The position numbers and the translations under genes were made by a program. Below are positions 1 to 64,000 of a stretch of 64,000 nt of DNA, one piece after another; the first letter of the stretch is position 1; each line of letters starts with the position of its first letter. The notes under the pieces were generated by a model, which was not told the origin of the DNA, ran no database searches, and was given only the letters and a program-made list of their open reading frames with translations. Source of the DNA: Echinarachnius parma (lineage: Eukaryota; Echinodermata; Echinoidea; Clypeasteroida; Echinarachniidae); the NCBI GenBank assembly GCA_037951105.1, contig JBAMJV010001815.1:124001-188000 (forward strand), read 5' to 3'.

Positions 1-1
1 C

Positions 2-3000
2 AGGTTAGGGGGTGAAAACGGGATAGAGGCTGTGACAGTTGGAGCAAGCGTGACGTCTGCAGTCATAACTGGTCTGGACTTCGACACTGCCTACGAGTTC
101 AGTGTGGCGGCCGCAAGGGAAGGACCAAATGGCATGGGTCCGAGATTCCCGGCAACGAATGCTACAACGCTGTGTGGAAGTAAGTAAATAAACTCACTAC
201 ATGTCATGTGTACTATCAAACATATTGGCCCGGATTCACAAAGTAGGTTTGTGTAAACCATGGTTTAAACCATGGTTTACACCTATGTAGTGCTGCTCGT
301 AGACAAGTAAAACAATTTATAATTTCTAATGATATGACTGTTAGTGCTTGCTAACCATCAAATTTCACCATCTGAGGAGCATTTATTTGCTGCCTTTAGT
401 AGCTTCAACATTGTTAGCATGTAAGGAGTTTACATTCTTTCTCCATCAGTTTTCAAATGGCACTCCATAGTTGTAGACTAAGGTTTACACAAACCTCCTT
501 TGTGAATTCCACCCATTGTAGCGGAACACCATTTTTGGTATGGTTCTGAACCACAGTAAACATGGTAAAACCCCGTTAAAAAGGACGTCGGGGAAATCCA
601 ACAATCGGTTCCTCCGGAATTTTGTCAGGATGCGAAATCGCCGACTGTTGAATACGCCACTGGTTTCGGCCAAGATAAACCGAGCTCGTAGTTTGTAGAC
701 CCGTTTTATCGAAATCTACGACCTGTTAGCTCTGTACTGGATGTAATGAGGATCCCGCACTATTGTTTGGAAATGAACTTCACTCGTTGTTCGCCCCGTT
801 GGTTGATGTTTGGTTCGGCTATCCAAAAGCAAATTCGCTGCACCACTGGTTGGCAGCCGTTTGGTTTGGTTGAACCAATTCGCTGCTCCAATGTGTTTAC
901 TGCCGTTTGGTTCGGGTGAACCAAATCCGTTGCTTCGCTGGTTTTCTTGTGTTCCTCAGGTCCCACGTTGCTCGGCAAGACCCGGTTTGAATCTTGATTC
1001 ATAAACCTGGGGCCCCAGGTGTATTCCGATTGGATATATTTATTGATATTTCAGCTGTTTCTGAACCGATTTTGATCAAAATAAAGTTTATTCTGCAATT
1101 AAATATCTATGATATTTCAATTTGGTCACTCAAATAGCTCTTTTAATAATATGATATTTACAGAAATTGTAGAATTTGTATGGTATTACTATTCTTTCTA
1201 CTGCAGTGCCAAGAGCCTCTCCAGCTGGTGTCGCTGTGGAAGCAGTGAATCCAAGGCAGCTACAAGTCTTCTGGCAGGTAGGTCGCTCTCTTTACTTTTT
1301 AAACCCATTACGTATGGTAACACGGTGATCAATGTGTATCGTGAGTGAATCTAGTCAGTTAAACTACTTGCTGGTACGTGGTTTAACTGGATCTATGCAC
1401 AAATTAATGAAAATATTAATTTCATTGTCTTTATAATGTTTTATACATCAAGTTGCAGTAGTAAATACATGCACAAATTACGGTGAAATCTATTCATTAT
1501 TTCTCGAAAATTGTCTATGAGTGAATATGATACTAGGTATATCATGTTTAGTACGCATCGAATATAGCTGTTTCATTATGCTCGTTTCATACTGTCTAGG
1601 CTCTGCCAGAGTCCGCATTTTCGTGTAGGAGTGGCCAGAATTTCTACAGGATTAGCTATTCATCCTCGGACGTAAGTGCTGAATCGATGATTGTTACTGA
1701 TTTAACAAGTCAATCGTTGCTCCTGACTGGCCTACAAACATATCTGCAGTACACTGTATACGTAACAGCGGGGAACAAGGATGCGGAAAGTGCTAGAAAT
1801 AAACCAATCGTTGTCAGGACAGCGGAAGAAAGTAAGAATGATGCTCAAACCTATATAAAGTCGAGGTTTAAAGGCCGATCATACTCTTGTAATGCAGTTA
1901 AATTAGTGTAATTCGAATAGGCATAATGTATGTATAATATTTATCCATAGTTAGATGTAAAGATCATTGTAAATGCATACATAGTTGACTGTGAAAATGA
2001 CATGGTGAACGGATTATCTAAATATCTATCCATGGTAAGACTACTAAGACACTTAGCATTAATTGAATAAAAAAACAAAACGTAATAACCCATGTTCCTA
2101 TCAAACTATTGCAGTTGCCCCACCCCCTGGCAGTATTGCGATCCTATACATCACGCTCAATTCCTTGACTGTCTCATGGTCAGCGGCGCTGCCTGAGAAC
2201 CTTAACGGTAACATCCAGAAGTATGAGATTCAGTACCAACCTGATTCTGATGGTGCTGGTGTTCAGGCGGCTCTGGAGGAGGTTCTAGGTTCGAGCCCCG
2301 AGATAGAGTACACCATCGAAGACCTGGCGCCAGAGGTGAAACACATTATTAGGGTGAGCTATGCAAAGATAAATTCTCCCATTAGTCATTACCATTACTA
2401 TCATATTCTTATTACGCGCATGCCTGTTTAATAGTTTATAAAACGCGACCCGAACAAACCTTGTCCGGGCTTGTCGAATATTTTCCAGATATAGCAGCAT
2501 CATTGACAGAATCATTCAAATTGACCAACATAGGTATACGTTTATATAAATAACACATAGCTAGGGCTATCCGTATGAAATGTGATAATTAAATTGTGAT
2601 GTTCGCTAAGAAGTGTTCTATGTTGCTATATGAATTATATGTTAACATTTCCAAATTCGAAAGAACTACGCAAGCCCGGGTGTCACTTAACATTGGTCGT
2701 GTGTACGCATGATCGTTCACAATGTCAGTCAAAAGGGGTTAATCTTTGAATTTTTTTCGCGAACAGCACAAAATTGCGGAATCGGAAAAATGATTATATT
2801 ATGACTTTTTAGGAGATGAGAATATAACTTTTGTTTACATTTTGCGCGAAATATATATATATTTTTTCAAGGGCCACACATTATAAATATTTACTTGAAG
2901 TATTTAAAAAAGGGGGATTTGGTTAACTTGTTATCGAAATGCAAACATTATGGATATTTGTGTATGTGAGATTCAACGCAGCATTAGTTAATCTTCATTT

Positions 3001-4794
3001 CAATGTTTATCCAGGTGAGGACTGTGAATGGTCAAGGAGCGAGTAACTGGTCAGCCCCAGCCATAGCCAGGACATCCATGTCAGGTGGGACTCACGTTCT
3101 TTACCCTTACGCCTAGGGCTATTGACGACACGTTGTGAATCCCAACTATTGCATACCAGCTTAATTTTTTAGGGCAAAGATGAAACAACAATCCACGTGA
3201 AATTTCAGTCCCAAATAATTTTGTTTTTAGATTCCTGTTTATTTTCTGATCCATGACATTTACTCCGGCGACAATTGCTCCAATATTGATCATTTTTCAT
3301 AAAACCAACAAAGATTTCTAGCTCGAAACCATACCCTAACCATAGCCCTTTATACCAATCTTAAACGTATTTAATCTGAAACATACTTGCGATACATGTA
3401 ACGCTTCGAAACGTTAGGTTCAAGGGCAACTGTATAGTACATGTAGTATATAAATGCTATAAATTATTATTTCTATTATTAAACCTAAATAGTATACAAC
3501 CATAACCTTTACTTTTACTATGACGATAAGGTGGTGAAGCAATTATCACCATGTCAAATATCTAATCACCATCTCAACTCTACCTACAGATGGCATGCTA
3601 CGCAGCTCGTCCAGTACAACTGTCATGACGGTTTTCCTAGCTATCATGGCGGTTGTCATTATTGTTCTTTCTGCGGCCATGGTTTGGATGTCAGTGAGAG
3701 TCAAACGGTATGTTTTTATCATCTCAAAACATTGGCGTAGCAAGATGGTGCAATGGTGCGAATTTCCCCTTATTCTCGGGCCCCCCCCCTTTTTCTCCCC
3801 CCCCCCCCCCCCCATCCAGCTGGAATCACAGATACACCTATTATAACTTTAATTACATAGTCTTTGCTGGTCCTTAAAGGGATCTAGTAACTTTGTTGAC
3901 AAGTGCAGAAAGTGATGCGTGGTTAATACAATGTGTATTGGTGTGATCTGATTTGTCCAGGAAGTAATATGTGAAAATTTTAAGTTAATTGGATGATATT
4001 TGGCCGAGAAATGAGTGAAAATGCAAAGTGATATTCACTTACTCATAGCACTTACTTTGTACACGGCTTAAAATGTCCCGTAGATAATGTCATATCCGAA
4101 CACTTCAATCGTAAATATCTTTTGAAAGAAATGGAAATTTGAAAAACCGAAACCTGTCCCATGCTTTTATTGTTAATACGAATAAAAGAAGGTATGATGG
4201 AACCGCTAGAATTCCAACTGAATTTCGAAGATTTGGACAATGTTACTAAGTCCCTTTAATACGCCACTGGCCATTGATTATTTTATAATAATATATTTTC
4301 GTTTATGCAATTAAACATTGTATGGTTTTTCAGGACCTTGTTGAAAGTCTCCCAGATATATTTTATAACAACAAATCATTTTGTATAGACCTACAATTAC
4401 TCGAAGTATACCTTGCGTATGTAATTAGTATAGACAACCCGACATCGACAGGCAATTCAAGGTTTGCTGACTGAGTAAACAAAACCTGATTATTTGTATG
4501 ATCATCACGAACAAGACGAATTGATTGTATTTTTTTTTTTACAGACGTTCCTCTCCGTCTCTCCAGGAAAAAACGGTCGAGGTCGATCACGTGTACGAGT
4601 CACCGGTCATGCCATCGACGTCATCAGGGCACGGTGGGAATCCTGACAAGAAGTACACCGAGTTACAACCCAATCCTCCTGAATATGCCAACACCAGTGC
4701 TAACAGAGACGACATCGGATATGAAATACCGCTCAAGTCTCCGCCAAGCTTGCCGAGTAGGCACATGCCCGAAGAGACAGAAATCAAATTGTGA
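2..4794 (+). CDS. Fibronectin type III type I membrane receptor (3' part, 7 exons)
   Basis: Coding exons at 2-179, 1207-1277, 1600-1831, 2115-2353, 3015-3084, 3590-3707 and 4545-4794 join in one frame and end at TGA 4792-4794. The 5' end lies outside the window. Exon 1 carries the second half of a fibronectin III domain (LDFDTAYEFSVAA). Exons 2+3 encode one complete domain, with VFWQ near the start and YTVYVTAGN near the end. Exons 4+5 encode another, with LTVSWSAALPEN, YEIQYQP and VRTVNGQGASNWS. Exon 6 holds a hydrophobic membrane segment of about 22 residues (VFLAIMAVVIIVLSAAMVW) followed by basic residues. Exon 7 encodes a cytoplasmic tail of about 83 residues with tyrosines in VYESP, KYTELQ, EYANT and GYEIP, plausible phosphotyrosine docking sites. 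Domain boundaries fall at phase 1 introns, as in shuffled extracellular modules. It is probably a cell-surface adhesion or signalling receptor; the exact family is not recognised. Confidence 0.82.
230..510. mobile_element. MITE in the first visible intron of the FN3 receptor
   Basis: The ends are inverted repeats: CGGATTCACAAAGTAGGTTTG at the left and its imperfect complement CAAACCTCCTTTGTGAATTCC at the right. The arms continue inward through GTGTAAACC, and the left side also holds the palindrome GGTTTAAACCATGG. No coding sequence is visible. It is a non-autonomous DNA element of unknown superfamily. Confidence 0.6.
1004..1110. repeat. Fragment of TTAA-flanked MITE family A
   Basis: The stretch with GGGGCCCCAGGTGTATTCC, GGATATATTTATTGATATTTC and CTGAACCGATTTTGATCAAA matches the right-hand internal part of the family A copies at 5575-6136, 51112-51638 and 63401-63932. 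The terminal repeats are missing here, so this is a truncated or rearranged copy. Confidence 0.6.
3874..4259. mobile_element. TTAA-flanked MITE family B, complete copy
   Basis: It begins TTAAAGGGATCTAGTAACTT and ends AATGTTACTAAGTCCCTTTAA, an inverted terminal repeat of about 28 bp carrying TTAA at both outer edges. It is 386 bp long and lies in the last intron of the FN3 receptor. Other copies lie at 13059-15156 (interrupted), 19323-19470, 23550-23720 and 60135-60460. The TTAA ends recall piggyBac-type target sites, but no transposase is present. Confidence 0.75.
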
Positions 4795-5574
4795 TTTATT
4801 CATATTTTCGAAATTGCGTTCAGGGGACAAAGAATATAATTGGTGCTGTAGGATTCAATGCTTGATCGAATTTATTCGGTTTTACGGAATACTGTCTTGT
4901 TAGTATCTTTACCTGAAAATGTAATCGACGTAACATTTAGTAACTGTTCTAAGAATCAATTTGAAAGCCGCTGGTACAAACTTTCGCTGATCAACTGATT
5001 CAGCTTTCTAAAATAATAGTCATACATCAAACTATAGTTTCAAATTACAGGCATCTTAGATTTTAGATTGATGGTCATTTACTATTTCCATGTTCCGTTT
5101 GACGCTAAATTGTTTATAGCCGTTTCTTAAAGGACCTAAAGAATACAACGCACTTTGGCACTTATTCCATAGTTGATGACTTGTAAAATAGGTCTGCCGA
5201 AAAAAAATCCATGAAAATAAACACAGTAGTGATTTAAGACTATTTTTCTTATGCCAAATCTCATTTAGCAGCCAGTTTACGCCCCACCCACATTTAGGGT
5301 CCGGAATCGGCAGCGTGATTGACATGTGATTGACAATTCATTGGCTTACGTCATGACGCGTCATCTGCAGAATTTAGTTCATTAGTCCGTTCTTTAGATG
5401 ACGTCACATTTTGGCGATTTAAAAGGGGCGTTCCCAAGACAATTATATATTTACCAATTACCCCCAAATTGATTGATTTCATAAGAAATGACTGCCAAAT
5501 TCTTTTTCTTCAGGAAAAATTACGTATAGAGAGCCAAATTGTGAAAATTAGGCCATCTAGACGCTGTAGTTCCT
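4795..5574. other. 3' flank of FN3 receptor, no gene seen
   Basis: AT-rich sequence follows the stop codon and probably includes the 3' UTR; an AATAAA lies at about 5214. The stretch around 5335-5410 has short palindromic TGACGTCA-like motifs. No convincing exon is visible. Confidence 0.5.
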
Positions 5575-6136
5575 TTAAAGGGATAGTTGAGTTCTGGTAA
5601 GGAGAGTACAGTTTTGGTGAAACTGAATTTTAGTCACCAAAACCTGCATCATTACATTACAAACTAATAGTTATAACTAGAAAGGAACACAAAATTACAA
5701 ATGACGTAGTAAAGATCATGTTATCATTCAAAAAGAGCCGTTAAAACGTAAGAGGGCGCTCTCTAAACACTCATCGGTTCCAACCATTTTGAATAAAATA
5801 TTGTGCATGTGATGTTTTGTTGAAATAGTGATTAGATAGAGAAATAACCAACAACTATTTAAATACCTATTTTGTAACTTTTTGAAAAGAGGAAGCATTT
5901 TTTTGAATTTTTAACGGCTGGTTCAAAATTCTCTAATAAACCCGGGGCCCCAGCTTTATTACAAATTGTTATATTTATGGATATTTCAGCCGTCTCTGAA
6001 CCGATTTTGATCAAACAAAGATGATTTTATTATTTAAATATTATGCTCTTTCAAATTTTACACTCAGTTTTTCATTACCTCACAAAAAAAAAAGTAGTCT
6101 AGCGCCCTCTCTACCAAAACTCAACTATCCCTTTAA
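5575..6136. mobile_element. TTAA-flanked MITE family A, complete copy
   Basis: The left end TTAAAGGGATAGTTGAGTTC and the right end AAACTCAACTATCCCTTTAA are inverted repeats of about 30 bp, with TTAA at each outer edge. The 562-bp interior has no coding potential. Related complete copies lie at 51112-51638 and 63401-63932, and truncated ones at 1004-1110, 18783-19110 and 32297-32450. Confidence 0.78.
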
Positions 6137-6233
6137 CCAACTTCCTGCCAATGTTGGGCAAATTGAACGTAATGACGTTGGCCTCCATGAAACCATGCGT
6201 TAACTTTAGCCTAGGCTTAGTCTACGATTCTAG

Positions 6234-6855
6234 GACTACTACCCCCTGGACAATTACCCCCCGGACGATTACCCCCCGGACAATTACCCCCCAAAGACAA
6301 TTACCCCCCGGACAACTACCACTCGGACAATTACCCCCCTAGGACAATTACCCCCAAGACAATTACCCCCAGGACAATAACCCCCCAAGACAATTACCCC
6401 CAAGACAATTACCCCCAGGACCACTACCCCCCAAGACAACTACCCCCCAGACAACTACCCCCCAATACAATTACCCCCCGGATGATTACCCTCCAGTCGA
6501 TTACCCCCCCGGACGATAACCCCCGGACGATTACCCCCCCCCCCCCCCCCCCCCCGTCAATTATGTGTGTGTTTGTGTATGAGCGACATGCGCGTATGTG
6601 TGTATGCGCAAGTGGGCATGTTTTTCTGTGTTCATGCAAATAATTAGCATGCGTAATCGAACAATTAAGCCCTGATATAAAATGAGTGTTAAAAATTCTC
6701 CCGAGGGAGTTAGTGCCAAGAGTTTCTGTTCAGTGCTGCCATTATTGTAGTACTTATCGGATTACTTGGATTATCATTATTGATATTATTTGTATAATTC
6801 ATATTATGATTATAATTATTACTATTATAATGCTTATTATTATAGGTATTAATGC

Positions 6856-6936
<81 letters not shown>

Positions 6937-7416
6937 CATTATTATTATTACTGTTATTATTATCATTATTATTATGATCAACATTATTATCATTATGATT
7001 ACAACTGTTTTTAATATCACTATTGGTATTATTATTATTGTTGTTTTTTATATTGATATTATTATTATTATTATTATTATTATTATCATTATTATTGCTA
7101 TTATTACTATAAGTAGTAGTATCATTAATATTATTATTACTAATTATTATTATCATTGTTATTATTATTCATTATTATTCCCACTTGTAGTGGTAGAGAC
7201 ATAATCCAGATGGATAGTTTTGAGCTAGGTACTCGTCAGGAGGAGGGGGTAGTTATCTAGTAATTTTCGTGGGAGTTATTGTCTGGGGGTAATCGTCCGG
7301 GGGGTAGTTGTCCGGGGGGTAATTGTATTGGGGGTAATTGTGTGGGGGTAGTTGTCCGGGGGTAATTGTCTGGGGGTGATTGTCTTGGGGGGTAATTGTC
7401 CAGGGGGTAGTTGTCT
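6234..7416. mobile_element. Foldback element with 15-bp tandem-repeat arms around an ATT microsatellite
   Basis: The left arm (6234-6556) is a tandem array of a roughly 15-bp unit, ACAATTACCCCCCGG and variants. The right arm (7241-7416) is the same unit in reverse complement. The outermost units match as inverted repeats (ACTACCCCCTGGACAATTAC and its complement). Between the arms lie about 680 bp dominated by ATT/ATC repeats. Long inverted arms made of short tandem repeats are the architecture described for TU foldback transposons of sea urchins; the match here is by structure only. I could not find a clear target duplication. Confidence 0.65.
6770..7170. repeat. (ATT)n-rich microsatellite
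   Basis: Nearly continuous ATT trinucleotides with scattered ATC, ATG and CTG variants, purest at 6857-6935. The long poly-isoleucine and poly-asparagine open frames here are translations of the repeat, not genes. Confidence 0.95.
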
Positions 7417-7627
7417 ACTGCTCTTGGGAATTTCAGGCTATGAAAGAACATGCATACCGATGCAAACTTATGCATTCGTAGTTGCTGTTTTTATCACTTT
7501 TATGCGAATATTTATGTTTGGTGGTTTGATATGGTATGATAATTGAACATTGTTTTTCACTACTTATATTCTTGTATAATATATTGTCTCTTATAATGTA
7601 TTTTACTGTGCTATGTGTTCTATTTTA

Positions 7628-9339
7628 CTACTTAATATTCTTGTATAATATATTTTCTCTTATAATTTGTATTTCACTGTGCTATGTGTTCTATTTTACT
7701 ATAATTATTTAACCATTTTAACTGCAACGAATTTTTTAAAGTTATTGTCTTATCTTCATATGTATTGTACATAAATCACAGAAATAGCCATTTTCAGGAG
7801 ACATCAGGTCATGTGACTTCAAAACGTTAGGTCCGATTACGTTAATTTGTTTTAAAATGCGCAAGACATGAAGAAAAAAGTAACGAAGGATTGGGGTGAC
7901 ATCTTCACGCATTGCCGAGCTATCAAAATCGCGAAGAGGTATAATCATGATTATGATGGATTACCTGGTCGATAAGATGATGAATTATATATTGTATAGC
8001 GTTTGATAAAGACTTTGCAAGAAAATATACTATATTATGCCTGCAGCATTATATCAAAATTTATATTCATACATTCTGAAAATAATATTTCATTATGCAA
8101 AATATTAATCAGATTATAAAAAAGGCTATACAGAGCGTATCAAAAAAGGATACTCGAAGTTCAAAGGTCAATTATTTCAAAAGTGATAAAGAATAACTAT
8201 TTAACTCTGGTATGTTTTTGTCCTTTAATTTAACAGAGTAGATCAAGTGAAATATAACTGAGCCATGAATTTTGTTTATGTAGTATATGTTTCCCTTTTG
8301 TACAGTTGTATCGTAGTGAGTAAAAGAAATTCATATTGAAAGTGTTGTATATTTTAGACTCGATTGTAAATCTCTGTAAATTTATTTGGAGGAATAAAAC
8401 AAAATTATAAACAAAAAGTGTGTTTGTCGTGTCGTGTATTCGCTTACGTGAGAACATATCACACACAAAAATTTCCCTCACTACTTAATATTCTTGTATA
8501 ATATATTTTCTCTTATAATTTGTATTTCACTGTGCTATGTGTTCTATTTTACTATAATTATTTAACCATTTTAACTGCAACGAATTTTTTGTTTGTTATT
8601 GTCTTATCTTCATATGTATTGTACATAAATCTCATAAATAGCCATTTTCAGGCGACAACAGGACTCATGTGACTTCAAAACGTTAGGTCCGATTACGTTA
8701 ATTTGCTTTAAAATGCGCAAGACATGAAAAAAAAAAGTAACGGAGGATTGGGTTGACATCTTCACGCATTGCCGAGCTATCGAGAAAATCGCGAAGAGGT
8801 ATAATCATGATTATGATGGATCACCTGGTCGATAAGATGATGAATTATATATTGTATAGCGTTTGATATAGACTTTGCAAGAAAATATACTATATTATGC
8901 CTGCAGCATTATATCAAAATGTATATTCATACATTCTGAAAATAATATTTCATTATGCAAAATATTAATCAGATTATAAAAAAGGCTATACAGAGCGTAT
9001 CAAAAAAGGATACTCGAAGTTCAAAGGTCAATTATTTCAAAAGTGATAAAGAATAACTATTTAACTCTGGTATGTTTTTTGTCCTTTAATTTAACAGAGT
9101 AGATCAAGTGAAATATAACTGAGCCATGAATTGTGTTTATGTAGTATATGTTTCCCTTTTGTACAGTTGTATCGTAGTGAGTAAAAGAAATTCATATTGA
9201 AAGTGTTGTATATTTTAGACTCGATTGTAAATCTCTGTAAATTTATTTGGAGGAATAAAACAAAATTATAAACAAAAAGTGTGTTTGTCGTGTCGTGTAT
9301 TCGCTTACGTGAGAACATATCACACACACAAATTTCCCT
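7628..9339. repeat. 853-bp direct tandem duplication
   Basis: The sequence from 7628 to 8480 is repeated at 8481-9339 with very few differences; both copies start CTACTTAATATTCTTGTATA. A short partial third copy precedes them at about 7561-7627. Small minus-strand open frames occur at the same place in both copies, but they show no domain or coding signature. The high identity suggests a recent event. Confidence 0.88.
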
Positions 9340-9404
9340 GAACGAAATAAACTCGGAGGTATAGTGCTTTTCATCTCAATTACCCTTACTATCTATTTTA
9401 CAAT

Positions 9405-10290
9405 CATACAGGTGTTAGGCTTAAAGGATATTCATCACATGCTCACAGATAGAAATAGGAGTAAAAAACGTACAAAAAGTAAAAAAAAAACAAAAAAAAA
9501 CTCTGTTATAAAGTGGTTATATTTTGAATATTGTTGTTATATTTACAAGAGTTTAATAATGTCAATATTCGAATTCCATTTTTTAAAATAGTTTCTACGA
9601 GTCCGAAATCCAGTAAATTTCCAAATTGTAAGTGTTGTGTTAATAATTATGAGTCCAAAATCCAGTACAGTGTTTAGTTTCCAAATCCATTGTTTGTTTA
9701 AATTGTCCGTTGAGAAGGAGGCTACCTGGAGCTATAGAAGCTCCACCACGGTGGTGGTGTTTGTCTCCCGGCCAGTGGCGTACCCAGGATTTTTTTTAAA
9801 GGGGGGGGGGGGGGTTATTTTGTACCTTCAACATTTTCGAGACCGAGACCAAGTACCTTTCAAAGTTGATAACTCCTTTCAGGGGGGGGGGGGGGGGGGG
9901 GGGTGTGTCCGTAACATTTTTTTCGAAGCCGAGACCGGAGATCTTCAAAACATATGGGGGCCGAGACCAGGTTTTAGTCGGTCGAGACCAGGTTTTAAAC
10001 GGTCGAGACCAGGTTTTAGACGGTCCAGACCGCTATAAAGTGGTCTCGAGACCGGCTAAAATTTGAAAGGGGGGGGGGTTCAAACCCCCCAAAACAGCCA
10101 TTTTTTGGTCAAGGGGGGGGGGGGGGTTGAACCCCCCACCCCCCCCCCCCCCCCTGGGTACGCCTATGCTCCCGGCTTATAACTCCTTCTTTTTTCTCCT
10201 CTCCTTTTGTCTCCTCTCCTCCTCCTTCCTCCTTGCCTCTCTGCATGCAAAATCTGATCATGACTGAACATGTTATGAAGAAGGTAGGTA
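9405..10290 (-). pseudogene. Decayed copy of the last exon and 3' flank of the TMEM145-like gene
   Basis: The segment matches the terminal coding exon and 3' flank at about 30425-31420. Shared stretches include GTTTCTACGAGTCC, AGTAAATTTCCAAATTGTAAG, the palindromic CTCCACCACGGTGGTGGTG and the CTCCTCTCCTCCTCCTTCC tract. Read on the minus strand it encodes a KEARRKEEERR-type charged tail ending ETNTTTVVEL. A one-base deletion relative to the 31-kb copy, in the A-rich tract near 10195, breaks the frame. A mobile element splits it at 9773-10168. No upstream exons accompany it, so this is a partial duplication and not a second gene. Confidence 0.8.
9773..10168. mobile_element. Poly-G/GAGACC MITE (family D) with 8-bp target duplication
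   Basis: The ends CAGTGGCGTACCCAGG and CCTGGGTACGCCTATG are inverted repeats. The element is flanked by the perfect direct repeat CTCCCGGC (9765-9772 and 10169-10176). The paralogous site at 31-kb reads through CTCCCGGC once, which gives the empty site. The interior has long G and C tracts and repeats of the form GGTCGAGACCAGGTTTTA. The 8-bp duplication suggests a hAT-type or related transposase acting in trans. Confidence 0.82.
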
Positions 10291-11333
10291 CAAAAAACGC
10301 CTCTTCAGCTCTCTGAGTAAAATTTGTAGATGTTCAAGTATTCCTTTATTTTATCAAACCATTTTTCTCCAGTTAGTGATGGGTATGTGGTTGAAAGAAG
10401 TGTGTTTTGGGTGTGTTTTGGTGGGAGTAGCACCGTCTGATGTTTGAGTGTTTATTGAGCACACGTGTTTAAGTTGTTAAATACGTACTGGGTCAAGTCG
10501 TTACACAATAACAACTTGCCACATCTGTGGAATTGAGGTGTAACAACTTATGTGTATCATCCCATAGGAAAATACAAATGCACAAGCGTGCACTCACGAC
10601 AGACAGACAGACAGAAACACACACACACACACACATATGCATACACGAACATTCACACACAGACAGGTACACAATTATTCATTAACATATATACATTATC
10701 AGATCTGCTTTTACCCGATTTATGCATACTTTCTGTGTGTAACAATGTACCCCATGTGGTGTCACAACAACCCCAACATCGGGGGAAGTTGTTACAATGT
10801 GTTTATGTTGATTGATTCCGTAATATTTTGTTCATGTTTTCTTGACTGTCAAAGTTTTTTTCCAATTAAAAGAGAATATAAGTTATTCTCATAAATATTT
10901 TTTTTTCTTCTTCTGGGTTTGTTTGTGTTACAGGCCCCAAAATGTAAAATTTGTAACAACTATCTAGACCCGGTCTCCCCTATAAGCAATACTAGAATGG
11001 GGAAACCGGGGGATTCAGCATAACTGCAAGATATCCGCTTTCCTTCCTCGATATCCTATAGATTCAATATAATGTATGTACATCAATTGTTTACCCAGCA
11101 ATGAAATAAAGCATACTAAAGTATGCTTATACATGTATAAACAACGATTGACAACAGCATATGAACGAGCTCATGATTCTGAGTCAAATTTCACAACACT
11201 TTATACATCACTATAATATATATGTACAAAATGTATCTTATAACTACGTTTTTCTAGAAACTACCAGAGAGCATATCGTGAATATGTTGTGTATTTATAA
11301 TGAGAATACGGATTAATTCTTATGGTGTTTAAG
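10291..11333. other. Intergenic, simple repeats only
   Basis: It contains an (AGAC)n/(CA)n microsatellite at 10602-10640 and AT-rich sequence. No exon, RNA or complete mobile element is recognised. Confidence 0.5.
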
Positions 11334-11873
11334 CCCCGTCTTAATAGGAACGGGTTAGGATCTCACCCGGTTAACGTCAGGACGTCATATCGACTATTTT
11401 GCCCAATTAAGACGGGGTTTTAATTAGACAAAATAGTCGTGTGACGTCCTGACGTTACCCGGATGAGATCCTACCCCGTTACTATTAAGACGCTTCAATC
11501 GGGGTAACGTCAGGACGACATCGGGGTGAGTTTCAACCAAGTTGGGCCAGGGTGACATCGTGGTAACGTCGGGATGTTACCCCGTTGTCACCCTGACAAA
11601 AGACCAATTAAGCAGCGGAACCTGGTCACCCTCCACCCTTTTGGGTAGATAACGTACAGCGCGCGCTCTTGCACCGATCCCCGTGTCTCGCCAGCAGATG
11701 AGGAGGTGCGGTTGTCATGGTAACCTACCCGGGTGAGGTTTTGTTTGCGGGTGTATTAAGCCACCGTCCAACAGTTCACCCCGTGTTTTGCGGTTAGACC
11801 ACCAACTGTTTCTCACCTCGATGTAGCCAGGGTAACATCTATACGGTGAGGTCTATTAAGACGGGGCTTAGGC
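11334..11873. mobile_element. Palindromic inverted-repeat element
   Basis: The outer ends AAGCCCCGTCTTAATAG and CTATTAAGACGGGGCTT are perfect inverted repeats. An internal palindrome at about 11338-11497 has arms of roughly 65 bp containing GGTAACGTCAGGACGTCA-type sequence around a short centre with TTAAGACGGGGTTTTAATT. It is GC-rich compared with its surroundings. Non-autonomous; the ends resemble the Harbinger-like family at 28057-28267. Confidence 0.65.
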
Positions 11874-13058
11874 ACGCTTTATTTAAAAAAAAGATTGTTG
11901 AACCAAGTCTCAGTTTGTTTTAAACGAGGAATTATAACATATTTATAAATCTAATGAATATACATCAAAGCTGACACATATTATTTTCTATATACATGCA
12001 TATCCGGCTTCCGCTCATAATCGATGTGGATTAAAATAGATTTTGTGCACTCAACAAGTTCAATGCGGATAAGTCTAATTTTGCATTCATTATATCATAT
12101 TTTGATAACTATTTTTTACAACAATCATGCAAACAGTTTGAGTGTAATTTACAAAAAAACTAATCATATTGACACATCCAACCTTCTAAATTTAGTATTT
12201 CCCTAATAAGAAAAGACAGATCCTCTTTTGCATCTCTATGCAAAACAAATAATAATATTCTCGACATAGGGGTGAACTGGCCTTTGTTCAGTGTTCATAA
12301 AACGCGACTAAACCAGTCTACATTGGTTTCAACGTAACTGCATTTATGAATACGTAGGATTACAAGTCAGTTGAACAGTTTGTTTCAAAGTCATCAGTGA
12401 ATCAAAGTGCACCAATTTTAATATTATGTTAATATTTGGCACTCGGTATATATCATGTATATTACCTCGCCACTATAAGACATTATATTCCACATACTAA
12501 GAATCTTGCTCTACGATTGGTCAAAAGTTAATCACGTGATGAAACATAGTTTCGCCCATCATTGATGGGAGAAGAAAAATTCGTTACACTGTGTACTATC
12601 TTGGGTGCACTGTGTACTATCTTCGGTGAAAGTATTGCAGCAGCGTATATGTACGTACGTAAGTACTGTATGCACTGTACGTATCGTACACCGTTTGCTA
12701 GTTGTTAATTGATGAGTTGTTGCTCTATAAAGTGGCGGAAAACAGTTAGATTGTCTTTCTCGTAGACACTACCAGTAAAATGTTTCCGATGTGGAATATA
12801 AAGCAAATAATCACCTTTTGGTTTCAGGCGATGGCAAACTATCACTTCCTTGGCGATCTGAATGAATACGCTATCTTTCCGAAGCGAACATCCAGATCGC
12901 CTCGGAAGTGATAGTTTGTCCCATCACCTTCACCAACGGTAATTATTTGCTTACTCTGTCCTGAGGGAAAGGGATAGACTCGATATGGATTGGCCTACTC
13001 GTGACACCCTTGAAATTAACGTGTGTCTATCCAGCTTCATACATGTCTTACTAGTCTA
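11874..13058. other. Intergenic with one hairpin
   Basis: AT-rich sequence without recognisable exons. At 12830-12925 an inverted repeat pairs GCAAACTATCACTTCC...GGCGATCTG with CAGATCGCC...GGAAGTGATAGTTTGTC and would form a hairpin; it is probably a short MITE. Confidence 0.45.
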
Positions 13059-13220
13059 TTAAAGGGATCTAGTAACTTTGTTGAGATGTGCAAAAACTGA
13101 TGAATGGTTGATGCAATGTATACTGTTGTTATCTCATATGTCCTCAGGGTATTGTGTGAAAATTTCAGGTCAAATGGACAATGTATGGCCAAGTAATGAG
13201 CGAAAATGCAAAGTGATATT

Positions 13221-14924
13221 ATACAAATATACCAAGCTGTGAGAAAGTATAGTGGAATTATATATCTGAGGAGGGACTGGCATAGAACTATTTTTTCCGA
13301 GGGGCGAAGCCCCGAGGACAAAAATAGTAACTATGCCAGTCCCTCCGAAGATATATAATTTCCACTATACTTTTGAACTAAAAGCTTGGTATATTTGTTT
13401 TATATCCCTTCTGTTTGCTCTGTATCCTTCGCATGATTATAATCATCTAAATAAATGATTTCAATTAAACTTAAGTATTATAAAGGAAAACAAACCATTG
13501 ATCATAGAACCATCACTGCACTATGTTCTGTTTGTGACACTGGCCCCCTTTGCGCAATAGTCCTGGCACAGAGCGCGTATTGCGCTATCTTTCCATTCAT
13601 GGTTACGCGCATTAACAAATAATGCGCACACAAATGCAAAACGTGCGCATCAAAGTGAATAATTAACCCGCTTTACATACACACGTGTGTAATTGAATGG
13701 GAAAATAGCTATTCGTACACATTATACATACGATGCCGTGTCTTAACTTCGCGCACGAAAATTTAGGATTTTTTCAAAGTGGCTTAGGATCAAGAAAATT
13801 ACAGTAATCTCAATGAAACAATAATAAATTACCCCTCAAATTCTGAGGATTCGATTTATCTTGAACAATTTCATTTAAACTCACAATTCGTGGTGTTAAT
13901 GACCCGATTCCGTGACTATGTCATATCAGCAAGAGCTTCTTCACCGAGTACGGTAGTCTCCATACTTCGCGCATAATACATAGGGCACCCTGCCATTGAC
14001 CTAACACGTATCCCGTGTAGCAAACCGTAACACGCATTTCAATGGCAGTGTGATGATGCAAACATTTTGTGCGCATTAGCATCTTAGCACGCGCAGCGTT
14101 GTCAAGCTATCTACGGAGATTGCGCGATCCGAAAGTAAATTTGATGGGTTGGTCGAATAAAGGAGCATTTTGCGCAGCCTTTCGATGACAACAAATATGT
14201 TCTACTGGAACGATTTCCGTCTAATTTGCTTGATACTTCCTCCTCCATAATTTTGTTGGAACACCAAAGTTGTGATTTACAAAAAAAGACCACAAATAGT
14301 AAGTATTTCTTCAGAAATATTGCTCTTTATTGGCTAATTTTTTGGTTTATGAGTAATTGATGTGTGCTCTTTCAGTTGACATTGAAAATTTCCGTCGCCG
14401 TGTCCGTGTTCTAATTTTTGCGTATCTCGCCTATGATCCGCGAAGTTGGGATACGCGCGAAGTTAAGACACCTGTCCATACATTACATGAAATTAAATTA
14501 AATGAAATGAATTACTGTCACGACCATGGAAGGAACAACGATGCAAAATGTGCATCATTTTCGAAATTGTTTACTTCGAAAACCGCCATGTTATACATGA
14601 AATGCATCTCTAGAATATTTTTTGGAACTTGTTGATATTCACGGGTGAAAATATTCTGTATTTCGTTTTAAATTACTCTTTGGGAAATCTCGTCGAGAAT
14701 CTTTCGCAAGCTAAAACAAGACCTCCGCTCGCAGAGAAGCTGTTATTACACGCATCTCTATGGGCAATATGATCTATAACGTTATTTTCCTGGTATCGGC
14801 AAAAATAGTAAAACATATTCCCCGATTTCAGATATATAGTGGAAATAATCTTTATTGTGAGAGCCCCAATTGACCAATCACGTTTCTAGAATACTCATGA
14901 ATATTCATAGAAGGGATATAATGG
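13221..14924. mobile_element. Insertion nested inside the family B MITE
   Basis: Bounded by an 8-bp direct repeat. It starts with a strong hairpin (about 13225-13405), whose arms carry ATATACCAAGC, AGTATAGTGGAATTATATAT and GGGACTGGCATAG with the tip GAGGGGCGAAGCCCCGAGG. It also contains a further inverted-repeat element at 13738-14472. No transposase frame is visible. Clear terminal inverted repeats at the very ends were not found, so the assignment to a superfamily is open. Confidence 0.5.
13738..14472. mobile_element. Inverted-repeat element nested two levels deep
   Basis: The ends GTGTCTTAACTTCGCGC and GCGCGAAGTTAAGACAC are perfect inverted repeats of 17 bp. The interior is rich in CG dinucleotides (GCGCA, CGCGC) and lacks coding sequence. 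No target duplication was recognised. Confidence 0.55.
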
Positions 14925-15156
14925 GTGATATTCACCAACTCACTGCATTCACTTTGTACAGGGATGAAAATCTCGCCCGGAGATTTTCTTATCTAAATAC
15001 TTCAATCATACATATCTTTGTAATGAAAGGGAAATTTGAAAAACCGAAAGCTGTCCCATGATTTTATTGTTAATACGAATACAACAAGGTATAAAGGAAC
15101 CGCTAGAATTACAATTTTATTTTGAGGATTTGGACAATGTTACTAAGTCCCTTTAA

Positions 15157-15520
15157 TAATATTATACTCGATTTATATAGCACCTGATATGATTTATAAT
15201 CATCTCTAAGCGCTTTATAATTATATTATTACCCCGCGGTCATAGGATACAAGGCAAACCAGCACACATTGTGCGCACCATCTCCACTCCCTTGGGAGTA
15301 TTCCTTCCAAGCGGCTCATGGGCATTGAGAAGATCATTCACATAAAGGCTTTCACCTCCTACCGGGTCCCCACTTATACTGTACACCTGGGTAGAGAGCA
15401 GCAATGTGGATATCAAATTGTCTTGCTGAAGGACAAACGCGATGGGCATTCTTCGGGTTCGAACTCGGAATCTCCCGCTTGAAAAGCGAGCGCTCTACCA
15501 ATCGTGCGACACCACAAAGA
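15157..15520 (-). mobile_element. tRNA-derived SINE-like repeat
   Basis: On the minus strand, 15519-15451 resembles a tRNA. It has D-arm ATTGGTAGAGCGC, an anticodon arm CTCGC-TTTTCAA-GCGGG whose loop would read TTC, and the B-box-like GAGTTCGAACCC. The T-stem is mispaired, so it is not a working tRNA gene. The remainder contains CACCTGGGTAGAGAGCAGCAATG and CTCTAAGCGCTTTATAAT, which look like dispersed-repeat sequence. It abuts the family B MITE on one side and the GPCR stop codon on the other, so it forms the 3' flank of that gene. Confidence 0.6.
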
Positions 15521-15526
15521 ATGTAT

Positions 15527-16747
15527 CTAATTCCAGAATCGACATTGTCCTATCTGCCTAGCTACGATGACACACTCTTTCTTGAACTGGACATTAAAGA
15601 AGCTGTAGACGAAGGGGTTCACTACCTGGTTTAAATTGACCAGAAAGAGCGACACAAAAAAGACGTCGTAGGCGACTGGTCGGGTATGAACCCAAGATAG
15701 CCTCACCTCGGGATAGTAGCTCCAGATCTTCGAGGGAACCCAGGAGACGAAGAAGATGACGGTGATGATAAATATCATGGTGGTCGTCTTCGAGTTGCTG
15801 CGACGGATAGCGGCGGGAACCTGTTTTTTCTTCGCTTGTATTGCTGGGCTTCCACCCGTCAGTATTGAACCGTTACCGTATCGTTGTGTCGCTCGATCGC
15901 TGACTTCTCCGGTTTGGTTGCCCTGGCAGGGGGCTGTACCTTCAAGATCGGTCTCTGCGGCTGAACCTCGCCGTAATGAGCCGGTGGCGTTCAACCCACC
16001 ATCATCACTCCCTTCTGGAACGGTCTCGATTTTGAATTTGCAGAACGACGTGCCTTGACCCCCTTGATTGGAGACGTTTGTGTCTTGAACGCTACGCGTT
16101 GGCTTCACCTTCTCAGTTACAGTTGGAATTATTCCAGAGACATCCTGCGCTCGCACCTTCACCCGCTTCCGAACGGTTCGCCAGATCAGCGTGTACATAA
16201 CAATTATCAGCAGGAGACAAGAGTAGTAAAGGGCATCGTTTAAGCGAGCGATTATTTTGGCGTAGTTAGTAGCGTTCTGGTAGTAGGAGCACATCGACAC
16301 CACGTCCGGGTCTCGCTTGACGATACCGGTTCGCGACACGGGAGCGATGGCAAAGAATCCAGCGACCACGGCGCAAGTTGCAATAATAACGGCAGCTTGC
16401 TTAGGTCGCACGCGGCGCTTTAGGGGTCGGCACACCGCTAGGTATCGATCAACTGTGATCACCGCGGTAAGAAATACACCCAGATAGGTATTCCAGTAGA
16501 AAATAAAGTTCATAAGCTTGCAGAGGCCGTTGCTGGTGAATTGCGACGTCACGTAAGCATATATCTTTAGCGGAAAGCTGAGGCAGACAATAAAGTCGAC
16601 TACGGCAAGCCCGAGAATGAACACGTCGGTGCCGGTTTTGCGACGCTTCTTCAGGTAGACGATGATGACCAGACCGTTGCCCGGAATGCCAACGATGATA
16701 CAGATGACACGCAGGGCAATGCCGATGATATAGCGCAGAGGAATCAT
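15527..16747 (-). CDS. Class A (rhodopsin-type) GPCR, single exon
   Basis: A 406-residue open frame with seven membrane segments. Diagnostic residues: GN (N24) in TM1, LAVVD (D51) in TM2, C76 at the start of TM3 pairing with C153 in the second extracellular loop, DRY at 100-102 followed by LAVCRPL, SWVP (335-338) in TM6 and NPFVY (377-381) in TM7. There is an N-glycosylation sequon at N158. The third intracellular loop is long (about 190-319) and basic at both ends. The overall look is that of a peptide-type rhodopsin receptor, but the ligand cannot be named. The start at 16747 leaves almost no extracellular N-terminus. A better N-terminus lies in the next frame from 16787 (see findings), and an in-frame stop lies at 16757-16759. 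Intronless GPCRs of this kind are numerous in echinoderm genomes. Confidence 0.9.
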   Translation of the reverse strand: MIPLRYIIGIALRVICIIVGIPGNGLVIIVYLKKRRKTGTDVFILGLAVVDFIVCLSFPLKIYAYVTSQFTSNGLCKLMNFIFYWNTYLGVFLTAVITVDRYLAVCRPLKRRVRPKQAAVIIATCAVVAGFFAIAPVSRTGIVKRDPDVVSMCSYYQNATNYAKIIARLNDALYYSCLLLIIVMYTLIWRTVRKRVKVRAQDVSGIIPTVTEKVKPTRSVQDTNVSNQGGQGTSFCKFKIETVPEGSDDGGLNATGSLRRGSAAETDLEGTAPCQGNQTGEVSDRATQRYGNGSILTGGSPAIQAKKKQVPAAIRRSNSKTTTMIFIITVIFFVSWVPSKIWSYYPEVRLSWVHTRPVAYDVFFVSLFLVNLNQVVNPFVYSFFNVQFKKECVIVARQIGQCRFWN

Positions 16748-16809
16748 TTTGAATAGTTACGTTGTACTCGTTCACTGCGCTTTGCAATACTGCGGCAATA
16801 CCTCGACAA

Positions 16810-17300
16810 GAAAATGTATTTGTAGTTGTCGATTTTCACCTTATAAATATCCGGCTGCGTGGGTAAGACAATCAGTGTTAAAGTCGCTTGAAATGAACGA
16901 TCAGCTGCCTAGGGAATCTAGGGAGTTTAATGTGTATTATTTCGATCGAGCTTAGTAATAAGCTGATAATGCGCGTAACAAATTACAATTTTCATTATAA
17001 AGCTCCCTGCGTGGGTAAGATAATCAGTGTTAAAGTCGCTTGAAATGAATGATCAGCTAGCTAGGGAGTTTAATGCGTATTATTTGGATCGAGCATAGAC
17101 ATTAGCTGATAATGCGCATAATAATTTCGAAGCGTACCTCAACAGGAAAAAGAATTTGCAGTTTTCGCTTTTCACTTATAAAAGTACTCAGCTGCGTGGA
17201 TAAGATAATCAGTATTAAATTCGCTTGGAATGAATAATCACCTATATTTGGATTGAGCTTAGTAATTAGCTGATAACATGCGCATAACAATTTCGATGTG
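16810..17300. repeat. Three tandem diverged repeats with TATA-like boxes upstream of the GPCR
   Basis: Three consecutive units (about 16810-16987, 16988-17125 and 17126-17300) share TTATAAA, GCTGCGTGGGTAAGA, AATCAGTGTTAAAGTCGCTTG, TGAACGATCAGCT, TTATTTCGATCGAGC and AGCTGATAATGCGC with substitutions and small gaps. Each unit has a TATA-like TTATAA or ATTATAAAG about 10 bp before GCTGCGTGG. They lie directly upstream of the minus-strand GPCR. They may be duplicated promoter sequence or a minisatellite; direction of any activity is unknown. Confidence 0.6.
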
Positions 17301-17551
17301 TTTCGAAATCCGCTTTCAAATCCACCACCACCGACTCTTTGTACCAAGTACGCAAGACAATAATTCGGACACTATTGACTATAGTGTTTGTAACTGGCGA
17401 AGCCAATATGACACTCATACCTCGGCTGAATATTTACTGTTTTCACTTGCACAAAGGAAAGGGAATGAGAATAATTCTCTTAATAATTCGCAGGCGTTTA
17501 TTACTATGTTCGAATTGCGCTGACAGTTGGGGATTCGTGTGTAGACACACT
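17301..17551. other. Spacer between GPCR upstream repeats and foldback element
   Basis: Nothing recognisable. The open frames here have no domain signature, and the longer one is created by translation of the adjacent 16-bp repeat. Confidence 0.5.
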
Positions 17552-17559
17552 GTTGTATT

Positions 17560-18314
17560 GGTTACAGTCCGTTATTCCGAAGGTTCAGTTATTCCGAAGG
17601 TTCGTTATTCCGAAGGTTCGTTATTCCGAAGGTTCGTTATTCCGAAGGTTCGTTATTCCGAAGGTTTGTTATTCCGAAGGTTCGTTATTCCGAAGGTTCG
17701 TTATTCCGAAGGTTCGTTGATCCGAAAATAAAATCGGGTTCGTTATTCCGAAGGTTCGTTATTCCGAAGGTTCGTTATTCCGAAGGTTCGTTGATCCGAA
17801 AATAAAATCGGGTTCGTTATTCCGAAAATTAAATCGGGCTTGTTATAATACTATAGTTTGTGTTTTGTTTATTTAATTTACAGCCTGTATTAAGCATACC
17901 CCTCCCCCTTTCCCTCCCTTGGCCAGACCAATCAAACATTTAAGTTTATTTTATCTCTTTATATGAAATTATAGCATTATAACAAACCCAAATTCATTTT
18001 CGGATTAACGAACCCGATTTCATTTTAGGAATAGCGAACCTTCGGAATAACGAACCCTCGGAATAACGGACCTTCGGAATAACGAACCTTCGGAATAACG
18101 AACCCGATTTCATTTTAGGAATAGCGAACCTTCGGAATAACGAACCTTCGGAATAACGAACCTTCGGAATAACGAAAATTCGGAATAATGCAACAAATGT
18201 TCGGATTAACGAACCCTATTTCATTTTCGGATTAACGAACAGGTATAGGAAATTTGCGTGTTCGGAATAACGAACCTTCGGAATAACGAACCTTCGGAAT
18301 AACGAACCGCACCC
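17560..18314. mobile_element. TU-like foldback element with 16-bp tandem-repeat arms and 8-bp target duplication
   Basis: The left arm (17568-17846) is a tandem array of GTTATTCCGAAGGTTC and variants. The right arm (17996-18310) is the same array in reverse complement, with longer units containing GATTTCATTTT(A/C)GGA. The middle of about 150 bp is unique. GTTGTATT occurs immediately outside both ends (17552-17559 and 18315-18322), a perfect 8-bp target duplication for a 755-bp element. The outermost bases, GGT at the left and ACCC at the right, are also roughly inverted. This is the architecture of sea urchin TU elements; family identity is inferred from structure. Confidence 0.78.
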
Positions 18315-18322
18315 GTTGTATT

Positions 18323-18782
18323 AACCGATCATTTGTTCTTTCCAAGACCACGTAGACTTAAATGGTGCAGCCAATGTTAATTTCGGGGACAAAGACATGA
18401 AAGAGGGGGCACCTTTTCCTATGCTCTGCATGATGGGAGTGACATGACATGTGCTAAAATGTGATTCACTCAGTTAATTTTTTAATGTACTTTCTTTAGC
18501 CTAACCTAGGTGGTAGTTGGATAGGGGGGGGGGGGGGTACATATAGGGTAAGGATTGCTTAAAGATGACAGGGGAGTTTTTTCTTGCCTTCTTACCTATA
18601 CACCCCTGCCCAGCTACAGTATATGCCCCCGATTCTTCTTCTATAGTGCCGACGTCGCAAATTCTTACATCTCTCGAATTAATTATTTTCTTTCGGTCCG
18701 TGGCTCAGGCACTTTCTTGAGAAGAAAAAAAAAAAATCGCCTTATTTTCTGTGCTTACCTCACTCGATTATAATCACCCTTG
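18323..18782. other. Intergenic, no gene seen
   Basis: It contains a G tract near 18525-18538. No exon, RNA or complete element was recognised. Confidence 0.45.
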
Positions 18783-19110
18783 CTAAAGGGGTAGTAGGCT
18801 ACAGCTTTGGTAAGGCTGAGCTTTAGTTACCAAAACCTGCATAATAACACTACAAACTAATAGTTATATACCCCACCATGCTCGAAAGGTATAGAAAATT
18901 ACAAACGACTAGGTAAGTATAAAGCTTGTTATAATTCAAAAAGAGCCACTAAAACACAAGAGGGCGCTCTCTAAAAAAAAATTGGCTTCAACCATTTTTC
19001 ATACAAAATTGTGCATGTGATGTTTTGTTAAAATAATGATTAAATAGCATCAACAGCTGTTTAAAAACCTATTTTGATTTTTTTAAAAGAAGTGTAAGCA
19101 TTTTATGTAT
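18783..19110. mobile_element. MITE family A, 3'-truncated copy
   Basis: It starts TAAAGGGGTAGTAGGCTACAG and continues with CCAAAACCTGCATAATAACA, CACCATGCTCGAAAGGTATA and AAGAGGGCGCTCTCTAAA, matching 51112-51638 until about 19110. The right terminal repeat is absent. Confidence 0.7.
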
Positions 19111-19322
19111 TGAGTTAACAAGTCAAGTTATCGTTTCCCTAGACGATACATTATAAATTATTAATAAAATATTTTGAAATCAAATTTTACAACTTTGAGA
19201 GCATTTGAAAGGGAATGATTTTCATTTCACATGTTTTATTCAATGAACTTTCAAATGGAATTAAAGCCAACAAATTAAGTGTCATGGGGCGTTTCGGGAA
19301 GTACCAATACTCAAGTATACCT

Positions 19323-19470
19323 TTAAAGGGATCTAGTTACTTTGTTGACAATGTTCAAAAAGTGATTACTGGTTGATAGCATGTGTGTTTTTGTGATCTG
19401 ATATGTCCACCTGGCATGCCTGGTAATGTGTAAAAGTTTCACGTTAAATGGATGTTATACACGAATTATG
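19323..19470. mobile_element. MITE family B, truncated copy
   Basis: The left end TTAAAGGGATCTAGTTACTTT and the next 140 bp match the copy at 3874-4259. The right half is missing. Confidence 0.7.
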
Positions 19471-19988
19471 GGAGCTATAACCATGACGACGATAGAGTCA
19501 TATCATTCGCGCTCATGTCTTGTGCTAATTACCATCCTGACTTCAATACTTGTTTGTTTCTGTCAAACGAAATAATGTAAGTGCAGGAAATTGGGTTCCT
19601 TTTCCATGTTATCGTTCAAATCAAGCAGCTAAGCTTCTTGATATTTGCTATACAAATACATGAAACATTTAGCGTGATCATCTACCGTATTTCAGTTAAG
19701 CAAATACGTTCTTGGTCATTTTTATGTTTCGATATGTCTCTACATACAAAACGATTATTTTCTCTCGTTAAATTAGCATGATAATAATGGCTCACCATAC
19801 CGAGACCGAGATATAATTGTTTACTTTTATAAATTACTTTACTGTTAAGTGCTGTGCTTTAATTACTGTTTAAACATAGAAAATGTGTCTAAGCTTTATT
19901 AGAGCTAATTTAGCTCTTTGTTAAATTGCTAATCAAACACTATGTGTTTTTCAGCAAATGTTGATGGACATATTGCAATTGGATATTT

Positions 19989-20303
19989 ATGGAGACATTT
20001 TTTATAGTTTTGAGGACAGAGCTGAGTTGTCTTCAGTTGGTGAATGGGACATCATGGACGCCGTATAAACGGTTGCTGATCTTTGTCACTTTGTGGGTTT
20101 TTAGCATCACCTTCGCTCACATCAGTTTTTGGTATTGTTATTTTTCTTTCGAATTGAAATACAATGGAATTTTCTCGGGAGCGGATTTAACAGTTGCTGA
20201 CATTATTGCACCAACTTACAAGTGGAAAATATACATCAATAATATGTCCAAAGGCAACATATTTTGTGAAACAAGATATGTCATATTAATTTTTAGTATA
20301 TAG
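19989..20303 (+). other. 104-codon open frame, possible gustatory-receptor-like remnant
   Basis: This open frame lies 200 bp upstream of the gustatory-receptor-like gene on the same strand. It encodes hydrophobic stretches (LLIFVTLWVFSITFAHISFW) with RLL and aromatic residues reminiscent of the first membrane segment of that family. It stops before any further segment, and no splice site leads cleanly into the gene. It could be a fragment of a tandem paralogue or chance. Confidence 0.25.
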
Positions 20304-20507
20304 TGAGCAAGGCAGACTGTCAAAGGGTAGGCTAAAATACGATTAATCAATATATTTTGTTGGTAACGTTGTACATTTTGTAAGAGCTATCAAGTCACTG
20401 GAAGCGCCCCTGTACGTCGGATCAGACTTGAGGATAGTGTGCGGAACTGGTGAGCGGGACGTGTGATGATCTTATAGAGTTGTCGCACCTGCTTTAGTCA
20501 TTTAGTC

Positions 20508-23500
20508 ATGGATCGCCCGGGTGACTTAGAGGCAAACAGGCCGACAGAAAAGGCGAATTATGTCTGGAAAATGTGGGAGAAAACCTTGTTTCCGCTGACA
20601 CTCTTGCCGATGCTGTGCGGTGCCTACCACAGCGTGGATATTGATGCTGGACCGAGAAACGAGAGCGGGAATAGAGAGGGGGATATTGACCGCGGTCACC
20701 GTCAGCATCGGCGGGTGTCTTTGCCGATCTTCATCGGTGTGGATAGGCTGTTCCAGATCCATCATTTCATCATCACCGTCGTTCTCTGCGCCTTCATCGG
20801 GTACAACTTCTCCTTTCTCTCCCTCTACTGGTCCACTCCAAGCGGTTTCGATTTCTTCGTGGTCAACATGAGCGGGGCCTTACAAGCCACGGCAAACAAC
20901 GCCATCATGTTTTGGAACTGCTGCAGAAAGAACAGATTTCGGCGTTTCGTATTGGTCTTGAGTTCCTACGTGACGATCTGTGAAGCAAAGGGTGTCAAGT
21001 TGTCATGGAAACGCGTCAGAATCCATGCTGCGTTGTTCGCTGCATTGGGTTTGGTGCTACTGGCGGGTGTTGGAATCGCCCCCTTCATCATTCAAAACTT
21101 GAGATATCCTGTGAATTTCGTTAACACTCCCCTACGGTTACTCATCATTGGTTTTACGTTACAATCATTCGCTGTCTTCTTCCTCGTTACTAACTTCTTC
21201 GCACCCAGTCTCTTTGCCGTCTTCTGTTACTACTTGTCCGATCTCTTCGCGGAGTTGACGGATGAATTCGAGAAGGCGCGACTACGGGGAAGTATCAGCG
21301 ACACGTCGATCTTGGATTCGTTCCGTCTTCGACATGCCCACATATGTCAGCTGGTTGAGATCGTCGACGAGGCCTTCTCCCCCATCGTCGCCCTAACGTT
21401 TGTGACGAATACGTGCAGCACGCTTTTCCTCGTCTATAGCCTTTTAAGCACAGAATTCACGGATCCGTTCGCTCTGTGGCACCAGGTCGCGGGGATTGGG
21501 TTCACCGCATCAACCATACTCGTGTTCGCGATCTCCGCTGCTCTCTTACACGATAAGGTGGGCTATGTATTTAGTAATTGACATGGGCGTCAACAGGCAG
21601 GGGACGGGGGGAGGGGGGGGGGGGGGGGGGCACATGTCCCCCGCATATGAAAGTGGAGGGAATTGTTCCCCAAAACATATAAAGACCAATATTACATTAG
21701 GCGAGGAGCAAACTAACTGGAAATGAATATTGACCATCATCTTTTGGCATGCATGTTTGTTTAAAGTTGGAAAGAAGGAAGGGTGGGAGGGGGGGGGGGG
21801 GGGGGGGTCTAAGAGAAAGAGGAAAAGGAAATTAAAGTACAGTTAAACCTGTGTATAGTGACCACCGAAGGGAAGTAAGAAAAGTGGCCACTGTAGACAT
21901 GTTACCTCTATAGACAGGTTCATTCCATTGTATGTCTCTGCAGAGGATCATTTTTAGTGGCCACTATAGGCAGTTTGGCTGCTATAGACAGGTGGCCACT
22001 AATACAGGTTTGACTGTAATAGCTTTTTAGCAACCAATAAATAATATATCGGCTCCTCGGACGACATCTGCGCGGGGATCGTGTCCTCCCTGACTAATTC
22101 CGCGGCCGGACTATTCCCGCTCCCACACCGGGCTGGTTACTGGTGGATATTATAATTATGATCGATAAGCGCGCATGCCGTGTGCACGTGCGATTGCATA
22201 GCTTTTGCATGCAGCGTATTACATTACAGGCCCGTAGCCAGGATTTTTCGAGGGGGGGTTGCATGATTTTCAAAAACGGGACCGAGACCGAGACCACTGT
22301 TTGAGAGTCGTGTAAGCAGGGGGGGTGTACGTCGCCAAAAATGTTCGCGGCCGAGGCCGAGACCACTGCAGGGTAAGGTTGTTGATCATTGGTTTAGATG
22401 TTCGAGACCAAAAAGTGGACCGAGACCGGCAAAAAGTGGACCTTTCTGAATCGGGGGCGGGGGTGGGGGGGGGGGGGGGGGTGCGTACGCAGCCAACGCA
22501 CCCCCCCCCCCCCCCCCCCCGGCTACGGGCCTGCATTATGCGGATTAATTTTATATATATGATAAACATATCGTGTAATTTCGAACATTGTCAAATAGTC
22601 AATTTGAAAGCAGTTTGTGTCCAAATCTTTAAATTGGCAGATAAGTTATGATATATTCTTTCACATGTATTTTCATTGTGTGCGTGTGTATGTGTGTGTG
22701 TGTGTGTGTGTTGGACCTTTCCCAATACTGTTACATGTATTTGGCTTTAATGTCCGATTGAAATGAAACAAATTTATATCAACATTTCCCTCTTCTTTTT
22801 TAACAGGCCCACTCACTCCGCCGACATGTTCATGAATTGCGGACCGAAGTATTCGACGCAGACATCGCTCAGGTATATTCTTTATTTTGTTGCCATGACG
22901 ATTTGTCATGTCCTACCTAAGTGGGTGCTATAAGTTATATAAGAAAAATCACCAATGGTTACTGTTATGGCATAAGTAATATTACGAAACAATACGTTGG
23001 TATTAGCCTTGACAAATATCGGTGAAATTTGATACCTCGACCACCTCATTTGCATATAATAGAAATAATAAGAAAATAAAAATGTTCATCTTACATCAAG
23101 ACTATAAAAGAGTTTTATTTCAAACTTTCAGATAATAATCTTATAGATATTATTAAGGTTATCTATTGAGTTTTTTATGACTTCATTGTAGATATATGGG
23201 CTTAATTATGAATATTATATTTAATTAACCTAATGATATATTCATCATTCCAATATCTTGAAAACGGATTAGAGATTGTGATGTTAGTAAAAACAATGTT
23301 TTAGAAAATGGACAAAAACTCAGCTGTGAATGGTTTTAATCTAACTGTTCTCAGCTTTAATATAAATTGTTAGATTACGTATATTTTGATTTAGGCCTAT
23401 AATACCACACCCGTGCTTCCGTTTAATTTCATCCAGGTCCAGATCTTGTTCCTGGCCCGGCTGGACGGATCCGAAATCGGGATGACGGCTCTGGGATGCT

Positions 23501-26500
23501 ACGTTATCACCAAAGAACGAGTCTTGGCTGTACGTTTGGTCGTTATTGTCAAGTAACTTTGTTGAAATCTGAATTAAAAAAAAAATATTAATGGTAATGT
23601 GTATTGTTGTGGTCTGGAATGTTCACTGTGTCATGTGTAAACATTCCACGGGTAATAAATGTTGACCTAGTAATGAGTGAAATGCAAACCAATTGGTGTT
23701 TGCTCACTCACTGCATTTGCTTTATTTTGCAGTTATAATTCTCCCAATAGAGAAATTAAAATCCGTCTCTATGCCATTGCCGAGCAAGTGTGCATTTATT
23801 ATGCACCGTGCGCAGGGCGTTCGCGAGATCGAACACAACAATTCCACGGCGTACTTCGAGCTAGATATTAAACTCGATGACGTATTATGGTCAGGTGACT
23901 CACGCTCTGCTAAAAAAACTTTTTTTTTTTATGGGGCGGGGCGCAAGAAGTTATTTTTTGTTGTTGTCAAAATAGCTCTTTTCCCAATAAATTTGGACTG
24001 ACTTTTATATTCATACACTTTCTTGTATTGAATAAAGCTTAATTTTGCTTGAATTTCTTAGTCACTGAGCTGTCGTGCGAGTGGGCCGATTTTCAGAGAG
24101 CTTAACCAAGGAGGCGCCATGTGGATCGATCCACAGCGCTTTGATTCGCTCTACATGTAGCGTACGCCCAACGAACACAGAGCCGATACGACTTGACCAG
24201 ACTCCGACCCGATTGAAAGTGGCAACCGGGTCGGGTTGGACATGTTGAAAGAGGGGGTTAGCCAGAGTCGGTTCGATTCGTAGCGCCAGCTTCAACATGT
24301 TGAATCGGACCCGACTGGCTTCCGACTGTCAAAATCGGAGTCGTGACTCGTGAGGCAATGTGCACAGAGCCAATCCGATTGAAAACTGGTCGGATCGGGT
24401 CGAGTTGGCTCTGTGTATGCCACGCATAAGCCCAACGCACACATAGCCGACTCGACACGACTCTACCCGACTGCATGGTTTTCAGTCATGCTAAGTCCGG
24501 GTCGACACGACTCTACCCGACTGCATGGTTTTCAGTCATGCTAAGTCGGGACCCATCGACCCGGAGCCGAATCAATATGATAAAACGGCCCCGGCTGGCT
24601 TCCGTTTAGCTCCAGACTTGCAAAATTGGAGTCGTGAGGCAACGCATACGGATCCAATCAGACTGAAAACCGGTCGGGTCGGGTCGAGTCGGCTATGTGT
24701 GCGTTCGGCTTTATACGTTCCTGCCTTGCACGCAGAAAGTTCTGCACCACCCTGGAGGCAATTTGTGCAATATCGACAAACAAGATTAACATCTGAACTA
24801 GATATACACAAGTCAGAAATAATGTATAACAGCCTCTTTATCGGGTAATCTACATTATCTACACTGGGCTCAAAAAGAAACTTTTTCACATGATCATATC
24901 TTAAAATCCTGTCCATCAAAATTAACCAAAATGACACACAGGATTACTTAAATACTCTGATCTAAACACATGTCAGTAACTAAGCAGTTGCCCACTTGAC
25001 ACAACCGCAAAAAGCACTGACATGGAACAACTTCCGGGACCACATGTCACAGTATAAGGGACAATCCGCCTGTTAATGCACACGCTCAGCGCAGCTCTAC
25101 ATGAAGAGAGGAACGATCTCCCCAAGCCTGTATCAGAGCCTGGTGGACAGCATGCGTAGCAGATGCACTGAATGATTCCAAGCACATGGTGGACACACCC
25201 ACTATTGATTTCTGTGTTTGGGTAACTGACATTACCTTCATTTCAATTTGTCTTGACTTCCTCACCTGCCTTAATCTCTGTTGCCGAAATTTCCAGGCTG
25301 TGACATGTGATACAGGTAACGCTAACGGTTCCATGCCAGTGCCTTTTTCAGTTCTGTCAGTAAGGTAACCTCATGGATATTGACATGTCAATGGAGTAGG
25401 GTATTTAAAGTAGAATTTCTTTGTTTTTTAATTTAGATTCAGCTCATATTTCTATATTTCATACATAATCCATAACACGAATATTACAAATAAGTGTTTC
25501 GAAACATTGTTATTGAGGAGTTATCATCAATAAATTAGTGGTAATTTGTAAGCCAGTATTGTGGCTTCAAAAGTCCCGCCGAAACCAGCTGAATACTATG
25601 ACGTCATTCATTGAGTAAGTCATCCTTAGCAGACGATGTCCGATATATAACAAATACATTTGATAGTGCCTTTTTAACATGACTCTGTTCAATCATCCTT
25701 GTTTATTGAGGAGAATATTTGTCATTATTTGCTCCTCTGCCTCACTCTTAAAAGCACTTTGTTGTTCTTTGACACACAATTTTCCCGTAAAGCATGCTAA
25801 ATAACGTTATTTCAATCTATCACATCGCCCATAAGTATCACACACAGAACTGCACATTCAGCGACACCCGCATCAAAATACAGCTGTTGAACAATGGGCC
25901 AATAGATCGTGCCCAGACTTTGGCGGGTCTTTCAAGCAGATAAAGTAGGACGGTGTGTGACTTACTTCTTTGAATTTGTCTTTATTTCCGTAAATGTCTC
26001 CGAGTGAATGATTATTGTGTATAAGTCGAGGTGAACCTTATTTATGAAATGCAATTAAATAAATGCGCTTTCGTGACATGAATACACGTTTAGCAGACAA
26101 AATAAGTGCCCTAATGGTTGTGTAGATTCGCAATGAGACATCGTCTGCTGTTAGACTTACTCAATGAGTGACGTCTTTAAAACATTGGCGTTTTTTAGCG
26201 CAAAGAGCGCTTGTTTTCGATTCTTGTGATGGGGTTTTGTTTTGTTGTTGTAATAAGATATCTTGTTGGTATGGGAAACAAAAAAATATTAATTTTAATT
26301 TGTTAATCCCTAGCCCTCTAGTGATGCATTATTAACATATTTTGTGATTTTCAATGAAATTCTACTTTAAGTAATCCCGTGTGTCATTTTGGTTAATTTT
26401 GATGGACAGATTTTCAAGATATGACCATGTGAAAAATTATAAGTTTCTTTTTGAGCCCAGTGTATATTAATACAAAAAAAAGACTTTTCTCAATAAATCC

Positions 26501-26803
26501 CCATAACAGACTGATAGTTCGGTTTAGGTTCACCTTTAGTTGTTTTTCTGAAATACCTTGATTTAGCCAGTGTGTTTTTGCTTTCCGTTGACCACTATTT
26601 CCTTGAGTTAAACACTGTTGCATGATGGAAAGGAATTAATTTGTGTTTGTATTTCTTTATTTTCTGCACAGGTGATCAGCGCCCTCATTACATACTTCAC
26701 CATCCTCCTACAGTTCAGAGATACGTGTGCCCCTAGTGACGTCACAGCTGTCGCCCACATCGCAGACACGACTTCCGTGTACACGTCAATGGTGACGGCT
26801 TGA
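20508..26803 (+). CDS. Gustatory-receptor-like (GRL) seven-transmembrane receptor, 4 exons
   Basis: Exons 20508-21557, 22807-22872, 23437-23529 and 26672-26803 all join at phase 0 and give 446 residues. Exon 1 (350 codons) encodes most of the membrane segments. It includes RHAHICQLVEIVDEAFSPIV, a pattern typical of the H..L..LV...FS region of the insect Gr/Or superfamily. Exon 3 encodes DGSEIGMTALGCYVITKER, and exon 4 carries TYFTILLQF (410-418), which fits the family signature TYhhhhhQF. Short phase-0 exons near the C-terminus are also a family trait. In arthropods such proteins form ligand-gated cation channels with an intracellular N-terminus; homologues occur in echinoderms and other non-arthropods, with roles still poorly known. 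The long N-terminal stretch before the first membrane segment (about 75 residues) is hydrophilic. An AATAAA lies at 27397-27402. Confidence 0.87.
21600..21810. repeat. Poly-G tracts in GRL intron 1
   Basis: G runs of about 18 bases lie near 21612-21632 and 21790-21807, within repeat-like sequence. They may be remnants of family D-type elements. Confidence 0.5.
21840..22016. mobile_element. TA-flanked MITE in GRL intron 1
   Basis: The ends CAGTTAAACCTGTGTATAG and its inverted partner AATACAGGTTTGACTG are flanked by TA on both sides (21838-21839 and 22017-22018). CAGT starts and a TA target site fit Tc1/mariner-pogo type MITEs. It is 177 bp, the same size as the element at 58783-58958. Confidence 0.68.
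22227..22533. mobile_element. Poly-G/GAGACC element related to family D, in GRL intron 1
   Basis: The ends CAGGCCCGTAGCCAGGA and GGCTACGGGCCTG are inverted repeats. The interior has GGCCGAGGCCGAGACCACTG-type repeats and long G and C tracts, as in 9773-10168. CATTA is found on both sides, which may be a short or decayed target duplication. Confidence 0.65.
23550..23720. repeat. Degraded MITE family B fragment in GRL intron 3
   Basis: AAGTAACTTTGTTGAAATCTG, GTATTGTTGTGGTCTG and the stretch containing GTAATGAGTGAAATGCAAAC match family B with many substitutions. The ends are lost. Confidence 0.5.
24160..24720. mobile_element. Cluster of Harbinger-like inverted-repeat MITEs in GRL intron 3
   Basis: GC-rich stretch with repeated ACAGAGCCGA(C/T)(T/A)CGAC and complementary GTCGAGTCGGCT(C/A)TGTGTG termini. 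At least two elements are concatenated: about 24160-24413 and about 24429-24715. A perfect 50-bp direct tandem repeat containing CTACCCGACTGCATGG lies at about 24452-24551. The termini match the elements at 28057-28267 and 57826-58047. Confidence 0.6.
24862..26462 (+). mobile_element. Decayed Tc1/mariner element with nested insertion, in GRL intron 3
   Basis: Inverted repeats of about 95 bp start CACTGGGCTCAAAAAGAAAC and end with the complement, flanked by TA on both sides (24860-24861 and 26463-26464). Near 25090-25205 the plus strand encodes the C-terminus of a mariner-type transposase: a VDSMRSRC block followed after one stop by AHGGHTHY. The upstream catalytic part is missing, so it is internally deleted and inactive. 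The coding remnant sits near the left end because a further inverted-repeat element (about 25599-26176) lies to its right. Confidence 0.75.
25599..26176. mobile_element. MITE nested in the mariner remnant
   Basis: The left TGACGTCATTCATTGAGTAAG, followed by GCAGACGATGTCC, pairs with the right GACATCGTCTGC and CTTACTCAATGAGTGACGTC. A further pair outside it, AAGTAGAATTTC at about 25411 and GAAATTCTACTT at about 26356, makes three concentric inverted repeats in this intron. Confidence 0.6.
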
Positions 26804-27073
26804 ATGAAGAATAGAGTACCGCAGTGTGACGTCACAGCTATTCATTTCCATGGACAATGGTTCTAAACAAGCCCTCGGGTGTTTCACAATGATCCCAAAT
26901 CGCACTTAACCATGTTAACACAGAGCCCAGATGCGAATATTTATAGCTTTCCACAAATGTCCACATCAATAACTTGAAGTCTCTTTGATAAAAGACAATT
27001 TTAATGATTTATACACAAAATTGTAGGACTGTTTAAAGAACTCGTTTAACAATTAAACCCCCCACCCCCCCCC

Positions 27074-27107
<34 letters not shown>

Positions 27108-28053
27108 TTTACCATAAATTTAACGTCAAACTTTCTGTTAAGTTCGACTTGTGATCTTTGTTTAGTATAACTGAAGCATAATATTATGTAAAACAAACAC
27201 AACATCTTTTTTGTTCATCATCACAAAAGTGATTGATGTGTATTTGTATAAAGAACTTTTACATACTGGATCAACATGTTATTTACTGAATAACTCTCTC
27301 AAGCGTTTGATTGATTTTGTATGATTTATAAAAAAAACTCAACCGAATCATATACGAGATAGTTTAACAAACTTTTGATTGATTTATTGTGACGTGAATA
27401 AATGTAATAATTTCTGATTGTAATCATAACTATATATATATTAACCCTGATTGATTCAGGCATATGGTTATTTGTGTTTTTATAACATGTAACTAGTGAT
27501 CTTTTAATGGTTAGTCATACGGTGCAAGCATCCTTATTTTAATAGCAAACGTGATTGCAATTTTTTTCTAGTGTGTAGAAAGGCTCATACAAGCTTTTGA
27601 TTGTGTAATTGTGATACGAAAATAATATATATAAACATTCTGATTCAAATATACATATAACAGTCGTTTAGTACAGTAGCTCTAACAAAGGTTTTATTTA
27701 TCTTTGGTGACGCGAATGAATAGAGAACTGATGATTGCATGTATAACTCTGTAAGCCTTTATTGATTTATTATCTAACAAAGATATGTGTATAATGTGTG
27801 TCTTTTTAATATGTAGCGACCGTTCATTGACTCAATGGTCAAAGTCAAAGGCACAAAGAAATGTTTGTTATTCCTTGCTCGTAATAATTCACTTGAAATG
27901 TTGAGCAATTGTCATTTTAATTGTACGCGGTGGGTGGGTAGTGGGTGTTTTAACAAAGTATAAACATGTTTATATAATTATTTGAACACAATTATTTGTT
28001 TCTTATTGTTAACTTTGTTCGATGTTATTGCAACACTGATTCTCATTTTACAC
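26804..28053. other. 3' flank of GRL gene, AT-rich
   Basis: AT-rich sequence with a poly-A tract at about 27077-27104 and a possible polyadenylation signal AATAAA at 27397-27402. No further exon is recognised. Confidence 0.5.
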
Positions 28054-28056
28054 TAA

Positions 28057-28267
28057 AGCCCGGCGCAGACAGAGCCGACTCGACCCGAACCGACTGGTTT
28101 TAATCAGGCTAGAGTTGGGCCCGGTCGGTCGGATCAGATTTATCGTGTTGAATCGGCCCCAACTGGCATCCGACTGTCTCTCGACTGGCAAAATGTGTGT
28201 CGCGAGGCACTGAAACTGAGCCGATCGGAATGACAACCAGTCGAGTCGGCTCTGTCTGCGCCGGGCT
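28057..28267. mobile_element. Harbinger-like MITE with TAA target duplication
   Basis: The ends AGCCCGGCGCAGACAGAGCC and GGCTCTGTCTGCGCCGGGCT are perfect inverted repeats extending about 28 bp, and TAA flanks both sides (28054-28056 and 28268-28270). A 3-bp TWA duplication fits PIF/Harbinger. It is 211 bp, GC-rich and non-coding. Confidence 0.75.
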
Positions 28268-28307
28268 TAATGCTACAGAAGCGACGACCACTTATGAAGC
28301 TCATTTA

Positions 28308-29036
28308 AGCGGTGGTCACAACCCGCCGTACTTGCAAGTGCGTGCCCCGTGCGTGCTGTCTACTTGCAAAAACGTGGGCAAAATTTGGGTATCCGTACGT
28401 GGTGAGTACCGACTCAGTACCGACTCAGTACGGATTTGGAAGCACGCAGACACGACGTAGCACTTTTAGTGCACGAGGAACTTTCGCTGCGTTTTCGCTG
28501 CGTTCTACAGCCAATGAGCGCACGTGCGTGCTGCGCACGTGATAAGTGCGTGGTCCGTGCTTACTCGGCACTTCCCCAGTTCAACTGTCCAATGAGCACG
28601 CAGAACTCACGTGGACCGTACCGAGTAAGCACGTGCTCCGCACTTACAACGCACGTTGTGCGCACTGATTTCTGCAGTATAATATGAGCAGAAAAGGTTG
28701 TTCGCACTTGCCCGCACTTAGTGAGTAAGGACACCGTACGTGAGCAGCACGTGTAAGTACGGCCTCCGTACGATAACGTGGCAACCGCACGGAGACCGTA
28801 CGTTGTAAGCACGTTGTAAGCACGTACAACGCACTTACCACGTGCGCAACGTACGATGCACGCAACCGCTCACGGCCAGGCGTGGCGTGCGGGCCACGCA
28901 CTTACACCGTGCGTTGACGGTACTCCCTCCCTGCTCTTGCCACTCCCTCCCCACGTTTTCAGAAAAACGTAGCGGCCGTGGCCTCCCCAAAAAACGTACA
29001 GACTAAAAACACGCACGGTGGGTTGTGACCAGGGCT
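28308..29036. mobile_element. CpG-rich MITE packed with GTACG/CGTAC palindromes
   Basis: The ends AGCGGTGGTCACAACCCGCCG and CGGTGGGTTGTGACCAGGGCT are imperfect inverted repeats with TTA on both sides (28305-28307 and 29037-29039). The 729-bp interior is unusually CpG-rich for the window and contains many copies of GCACGT, CGTAC, GTACG and AAGTGCG(T/G)G in both orientations. The open frames inside are by-products of this composition. Confidence 0.68.
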
Positions 29037-29091
29037 TTAGATGGTGAATAACCTTCTTTAAACACATCCTTACGACAAGGGGGTGTTTCAT

Positions 29092-29351
29092 AAAGATCCT
29101 AAGTTGAACTTAACTCTTAAGTTGGACTTGGAAAGCCATCAGTTTCTATGCAAAAATAGGATAAGTTCTTTTATAAGGCAAAATGTTGATTAAGACTGTT
29201 ACAATTTTCTATTATCAAGGACATTCATGTTCTTGATGTAACATTTATGAAAAGTCTGACATACTTACATTTTCCTTTTCATTCCAAGGCTACGAATGGC
29301 TTACCATCATGTTTGAGTCCAACTTAGAGTTAAGTTCAACTTGGGATCTTT
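29092..29351. mobile_element. MITE with AAGATCCTAAGTTGAAC ends
   Basis: The left AAAGATCCTAAGTTGAACTT and right AAGTTCAACTTGGGATCTTT are inverted repeats of about 35 bp including GTTGGACT/AGTCCAAC. No coding sequence. Confidence 0.65.
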
Positions 29352-29360
29352 TACATTGGG

Positions 29361-30227
29361 ATTTATACAACATATTGAATCTCCTTGATAATAGAAAATA
29401 GTTATGCTTCTAACCAAAATGTAATGTTGTATTTGATCAATAACGTATACATTTTACATAGCAAACAATTTCTTTCCATAAATTTATGTCCAACTTTGAA
29501 TGTAAGTTCAACTAAGAATATTTGTGACCCCCCCCCCCCCCCCCCCCCCCAGTGCCTAGCTAGGAGAGAGAGCAGGCGTGGGCCAATACACAAAGGAGGC
29601 TCATCAAACCACCTCCTTGATTGCTATGTATGCATGTTTATAGTACAAATTGTGAATACTCTTGAAGTTTTCGATTATAATTTAGATTGTTTTCGATTGT
29701 AATGGAAAACGGTTGAAGTTTTTGATGATTTGATAATTAACGCTAATGCTGATTACGTTGCCCACGGGGAGACGAATATGGTAAACACAATCACGAGACG
29801 GACAAGGATGCGTGATTTATATTATGCAACATGATTAGTCGCAAACCGTTTTTTCCCGCCCCTTGGATAAAACATTTTGGAATATCGTTAGAATTTCTAT
29901 TAAAAAAAAGAAGATAAAGACAAGTAAGTTGTTAATCTTGTTTAAGCCCTTAAAAGGTCAACAACCGAAGTATATATAAAAAAAACAAAACATTAACGGA
30001 GTCACCCTATTTCATCAATATGGATTATTAATGTGCAAAGCAATACTAATAATATTAATTGTTTCAATTTATAAAACGCCTAAATATGATTGATACTCGT
30101 CTCTAAATGCTTAACTAAATTATAGGGTGCAGCTAACAAAATAACGAGGGTAATTCCCAAAAGCGCAAATTCCACTCCATCAACTTTGGACTAAAAGCAG
30201 GCTTCTTAGTCCGTAGAAATTTTTTGA
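29361..30227. other. Intergenic with poly-C tract
   Basis: A C tract lies at 29528-29550 in a G/C-rich repeat remnant; the remainder is AT-rich. No exon is recognised. Confidence 0.45.
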
Positions 30228-30417
30228 AGCTGGGGCCGAGTACCTTCACAATTTTTGAGGCCGAGACCGGGATCCTTCAGCATTTTCGAGACCGGGACCA
30301 TCGGTAATGATGGTCAAGACCGCTAAAATGTGGTCTTGAGACCAGCTACAAGTAGTAAAGGGGGGGGGGGGGGGGGGGTTCAAACCCCCACCCCCTCCCC
30401 TCCTGGGTACGCCTATG
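30228..30417. mobile_element. Partial family D element
   Basis: GGGGCCGAGTACC, GAGGCCGAGACCGGGATCC, a G tract and the right end TCCTGGGTACGCCTATG match 9773-10168. The left terminal repeat is missing. Confidence 0.6.
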
Positions 30418-31286
30418 GGTATTAGGCTAAAATGATACTTATCACAGGTAGAAATAGGAGTCAAAACAAACACCACTAGAATGTGCCTATATTTTGTTAT
30501 ATTTTTGTTTTATTTACAAGAGTTTACATAGTAAACGAGGCGAATTGAATGATGTTTTGTATTGTTACTGCGTAGGAAGTATGTTGATCTATCTACGGCA
30601 GCTGCACTAAGATACTTTATGGTGTTACAAGTATTGATCAAGTACACGATTATTAACCTCTTCCCTACTATAGATTTTTAAAATCCCATAGAGTTCTTAC
30701 AGGGCTAACTAGGTTTCCGTAGGCAAGGGGTTAAAGTAACAAGTTGTGCAAGAGCAACCTCACCAATTATTTTTATTTTATTTTTAAACATTTTGTTTTC
30801 TTCATAAATTCCCATTTTACCATAAATAAATATACTTTTGTAATTTTCAGTTCATAACATAAATAACAAATCAAATACTTTTCTAAATTAAAATTGTTGA
30901 TTTCATAATCTGATGTCAACATATCTTGCAGTTCTCAATTAAAATTTGTATTGCTGATTTCATATACGAGTTCAAATTGCAGTCCACTTTCAATTCAAAG
31001 TGATGAGTTTATTATGTGTCCAAATCCAGTCCATTTTCAAGTTCAACGTGTTGTGTTTATATGAATCCAAAAGACAGTATAATTTATTTTGTTCTTGTTG
31101 TTGTTCACCCAGGAGTCCAAAATTCTGTCCATGTTCGAATTCAAATTTGTTAGTTTCTACGAGTCCAAACATCCAGTAAATTTCCAAATTGTAAGTGTTG
31201 TGTTAATATGAGTCCACAAATCCAGTGTATAATTTCAAATTCAGTTGTTTGTTTAAATTGTCGGTTGAGAAGGAGACTGCATGGAG

Positions 31287-34200
31287 CTATATAAGCTCCA
31301 CCACCGTGGTGGTGTTTGTCTCCCGGCTTAGAACCCCTTCTTGTTTTCTCCTCTCCTCTTGGCTCCTCTCCTCCTCCTTCCTCCTTGCCTCCTTGCGGAT
31401 AAAATGCTTCTTTAGTCGGACCATGGTAGACTCCTTTTTCTTGGGCTGTCCGTTCTCCTGTGTTGGTGTGCTAGGCGCTGCAGCGGGGATCGGCGTTGGT
31501 GTGATGGCGTCCCCAGTTGTCCCCGGGCGGGGGAACCGTCGGCTCGATGGCTCCTTGCGGGGTTGCTGTTGTTCAAAAAATATTAACGAAAGATTGATTG
31601 TTAGTTTGATAGACATTATTTTGGCATTTCAATCGAATATGGATATTTGTTGTTGCATGCAAAGGCAAATAATTAACACTGATAATTATGATATTTGTGC
31701 AAATAGTAAGTTTGATAGAGTAAGACTATTTTTCTTGTATTCATGGGCTAATAATTATCATACATATTTATTATCTGCGAAATCATTTGTTTTGGTGACA
31801 AGGCAAAATGAGACAGGATAACTGACTGACCTTAGGGAAAGATGTTGTGGGAATGGTTTGTGGATTCGCAGCGGGGACCGGCGATGGTGTGATGGCGTCA
31901 CCAGTTGTACCCGGTCGGGGGAACCGCCGGCTCGATGGTTCTTTGCGAGGCTTCTGTTTAAAAATAAAATTAAAAAGGCACGAAATAATACATTGTGTTT
32001 TAAAAGCGACAAATGCAAATCATATTATGTTACTATAAATCAAAACACTGAAATCTTTATAAGGGAATAGAAATTTGGAAAACCAAAAGTTGGTCTTAGC
32101 TTCTATATGGGTAATACGAATGCTTTGAAATAATTATTGTTGTATAAGAAAGTTTTAACCATTTGGTTTTTGAACATGTGAATGTGATGTTGGGTAAAAA
32201 TAGAAATATCATCAAAAAGAATGTTAAAACCACTTTATATGTTCATAAATGTGATTAATTTATCATATTTTTCTTAAAATATATACAACCAAGTGTTGGG
32301 CCCCAACTATTATTTTCGATCGGATAAATTAATGGATATTTAAGCTATTTCTGAACCGACTTTGATCAAACAAAGTGTATATTCTGTATTTGTCTCACAG
32401 GAAAATATGTCTTGAAGCGCTCCCTCAACCCAAACTGTATACTATCACTTTCATGGCTCTATAAGAATGCTGAAATACCACGGCACTTTACAAAAACAAT
32501 AATAAATAACTACAAATAATAACGATTCATACCATGCGAATGTGTCCAACTTGAGCGCTCTGAGGGCTGTTCTGCTCCACCTCGGTGTCTGGAAGATCTG
32601 TGGACAGCGGAACAATTTCCTGGCTGACTCGGAGTTCGGTGGTCTTCGAAACAAGGCCAAGGCTCTCTGGGAGGATGGTGGTCCTTGAGACGAACCCCTG
32701 GCAGCGAAGCCCAGACGGTCTCGATGTATTTGGCAAGGTCTGCGCATTGGAACTCTGGACCTGGTTCGGGTTGCAGCGGACTGGGTGTCCTGGATACGGG
32801 AAGCGTCTGATCATGCTGACCCTCGGTGGATCGGTTGGTGTAACTGGCTCAGTAGTCCAGGCCTTGTTCTTAGGAGGCTCCCAAGAAGGACCGGGCGCAT
32901 TGACTTGTTGTGTGGTCGACTTGGGCTGGGTCTTGGCGAGATCGTATGGCTCGGACTCAGAGTCGATGGATGAATAGCTGCTGGCTGGACTCAGGGGAAC
33001 CTGAACCAATGTAAAACATAAATTAAGAGCTCAGTTTCAAAAGGCGCTAAATCCATTTCCCATAACAATTGAGTTAACGATATATCTACATTTATAAGCT
33101 ACGTAGCTATCTAGGAGTCCACGTTTTACGACAAATTACTCACTCAAAATCAAAATATAGCAAGTTAAATTTTCATATTCCCATAGACACGTGTACAAAA
33201 ATGGGCAAAGAAACTTGTTTTCCTCGAAAGTTGAAAAAGTGGATATAGCGCCTTTTGGAAGAAAGCTCATACAGTTAATCTTTTGTATATAATATAGTGT
33301 AAGGGAAACACGTAAAGTTGTCACTGTAGACAGGTGACTCGCATCGTTCGTCCACGTCGTTTGTATTAAACAGACGCGATTAAACCTTCTCAAATAGCTA
33401 AATCAATTTATTTCCATGGTCAATTAAGTAGCAATTTCTTTGTTATCACTTATTAAAATAAAATAGATTATAGACAGTAACAATAACATTGTGTTTGTTT
33501 TTTTTACTCTGCAGGGGATCACTTTTGATGGCCACTAAAGGCATGTTAGCTGTTACTGGTTATAGACAAGAAACCATTCATTCATGCTTGAGTTTTATGA
33601 TCAATTATTGTAGAAAAACAACAAACATCACGAAAGATTGTGAAAATATGGAATCTATTTCATTACAATCATTGCCGGAAACAAATTATTTCATATTTAT
33701 GGCATATGTGTTTGAAGAACGCATTTTAGCGGTATTTAGTCCCGCCTTTTGACCGAGTCTCTCGTGCGGATATCATAGATGAATGGTGAAAGAACCACTG
33801 CAGCTAAAAACGACGGTCGTTCGTCCACGTCGTTTGTATTAAACAGACGCGAGACCTTCTCAAAGAGATAAATCAATTCATTTCCAGGGTCAATTTAGTA
33901 GCAATTTCTTCGTTGTTAAAATAAAATAGATGATTTTATCTCTTACCACCAGAGTAAGCTGTTCATCCTCCTCGGTCTCCTTGTTGTATTGCTGGAGACT
34001 CTTCATGACACTGAGAGCAGTCTGCAAAAGAAAAGAGGGGCAAATAAGGGGCAAAGAAGAATAGTTTGTAAGGCACGAAGGAAAATAAGAGCAAAGTTGC
34101 AATCAGGGCCTTGTCGCAGAAAGATATATATCAGTACCAGTAATCGGTTTAAAGTTACAATTACATGTAATTGTAAGCCATAAAATTGGCGAGTTTCAAC

Positions 34201-37200
34201 CAATCAGAATTGCGCATTTAGAAGATAGTAATTATTATCGATTTGATCTCTTTCTGCAACGGGGCTCAGATCTAATTGTTCATAGAACTGTTTTAATGAA
34301 GATCATCAAAGATGCATTATTGTGACGAGAATGAGTTGATCAATAAAGTGATTTGACTGTCAAGTAAGCGTATTAAAGGGATAACTTTAGGAATGTGTCA
34401 ACCATCCTGAATCTATTTATCCACAACCTTACACTACAAAGAAGCAACATTTTAGATTGCAATGATAATAGTAACCTCCGAACATTTCGGCTGTCATCTA
34501 CAATGTGATCAACAGTTTTAAATGTTGCTTTTTAAGTTATTAAATACCAATACTCAGATGAACTTTCATAGTTATAACTTAAACTACGTTTTGGATCGAC
34601 CTTGTCAATGGCATCCTGAACTGGATAATTATGCATGTGTTTTAATAGTCAGTTTGTTTAAATCCATTCCAACAATGCTTTGTAATTATTATCTTTTCTT
34701 TTTTCTTCAAAACGTTTATTTTCACACATCACTCAGTGATTATATCTGACCAAAGAAATACAATGTTATATCAACCTCCGTCAGGTTTGCATCCTAAACT
34801 TACCGGACGTTTTGGCTCGGCCGTACCAGTGGCTCCCTCGGCCCATGCACTAACTACACTGGAACGCTGAGGTTCATGCTACAACAAAACGAAGCAAATC
34901 ATTTGATATTTTAATATATATTTCACTTTCTTTATTATCATCTATGCTAGCTAGACGAATTGTAATAGTTTCTTTGATATACAAGTGTGTGGTGTTATTA
35001 TCATCAGATTTCTATGTTTACGTCCAGAGTAGATATGAACTGCACTATTATTTGGGTATGCATAATGCAAACTACAATATTTTAAAGGTATTCTGAAATT
35101 GCTTAAAGAATGCCTTTTCAGGAAATACACTATTGCATGAAATGACCCCTTTGAATTACATAAAGTTTTGCAGTATTTCCCTTTGATATTGTACTCTCCT
35201 TTCAACAAATGATTTGTTTCCCCATCTGGTCGTTTATTTCTACTCTGAGCTGATGAGTTTGTAATGAGTATGCGTAGCAAAGATAATCTGTCTAACGAAC
35301 AACTAAGCTTTAAGCCTCTGAACATTTTTACCTTGGTTAGAAGAGTATCCAATCCAGATGCCGCCAGCACAGAGGGGCCGACCGCGACGGTCTGTGGTGT
35401 CAGTGCCAGGCCGGCTGTGGCAGCCTGTGGCGCGGGAGCGGCGGGGGCTACGATGGTCTGCGGTGCCGATAAAGTGGCGGTTGCGTCAGTCTCTGCCATC
35501 CCTGCGGCTGGCGGCTGGTGTGATTCGGTTCCGTTGTCAATGCGTTGTGCCACCCCAGGTGCTGGCTTGGGGAACTCGTAGAGAGGCGGTGGTACCTGTT
35601 TGGCGGCTTTCTTTGTGGCCTTTTTGGCAGCCTTTTTGGTCTTTTTGGTAGCCTTTTGAGCAGCTCTGAAAGCCTTGATCTCATCTTTGACAGCCTACAA
35701 AATCAATGGCAACAAATCAGTGAGAGTAATATTAAGGGCAAACAAATTTTGGCAATAAAACATCGAATAATATACAGTCTAGCTGATAAAATTGTATTAT
35801 GTTTATAATTGTGGTACACGTATGTTCATTGCGTTGAATGTTATTAGCATGTGTATAGTTGCCGTTTGTATTCGGCTATTGACTAGAATCTTGACAATGT
35901 CATGTCAATTTGCTTAGTACATGCCTATATTGGAACTTTGTTCGTCCTGTATTAACTCCTTGTGGATTGTAAAATCTAGTTGATAACTTATAAGTGTAAT
36001 AAACACATTTCAATAGGTTATTGTTTAATCGTGCAGCATTTCCATCCAATGGGTTGACAATAACGGTGTATGTACGGACAAGCTTAATTTTTATCATAAC
36101 TTCATTCCTTTTTAAAGGGGACCACCAGGCAAAGAACAACACATTATTATATGTTTTGGTACCGTTTTGTGGTATCAAATAGATACCCAACATTTTGCAA
36201 AGGGTTGTGTAATTCATAAACAAAGCAATTAATTTCCACCACTAACGGAACCACTGCTATTTCCTGGTTCCATACGGGCCATGCATTTGCGAGTGCGCCA
36301 ATGCTTTCACGCGTACGTCAATAGAATCCCGGATGATTCGTTCGCTCTGCACAGAGCGCTATGGCTCTGCACACATATAGTATTCGCAATTCAGACCGCA
36401 TGAACGCATGGATGAGAATGGTGATGCGTTTTCCAATTATATATTTTTTTCTGAAAACATATTTTTGTGAACTTGTTGAAAGAATGGAATACTAAATATG
36501 TTACCTTTCTATAATAAGAATATTATTTTTGGGTGGTGGTACCCTTTAAATCATTTAACCTAGAAGATTAAACCTAAAAGACTGTCCTTAAAATACTGCA
36601 TACCTGGCGATCGAGTTTGGCCTGTTCCTTGTCACTGATCTTTGGAGCCTCGGTCTGAGTCTCATCGACGAAACAAACCTAGCATACAGGTCAAATTAGG
36701 ATTATTTTGGCATGTAACTTGTTTGAGGTTAATTGTCAAGCTTTGATTCGCCTATTCGAAAAAGGCTCATATTCTAACCTAAAATGACAAATACTATTAT
36801 TGTTCCATAATTAAAAAGTGGTATTTGTAAATGTATTTTTTAAATGTTGTTACATTATGTTGATTCACATTATGTTGATTCACATTATGTAGATTCATAT
36901 TAATTAATATTACAAAAAGTAATTAGATCCGAATTTCATCAAAAGCAATTATTACCTCAGCCTTTGGTTTCTCAACGCAAAAGACACCATAACCACCTTT
37001 AGGAGGGTTGCACTGTAAAATAAAAATAATGATAATAAAACATGAATATACAAATAAATATATAGCTCAGAACAACTTAAATAATGGTCATAATTATCAC
37101 GTAACAAACAGTACTCATTAACAATTTACAGTTACAACAAATTGATGCATTGCTTTATAAATGATGATGCAATTTTTGGAATTTAACAAAGGTGTGTCGT

Positions 37201-40200
37201 CGGTTTGATACCTTGTTTGTGTATGGTAGGAGCAAGGAGGGGCACGGAGGGACGTTATGTGCGGGGTAGTTGTCGCCCGATGCTGTTACGTCGTCGTCAT
37301 CCGGGGTAAAGGGTGCCGGTCCCACGGGGGCGTACTCGGGAACCGGGTTGGTTGATGTCCCAGGACGCTCCGTAGCAAGGTCTGTCTGTGGAGGAGGTTC
37401 AGCGGGAGCGGGTTGGGCACTCTCCACGGCAGGGCCGGGAGTCGAGCCGGCCTCGTCTGGAACAACCGCTTTCTTCTATATTATGTAGCAATAACATGAA
37501 TAAGATGTTGATTGAAATTGGAACTAAATTTAAATGGAAAGTCGTGTTTCTTTTCAGGCGCACGGACGTGAACAATATCATGGAATCAACGGAATACAAT
37601 AATGTACCTTTTTGATGGGTAAACTAAGGAAATATTTCAGCAGTTTCTTACTACACTGCGTGATTTGACAAAAAGAAGGGTTTTAATTAAATTGTTTAGG
37701 AATGAGACTATAGAATGAAGTTTAATCCTGCCCCTGGATAGTCGCTTTTAATGACAATCTCTCTCGATTATGAGTTTTTGTTTGTGATGGACACTTTGAT
37801 TCTTGAATGTTCATTAAAGTGTTTTCATTTGTATTGTCTCCTCACCTCGGTCTTTGGCTTTTCCACACAGAACATCTCAAAGCCGCTTTTCGGTGCATTA
37901 CACTATAACAACAAGAAATTATAAAATAAATATTATCTACAATAATAATTTATATTTCATGCTGTTATTTTTTACATTAATCTACAATGGATACAAGAAT
38001 TGGATCCCATTCAAATATTTATAAAGCCTGTTGAAGATTATTCTATGAATAATCAGTTGATGTTTTGATATGAAGTTAACTGAAAACATGCTTGAAAATA
38101 AAATGGTGCGCTCTTATGCGACACATTTAGGTATTCAATTATTCAAAATTAACCAATTAATCATAATTATGAATGACGTGGAGTTGATGTGCTCATAAAG
38201 CAAATAACTGACAGAACGACTCTAGTGCCAGAGATTTAAGTGAAATTACATAGCAATATAAAAGAAAATACGCCTGACTACACATGAATGACAAGCTATT
38301 TTCTTAGGAACTCCTTTCTTCCCCTCGCCATGCTCGCAATCTAAGCTTAGAACAACCTTTATCTCACATGAAAATGCGGACTCATTTTGAATAAATTATC
38401 AAATATGTAATTATCATTAGGGTTTAGGATGTTAACGGGAACTTGGTTGGACCTGTATTTTCTCTATGGGAATTGAACAATCGAGTAAGGAACAGAACGT
38501 CAGCGTGATAATTGTCTGTCTAACCTGGTAGGTGTAGGGGGCCATCCAAGAGCCGCCATTCTGAGATGTGGTTGCCGCGCAGTCAGAGGTGCAAGAGATT
38601 GGTGTCACGGTTGCGTTAGAGTTCGCGAACAAGGGTGTACGCGTGGGCTGTGTCACAGGTGCGCAGGGGATAGGTGCCACGCGTGCCATCGTTGGTTTGG
38701 TTGTCCCATCAGCATTGTTGGTGTCAGCCGGGCTAATAGCAGCTGCTCCAGTCATGCCAGTCGTTACAGTGACGCCGGATCGGACCGGATGTCGCTTGAA
38801 GGTCCAGCTTTGCAACAAATCATCGATCTCATCCGTTGTCGCTGGCTTCTGCGATATGTGTTCATTGTAAAATTGTTATTTACAAGTTAATGCATGGATA
38901 TAGACCCTAATACATAATAACGTAAGTACATTTCGATACTTTTGAAGACAGCGTAGTAATATTCTTCATCAAATTTCTTTGATACACAAAGATGGGTTAA
39001 ACAAAATGCATCTCAAATTTAATGTTAGCGCTCTACATCATTAATTCGATATTTGGGGTGGGGGAAGAAGGATTGGTTTCCAAAACGAGAGGGGCAGGTT
39101 GGCATACGACCCGCAAACCCTTGAACACTGTAGTAAAGATACTCACTCAAACATACATGGACACAAAATATAATGGCATATTGGTGTGAAGGGAGTCAAA
39201 TTACACGATTATTCATCATGGTCATAATATAATCCGTACCTCGCTTTGGCTTTGGCTCGGAGGGTTCGGAACCGCCACGAATCCACTGAGGCCTGTCACA
39301 GAAGAGTCCGACGGAGTCGAGTGTGTAGGTGATTGTGTCTTAGCCGTCTCTGCCACAGGGTGTGTCTTTGGAGTCGCAGACAGCTCTGACGTCCTAGCCG
39401 CCAGTAAGTCAAGTGGAGGAGGGCGGTAGTCACTGGCGTCCACGGATGCTGAGATGGTATCAATGCCGGGACGTGTAGCTGGTTGACCACCGTCGTCACC
39501 TTCATCGTCGCTATCCAGAGGCATTTCGAACTTTTCCTGTTTACATAAGTTGTAGCAAAAATGAATCTTCATGATAGAATCATAGATGATACTTATGTTG
39601 ATGATGGTGATGGTGATGATGTTTAACGATAATGAAGATGGTAATGATTATGGTTGTGATGATGATGATGATGATGATGATGATAATGATGATGATGTTG
39701 ATGATGATGATGATGATATTGTTGTTGTTGTTGTTGTTGATAATGATAGTGATGACGTTGACGATCATATGTTATATTAGCACTTTGATTGTACGTTCAA
39801 TTTCAAGTTTCTTCATCATTCTGTGACTCCTTGGCCATGTTAGCGGATTAAAGACTTACCTGTCTGACCACTATCATCTAACACCTCAGAACTCTTATCA
39901 AACTTAGGCTTACCACTTTAGTGAAGAAATGTTCGCCGCAAGCTCCAATGTTGGCATTCGTCTCCTGTGATTTAATTGGCGCTGGGTAGTCCGTCTGGAT
40001 GACCTTCGGGTCAGGCTCGGCTGGAACAACCGGACGAGCTTCGACATCGAGGGCGGATCGTTGTTCGGTAGTCGTACGAGCTTGGTCACTGCCATCATCG
40101 CCATGAGAATGGGCAAGAGGAATGGGTACCTGTCATGTGAAGAGAAAAGCAAATACGTACGCATAATTTCATGACTTGTATAGTGAATGCTTTCTTTTAA

Positions 40201-40396
40201 CAAATTGATAATAATATGCTATCTTCTGAATCTGCGCAACTGATGACAAAGTGGAAGAGGCTGCGCTTATTCCATATGATTTGTTCTGTTTCCAACAAAT
40301 ATTTATATTTTGAGAAAATAGTTGTTTATTTTATTTGAACAGATTAATGTATTTACCACGCCGTCGGTTAAAAGATAGAATGACTAACTAATTAAT

Positions 40397-40436
<40 letters not shown>

Positions 40437-43400
40437 CAACTGATAAAGTAACTAGCTAACCTCGCCATTTGTTTGCAGGTGGAATGGAAACCTCTTGTTG
40501 GCTGTGTAGGGCCGCGTCAGGTAGATAAAGAACGCGTGGCCAAGGAGAGCCGTGCCCACGAGCAGCGCATTGGAGAAGTTCGGACTGTGGGAAGGAAAAG
40601 AAAATACTAGTTATAATAATAATACATTATAATAATAACTTCATTTATATAGCGCTTTTTGCAAAAAAATGATACAAAGCGCTTTAAAAAAAATAAAATA
40701 AAAAAAGTACAACAAACAAAGAATAAACAGATACATAATTACAATTACAAACCTACAAATTGTACAAACAATAACTTAACACAATTCAATAGAGAGGGCA
40801 ACCAAGTAAATATGTGTGTCTAAAAGGTTCTAAAGACATACTTCAATATTAACTTATTACTTAGGATACAGGTGGGTTTTTAGTGTTTTTTTAGGTTTTT
40901 AGGTCCAGTGACTGCAAAAGCCTTAGATCCAATGTTTGTGCGAGTTCGTGGGGTATTTAATACAACGGCAGAATTAGATCTTAGGTTGTACAAAGACTGA
41001 CGGATGTGGGGACTGGATGAGAGGTGATGTATGTGTAGATTTAGGTTTCTTGTAGATTAGACGGGCGGCTTGATTCTGAAGGAGCTGTATGGTGTGCAAG
41101 TTCTTTGTTGATGTTCCATAAAGAAGGCTATTGCCGTTATTTAGAACGTGCATTCATTTATTAGAGTTCAAACATCACTCTTTTGGTCTTGGTATAATTA
41201 TAGCGTTAAGAGCACACTAAAAAAACTGTTGAAAGGGTATCTAAATAATGTGTAATATAGTTTATCAACATACGAAGTATTTGAATATCAAATTCTACCA
41301 AACGATTAATCCGTGATGTTTCTGAAATAATACTTCGAAACGCAATTGAAACATTGATCCACCCTACTTCACATGAATGGCTGAAATCTGAACTCTATCT
41401 AACATAAAAATTAAGCTTTGTTGGGTTTTTTTCCCCAACAGATTCCTACCTGGCAAGTTTCGGGTAGATGGAATAGGAGAGCCAAAGGATGATGGGTTCC
41501 AAGCAAAACCAGATCCCGAAGAAGGCGGTGAAAGGGGTGTAGAAGCCCGCCTTGGTCGGGTTGTCCTTGGCAGTAGTGTAAGCACTACACACCGTCAGAA
41601 GGAAACCTGATGAAAGACATTTTAAATCATAACAGTGAAATGAATAATTCCTTGCTCGGGTGTTCTTTGGCCGCATAGTAGGCACTACACCCCGTAAAGA
41701 GGAAACATGAAGCTTTAATAATTTAGTAGACATGTATGTTTACTTCCCATTTAATTCTGATAATTTATTTTTGCTGCATTTATAAATTTGTTCACCTTAG
41801 TCATGTTGGGCACTATGTATTCATATTAATCTAATCGTTTTACCCCCATCCCCCACCCCGCTTCCCTTTAACTTACTGATAAACTTGATGCCTATGATCC
41901 CACTCGCCGCCAAGCCGGAATGATCATGACTGGTGGTGACGTCACGAGGGTCCAGAAGCATGTTCTGATAAATGAACATGGCCATGTATGAAGCTGCGTA
42001 GAGCGCACCAAGGATCACCACTTTGATGAATTTGCTCAGTCTGATGCGTGCTCTGAAAGGGTCATATTATAACACATCATTAAAGTAAATGGAGTGACTA
42101 AATACGTCACGAGGGTCCAGAAGCATGTTCTGATAATAAATAAACAGACGGAATGTTCTTTTCCATGAGTTTGTAATGTCGTCTTTAATAAAATAATCAA
42201 CAAACACACCGGCAACCGGCAATGGTTCTTATAAATAATTAGAAAGGATTTTAAATATAAAAAAGTGATATCTAAATATTATTTTTTATCGGACTTACTT
42301 GGTGATAGAGAAACCCTTTGAGACCAGGAAAATCATGGAGGCAAAGAGAACGCTAGACAGACGCCCCGTGATCTCGGCTATAGAAGAATCAATGAAACAA
42401 ATTAGAAAAATTACTTCAAGGTGTAAATAGAGCAAGAGTTTTGCCGTTGATGGAGGATAAACATTGATAAGTTTTGAGCCTCAAATGTGATCCTGAATCT
42501 TGCAAATATGGTAACTAGTGATGTTATATTTTGAGTTGCTTGACATGGATTAATTAGTGGATATTTGGCTCTTTTTCATATTTTCAGACAATTTCTGGTG
42601 AGAATTAATTAGTATTATGTCGAACCGTTCTTTTAAGCATGTTGATGAAAATACTTGACAGTTATTAGTTATCCTTGAACTGTTCTTGAATGTAAGTATA
42701 GTTTAGCAGTTTATTTAATGAAATTTCCTTTTGTATGCGCCAAATTGTATTAAACAAAGTTACTTTTTTTGAAAAAATAATTTTCTTCGCATCTTTAAAT
42801 AAATAAAACCATTATAACATTACCTGCATACTGGATGGAGATGGAGCGTATCCCCGACCGCGCAAAGCGGTAAAGGCCACTGCAGTGAAGCAGAAGGCTG
42901 CTGGTTTGCAGCACCAGACTCATGTAGAACAGGTAGTAGGTGAGGTGCAGAAGCTTCCGTCTGGCCAGTGTTCCTATTTATATATGATTTTAGGTTTTCA
43001 TTGAAAGAGAAAATGCGAATATACATGAGTCAACTTTAGAACATTTTAAATTAATTTATATCGCAGATCCCAGCGTAGCTGTCAGCAGCAGTAGACTGGT
43101 GAACAAAGGAACAATATTAGTCATGATTTTGATAATTTAAAAACACCACCATAAAGTCTACTAGGGGAATATAGTGGGGTAAAAGACTGGTGGTTTAAGG
43201 CACTAGACTCATGTAGAACAGGTAGTAGGTGAGGTGTAGGAGCTTCCATTTGGCCAGTGTTCCTATTTATATGGTTTTAGGTTTTCGTGGAAAGAGAAAA
43301 TGAGAATAATGATTCATGAGCCCACTTAGTCACGATTTTAAATAAATTTGTATAATTAAATTAATTATTTCTTATTTCATTATTTTATTTTATAAATAGG

Positions 43401-46400
43401 GTTAACAGTGGAGTAATAGGCTTGTCGTTTGAGCACTATGTATAGACTCAGTTGATAGTGCAAAAGTTTATTCTTGGCATTGCTATGTGTCGACGTTAAT
43501 GGCGAGAAGAAATAATTATAGAATGATAATTCCGGCACATGCACTCAGACGTCAACAACTTATACATCTCAGATGTCAAGTTGTATATATGTGATGTGCA
43601 GAAGTCATTTTTTAGAGGTATAAAAACAAAAATATTTGTTGGTTAGGTTATCATTAACATGATAAACTTTGTCAATGTCCTAAATTGTTTTAAGCAATCG
43701 TTGGGTTCTACACTGTACAATATCGTAATATTAAGTTGTTGCTGCTTTAAAAGATCTAGAACCAAATGTGGATGATTTCCCGGCAGAACATTCAGCTTCA
43801 TTCAGCTTTTATAAATCTAAGATTAGATTTGAAATCTAAACTCAAACTTACTTCGATGTCGAGACGCCAGGTAGGTCATGAGTAGGTATGCTATAAGAAA
43901 ACCAGCGTCCTGTTCCATAACATCTGCACATCAAAGAAAGGATGATACAAAAGAAACGAAAGCAAAATGAAACAAGAAAGTGAAATGTGCTTTTTTCTTT
44001 TGAGGTAAAGTCCACACAGCATTTAATATACAAATTGAAATTTACAATTTTTGCATTGTTTATTGTTTTGTTATCGATGTATGTGTATTTAAAAAAAAGA
44101 GATGTGAGAGTAAAATTGAATAGAATCATAATTGAATTAAATTAATTGAAATGAAACTACCCGTAGTACATACGAAAATATAACATGTAAAACGAATGTA
44201 TGAAGGAAAAAATGAAAGAAAAGTGAGAGAAGTGAAAGTTGAATTATTGTGAAGTAAAATTTAGTAAAAAACTGAGTGCTATACAATAAACTGTGCATTC
44301 ACCGTTAAATATAAAATTGATTATGTTTTGGTGAATTACTGAGCTACAATCGCCATAAGTTGTTGCCGTTAAGATTCATTAACCATATTTATGTTGATGC
44401 TCGCATTTCTACAAAGTAAATATAGTGGCAATACATTATAGAGTATTAGACAATTATGACCTTACGTTTCTCATTGGCTGGGAATTCTTTGAAGAAATCG
44501 TCGTTGCCGTTGGTCATGTGGAGGCGATAGGTCAGGTCACGAATCCCTGGTCGAACTCCATCACGACTCTGGTTACGACCACAGTCGGTGAGGTAGGCGA
44601 ACCACCATCGTGGATCGGGAGCATCGGAGAAGTCAACGAACCCGCGGCAGACCAGCATCTAAATTAACGAAATAACATTTATTTAAATATTTGACGTTAT
44701 CCTACTTATAGTAATGGATAATCATTGAATCATAATAACCATAAATTAATAATGATTTATTAAATACATCATGGAATAATTACAATTACTTACTGAATCA
44801 ATGTTTAACAATTTCCCTCCATTGATTCCGACAGAAATGTTGAACTCATTTATTGGATTTTGTATATTTTTTCCCCTCCAATTTTGGACTAAATATATAT
44901 GTGTAATTTAATTTCTTGTCAATTGCTTGGTTGTATTTCATTTGTCAAACGATGATTTGGATATGAAATTAATAAACAAAATGAAATAATATGGAATGAA
45001 ATGAAATGAAATGAAATGAAATGAAATGAAATGAAATGAAATGAAATGAAATGAAATGAAATGAAATGAAATGAAATGAAAATGAAATGATAAGAAACTC
45101 ATTGAAACTCATTGATATGAAATCAAATGAAATATGTAATGAAACTCATTGAAATGAATTGAAATGAAATATAATGTAATGAAAAGAAACGAAACGAAAT
45201 TAAATTAAGTGACCAAAGGATTAAAGGTGGATTTAATGTATAACAACTTACTTCTTTGTCACCGCCCGTCGTTTCCAGTTCACAGTCAGCCGATTCCTGA
45301 GAAAGTTCGATGTTGTGTTCCGGGTCGACTCCATTCAGTATCTGATGACAGGTCTAAATGAGAAAATGGATGCGCAGAGATAAACGGAGAAGAAAAGTTA
45401 AAAAGAAATACAAGATAAAATAAGAAAGATAAAGAAAAAAAGAATACGAGATAAAGATAAATATACGTTGAACAAGTGAAGAATGAATTAAGAATGAATT
45501 GAATCATTTGTGTTTATATAATAATATGCATTTTTGTTTAATGTACTTGAACTTTATATTGCAGTTATTACAAATTATGATTTGGTTTTATTATTTGATT
45601 TTATTTAAAATGACGGCGCACTATCTTGAAAACAAAATACAGGAACGAGCCCAAACAAACAAACAAACAATGAAACATAGAAACAAACAATCATACCTTT
45701 TTGTCATTATCCCTGATTTCGTGCTTGCAACCAGAGGAGGCGGGCCTGGGTGGGTAGCCAGAGTTCAGATGATGCAGTTGTGGTCGTTCGTTACAGGGCT
45801 ATATAGAAACAAAAACAAATGGAGAAAAGGAACGAAAAACAAGAGATCGCGAAACGTATCAATCGTTTATTCATTGATTAAATGTCATAATTTAATTAGG
45901 GTATCAAATTAAAAAATTACATGTCTGCCTGATTGAAACGTAAAATTACATATATAATTGTAGATAGACAATATAAGATTAACATAGATGTATATGGATA
46001 GATAGATACTAAATATAGAGAGGGGAGAAATGGGTTGAGATAAAGGGAGAGAGAGAGAGGGAGATGGGGTCGAATAAAGAAATCAGGGAATTTGTCAATA
46101 ACAAAATAAATAACAGTTGTATGCAATAAACCCCTTGCCTATAATACACGAGCATGGTGGGCTTAGTACATTACAAAGCAGTATATGGGGATGCGAGATT
46201 CTCGAAGTTAAAACAAGTTAAAGTCTTTCCCGTACCAATGTTGGCACATAAGGCGGGGCCTATCTCCGTTTCAATAGTCCTAGGCCACACGTCTACTAAA
46301 TGTAGCGAAAGTTACAGAAGGGGGCTAGTCCTCTGGTAACTCGTGTGATTAACTTTCCCTTCTCCATTCTATAAATGCCGAGTGGCTGGCTAGAAGGCAG

Positions 46401-47665
46401 AATGTACCATTTTTAAAGTCTTTGGTATGACCCGGTCTTGGTTCGAACCCGGGACCTCCCGTGCATAAGGCGGACACTCTAAGAGATTCTCGAAGGGAAC
46501 AGGTTAATATGGGCTACTGGGATAGGCCAATAATTGTGACCAGCTATATCAAAACCCTGCACTTGTCGGTAATTTATTGTTTTTAAGAAATTGTCATTTT
46601 CAGTTCACATACTGTGTGTAAAAGACCTATGATTGTAAAATTGAAACAATCACATTTTGGCCAATTATTGACCAATTTGTAACAACAAAGCATTAAATGA
46701 AAGCTTGTGATGGTGCCTTTGTAATGGTATTAAAATCTACATTTTGATTTTTACCGACAAGTGCAGGGTTTTGCTATAGCCGGTCACAATTATTGATGTC
46801 AATTTTTACCAGCTTTGGCTTGGATTCTGTCAGCGTAGTTGAAGTCAACTGAGAAACGCTGTCGTCAAGAATCACAAGCCGGTAGCAACAGTAGTCCTAT
46901 TTATAGTAATTTAAACAAAAGTAATACCGAATAAATGATGTAATGTTGATTTTGTATGATAATGATTATTATTGTTAGCAATAATAATAAGGAAATAAAT
47001 AAAAACTTAAACATTGTGTACATTTTATACATGTATACAAAATACATTTATTGTTCTTATTTTGTAATGATATATTATCATGGTTAAACAATCTTGGCGT
47101 GAACTTTATTTCACAAGTGCGCAGAACGCGTTGATTCTCAAAGTTGTAAATCATTAAATCATCAGTATATTTTATTCATAATGATTAAACACCAAGACAA
47201 AAATAATTAAATTAAGAATGACACCAACAGTATACTTACAGAGGGGTAGCGGATCTCGTACTCCAACAAATTTTCTTCTCCGTTGCCGAAGAAGAAGTTG
47301 TCGATGAATACGAAATCCTGCATAAAAATAAAAGAAGAAAAATACACAATGTAAATGTAAATAAGTTATTACTGGACTGTTTAGTTTACTTATGTTATAT
47401 TAAGAATATCAAACTTGGTGATAATAATGTCAACTCCTGTCTGCTGTTTATTAAAATGACTACTGGAAATACTCCTAACCAATCATATATTATACATGTT
47501 ATAGGGTGTTTTTTTATTTTATAAATTATTATTATTTTGCGTATTTCATGTTTGGTATACCTGCATGTCCGAGTCGATTTTTCCATTGTTCACCTTGCCT
47601 TCAGACTTGTTGCAAAGCAGCAAGCTCAAAGCAAGGATGAGAATGAAAGCCTTGAATCCGTCCAT
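31287..47665 (-). CDS. TMEM145/GPR180-family 7TM receptor with a large novel C-terminal tail, 25 exons
   Basis: Exons in transcription order: 47665-47561, 47317-47240, 46896-46810, 45798-45697, 45353-45252, 44658-44466, 43923-43852, 42973-42824, 42377-42299, 42052-41877, 41606-41450, 40584-40461, 40129-39914, 39536-39240, 38848-38525, 37902-37846, 37475-37212, 37012-36956, 36678-36604, 35694-35332, 34878-34804, 34021-33947, 33000-32533, 31953-31831, 31565-31287. They total 4098 nt in one frame (1365 aa). Exon 1 is a signal peptide. Exons 2-6 form an ectodomain with LLEYEIRYPS, DYCC, RWWFAYL and LTYRLHMTNG, which are TMEM145/GPR180 landmarks. Exons 7-12 give seven membrane segments with RRKLLHLTYYLF, LVSKGFSI, FYTPFTAFFGIWF and LTRPYTANKRFPFHL. 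Family members usually end soon after this last motif; here a roughly 850-residue Pro/Thr/Ser/Lys-rich tail follows. Function unknown. Confidence 0.9.
32297..32450. repeat. MITE family A fragment in intron 23
   Basis: GGGCCCCAACTATTATTTTCG, TTTCTGAACCGACTTTGATCA and CCAAACTGTATACTATCACTTT match the right half of family A. It lies about 80 bp from the donor site of the 468-bp exon. Confidence 0.55.
36112..36549. mobile_element. TTAA-flanked MITE family C in intron 19
   Basis: The left TTAAAGGGGACCACCAGGC and right GGTGGTGGTACCCTTTAA are inverted, with TTAA at both outer edges. It is 438 bp long. The ends share AGGG with families A and B but the interior differs. Confidence 0.6.
39586..39760. 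repeat. (GAT)n/(GTT)n microsatellite in intron 13
   Basis: Imperfect GATGAT repeats followed by GTT repeats, starting about 50 bp from the 297-bp tail exon. Long open frames here are repeat translations. Confidence 0.9.
40383..40438. repeat. (AACT)n microsatellite
   Basis: About twelve near-perfect AACT units lie just before the donor side of exon 12. Confidence 0.9.
40615..41160. repeat. Dispersed repeat with TATATAGCGCT motif
   Basis: TTCATTTATATAGCGCTTTTTGC, CAAAGCGCTTTAAA, AGGTGGGTTTTTAG and TTAGATCCAATGTTTGTGCGAG look like a SINE- or LINE-tail family common in marine invertebrates. Similar AGCGCTTTAT or GCGCTATATAAAT motifs occur at about 15215 and 54465. Ends and class are not defined. 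Confidence 0.45.
43180..43310 (-). repeat. Partial copy of exon 8 in intron 7
   Basis: GGCACTAGACTCATGTAGAACAGGTAGTAGGTGAGGTG.AGAAGCTTCC, followed by GGCCAGTGTTCCTATTTATAT and GGTTTTAGGTTTTC, repeats the 5' half of exon 8 (about 42900-43010) together with its acceptor. The copy is shorter and lacks the 3' half and a donor, so it is a non-functional exon duplicate. Confidence 0.7.
44995..45088. repeat. (AATGA)n microsatellite in intron 5
   Basis: About seventeen near-perfect GAAAT units, with degenerate GAAAT sequence extending to about 45195. Confidence 0.95.
46208..46483 (-). mobile_element. SINE with 12-bp target duplication in intron 3
   Basis: AGATTCTCGAAG flanks the element on both sides (46196-46207 and 46484-46495). 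Read on the minus strand it begins with the 3' part of a tRNA: TTAGAGTGTCCGCCTTATGC, CGGGAGGTCCC and the B box GGGTTCGAACC. An unrelated body follows, with GGTCATACCAAAGACTTT and AATGGTACATTCTGCC. The tRNA head lacks its first half, so the copy is 5'-truncated or the family starts there. No poly-A tail is obvious. Confidence 0.78.
46529..46794. mobile_element. MITE adjacent to exon 3
   Basis: The ends AATAATTGTGACCAGCTATA, continuing with AAAACCCTGCACTTGTCGGTAA, pair with TTACCGACAAGTGCAGGGTTTT and TATAGCCGGTCACAATTATT. Arms of about 46 bp enclose about 170 bp. The right end lies 15 bp from the donor site of exon 3. Confidence 0.75.
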
Positions 47666-47900
47666 TTTCACTGGGTTGGAAGCTAGAAGCCTTCTTCCCA
47701 ACAAAAATTAATCCTAAAATATGCTTTCTTATAGCAAATCAACGCTAAAAGTAGCAGAATATAGAGAAAAAGCAAAACTGATACAACCTCAGCTGTAGTC
47801 AGAAAGCGTAATGGTGTTTTGTTTTGTTTTCACATAATCGCTAGAATGATCGTAGCTATGTAAACCAATGCGCAGTCGTGACGTAACAATACTTAGCGCG
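47559..47900 (-). promoter_or_regulatory. Proximal first exon and upstream region of the TMEM145-like gene
   Basis: Contains exon 1 (47665-47561) and about 235 bp upstream. It is duplicated at 49507-49860. Upstream sequence shared by both copies includes GGGTTGGAAGCTAGAAGC, CTTTCTTATAGC and GCTGTAGTCAGAAAGCGTAATGG. A CRE-like TGACGTAAC near 47879 and TTACGTAAT near 49837 lie at the same relative place. No TATA box is obvious. Confidence 0.5.
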
Positions 47901-48335
47901 TTTTTTGTCAAATAGTTTGTGGGGCGGGGTCATAATAGGGTGGGTTATGTAGAGAAATGTCAGTGACGTAACAATGCATAATCAACTTTTAATACAAAGA
48001 TTTGTTTTATAAATTGTTGTTCAATCACGCGTTGGAGATTTTTTGTAATATGAAGATTAAAACCAAACAAACAAAATGATATGAATGTCTGTTCCACATT
48101 TCCAAAAGTAACACATTTTTAATTGGATGTTTGTAGTTTCATTTGTACAGGCCTACTAGAGTATGTAGGGAATTTAAGATTTAAAACAATATGATGATAC
48201 AATGTATTATTCGTTTAATTTGTTGTTTTAAATAAACGTTTATATATACATACACCAATATCCTGATTGTAATTCCAAAGTGAATTCACCACTTGATTGT
48301 TATAGGATCTGAATCGACCAAACTCTAAAGATTCA

Positions 48336-48485
48336 TTTCATAACATGGTTGCAAAAATTATTGTTGTAAGTGTCCAATTATTGTAACTACCATGGCAACA
48401 GCTGTAATGCTCCATGCTGATTGGCTGTTGACCAAAAAGTTGCAATAATAGGATATTTACAACAATTGCAAGTGTTTTATGAAAT
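48336..48485. mobile_element. Short MITE upstream of the TMEM145-like gene
   Basis: TTTCATAACATGGTTGCAAA...TTATTGTTGTAA pairs imperfectly with TTACAACAATTGCAAGTG...TTTTATGAAA. It lies between the two first exons. Confidence 0.5.
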
Positions 48486-49508
48486 GGGGTACAGCTTTGC
48501 CTTTTTTCTTCCCATTTCCTATTTATTATTGGGATATTTATGATTTAATTCGAAGAAAATTGTTTTTATCGGGGTCATTCCAACTGTGTATATACAAACG
48601 TATAGCAATAATTTAGCAAGCAGCACTTTGAATGATCGCTCTCGTTACTCAGCCATATTTTGTCAGTTAATTTAAGAACATGGACATTTCACACAACACT
48701 CATTGGAAATTATCAGGTCACAGAAATACACATTCTTAAGTCGGTGTTTCCGATTATTTGAATATCCTCTAATATATATCATTCCTATATCTCTCCAGTA
48801 AACCAATTATGTTTTCTCCCATATCGTATAAAACGACAAAAATATATCCGTTATATTTTACGGTATATTGTATACGTGATTAAGAAGATAAAATGTCTTA
48901 ATTTATTGCTGCAATGAGCTTCAAATCCAAGATGGCGACCAAATAACTACCAATGATTGTTATTCAAAACGTCTTCCATTTGGATACCATCTTAGATTTT
49001 AAGGTAATCGCAAAAAGTGTTAAAGATATTATTTACAATTGGCATGTTACTATCGAATTTCACTTTTTAACTTGGCTATTGTTACACAACAACAAAATAC
49101 GTCCAAAATGATGGTAATGTACCTAACACGATACATTTTATTCAATATCTCAAATTAAAGGCCATTTTTAAAAACCAATCGGACAATTTGTAATGAAAGA
49201 ATTTAGCATTAGTAAATAAACAAATAATTACGGGGAATCAAAATCATATTTTTGGAGACTACCAACTAAGAGTAAATAAGCTATTATTTATTTTCTGTTA
49301 AATAATAAATTGGCGGGAAATCGTGATGCGGATGCCACCACTCAACCCACCGTTGGAGTAAAAGTAAGTACCAGAACGAGTAAAGAATACTGAATTACAT
49401 ACTATTTAATAAAAGTACCTTCTTCTTAAATTGATCGATTCATTATTGGCTTACAATGATGTTTATTTTCCTGATTATAGCTTTAAATAAATTTGTTGTT
49501 TAGCATAC

Positions 49509-49613
49509 CTGCATGTCCGAGTCGATTTTTCCATTGTTCACCTTGCCTTCAGACTTGTTGCAAAGCAGCAAGCTCAAAGCAAAGATGAGAATGAAAGCCT
49601 TGAATCCGTCCAT
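49509..49613 (-). CDS. Second, near-identical first exon (signal peptide) of the TMEM145-like gene
   Basis: It encodes the same 35-residue signal-peptide exon as 47665-47561, with one Leu-to-Phe change in the hydrophobic core (ILIF for ILIL). It keeps a perfect donor (ATGCAG/GTATGC). About 250 bp of upstream sequence is duplicated with it. It can splice in phase to exon 2 at 47317, so it may be an alternative promoter and first exon. It could instead be the remnant of a larger duplication. Confidence 0.7.
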
Positions 49614-49860
49614 TTTCACTGGGTTGGAAGCTAGAAGCTTTCTTCCCAACGAAAATTAATACTAATTAATTTGCTTTCTTATAGCAGATCAACGCTATAA
49701 GATTGCAGAATGTAGAGAATTAGCAAAACCCGATACAACCTAAGCTGTAGTCAGAAAGCGTAATGGTGCTTTTTGTTTTTACATCTCAAACAGACGGTAT
49801 CAAACTTAACTGTAGCTAAGTCAGTGCGCAGTCGTTACGTAATAATCACGAGCGCGTCTT

Positions 49861-51111
49861 GGGTGCATTAGCGAGTAGACAGTCACCTTTGCAGTCACGT
49901 TCTATTATCAGTGATGAAACAGTTCATAAATAATTATTGGACGAATATTATGTCGAATAAACTTTTGGAAATAATTCTGAAAAGATTCCATACAAAATAA
50001 TGATCATTGATATTCAATAACTGTGAGTGGTGGAAGTTACAATAATTATTATTCACTTTAGCATATTGCATGATTAATAGTATTAATGAAACGCATTACT
50101 GTTTTCATAAAATAACACCAAAAGCTTAAAACAAAATCATGCACTTTCAAAATAGATTATAACAAGGCGGGACCGTGGTTCATTATAACTTGTATCAATT
50201 TGAATCATGATTTTATCATAGAATTAAATGATTATTAAGAAAAAGAAAATTTGTTCAGAAAGTATTATTACAACGGGAGGCTAACATAATAATGTATAGT
50301 ATTGTCACGGTTTTAAATTCTACTTTGTCTCCAATCTGCATACGTTGTTGTATTTAAATCTCATTTTCCAAAGTGATAACATAAATTACCCATTGGAAAT
50401 AAATTATGTTTTGTTTTTTTTGGTTTTTTTACAGCTTTCGCTTCTTGTCATTGAGCGGTGTATTATAAATTAGTTCGTGCTATTTTGTTTTTGTCTCTTT
50501 CAGCATCCATACGCAGTGGGATTGCTACGGGCACGGATGGCATGTGCCACCCAATAATTTGACATAAACAATACAAACTTTAGGGGGAAATCTTTAAAAA
50601 ATAAATAAAGGAATACATTTTGTGCCCCCCAAAAAAACATATAATGTGTGTGCCCCCCCCCCCCCCCCTCCCGAAAACTAAATCCGACTACACTACGCCA
50701 CTGGCCATGTTGATATGTACTAATGTTCAGCTATTTCGCATTGACACAGTGTAACAATGAATCATTGATATCATTAAATTACAACTTTCATTCAATTCAA
50801 GATGATAGATATAAATTATTCGTATGGGTTCACAAAATCACACTTCAAACAATAATTTACCAGTATATCTATCGTATACACTCCGTAAAAACATACACCA
50901 CTACGCACTATAAAATACAATATAATGCAGCAATACAAAACACACAACATAATATATTTCAAATAATACATGTATGTCTCCTATAAAAGGTATGTTTCTA
51001 TTAAGAAAGAGCTATTATTATTATGTGTTATACAATTATATAATTATACATTCGTTTATGCCTAATAAGGGATGTAATGAGCCGAGGAATTGGAAACATT
51101 AATTTTTTACA
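49861..51111. other. Intergenic, AT-rich, repeat remnants
   Basis: A C tract at 50647-50667 followed by GACTACACTACGCCACTGGCC looks like the end of a family D element. No exon is recognised. Confidence 0.5.
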
Positions 51112-51638
51112 TTAAAGGGGTAGTACAATTTTTGTAAGGGTGAGTAACCAAAACCTGCACAATAACATTACAAACTAATATCTATAACTCCACCATGCTC
51201 GAAAAGTATACAAAATTACAAACAACTAAGTAAAAAGCCTATTATCATTCAAAAAGAGCCATTAAAACGCTCTTAAACAAAGCATCGGTTTCACAAATTT
51301 TCATACAAAATTATACGTGTGATGTTTTGTTGAAATAATGATTTAATAGAGAGATCATCAACAACTATTTCAAAACCTCTTTTGAATTTTTTTGAAAAAG
51401 TCTAAGCACTTTTTACATTTTTTGAAAAATCATCGAATAAATCTGGGCCCCAGATTTATTCCAATCGGATATATTTATTGATATTTATCCGTTTCTGAAC
51501 CGATTTCGATCAAATAAAGTTTATTCTGCCATTAAAATTGTATATGCTCTTTCAAACTTTACACTCATTTTTTCATTATCTCACAACAAATTTATTTTGT
51601 GCAGCGCCCTCTATACCAAAACTGAACTACCCCTTTAA
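51112..51638. mobile_element. MITE family A, complete copy just upstream of PFDN1
   Basis: It begins TTAAAGGGGTAGTACAATTT and ends CCAAAACTGAACTACCCCTTTAA, with TTAA at both edges (527 bp). The interior contains GGGCCCCAGATTTATTCC and CTGAACCGATTTCGATCAAA as in the other copies. It ends 202 bp before the PFDN1 start codon. Confidence 0.78.
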
Positions 51639-51839
51639 GCTTGAGAAAATCTACATCACCGACAAGTATATATAATATAATCATCTGCAAGTTTATCTGT
51701 CTGCAAAATGCCTTTTTAAAAATTATTTATTGTCGTCTGTGCATGTGAAGCTTCGAAGCTAGCTAGCTCAAGCTAAGCCGATGTTTGTTTGGCGCCCTCT
51801 TGCGGTTGTGATTTATATCTCACATGAATTTCTGCAATC

Positions 51840-54800
51840 ATGGCGATGGCAGTGGATCTCGAGTTGAAAAAGGTAACGAAACTGTGTTGAATTTCATCTA
51901 GATGTCGTCTATAAATTGATACGATATGTGTAGAATAGTAAGGTGTGAAATAAAGCTACTAGCTAACCAAGTGATGAAGTGACTTTGGTGTTAGCTTTGT
52001 GCAAACGAGTAAACGAGAGTATCGAGTATTTTTAATCTCGAGATACCGGTCGTGCATTTAGCTTCAGCGGGCGTCGGTGGGAATCGTACGGGAGAGATGT
52101 GGCCTAGAATTTGCTGTTGCCGCGCCTCGCGCTGTGATAACCGGTGCGTGCACTCGATTGGACATGCACGCAATCAATTGCCTTAAAATAATTGATCTTG
52201 ATGGTGGAATGGAAGAGCTCCGTCATTCTGGAACAAGACTAAAACTAAAGCTGTCTGTGTCATATGATGTGATGCGATGTGAAATAATTTAATATGATCC
52301 ATTTGTACACTTTTTGCAGGTCTTTTGACTTTCAGTTTCAAACTAAAACTTTCAGTTTCACAGTTTCAGCATGGAACTTCATCAACGGCATGGCGGCCAC
52401 GGCCAGGCATAGTGGAGATGACGTTGCAGCTGAAGATTGTAGACTTCATTAATTTTGTATATCACTGCTTATCATATATTGCAAAAGTTTGTTTCCTTTC
52501 CCGTAACGGTAATCAACAAACATTGACAAAGAGAGAAGATCTAAATCCAGAATAACTAAAGAGTAAAGTTAGTTAGTGAATAGAAGTGCTCGTCAACAAA
52601 TTAATTATGCAGATCATCTGCAAAATGAGGATATCCTTGTAAAATGTAAACAAGGACAAATTGTTGTATTGCTGTTTATAAGTATGATTTGTATTTTATT
52701 CTAAAGATTCTAAAGGAGGAGTCATTCTGCATGTTGATACAAAGTGATGTAAGATTAAAATGTTCCTTGACATGTTGACTTCTTTATCAAAGGGAAATGC
52801 CAGTAGAGGAAAATAGTTTTATTGGCCAAACTAATTAATTAGTATTGTTGAAATAGCATAAAAAGTGGCATGTATGGAAAAATCCGGACCGTAGTATCGT
52901 TAAGTGCAAAAATATCAGTTAAAACGTTTATGAAAGCCGCTGACATTGAGCCTAAACTCACCGTCAGTTTGGACCGTCTTCGCTGGTCACAGTGACATAG
53001 ATACGCTCGTTCGAGCGATTCGCTCGTGCGAATTACCATGTGCGCATTTGCCATAGGATTAACACACATCGCACGAGGCGGGATATCGGCGAGATATCAA
53101 TGCGCAGCGGATAGCTTTATAATTTACCAAATATATCAATTAGTAGGCGGTTTCCAGGCCAAATTTGTATCATCCCGTATTAGTAAAAACATATTCTTTC
53201 ACATGATTGGTAATAAGAGTGTACATTTAATTTTTTGTGTGTGGGGCGTTTCCCACTACTGGCATTTCCTTTAATGTCGGGGGGAAAAAATTAAAATGTA
53301 TTTGTCGGGGGCTACTTTTCAAGCTTGTCTGCATGAAAATGACACTCCAAAATTTGATTTGCATTGATCTCCATGTACATATTTTCGGGGGCTCTTTTTT
53401 GGTATTTGGGGCGCGAATTCACCCCGAGCTCCAAGTGTATTTTTTTCACTGATTAATGTGCACATCAATTTGTAAACTGTTTGACTTAAATATGTCGAAA
53501 GTGCATTTGCATGTCATCATGGAACCTCTAAAATGTTTGTTTTGTTTTGGCAGGCCTTTTAGGAGATGCAGAATCTGTATGGTGGAGACCACCCAGCAGC
53601 TGAAGATGTCGGACTTCAGCTGTAACTATTCTATTTGTTTGTTTTTTCTCAATCAGTGAAATAAAAACCAGAAATGCAATGTAAGTGTGATGTGATGCTA
53701 GGTGAAATAAGATCCATTTTTGGTTGTTTTTGGCAGGCCTTCCAGGAGATGCAGATCCGCATGGTGGAGACGTCGCAGCAGATGAAGATTGCAGACCTGC
53801 AGGTTGAGCAGCTGAAGAGGAAGCAGCAGCACTGCGGTCTGACCGCCAAGGAGCTGGGAGCACTACCCTCGGAGACCAGGGTCTTTGAAGGTGTCGGCAG
53901 AATGTAAGCTTGCTTTCTTGTCTGATATAGGGTGAATTTTGTCACCACAAAATATGCAGATTCACAAGCCAAAAGTGAAACTTTCAACATTTTTTGAACA
54001 CTGCTTAATTCTGATGTTTGGCAAGTATTTAAGGAAATAAAATAAAATTCACCTGACAATTTCTAAATAAGTCTTGTCAGATTTATTTACACCATCAGTG
54101 CCATTTATAAATATAAGGGACAAATCTGTCACCCCCCCCCACCCCAATATATCATGTGCACCCTCCCAATCAATTCAACCATGCTACCCTACTGTCTACC
54201 ATTTAAAATAAAAACATTCAGTTTAATTTTAAGTGTTACAATACTTGAAAGGAGATCAAACACTACCCCTTTGTCTTCTACCTGGGGAAGTCCACCACTA
54301 TTGACTCATTTGACCATAATAACTGCATTTGCCTGGCTAGAATGCTCCCCAGGGAGTGGAAAACGTGCACTTTGTGAGCTGGATCGATTGCAGAATGCAT
54401 CCGATGACCGGGGTAATAATATCATTGTAAAGTGCTTAGATATGATTATCAATCGTAATATGCGCTATATAAATTGAGTATGTATGTATATTATTATTAT
54501 TGGAAATAATATCGCTAGTGATATTCGTTTGTCTCGCAATGTATGGTCAAACTAGGAATCTAAAAGATCATGATGTTTCGTATGCCCCTGCAATACTTGT
54601 CAAATGTCAAATGATATAGTCTAATGTAGACACTCGGTTTTTATGCTCTACCGTGGCTCCAAAACACACTCTCGCAACTAGATTCCTAGTTTGACCATAC
54701 ATTGCGAGACAAACGAATATCACTAGCGATATTATTTCCGATACTATATCCGCAATGGATTATATATTTACTATTATTATTATTATTAGTCATGATCCTC

Positions 54801-56055
54801 TTGCTCCTTGCAGGTTTCTATTACAAGACATGAACTCCATTCAGACTGTGTTGAAGGACAAGGTCAGTGAAGCAGACAAGCAGATACAGAAAGTCCAGGT
54901 AAGCTGTGATTGTACATGTATGAAAAAATACACCGGGGCAAAGGGCGATTTGCCACCTGAACCTTTGAAACGTGAGCTAAAACACGGGGGCCAACAAAAA
55001 TGAAAATGTTGATTAAAATCGCCCTCGCTGTCGATAGTTAGCTTGCAAAATGTTATTTTAATTTGACTGAGAATGCTTGTTTTCAGTATAGGATGGGATC
55101 TTTATTTAATCATTTATTACAACGTCTGAGAATGGTAAATATACAAATTAACAAGACAAATAAAATGCAAAAGTAACCCTTGTTAGCACAAAAATAGCCC
55201 TCTTGAACATTTTCACGGGGGCAATTTTTTCCCTCTAAACTTCAAAAATAGCCCTCGTGAAAAAATCAAAACAATTATGCTGCATGATGGGATAACTCGC
55301 CTGCCAACATAACTGTTATCGAGCAATATGTGCTTATGCATTGCCCTTGCAACTTAATACCATCAGGCAGAAAGGTAATAATTTTGCTGTCCCGATCCCC
55401 CAAAGCACATGCACTTAGAATGCTGGTCGAGTTCTCTTAGGTGTGTAACTTCGGCTCGACATTCACAAAGGCCTGGGCAGAGTCAAGTTTGATGCAATTT
55501 TAGTATGTTTGCCTCAGAACGGAATTTCCAGATGGAAAGTGCAATTAAATGCTTAAATTGTATTTATGATTGTTATTTTATTTTGTTTCCTAATTTCTAA
55601 TAACAGATAAAAGGAATACAATATTTTACAAAATATACTTAAAGTTACAAATCATAAATACAAAAGAGATCATTGAATCAAATTTAACAATCAAGCTTGA
55701 CTTTTGAAAAAAATGGTAGTTGAAAAAAAAAAAAGGCGTGGGGCATTGTGGATGAGAGTTCTCTCGGTTCAATATTCATTGTTTTGTTTTGTTTTGTTTT
55801 GTTTTTTGTTTGTCTGTGCAGAGCAATAAGGGCTACCTAGAACGCATAACGAAGGAGAGACTTGAAATAATCAAAGAGAATGTAAAAAAAGCTTGGGCTT
55901 CATGGATAAGAGTTCTCTCGGTTCAATATTCATTATTTTGTTTTGTTTTTTGTTTGTCTATGCAGAGCAACAAGGGCTACCTAGAACGCATGATGAAGGA
56001 GAGCGAGGAAAATCTGAGGGAACTAGTTGCGTCTAAACGAGCAGCAAGACCTTAA
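51840..56055 (+). CDS. PFDN1: Prefoldin subunit 1, 4 exons
   Basis: Exons 51840-51872, 53737-53903, 54814-54898 and 55966-56055 give 124 residues, close to the roughly 122 of other animals. Prefoldin is a heterohexameric cytosolic chaperone that captures nascent actin and tubulin and passes them to the CCT chaperonin; subunit 1 is a beta-type subunit. The protein starts MAMAVDLELKKAF, as PFDN1 does. An N-terminal coiled coil (IRMVETSQQMKIADLQVEQL) leads to the beta-hairpin region with VFEGVGRMFLLQ. A C-terminal coiled coil follows (ADKQIQKVQSNKGYLERMM). The small first exon and the GRM/F splice position look ordinary for the gene. Introns 1 and 3 contain partial exon copies. Confidence 0.97.
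52404..52446 (+). pseudogene. Degraded copy of PFDN1 exon 2 in intron 1
   Basis: GGCATAGTGGAGATGACG and GCAGCTGAAGATTGTAGACTT resemble exon 2 from CGCATGGTGGAGACG to ATTGCAGACCTG. TGATGTGATGCGATGTGAAAT, upstream at about 52266, also resembles sequence before the true exon at about 53690. There is no proper acceptor or open frame. Confidence 0.55.
53554..53623 (+). pseudogene. Pseudo-exon copy of PFDN1 exon 2
   Basis: After an intact acceptor (TTTTGGCAG) comes GCCTTTTAGGAGATGCAG and then GGTGGAGACCACCCAGCAGC, closely matching the start of exon 2. It has an in-frame TAG at the third codon, frame-changing differences, and no donor. It lies 183 bp upstream of the true exon. Confidence 0.75.
54290..54480. 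repeat. Dispersed repeat tail in PFDN1 intron 2
   Basis: GCATCCGATGACCGGGGTAAT and CGTAATATGCGCTATATAAAT resemble the 3' tail seen near 15215 and 40640. It is probably a SINE fragment; the ends are unclear. Confidence 0.4.
54502..54739. mobile_element. MITE with about 58-bp inverted repeats in PFDN1 intron 2
   Basis: GGAAATAATATCGCTAGTG, TTTGTCTCGCAATGTATGG and AAACTAGGAATCT at the left are mirrored by AGATTCCTAGTTT, CCATACATTGCGAGACAAA and CACTAGCGATATTATTTCC at the right. The arms are nearly identical, so the insertion is probably young. Confidence 0.78.
55822..55965 (+). other. Tandem copy of the last PFDN1 exon's start, open in frame
   Basis: The acceptor TTGTCTGTGCAG is followed by AGCAATAAGGGCTACCTAGAACGC, a near-copy of the true last exon at 55966. 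About 150 bp, including the upstream TTCTCTCGGTTCAATATTC tract, is duplicated. This 144-nt segment has no stop and ends in frame with the true exon, so use of the first acceptor would insert 48 residues. Confidence 0.7.
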
Positions 56056-57825
56056 TGTTCGGACAATCTCTCGTTGCAGTGGAACCTCGTTAGAATGACA
56101 ACCTTGGGACTGAAATTCAGAAAATCTCTCATGCAGTGGAATCTCGTGTATAGAATGAGGACATTGGGACTATGAAATTTACTTTGTTACATCATGTTTT
56201 GCCGCAAATTCAAGCAAAATATCAACATTAGGCATGTTGGGACATCGGGGCCCAGCGGCCCTATTTGATTACGGACCAGCGACATTTACCATGGCAATTA
56301 GAATCATTGGCTCTAACAGTCAGTTAGAATAACTTAAAATATCAACATTAAAATCAAAAGAACCTAGCAGAGCAGACATGGTATCCCTTTACTCATTCAA
56401 CTGTAATGGATTACACAAGCATATCTAGCATGTCTACCGATCAGTGGAACTAGGGCTGGTCCTGGGTCATGATCGTGCACTCGCCCCCTGTTGCTTCTCC
56501 ATCAGCCAATGATCAGCATTGGGAAGATATTAGCGCTTAAAATGTGTGAAATCTCAAACCAAGTGCCGACTGATGGTATTCAGCAGAGCTGCACTCATTC
56601 CTCCCTCTCATTCAGCTGTACAGGATTACCCAAGCATATCTAGATATCAATCAGTGGAACTAGGGCTGGTCCTGGGTCAGGATTAAGCTCTTGCCCATGG
56701 TTACCTAGAATCCCAGGCTCATTTGAGTACTTTCCCAAACAAATTAGGTATTGCAACTTTGTTTCCAGGCTTTCTGCATGTCGCTTGCTGGCACCCCTGT
56801 ATAGGGAGGTTCCTCTGTAATACTAGTTCAGACGATTTTATATATATGAGTACTGTATACTAGTACTAGAGTCAGACTCATGCTTTGTAATTTCCAACAC
56901 AAACCAGGCATCATGAATACATCTGTTTTCAGGCTCTTGACTTGTAGCTTGGTGGTATCCATGTTTAACAATGTTCCACTGTAGCAAGCTACCCCTGTAT
57001 AACGAGGTTCCGCTGTAATACTAGTTTAAAAGATTTTTTTTACACCTGTGTATTGTATGTACACTTGATAACCTTGCATAAGTCAAATCCACAGGTAGAA
57101 ACGCTTTTCATTCAATCATAAATACATCTATAATTACGGAGACATTTGAAAGGTCAATATACATGTATATATGCATTTCATCTTCTCTTACCATAAGATG
57201 AACAACATGGTAAAAGAGAAATGTGAAAGCTCGAAGTGAAAGCTCGAGGTGATTTTGGTTGAATTTGACAAAGTGAATGGATCACTTCAAGTTTGCTCCA
57301 TAGACCAAACCCACAAAGTAATACATGGGTTTGACTTGTGCAAGGTGGGCCGTGTACGTGTAACTTGTAAATAAGTGTGTTTTATGTGCTGCTTTTTTTT
57401 GCAAATGATTTTTTATACAAAGGCATATTTCCTACATATTTATTGACCTTTGACATTGGTAATACTTGCATGTACTTCAATGATTCTGTTCATTAATTAT
57501 CAATATTCCAAACTTGAAAAGTATAGTGATGTCTTGTTCTTCTTCTTATTGAACTGCCTCCTTCAATTCTGAAGATTCTTGCAGTACTTTGGTTGTGATG
57601 TGTATGGTAACTAGTCAACCAGGTTAACGCCCTACTCTTTTCAAGAAGTCCTATTTATCGTCCTATCCGATGGATGGAGTGCTTTTTGTGAATATTATCT
57701 TGGGTAGCAAGCACGAGGAGAGGGACTTTAACACACAAAGTGAGTTACCTCGAAATTCATAGATGATAAAATGACACCCCGCGTGTCTGATGGTAGGATA
57801 TGAACTGGGGGTCCCACGCATCTAA
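56056..57825. other. PFDN1 3' flank with DNA-transposon fragments
   Basis: CAGTGGAACCTCGTTAGAATGA (56079), GCAGTGGAATCTCG (56132), AGGTTCCTCTGTAATACTAG (56806) and TAACGAGGTTCCGCTGTAATA (56999) look like repeated ends of pogo/Tigger-type elements. TCAGTGGAACTAGGGCTGGTCCTGGGTCA is also repeated (about 56440 and 56650). No further exon is recognised. Confidence 0.45.
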
Positions 57826-58047
57826 AGCCCAAAGCACAAGGAGCCGACTCAACCCGATCCGAGTGGTTTTCAGTCGGTTCAGCTCAGTATACGTTGCCTC
57901 AGGACTCCTGTTTTGCTGGTCAAGAGCCAGTTGGAGATCATTGGAGGCCGATTCAACGTGTTGAATCTACTACAACTGGCGAAACCGACTCTAGCCGGAC
58001 TAAAGACCAGTCGGAACGGATCGAGTCGGCTCTGTGTGCGGTGGGCT
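57826..58047. mobile_element. Harbinger-like MITE with TAA target duplication
   Basis: AGCCCAAAGCACAAGGAGCCGACTC and GAGTCGGCTCTGTGTGCGGTGGGCT are imperfect inverted ends, with TAA on both sides (57823-57825 and 58048-58050). It belongs to the same family as 28057-28267. Confidence 0.7.
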
Positions 58048-58782
58048 TAAGTCAGACGTGCTCCCAAATTTGTGATGCAAGAACTGGCAAAACTATAAAA
58101 CTAAACAAGGAAATCAGGTGTGAGAACTTGTTGGGTGGATTTCAAATCAGTGTCGTTGAATGAATATCATGATAACAATACGTCCAGTGAGAAAGAGAAG
58201 GGCTTTAAAGTAGGATTTGTGGCTAAATTGAGTTACGCATTTCATCTTGTAGTTCTGAGCCTCCTCTATGGGATGCAACATTTTCAGATAATGATTATGT
58301 TAATATGTTTTAAATTATTCATAACAAATGAAACAGCTCTATTTGATTTCTACATACATGTAGCTTTCAAACGTTCAAATTGATTATCTCTGAAGTACAA
58401 AAAGTGACTTAACACCCTTCTCTTTCTCAACTGACGTGTGTATTAATATTTTGAAATAGTACTAACTGATGTATGGGAAAATGTTTTTATCTCTTGGATC
58501 TTTCATAAATATTCCCAATCTTTCGAAATAATTATTATCTGAACAGTTGGCATTACATAGAGAAGGCTCCGAACTAACAGATGGCATGCAGAACTCGGTT
58601 TAGCCCCCACCCCCCCCCCAAAAAAAAAATTTGACTTAATTGCCCTCACCATAACCCAACGATATTGTAACAATTGTACCTGTTCCAAGCATTTAGTTTG
58701 GATTTGCTTGTTTATGTGAAACAATACAAAATAAAAACTTTACAAAAAGAAGGACGTATCGGGTCTGATTTATTTTTTAGTA

Positions 58783-58958
58783 CAGTGAACCCTCATTATA
58801 ACGAGCACCTTGGGTCCACTGAATTTACCTCGGATATCAGATATCTCTTTGTATTGGGGATTAAACACAATAAAATACATGGGAGTTGGACCTGTGAAGT
58901 TACCTTGCTATATCAGGTACCTCGTTTAATCAGAGCTCGTTATAAAGAGGTTTGCCTG
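58783..58958. mobile_element. TA-flanked pogo/Tigger-like MITE
   Basis: CAGTGAACCCTCATTATAACGAGC and GCTCGTTATAAAGAGGTTTGCCTG are inverted ends with TA on both sides. CAGT...CCTC..TATAACGA starts are typical of pogo/Tigger-type families. It is 176 bp. Confidence 0.7.
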
Positions 58959-58989
58959 TAGTGGTATGTAGTTTCACCAATATGATTTG

Positions 58990-59070
58990 TATGCACACAC
59001 ACACACACACGCACACACACGCACACATACACATCCACATGTACATGCACACACACATACACATACACCT
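58990..59070. repeat. (CA)n microsatellite
   Basis: ACACAC tracts with GCACACAC and CACATACACAT variants. Confidence 0.9.
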
Positions 59071-59384
59071 TTCCCCCTCAAAAGTCAGATTCATGTTTAA
59101 TATAATACAAGAATGAGATTACCCATTCTCTCATGATAAAAAAATATAACAAGAAAAATGCCTTTTTTATTTCAATTTTTAATTATTTCCATCGCAATAT
59201 CAATAATGTGATTTTGTTTAGACATCAAAATTTGACAATAGTTTGAAGAAAAAAAGTAAAAGCAATTAGTTGGAAAGGCATATAGGATATACTACCATTT
59301 CTTGCGAATTACTCTAGTGAATGTTCTAAGTCTACTGCACAGTAGGGTGGATTATTTGAAATTCATCATAAGATCATGGACATA

Positions 59385-59640
59385 AGAGCAGTGGCATAAG
59401 AAGGATTTGGCAAGGAGGGAGGGGGGGGGGGGGGGGGGGGCGGAGGAGCCCCCTGGAAGCTTTTGGTTTTAGCCATTCAAAGCCCCCAAATCAGAACTTC
59501 CGGCTAACAAGCACCAAAAAAGGGCCGAGGGGGGGGGGGGGGGGGGGGGGTGGGGCTCTGGCCCAGGAGGCCCCCCTCTCCTCGATAAGCCAGGGCTACC
59601 AGGGTAAAATAAAGAGAGAGAGAGAGAGGGGGGGGGGGGG
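59385..59640. repeat. Poly-G rich repeat cluster
   Basis: Long G tracts (about 59418-59438, 59528-59550 and 59629-59640) are embedded in GAGCCCCCTGGAAGC and AAGCCAGGGCTACC sequence. Probably a diverged family D-type element; the ends are not resolved. Confidence 0.45.
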
Positions 59641-60134
59641 ATACGATATAATTGGAATCCAGTGGAGATGAGGGGTGGGGTTAGGTTGTGCTCGTCCTAC
59701 CTTCCCAATGTCAACACATTGTTTATTATTATTACCCTACATTATATGAATACCCTTCATGAATACAATATTTGTGCATGTGCAATAGCTAAGAGCCTTA
59801 GATGTTGGTGTTCCCTTTGGGAAATAAATCAGATTAATTGGGAACAAAATATACATATTAGAACATTCTCGTGAATTGTACAATTTTGATTAAATAATGT
59901 CCTCTGTTTTAATTAGTTTTAATAGAGTTATTCTTGACATTAAAACGCGGGGTCTTAATTGTCAAAAATGATGTAGACTAAAGTACAACCTCTACCGATG
60001 ACAGTGCTTTACTGCAATGATTAAGATATCGATTAAAAAAATCAATTATTTAATAGATCGAGCGAATAGTGAAAGAGCATTACAAGATAATGGCGGTAAA
60101 TGTATATGAATTAACATATAAATGTACATGTGTA

Positions 60135-60460
60135 TTAAAAGGATCTAGTAACATTGTTCAATTCCTCAAAACTTACTTCGAACTCCAGTAGTTCTCTCAT
60201 ACATTGTCATATTCATATTAACAAGCACGGGACGGGTTTCGGTTTTTCAAATTGCCATTTCGTTCAAAAGATACAAATTACGATTGATTAAGCCGTGCAC
60301 AAATTAAGTGCAATGAGTCAGTGAAATGGTGAATATCACTTTACATTTTTGCTAATTTCCCGGCGAAAATACATCCGATTAACGTGAAAATTTCACACAT
60401 TACTTTATGGACATATCAGATCACACCTGCACTTGTCAACAATGTTCTAGATCCCTTTAA
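60135..60460. mobile_element. MITE family B, complete copy, opposite orientation
   Basis: TTAAAAGGATCTAGTAACATTG at the left and CAATGTTCTAGATCCCTTTAA at the right, with TTAA at each edge (326 bp). The interior (ACGGGTTTCGGTTTTTCAAAT, CGTGAAAATTTCACACATTAC) is the reverse complement of the copy at 3874-4259. Confidence 0.75.
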
Positions 60461-60919
60461 GGGTTAAGATATCGATTAAAAAAAAAATCAATTATTTAAT
60501 ACATCGAGCGAATGGTGAAAGAGCATTAAAATAACATGACAATACAGTTATATAAAAATATATAAGATTAAATTGACTTTATATTGCAACATTATCGAAT
60601 TTTGCCACATTTTAAAAACATTATTATGAAAACTTCATCATTGTATTATATGTAGCGACAAGTATAATTTATTATCATACAGAAAACCAAACACAGACAC
60701 TAAACTTATCATTAAAGAATTTACCGAATGAAACAAATGTGATTCATTCAAATCATTTTAATTCAACATATTCCAACCTTATGTAACATCACATATAAGA
60801 CCCGATAATTTAAAGACATTTGAACAAATTTGAAAAAACAGTGAAAATAAGAAGAACAATACATTGTGATAGTTTTAATCATATCGTTAACAACTTCGTC
60901 TTGATTTCATATCAGTAGA

Positions 60920-61063
60920 CCTGATATGGCCGAGGCCGAGACCGATGTTGTAAACGACGGCCGAGACCAATGAAAAGTAGACCTTTTGGAATTCGAGGGG
61001 GGGGGGGGGGGGGGCGGTGCCCAACACCCAATACAATGCAACCCCTGGCTACGGGCCTGTATA
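60920..61063. mobile_element. Partial family D element
   Basis: GGCCGAGGCCGAGACCGATG, ACGGCCGAGACCAATG, a G tract and the right end GGCTACGGGCCTG match 22227-22533. The left terminal repeat is not intact. Confidence 0.6.
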
Positions 61064-61612
61064 TTATGGAAAATATTCATATCACGATATCACACCACAT
61101 AAACATTATAATTAAGATCCATTTAGGTTTTCATTTCATTCATACGTCTCACAAAGCATGCCACATTGTCGATGGAACAGATTTATATGACACAATAGGT
61201 CTATACAAATGATGGCTGTACAGAGAGTTGTAAAACCTCTGCCTTTTTAAAGTTGCTCAGCGTCGTCAAATGCGGAACTGCGCACATGGCAGACCACGTG
61301 ACGTCTTCAGAGCTAGGCAAGGGATCATAGGCGGAATCATGCGTGAGCGCGCGCGACACTGCACGTAACTCTGTACTGTATATATATGCACATTATATTA
61401 GATAAACGGCGTGCGCGGCGTGCGTTTATTATTACATGACTATAATTCCCTTCGAGCTCCTTGGAAAGCGCCCACAGACACGGTGACGACCCGGTGTCTT
61501 TACGAGTAGCGCGTTCGTTTCGTCAATCAGCTTTGGAAGGTCGATGGCGCACATTTATTGGAACGTACAATAGTTGGTTATTTGTTGATGTCTTTTTACA
61601 GACAAGTTCAAT

Positions 61613-61815
61613 CAATTTCGATTATATACGTCTGCACCGCCCTTTATCGTCACCATACTGTGCGAGAGATGCAGCTTTCGTTCGAACCCGAGCCGAATAG
61701 TGTAATGTCTACGATCAATGTTGATTATTTACGCCTGGGTCCGCCCTTTATCGTCACCATCCGAGAGACGCAGCCTTGGTTCGAACCCGGGCCGATTAGT
61801 GCTGCAATGTCCACA
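61613..61815. repeat. 103-bp tandem duplication with tRNA B-box-like motif
   Basis: Two copies (61613-61715 and 61716-61815) share GATTAT(A/T)TACG, CCGCCCTTTATCGTCACCAT, a GAGAGATGCAG-type stretch and GTTCGAACCCG(A/G)GCCGA. The B-box-like core suggests SINE origin, but no complete tRNA structure is present. Confidence 0.6.
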
Positions 61816-61877
61816 GAGCTAAAACACTTCTGGTATATATATATGTATCGAGATGGGATCATCGATCGTCAGTTCCG

Positions 61878-64000
61878 CTATGGGATGTTTTTACAGTTGA
61901 ATGTGACCACTTTCTTCTTGACCGGAAGTTCGTTATGCGTCGGCGGTCTCAGCAATCTCGTTCTGTCGGGGGCTGAAACGAAAACAACAAATAATTATAC
62001 AAATTGAAAGAAAACAAAAACATGTTAGAATCAGGGCTGGTATTCAATTCAATACTTATATTAGGTATAAAGAAATTTACTTAGCATTTTTGATAGGCCG
62101 AATTTTACAGTTGTACTTCAGTAAAACATAATCTAAATGTATTATTTGAAGACGTTACACGGAATCAAACTTTTGGGAAGATGTTGTTGAATTAGTTGAA
62201 TCCCAATTTTGGCAAGTAATTTACTTAGGCCAAATACTAAGTAAAATGCTTAAATGTTGACTTAAGTATGGAATTGAATGCCGGCCGATGACTGGTGTAA
62301 AAAGCAAACACTTTGGGATGGTATTATTTAAGTTGCTTCTATAGGAGTTGATCCTAAGGCCAACTGTAATTAATTTAACATAATACTACCCATAAGTATG
62401 GCTTCACGAAAACCTCCAAGGTAAAAGGAAAAGAAGAAAAAAGAACAGAATAGAAGAAATAAAGAATTATACAAACTATAGATAAACTTGAAATAATTTT
62501 GTTGTCATACAGAGTATTTTTCAATATACAGTATATACTGTATCATTACAAATTTTCACGAAAACACATAATAATTCTGGGAAAGCAGAAAACATGCAGT
62601 TTTCATTATTGAACATCTCTTGGGATGTACGCAGCCGATTCATATTACATAATAAACACCGCATTTCCAATATTAAAAGTGAAAGCCAATACGCTCTTAA
62701 AACACACAAGTACGAAACTTCACACATGGAGTATGGGTCAAATTGTCCTCCTCAATCTTGAAGATAGTTTACGCCCACACAACATGTCAATGCCCTGAAT
62801 GTGATGTATTGATCTGCCTCGTGAATCCTTATTTTGTTTATCTATGTGTTTGTTTGTTTGTTTGCTTTGTGTTCGTTTGTTTTCCAACACTGTTTGTATC
62901 TGATGCGTAATTAGTTTACTTCTCATTGTACATTATTTACATTGAACGATAGTATTTGTTTGTGTGAAAATACGTCCTCTTCAAACTGACAATGAAAACC
63001 CAGTTATATCAAAAGTACTGAACATTACCAAAACAAGAAAAGATGCAGGCATAAGGAAAATAAAACGACGGGGGATCGGATAGGGAGCAAAACAAATATT
63101 TTGAACAATTATATAATCATGATGACAACGATGGATTTTGAAATGGTAAAGATACATCTTGATATTACCTCTTTCCGTAAGTGTTGAGTGAACCTTCAAA
63201 CTCGTGCCCTGTTTGAAAAAAAATAAAAATAAAAATAAACACAATTAATATTATTAACTAGATGTATACATCAATATCAGGAAGCATGGTAACCAACATG
63301 ATTAGTTATGAAGAAATTATTGATATATTCTTTTCAGTCCTGACAAAAAGCATTAGCGAAAAAGGGGTATCAAAATGCTGCTTTTGCTAGACAACCGTAT
63401 TTAAAGGGATAGTACATTTTTGGTTTAGAGGGCGCGTCAAGAATAATATCACTAATTTGTGAGTTCATGAAAAACTAAGTGTAACATTTGGAAGAGCATG
63501 TGATATTAAAGATAAAAAACTTTATTTGATCAAAATCGGTTTAGAAACAACAGAAATATCAATAAATATATCCGATTGGAATAAATGTGGGGCCCACATT
63601 TATATCTTAATTCCTAAACTTTTTTCGAAAATATACCATAGAGGTTTTTGAATAGTTGCTGATGATCTCTATTGAATCGGTATTTAAACAAAATATCACA
63701 TTCACAATTTTTCATATGAAATGGTTGAAACGAATATGTTTTTAGAGAGCGTCCTCTTGTGTTATTACGGCTGCTTTTTTAATAATAAAATGTTAGCCTT
63801 CTAACTTAGTTGGTGTATTGGTTTTCCTACCTTTCGGGCATTTTGAAGTTATAACTATTAGTTTGTAACGACGTGGGGCAAGTTTTGGTTTTTAAAATTC
63901 AATTCGATCAAAACTGTTACTATCCCTTTAAACGCACACTATATAGTAGAAAACTGCCGCTACCCAAACATGACTTACTGACGGAAATATGAGATAGTTT
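61878..64000 (-). CDS. 3' end of an unrecognised gene (2-3 exons, partial)
   Basis: Three minus-strand exons join in phase: 64000-63979 (partial), 63208-63169 and 61972-61878. Supporting sites are a donor GTCA/GTAAGT at 63978, an acceptor TTTTTTTCAAACAG before 63208, a donor GAG/GTAATA after 63169, and a pyrimidine-rich acceptor ending CGTTTCAG before 61972. The joined frame would read NYLIFPS, then GTSLKVHSTLTER, then DRTRLLRPPTHNELPVKKK and a stop at 61880-61878. The C-terminus is basic. No family is recognised. The splice signals are good, but the exons are short and the call rests on them alone. Confidence 0.42.
62035..62286. mobile_element. MITE with GGCTGGTATTCAATTC ends
   Basis: GGCTGGTATTCAATTCAATAC at the left pairs with GTATGGAATTGAATGCCGGCC at the right. 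AT-rich, non-coding, in an intron of the right-edge gene. Confidence 0.6.
63401..63932. mobile_element. MITE family A, complete copy
   Basis: It begins TTAAAGGGATAGTACATTTT and ends ACTGTTACTATCCCTTTAA, with TTAA at both edges (532 bp). The interior is in the opposite orientation to the copy at 5575-6136 (AAAATCGGTTTAGAAACAACAG and GGGGCCCACATTTAT). Confidence 0.75.

Follow-up and report, generated by a model that had tools for sequence, protein, structure and literature searches.

A TMEM145-like receptor gene with a long novel tail, apparently one of a multi-copy family, in Echinarachnius parma

Human TMEM145 is a protein of about 493 aa. TMEM145 has been little studied and yet, in the parts of the literature covered here, it is placed at sensory structures: the C. 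elegans protein, whose tmem-145 cDNA for a GFP fusion has 1542 bp or about 514 codons, is located in the cilia of sensory neurons (PMC11317154), and mammalian TMEM145 is found in the stereocilia of hair cells (Roh et al. 2025, as cited in PMC12716839). How TMEM145 links to the cell interior is undescribed in the literature passages covered. The GOST proteins (TMEM87A/B, GPR107/108, TMEM181 and Wntless) likewise combine a lumenal domain with seven membrane segments, and the C-terminus that is unresolved in TMEM87A comprises residues 475-555, about 80 in number, according to the part of the structural report consulted (PMC9711517). GPCR-PIPK and GPR155-DEP, as described in the portion of PMC12716839 covered, also join a seven-transmembrane (7TM) module to an intracellular domain.

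Herein we describe a TMEM145-like gene in a window of 64,000 nucleotides from a contig of Echinarachnius parma. The gene lies on the minus strand and runs through 25 exons from the ATG at 47665 to the stop at 31287, both ends being exact, in one continuous frame of 1365 residues with GT-AG at all introns (Table 1). Residues 1-475 form the receptor part, and residues 476-1365, encoded by exons 13-25, form a tail of 890 aa. As far as the architecture alone is concerned, we consider it nearly certain that a receptor of TMEM145 type and a long novel tail are encoded together by one locus. Vertebrate and nematode TMEM145 share both receptor domains with this gene, but only the latter has the 890-residue tail, which is also to be set against the roughly 80 residues of TMEM87A; moreover, the C-termini of GPCR-PIPK and GPR155-DEP are folded domains, whereas the tail has no recognised domain, and searches of Pfam, NCBIfam and PDB sequences gave no match to it. 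The novelty of the architecture was assessed against these three collections and a body of open-access papers, and longer predicted isoforms of TMEM145 may exist. A long-tailed or expanded TMEM145 is undescribed in the open-access titles and abstract openings among the matches listed, and a term search of a sea-cucumber genome preprint (PMC13228809) did not find TMEM145 named.

Table 1. Features of the TMEM145-like locus, with positions in the 64,000-nucleotide window
Feature	Position	Strand	Remark
Second exon 1 copy with 5' flank and donor	49491..49860	-	coding 49613-49509
Exon 1, start codon and signal peptide (MDGFKAFILILALSLLLC)	47561..47665	-	
Exons 2-6, ectodomain with DYCC, RWWF	44466..47317	-	TMEM145_N best stretch residues 122-188
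Exons 7-12, seven hydrophobic segments, end TRPYTANKRFPFHLQTNGE, donor phase 0	40461..43923	-	
Exon 13, opens tail, phase 0	39914..40129	-	
Exon 14, tail	39240..39536	-	
Exon 15, tail, C-terminal WMAPYTYQ, weak acceptor	38525..38848	-	
Exon 16, 19-aa repeat A (CNAPKSGFEMFCVEKPKTE)	37846..37902	-	
Exon 17, tail, C-terminal LLLPYTNK	37212..37475	-	
Exon 18, 19-aa repeat B (CNPPKGGYGVFCVEKPKAE)	36956..37012	-	
Exon 19, tail, weak acceptor	36604..36678	-	
Exon 20, lysine-rich helix, then PPPLY and disordered stretch, weak acceptor	35332..35694	-	
Exon 21, tail	34804..34878	-	
Exon 22, conserved island TALSVMKSLQ	33947..34021	-	
Exon 23, conserved islands VPLSPASS, RFPYPGH	32533..33000	-	
Exon 24, RKEPSSRRFPRPGTTGDAITP repeat	31831..31953	-	
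Exon 25, second RKEPSSRRFPRPGTTGDAITP repeat copy, charged C-terminal helix, ends VVELI, stop	31287..31565	-	

The receptor part matches Pfam TMEM145_N (PF21892) with 40.5 bits (cut-off 28.1, E 4e-10) and GPR180-TMEM145_TM (PF10192) with 96.9 bits (cut-off 23.7) over residues 231-428, while the hydropathy analysis places a signal peptide at residues 3-19 and seven segments between residues 227 and 456. Together with DYCC in exon 3 and RWWF in exon 6, this agrees with an earlier sequence-only reading of the DNA, in which exons 1-12 followed the TMEM145/GPR180 plan with seven membrane segments after a signal peptide; the family assignment stands and can be refined, since the N-terminal domain is that of TMEM145. 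Pfam includes a GPR180-type N-terminal family, and none so named is among the matches at E up to 1; GPR180 shares the transmembrane family PF10192, but the N-terminal match here is TMEM145_N, and a GPR180 identity is therefore disfavoured. The GOST-class domain GOST_TM (PF06814) stays below its cut-off of 25.2 with 20.7 bits. No phmmer match of the receptor to PDB sequences was obtained at E up to 10, nor were homologues of the seven-segment part found in viral_contigs or genome_contigs. Of all PF10192 matches in the genome, the strongest (50.4 bits from a single exon) belongs to another TMEM145-like gene on contig C3897, which is closer to the Pfam consensus than the present family. It shares the LTRPSAANLNFP end with our gene but continues HVRTTQVGV...VPNFSELFSV in place of this tail, and no tail exon was recognised in the next 7.9 kb; a VPNF[TS]ELFS stretch is also present in vertebrate TMEM145.

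The sequence-only reading had also claimed 25 exons in one frame across 16 kb, 13 of them further coding exons of phase 0 after exon 12, and the splicing reconstruction with its GT-AG junctions bears this out: all 13 tail exons are in phase 0, exons 13-24 at either end, and the phase is continuous across intron 12. A long tail was correctly foreseen, while its length of roughly 850 residues has to be corrected to the value given above. The 890 codons of the tail frame are free of stops, for which an order-1 model gives a log10 P of about -11, and over 59 codons the synonymous codon choice of the tail correlates with that of the receptor exons (r = 0.79). When a position-specific base model is trained on these receptor exons, frame 0 comes out best in 3 of the 13 tail exons; because the composition of the tail differs, this model is weak and was set aside as coding evidence. 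With a donor matrix trained solely on donors 1-11, the 13 donors from exon 12 onward separate from 575 intron GTs with an AUC of 0.976, whereas the separation is poorer for the 13 tail acceptors (AUC 0.757 with 455 AGs for comparison), of which those of exons 15, 19 and 20 score like decoys. A chance open reading frame is rejected by the stop-free codons, the codon usage and the conservation among paralogues; in fact it is the paralogues that, on sequence grounds, settle the tail exons as coding sequence joined to the receptor.

TMEM145-like exon 6 sequence occurs on 17 contigs of the same 1.2-Gb genome, corresponding to about eight loci if near-identical contigs are alleles, and thus, judged by sequence, the gene is one member of a multi-copy family and not a single oddity. 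On 16 of the 17, tail exons lie 3' of the receptor exons and share their strand, while contig C13242 has the receptor and no same-strand tail match. Since the tail recurs in related copies elsewhere in this genome, the join between receptor and tail is real and kept by selection, and the earlier proposal of a single gene is supported. A collinear exon chain was compiled for each copy, all copies coming from this one genome, and in the seven copies read it holds all 25 exons in four (C8684, C8819, C7902 and C2342), 24 in C5503 and C9812, and 23 in C6070. Exons 16 and 17 are fused in C9812 and C6070 with no intron between, C5503 and C2799 are without a separate exon 24, and in C7902 the frame of exon 24 is shifted by a deletion of one base, which is either a real lesion or an error of the assembly. 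Over eight copies, which are not independent, 92 of the 93 testable tail acceptors are AG and 87 of 89 donors are GT. For the tail compared with the two diverged copies, omega is 0.42 against C9812 (757 codons, dS 0.28) and 0.36 against C6070 (734 codons, dS 0.26), values clearly below 1 at dS near 0.27 that argue for selection on the tail; for receptor exons 2-12 it is 0.21 and 0.15, respectively. The most conserved tail exon is exon 18, identical in both of these copies. In C1395, the most diverged copy read, the surviving islands are CNPPKxG[YF]xxFCV, VPLSPASS, TALSVMKSLQ and RRFPRP, and much of the remaining tail is unalignable.

Pro, Thr and Ser make up 32% of the tail. Single-sequence AlphaFold2 models of exons 20 and 25 give one confident helix each and no other confident element, the rest being of low confidence or coil; of the elements pointed out earlier, both the run of lysines and the charged helix at the C-terminus are present. 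Judged by its composition and these two models, the tail is probably mostly disordered, in keeping with its earlier description as disordered-looking, but the simple charge-hydropathy rule would class it, by a narrow margin, as folded. PPLY is found in exon 20 as had been stated, but it is no conserved element: of 7 copies compared, C5503, C9812 and C6070 have lost its Y or P, and its role as a key WW ligand was dropped. Between the repeat exons 16 and 18 the synonymous sites are saturated, with 7 changes over 45.8 nonsynonymous sites; the repeats in exons 24 and 25 show pS 0.33 and pN 0.05 (28 codons).

To explain these features, we propose that the locus encodes a TMEM145-like GOST protein in which a signal peptide, a lumenal or extracellular domain and seven membrane segments would be followed by a long, mostly disordered cytoplasmic tail that roughly twelve phase-0 exons encode. 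The tail, already called scaffold-like in the sequence-only reading, would probably be a docking scaffold whose short selected peptides bind cytosolic partners, the candidates being the doubled 19-residue CNPPKGGYGVFCVEKPKAE, the doubled RKEPSSRRFPRPG, VPLSPASS and TALSVMKSLQ, while the lysine-rich helix may bind acidic membrane or cytoskeleton. By analogy with C. elegans and mammalian TMEM145, such a tail might hold the 7TM protein in place or direct its traffic, with cilia or microvilli as plausible sites, although the ciliary C. elegans relative is short. Taken as a whole with its mechanism, a lineage-expanded TMEM145-like subfamily whose disordered, exon-modular tail acts as an intracellular docking scaffold is plausible, falling a little short of probable.

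Several other explanations have to be weighed. It is rather unlikely, in our judgement, that the locus mainly yields a short protein as one of two products, with intron 12 often retained or polyadenylated to give 477 residues (ending in TNGEVS and a stop) and the long form minor or tissue-specific. Reading through the exon 12 donor does add VS and then a stop, two AATAAA signals lie within the 331 bp of intron 12, and any subset of tail exons could be skipped in frame because all are in phase 0, the weak acceptors of exons 15, 19 and 20 being in line with this. AATAAA or ATTAAA is, however, equally common in other introns (0-5 each), and the long form must be made somewhere, because the copies read retain the tail exons with their splice sites, and both are under selection. 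Distinctly unlikely is a tail that is fast-evolving Pro/Thr/Ser-rich filler, grown by exon duplication and selected mainly for frame. Such an origin would agree with the repeat exons, with the fused, absent or frameshifted exons of some copies, with the largely unalignable tail of C1395 and with an omega higher in tail than in receptor in 8 of 8 copies measured for both; yet the tail omega stays distinctly below 1, particular islands hold their sequence as the remainder diverges, exon 18 is unchanged in two copies, and the exon 16/18 repeats keep their peptide despite the saturation of synonymous sites. An extracellular, mucin-like, O-glycosylated tail after an even number of membrane passes is very improbable: its Pro, Thr and Ser content and a mildly hydrophobic 17-residue window at 1008-1024 (1.47) would suit it, but the signal peptide and the seven segments at family positions predict a cytoplasmic C-terminus, the tail contains lysine-rich and charged helices, and the TMEM87A structure, in the part of the report seen, has a cytoplasmic helix 8 after TM7 (PMC9711517). 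Finally, an independent tail gene, or a join made by assembly or exon calling, is scarcely credible and the separate-gene reading is rejected, for in spite of a short C. elegans relative, 16 of the 17 contigs have receptor then tail on one strand, receptor-free contigs of this genome give no confident tail match, and merely 331 bp with unbroken phase separate exons 12 and 13.

The conserved islands of 10-20 residues in the long-tailed subfamily, whose tail is under selection, offer ready-made baits for cytoplasmic partners, and the gene is an example of a 7TM module bearing a large tail that grows via phase-0 exon duplication. A wider idea, which we regard as doubtful and advance only tentatively, is that in this lineage TMEM145 became a multigene scaffold-receptor family, a GOST 7TM permanently fused to a disordered, exon-modular docking tail whose composition could be altered in frame by splicing, exon duplication or fusion, so as to provide adaptable membrane-to-cytoskeleton or membrane-to-cilium anchors.

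An Rfam search of the window gave no hits. Upstream of the gene, the second copy of exon 1 is identical to the first in 104 of 105 coding bases, its 5' flank showing 200 identities and 37 mismatches, and the same doubling of exon 1 is present in five close paralogues.

The window gene is read on the minus strand with GT-AG splicing; its 25 exons keep a single frame, just as the sequence-only reading had it, and predict a product of 1365 residues. Residues 1-475 come from exons 1-12 and follow the claimed TMEM145/GPR180 plan: a signal peptide leads into an ectodomain bearing DYCC and RWWF, and seven hydrophobic segments come next. The Pfam matches to TMEM145_N (40.5 bits, cut-off 28.1) and GPR180-TMEM145_TM (96.9 bits, cut-off 23.7) bear this plan out; GOST_TM scores under its Pfam cut-off. 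The 13 further coding exons were also confirmed, each of phase 0, and this tail (exons 13-25; Pro 13%, Thr 11%, Ala 11%, Ser 8%) adds 890 residues beyond the receptor and has no match among Pfam, NCBIfam or PDB sequences. Exons 13-24 have phase 0 at both ends, so that skipping, duplication or fusion can leave the reading frame intact. That receptor and long tail form one gene is in our view practically certain, and the architecture is new relative to Pfam, NCBIfam, PDB and the literature searched.

Within the window, the 890 tail codons run without a stop (log10 P about -11 when these exons are modelled at order 1), GC content is 45-63% in exons against 31% in introns, and synonymous codon use in tail and receptor exons is correlated (r = 0.79). 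One test failed, as a position-specific base model derived from receptor exons put frame 0 on top in just 3 of the 13 tail exons. Splice-site matrices built from receptor sites alone set the 13 donors of exon 12 and later clearly apart from 575 intron GTs (AUC 0.976), whereas separation is weaker for the 13 tail acceptors against 455 AGs (AUC 0.757), those of exons 15, 19 and 20 being decoy-like. The internal repeats are independent evidence of tail coding. Exon 16 encodes CNAPKSGFEMFCVEKPKTE and exon 18 encodes CNPPKGGYGVFCVEKPKAE, with synonymous sites saturated (13 changes at 11.2 sites) and 7 changes at 45.8 nonsynonymous sites; RKEPSSRRFPRPGTTGDAITP is common to exons 24 and 25 (pS 0.33, pN 0.05 over 28 codons), and part of exon 23 resembles this repeat with 41% identity over 39 residues. 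PYTYQ closes the exon before 16 and PYTNK the one before 18, so duplication of a two-exon unit is possible (exons 15-16 and 17-18); the DNA of these preceding exons has lost good alignment to each other.

The tail might instead be a separate gene, and this was checked across the 1.2-Gb assembly, where the window is C1814:124001-188000. Exon 6-type receptor sequence was found on at least 17 contigs with 65-96% identity (90 of 207 candidates scored), and among the matches listed an eighteenth, C2136, has exons 1-2 only, close to the contig end. The window tail matched at least 10 of the 17 (C1814, C8819, C8684, C7902, C2799, C5503, C9812, C2342, C6070 and C6502; 56 matches, 51 of 350 candidates scored), and the tail joined from C1395, the most diverged copy read, matched the same 10 and six more (C1395, C291, C10638, C12506, C7598 and C2124; 93 matches, all 95 candidates scored). 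On 16 of the 17 contigs the tail lies 3' of the receptor on the same strand, C1395 having one additional exon-15-like match on the opposite strand; on the seventeenth, C13242, the receptor is on the minus strand and the sole tail-type match, exon-15-like, is on the plus strand 19 kb off. Neither tail query gave evidence of a free-standing tail gene in the genome, and the separate gene is thus rejected: the tail is real coding sequence of the receptor gene, because the two co-occur across the genome copies. Gene-wide identity is 97.0% for C8819/C7902, 97.1% for C5503/C2342 and 95.7% for the window and C8684, and matching hits mark C2799/C5503, C6070/C6502, C291/C10638 and C12506/C7598 as near-identical pairs; if such pairs are alleles, the 17 contigs would represent about eight loci, a grouping that may be off by a few. 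Among contigs with no receptor match listed, tail-like sequence is confined to C12214 and C9359, where four weak matches (E 0.47-1.57) concern the C-N-P-P-K repeat, the 19-residue element of exons 16 and 18; they may be due to chance or mark a third tail that has diverged further.

Seven receptor and tail copies (C8684, C8819, C7902, C5503, C9812, C6070, C2342) were compared, together with the C2799 tail, near-identical to that of C5503. All 25 exons are present as a collinear chain in C8684, C8819, C7902 and C2342. C5503 and C2799 have no separate exon 24, its end being joined to a shortened exon 23; C9812 misses exon 25 alone, the fetched stretch stopping about 1 kb past exon 24; in C6070 exons 4 and 15 are not detectable; and exons 16 and 17 are a single exon in C9812 and C6070. 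In C7902 exon 24 is frameshifted by a one-base deletion, a true lesion or a fault of the assembly. In the eight stretches together, AG stands at 92 of the 93 tail acceptors that could be tested (the miss is C9812 exon 24) and GT at 87 of the 89 donors that could be tested (the misses belong to exon 16 of C9812 and of C6070, where it is fused). The selection ratio omega between the window tail and C9812 is 0.42 (757 codons, dS 0.28) against 0.21 for receptor exons 2-12, and with C6070 0.36 (734 codons, dS 0.26) against 0.15. With near-identical copies the tail gives 0.38-0.65, at a dS of only 0.02-0.06 where some differences may be allelic, and with C1395 the values are 0.29 for tail and 0.19 for receptor (10 kb, exons 7-24), biased low as only aligned parts count. 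Alignable to C9812 and C6070 are about half of intron bases, 84-86% of tail exons and 93-100% of receptor exons.

Receptor exons 7-12 of C1395 are 64% identical to the window over 234 codons, and its tail is mostly unalignable, with short islands remaining: the 19-residue element, present twice (CEPPKGGYGMFCV... and CNPPKDGFGTFCVERPEAE), the start and end of exon 15, KAAxKxxKKxAxQV, PPPLY and KPAPG in exon 20, TALSVMKSLQ in exon 22, VPLSPASS and RFPYPGH in exon 23, and RKEPSxRRFPRP in exon 24. C9812 and C6070 keep exon 18 unchanged, whereas their exon 16 reads DEP[EK]GGFGMFCVQQPKDD. The PPLY motif noted earlier does exist in the window, and is intact in C8684, C7902 and C1395, but it is broken in C5503, C9812 and C6070 and therefore ruled out as a family-wide WW ligand. 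AlphaFold2 models of single exons predict a helix at residues 2-33 of the exon 20 peptide (pLDDT about 90 at its start) and at 47-91 of exon 25, in agreement with the proposed charged C-terminal helix, the rest of both peptides being of low confidence or coil. Disorder of the tail is predicted as only likely, because a simple charge-hydropathy rule puts it marginally on the folded side.

The best PF10192 match in the genome is another gene, on C3897 (50.4 bits for one exon), which reads LTRPSAANLNFPYHVRTTQVGV...VPNFSELFSV... to a GTAAGT donor; reading through it meets a stop five codons on, and the 7.9 kb beyond hold no recognisable tail exon. This gene end is presumably similar to vertebrate TMEM145. 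As the best match thus lacks a recognisable tail of this kind, the window gene is best described as belonging to a diverged, expanded TMEM145-like subfamily alongside a more typical gene lacking this tail. One exon of the C3897 gene occurs twice in tandem in nearly the same form (...ADALFLLQLILMAKG[YC]TITR), and the two may be mutually exclusive. For comparison with the 1365-residue product, the C. elegans tmem-145 cDNA in a GFP fusion is 1542 bp according to PMC11317154, which also places TMEM-145 at sensory cilia; TMEM145 is reported at hair-cell stereocilia by Roh et al. 2025, as cited in PMC12716839. In the window gene the tail would be cytoplasmic, its conserved islands might dock partners, and this docking might anchor or traffic the 7TM unit, a whole docking-scaffold statement that we put forward tentatively, leaning slightly against it.

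Coordinates of the window gene and of further features in the window and on other contigs
Feature	Position	Strand	Remark
Window gene, ATG to stop	47665 to 31287	-	
Exon 25 acceptor	31565	-	
Second exon 1	49491-49860	-	own 5' flank and donor
Decayed partial exon 8	43153-43260	-	intron 7
Decayed partial exon 10	42103-42213	-	intron 9
Decayed partial exon 11	41642-41704	-	intron 10
Copy of exon 25 end and 3' flank	9560-9772 and 10169-10239	-	85% and 93% identical
Rhodopsin-type GPCR	15527-16747	-	single exon, 406 aa; Pfam 7tm_1, E 2e-43
Chemosensory-receptor-like frame	20508-21581	+	7tm_7, 357 aa; Pfam E 1e-8
Weak fn3	2-184	+	under Pfam cut-off
fn3 exon	2063-2431	+	Pfam E 2e-10
Hydrophobic exon-like frame	near 3538	+	
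Frame with YTEL, PPEY, YEIP	near 4525	+	
Prefoldin-2-like open frame	53665-53904	+	E 5e-6, slightly below Pfam cut-off
C-N-P-P-K repeat	C12214:14796-16124		two weak matches
C-N-P-P-K repeat	C9359:947-2275		two weak matches
Tandem exon copies, C3897 (L005)	1609-1668 and 1875-1934		

The decayed pieces of exons 8, 10 and 11 sit just upstream of the intact exons, and similar extra receptor-exon copies occur in some paralogues, C9812 having two of exon 11; exons of the 7TM part, too, are duplicated repeatedly. The coding part of the second exon 1 is identical to the first at 104 of 105 bases, with the 5' flank mismatched at 37 aligned positions; two intact copies are also found in five close paralogues, and one in the stretch read of C9812 and of C6070, and the doubling possibly provides two alternative promoters. 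The copy of the exon 25 end is interrupted by a poly-G-rich element of about 400 bp, starting GGCGTACCC and ending GGGTACGCC. The plus-strand frames from about 2 to 4791 are possibly the 3' part of one membrane protein, their joining being our own reading.
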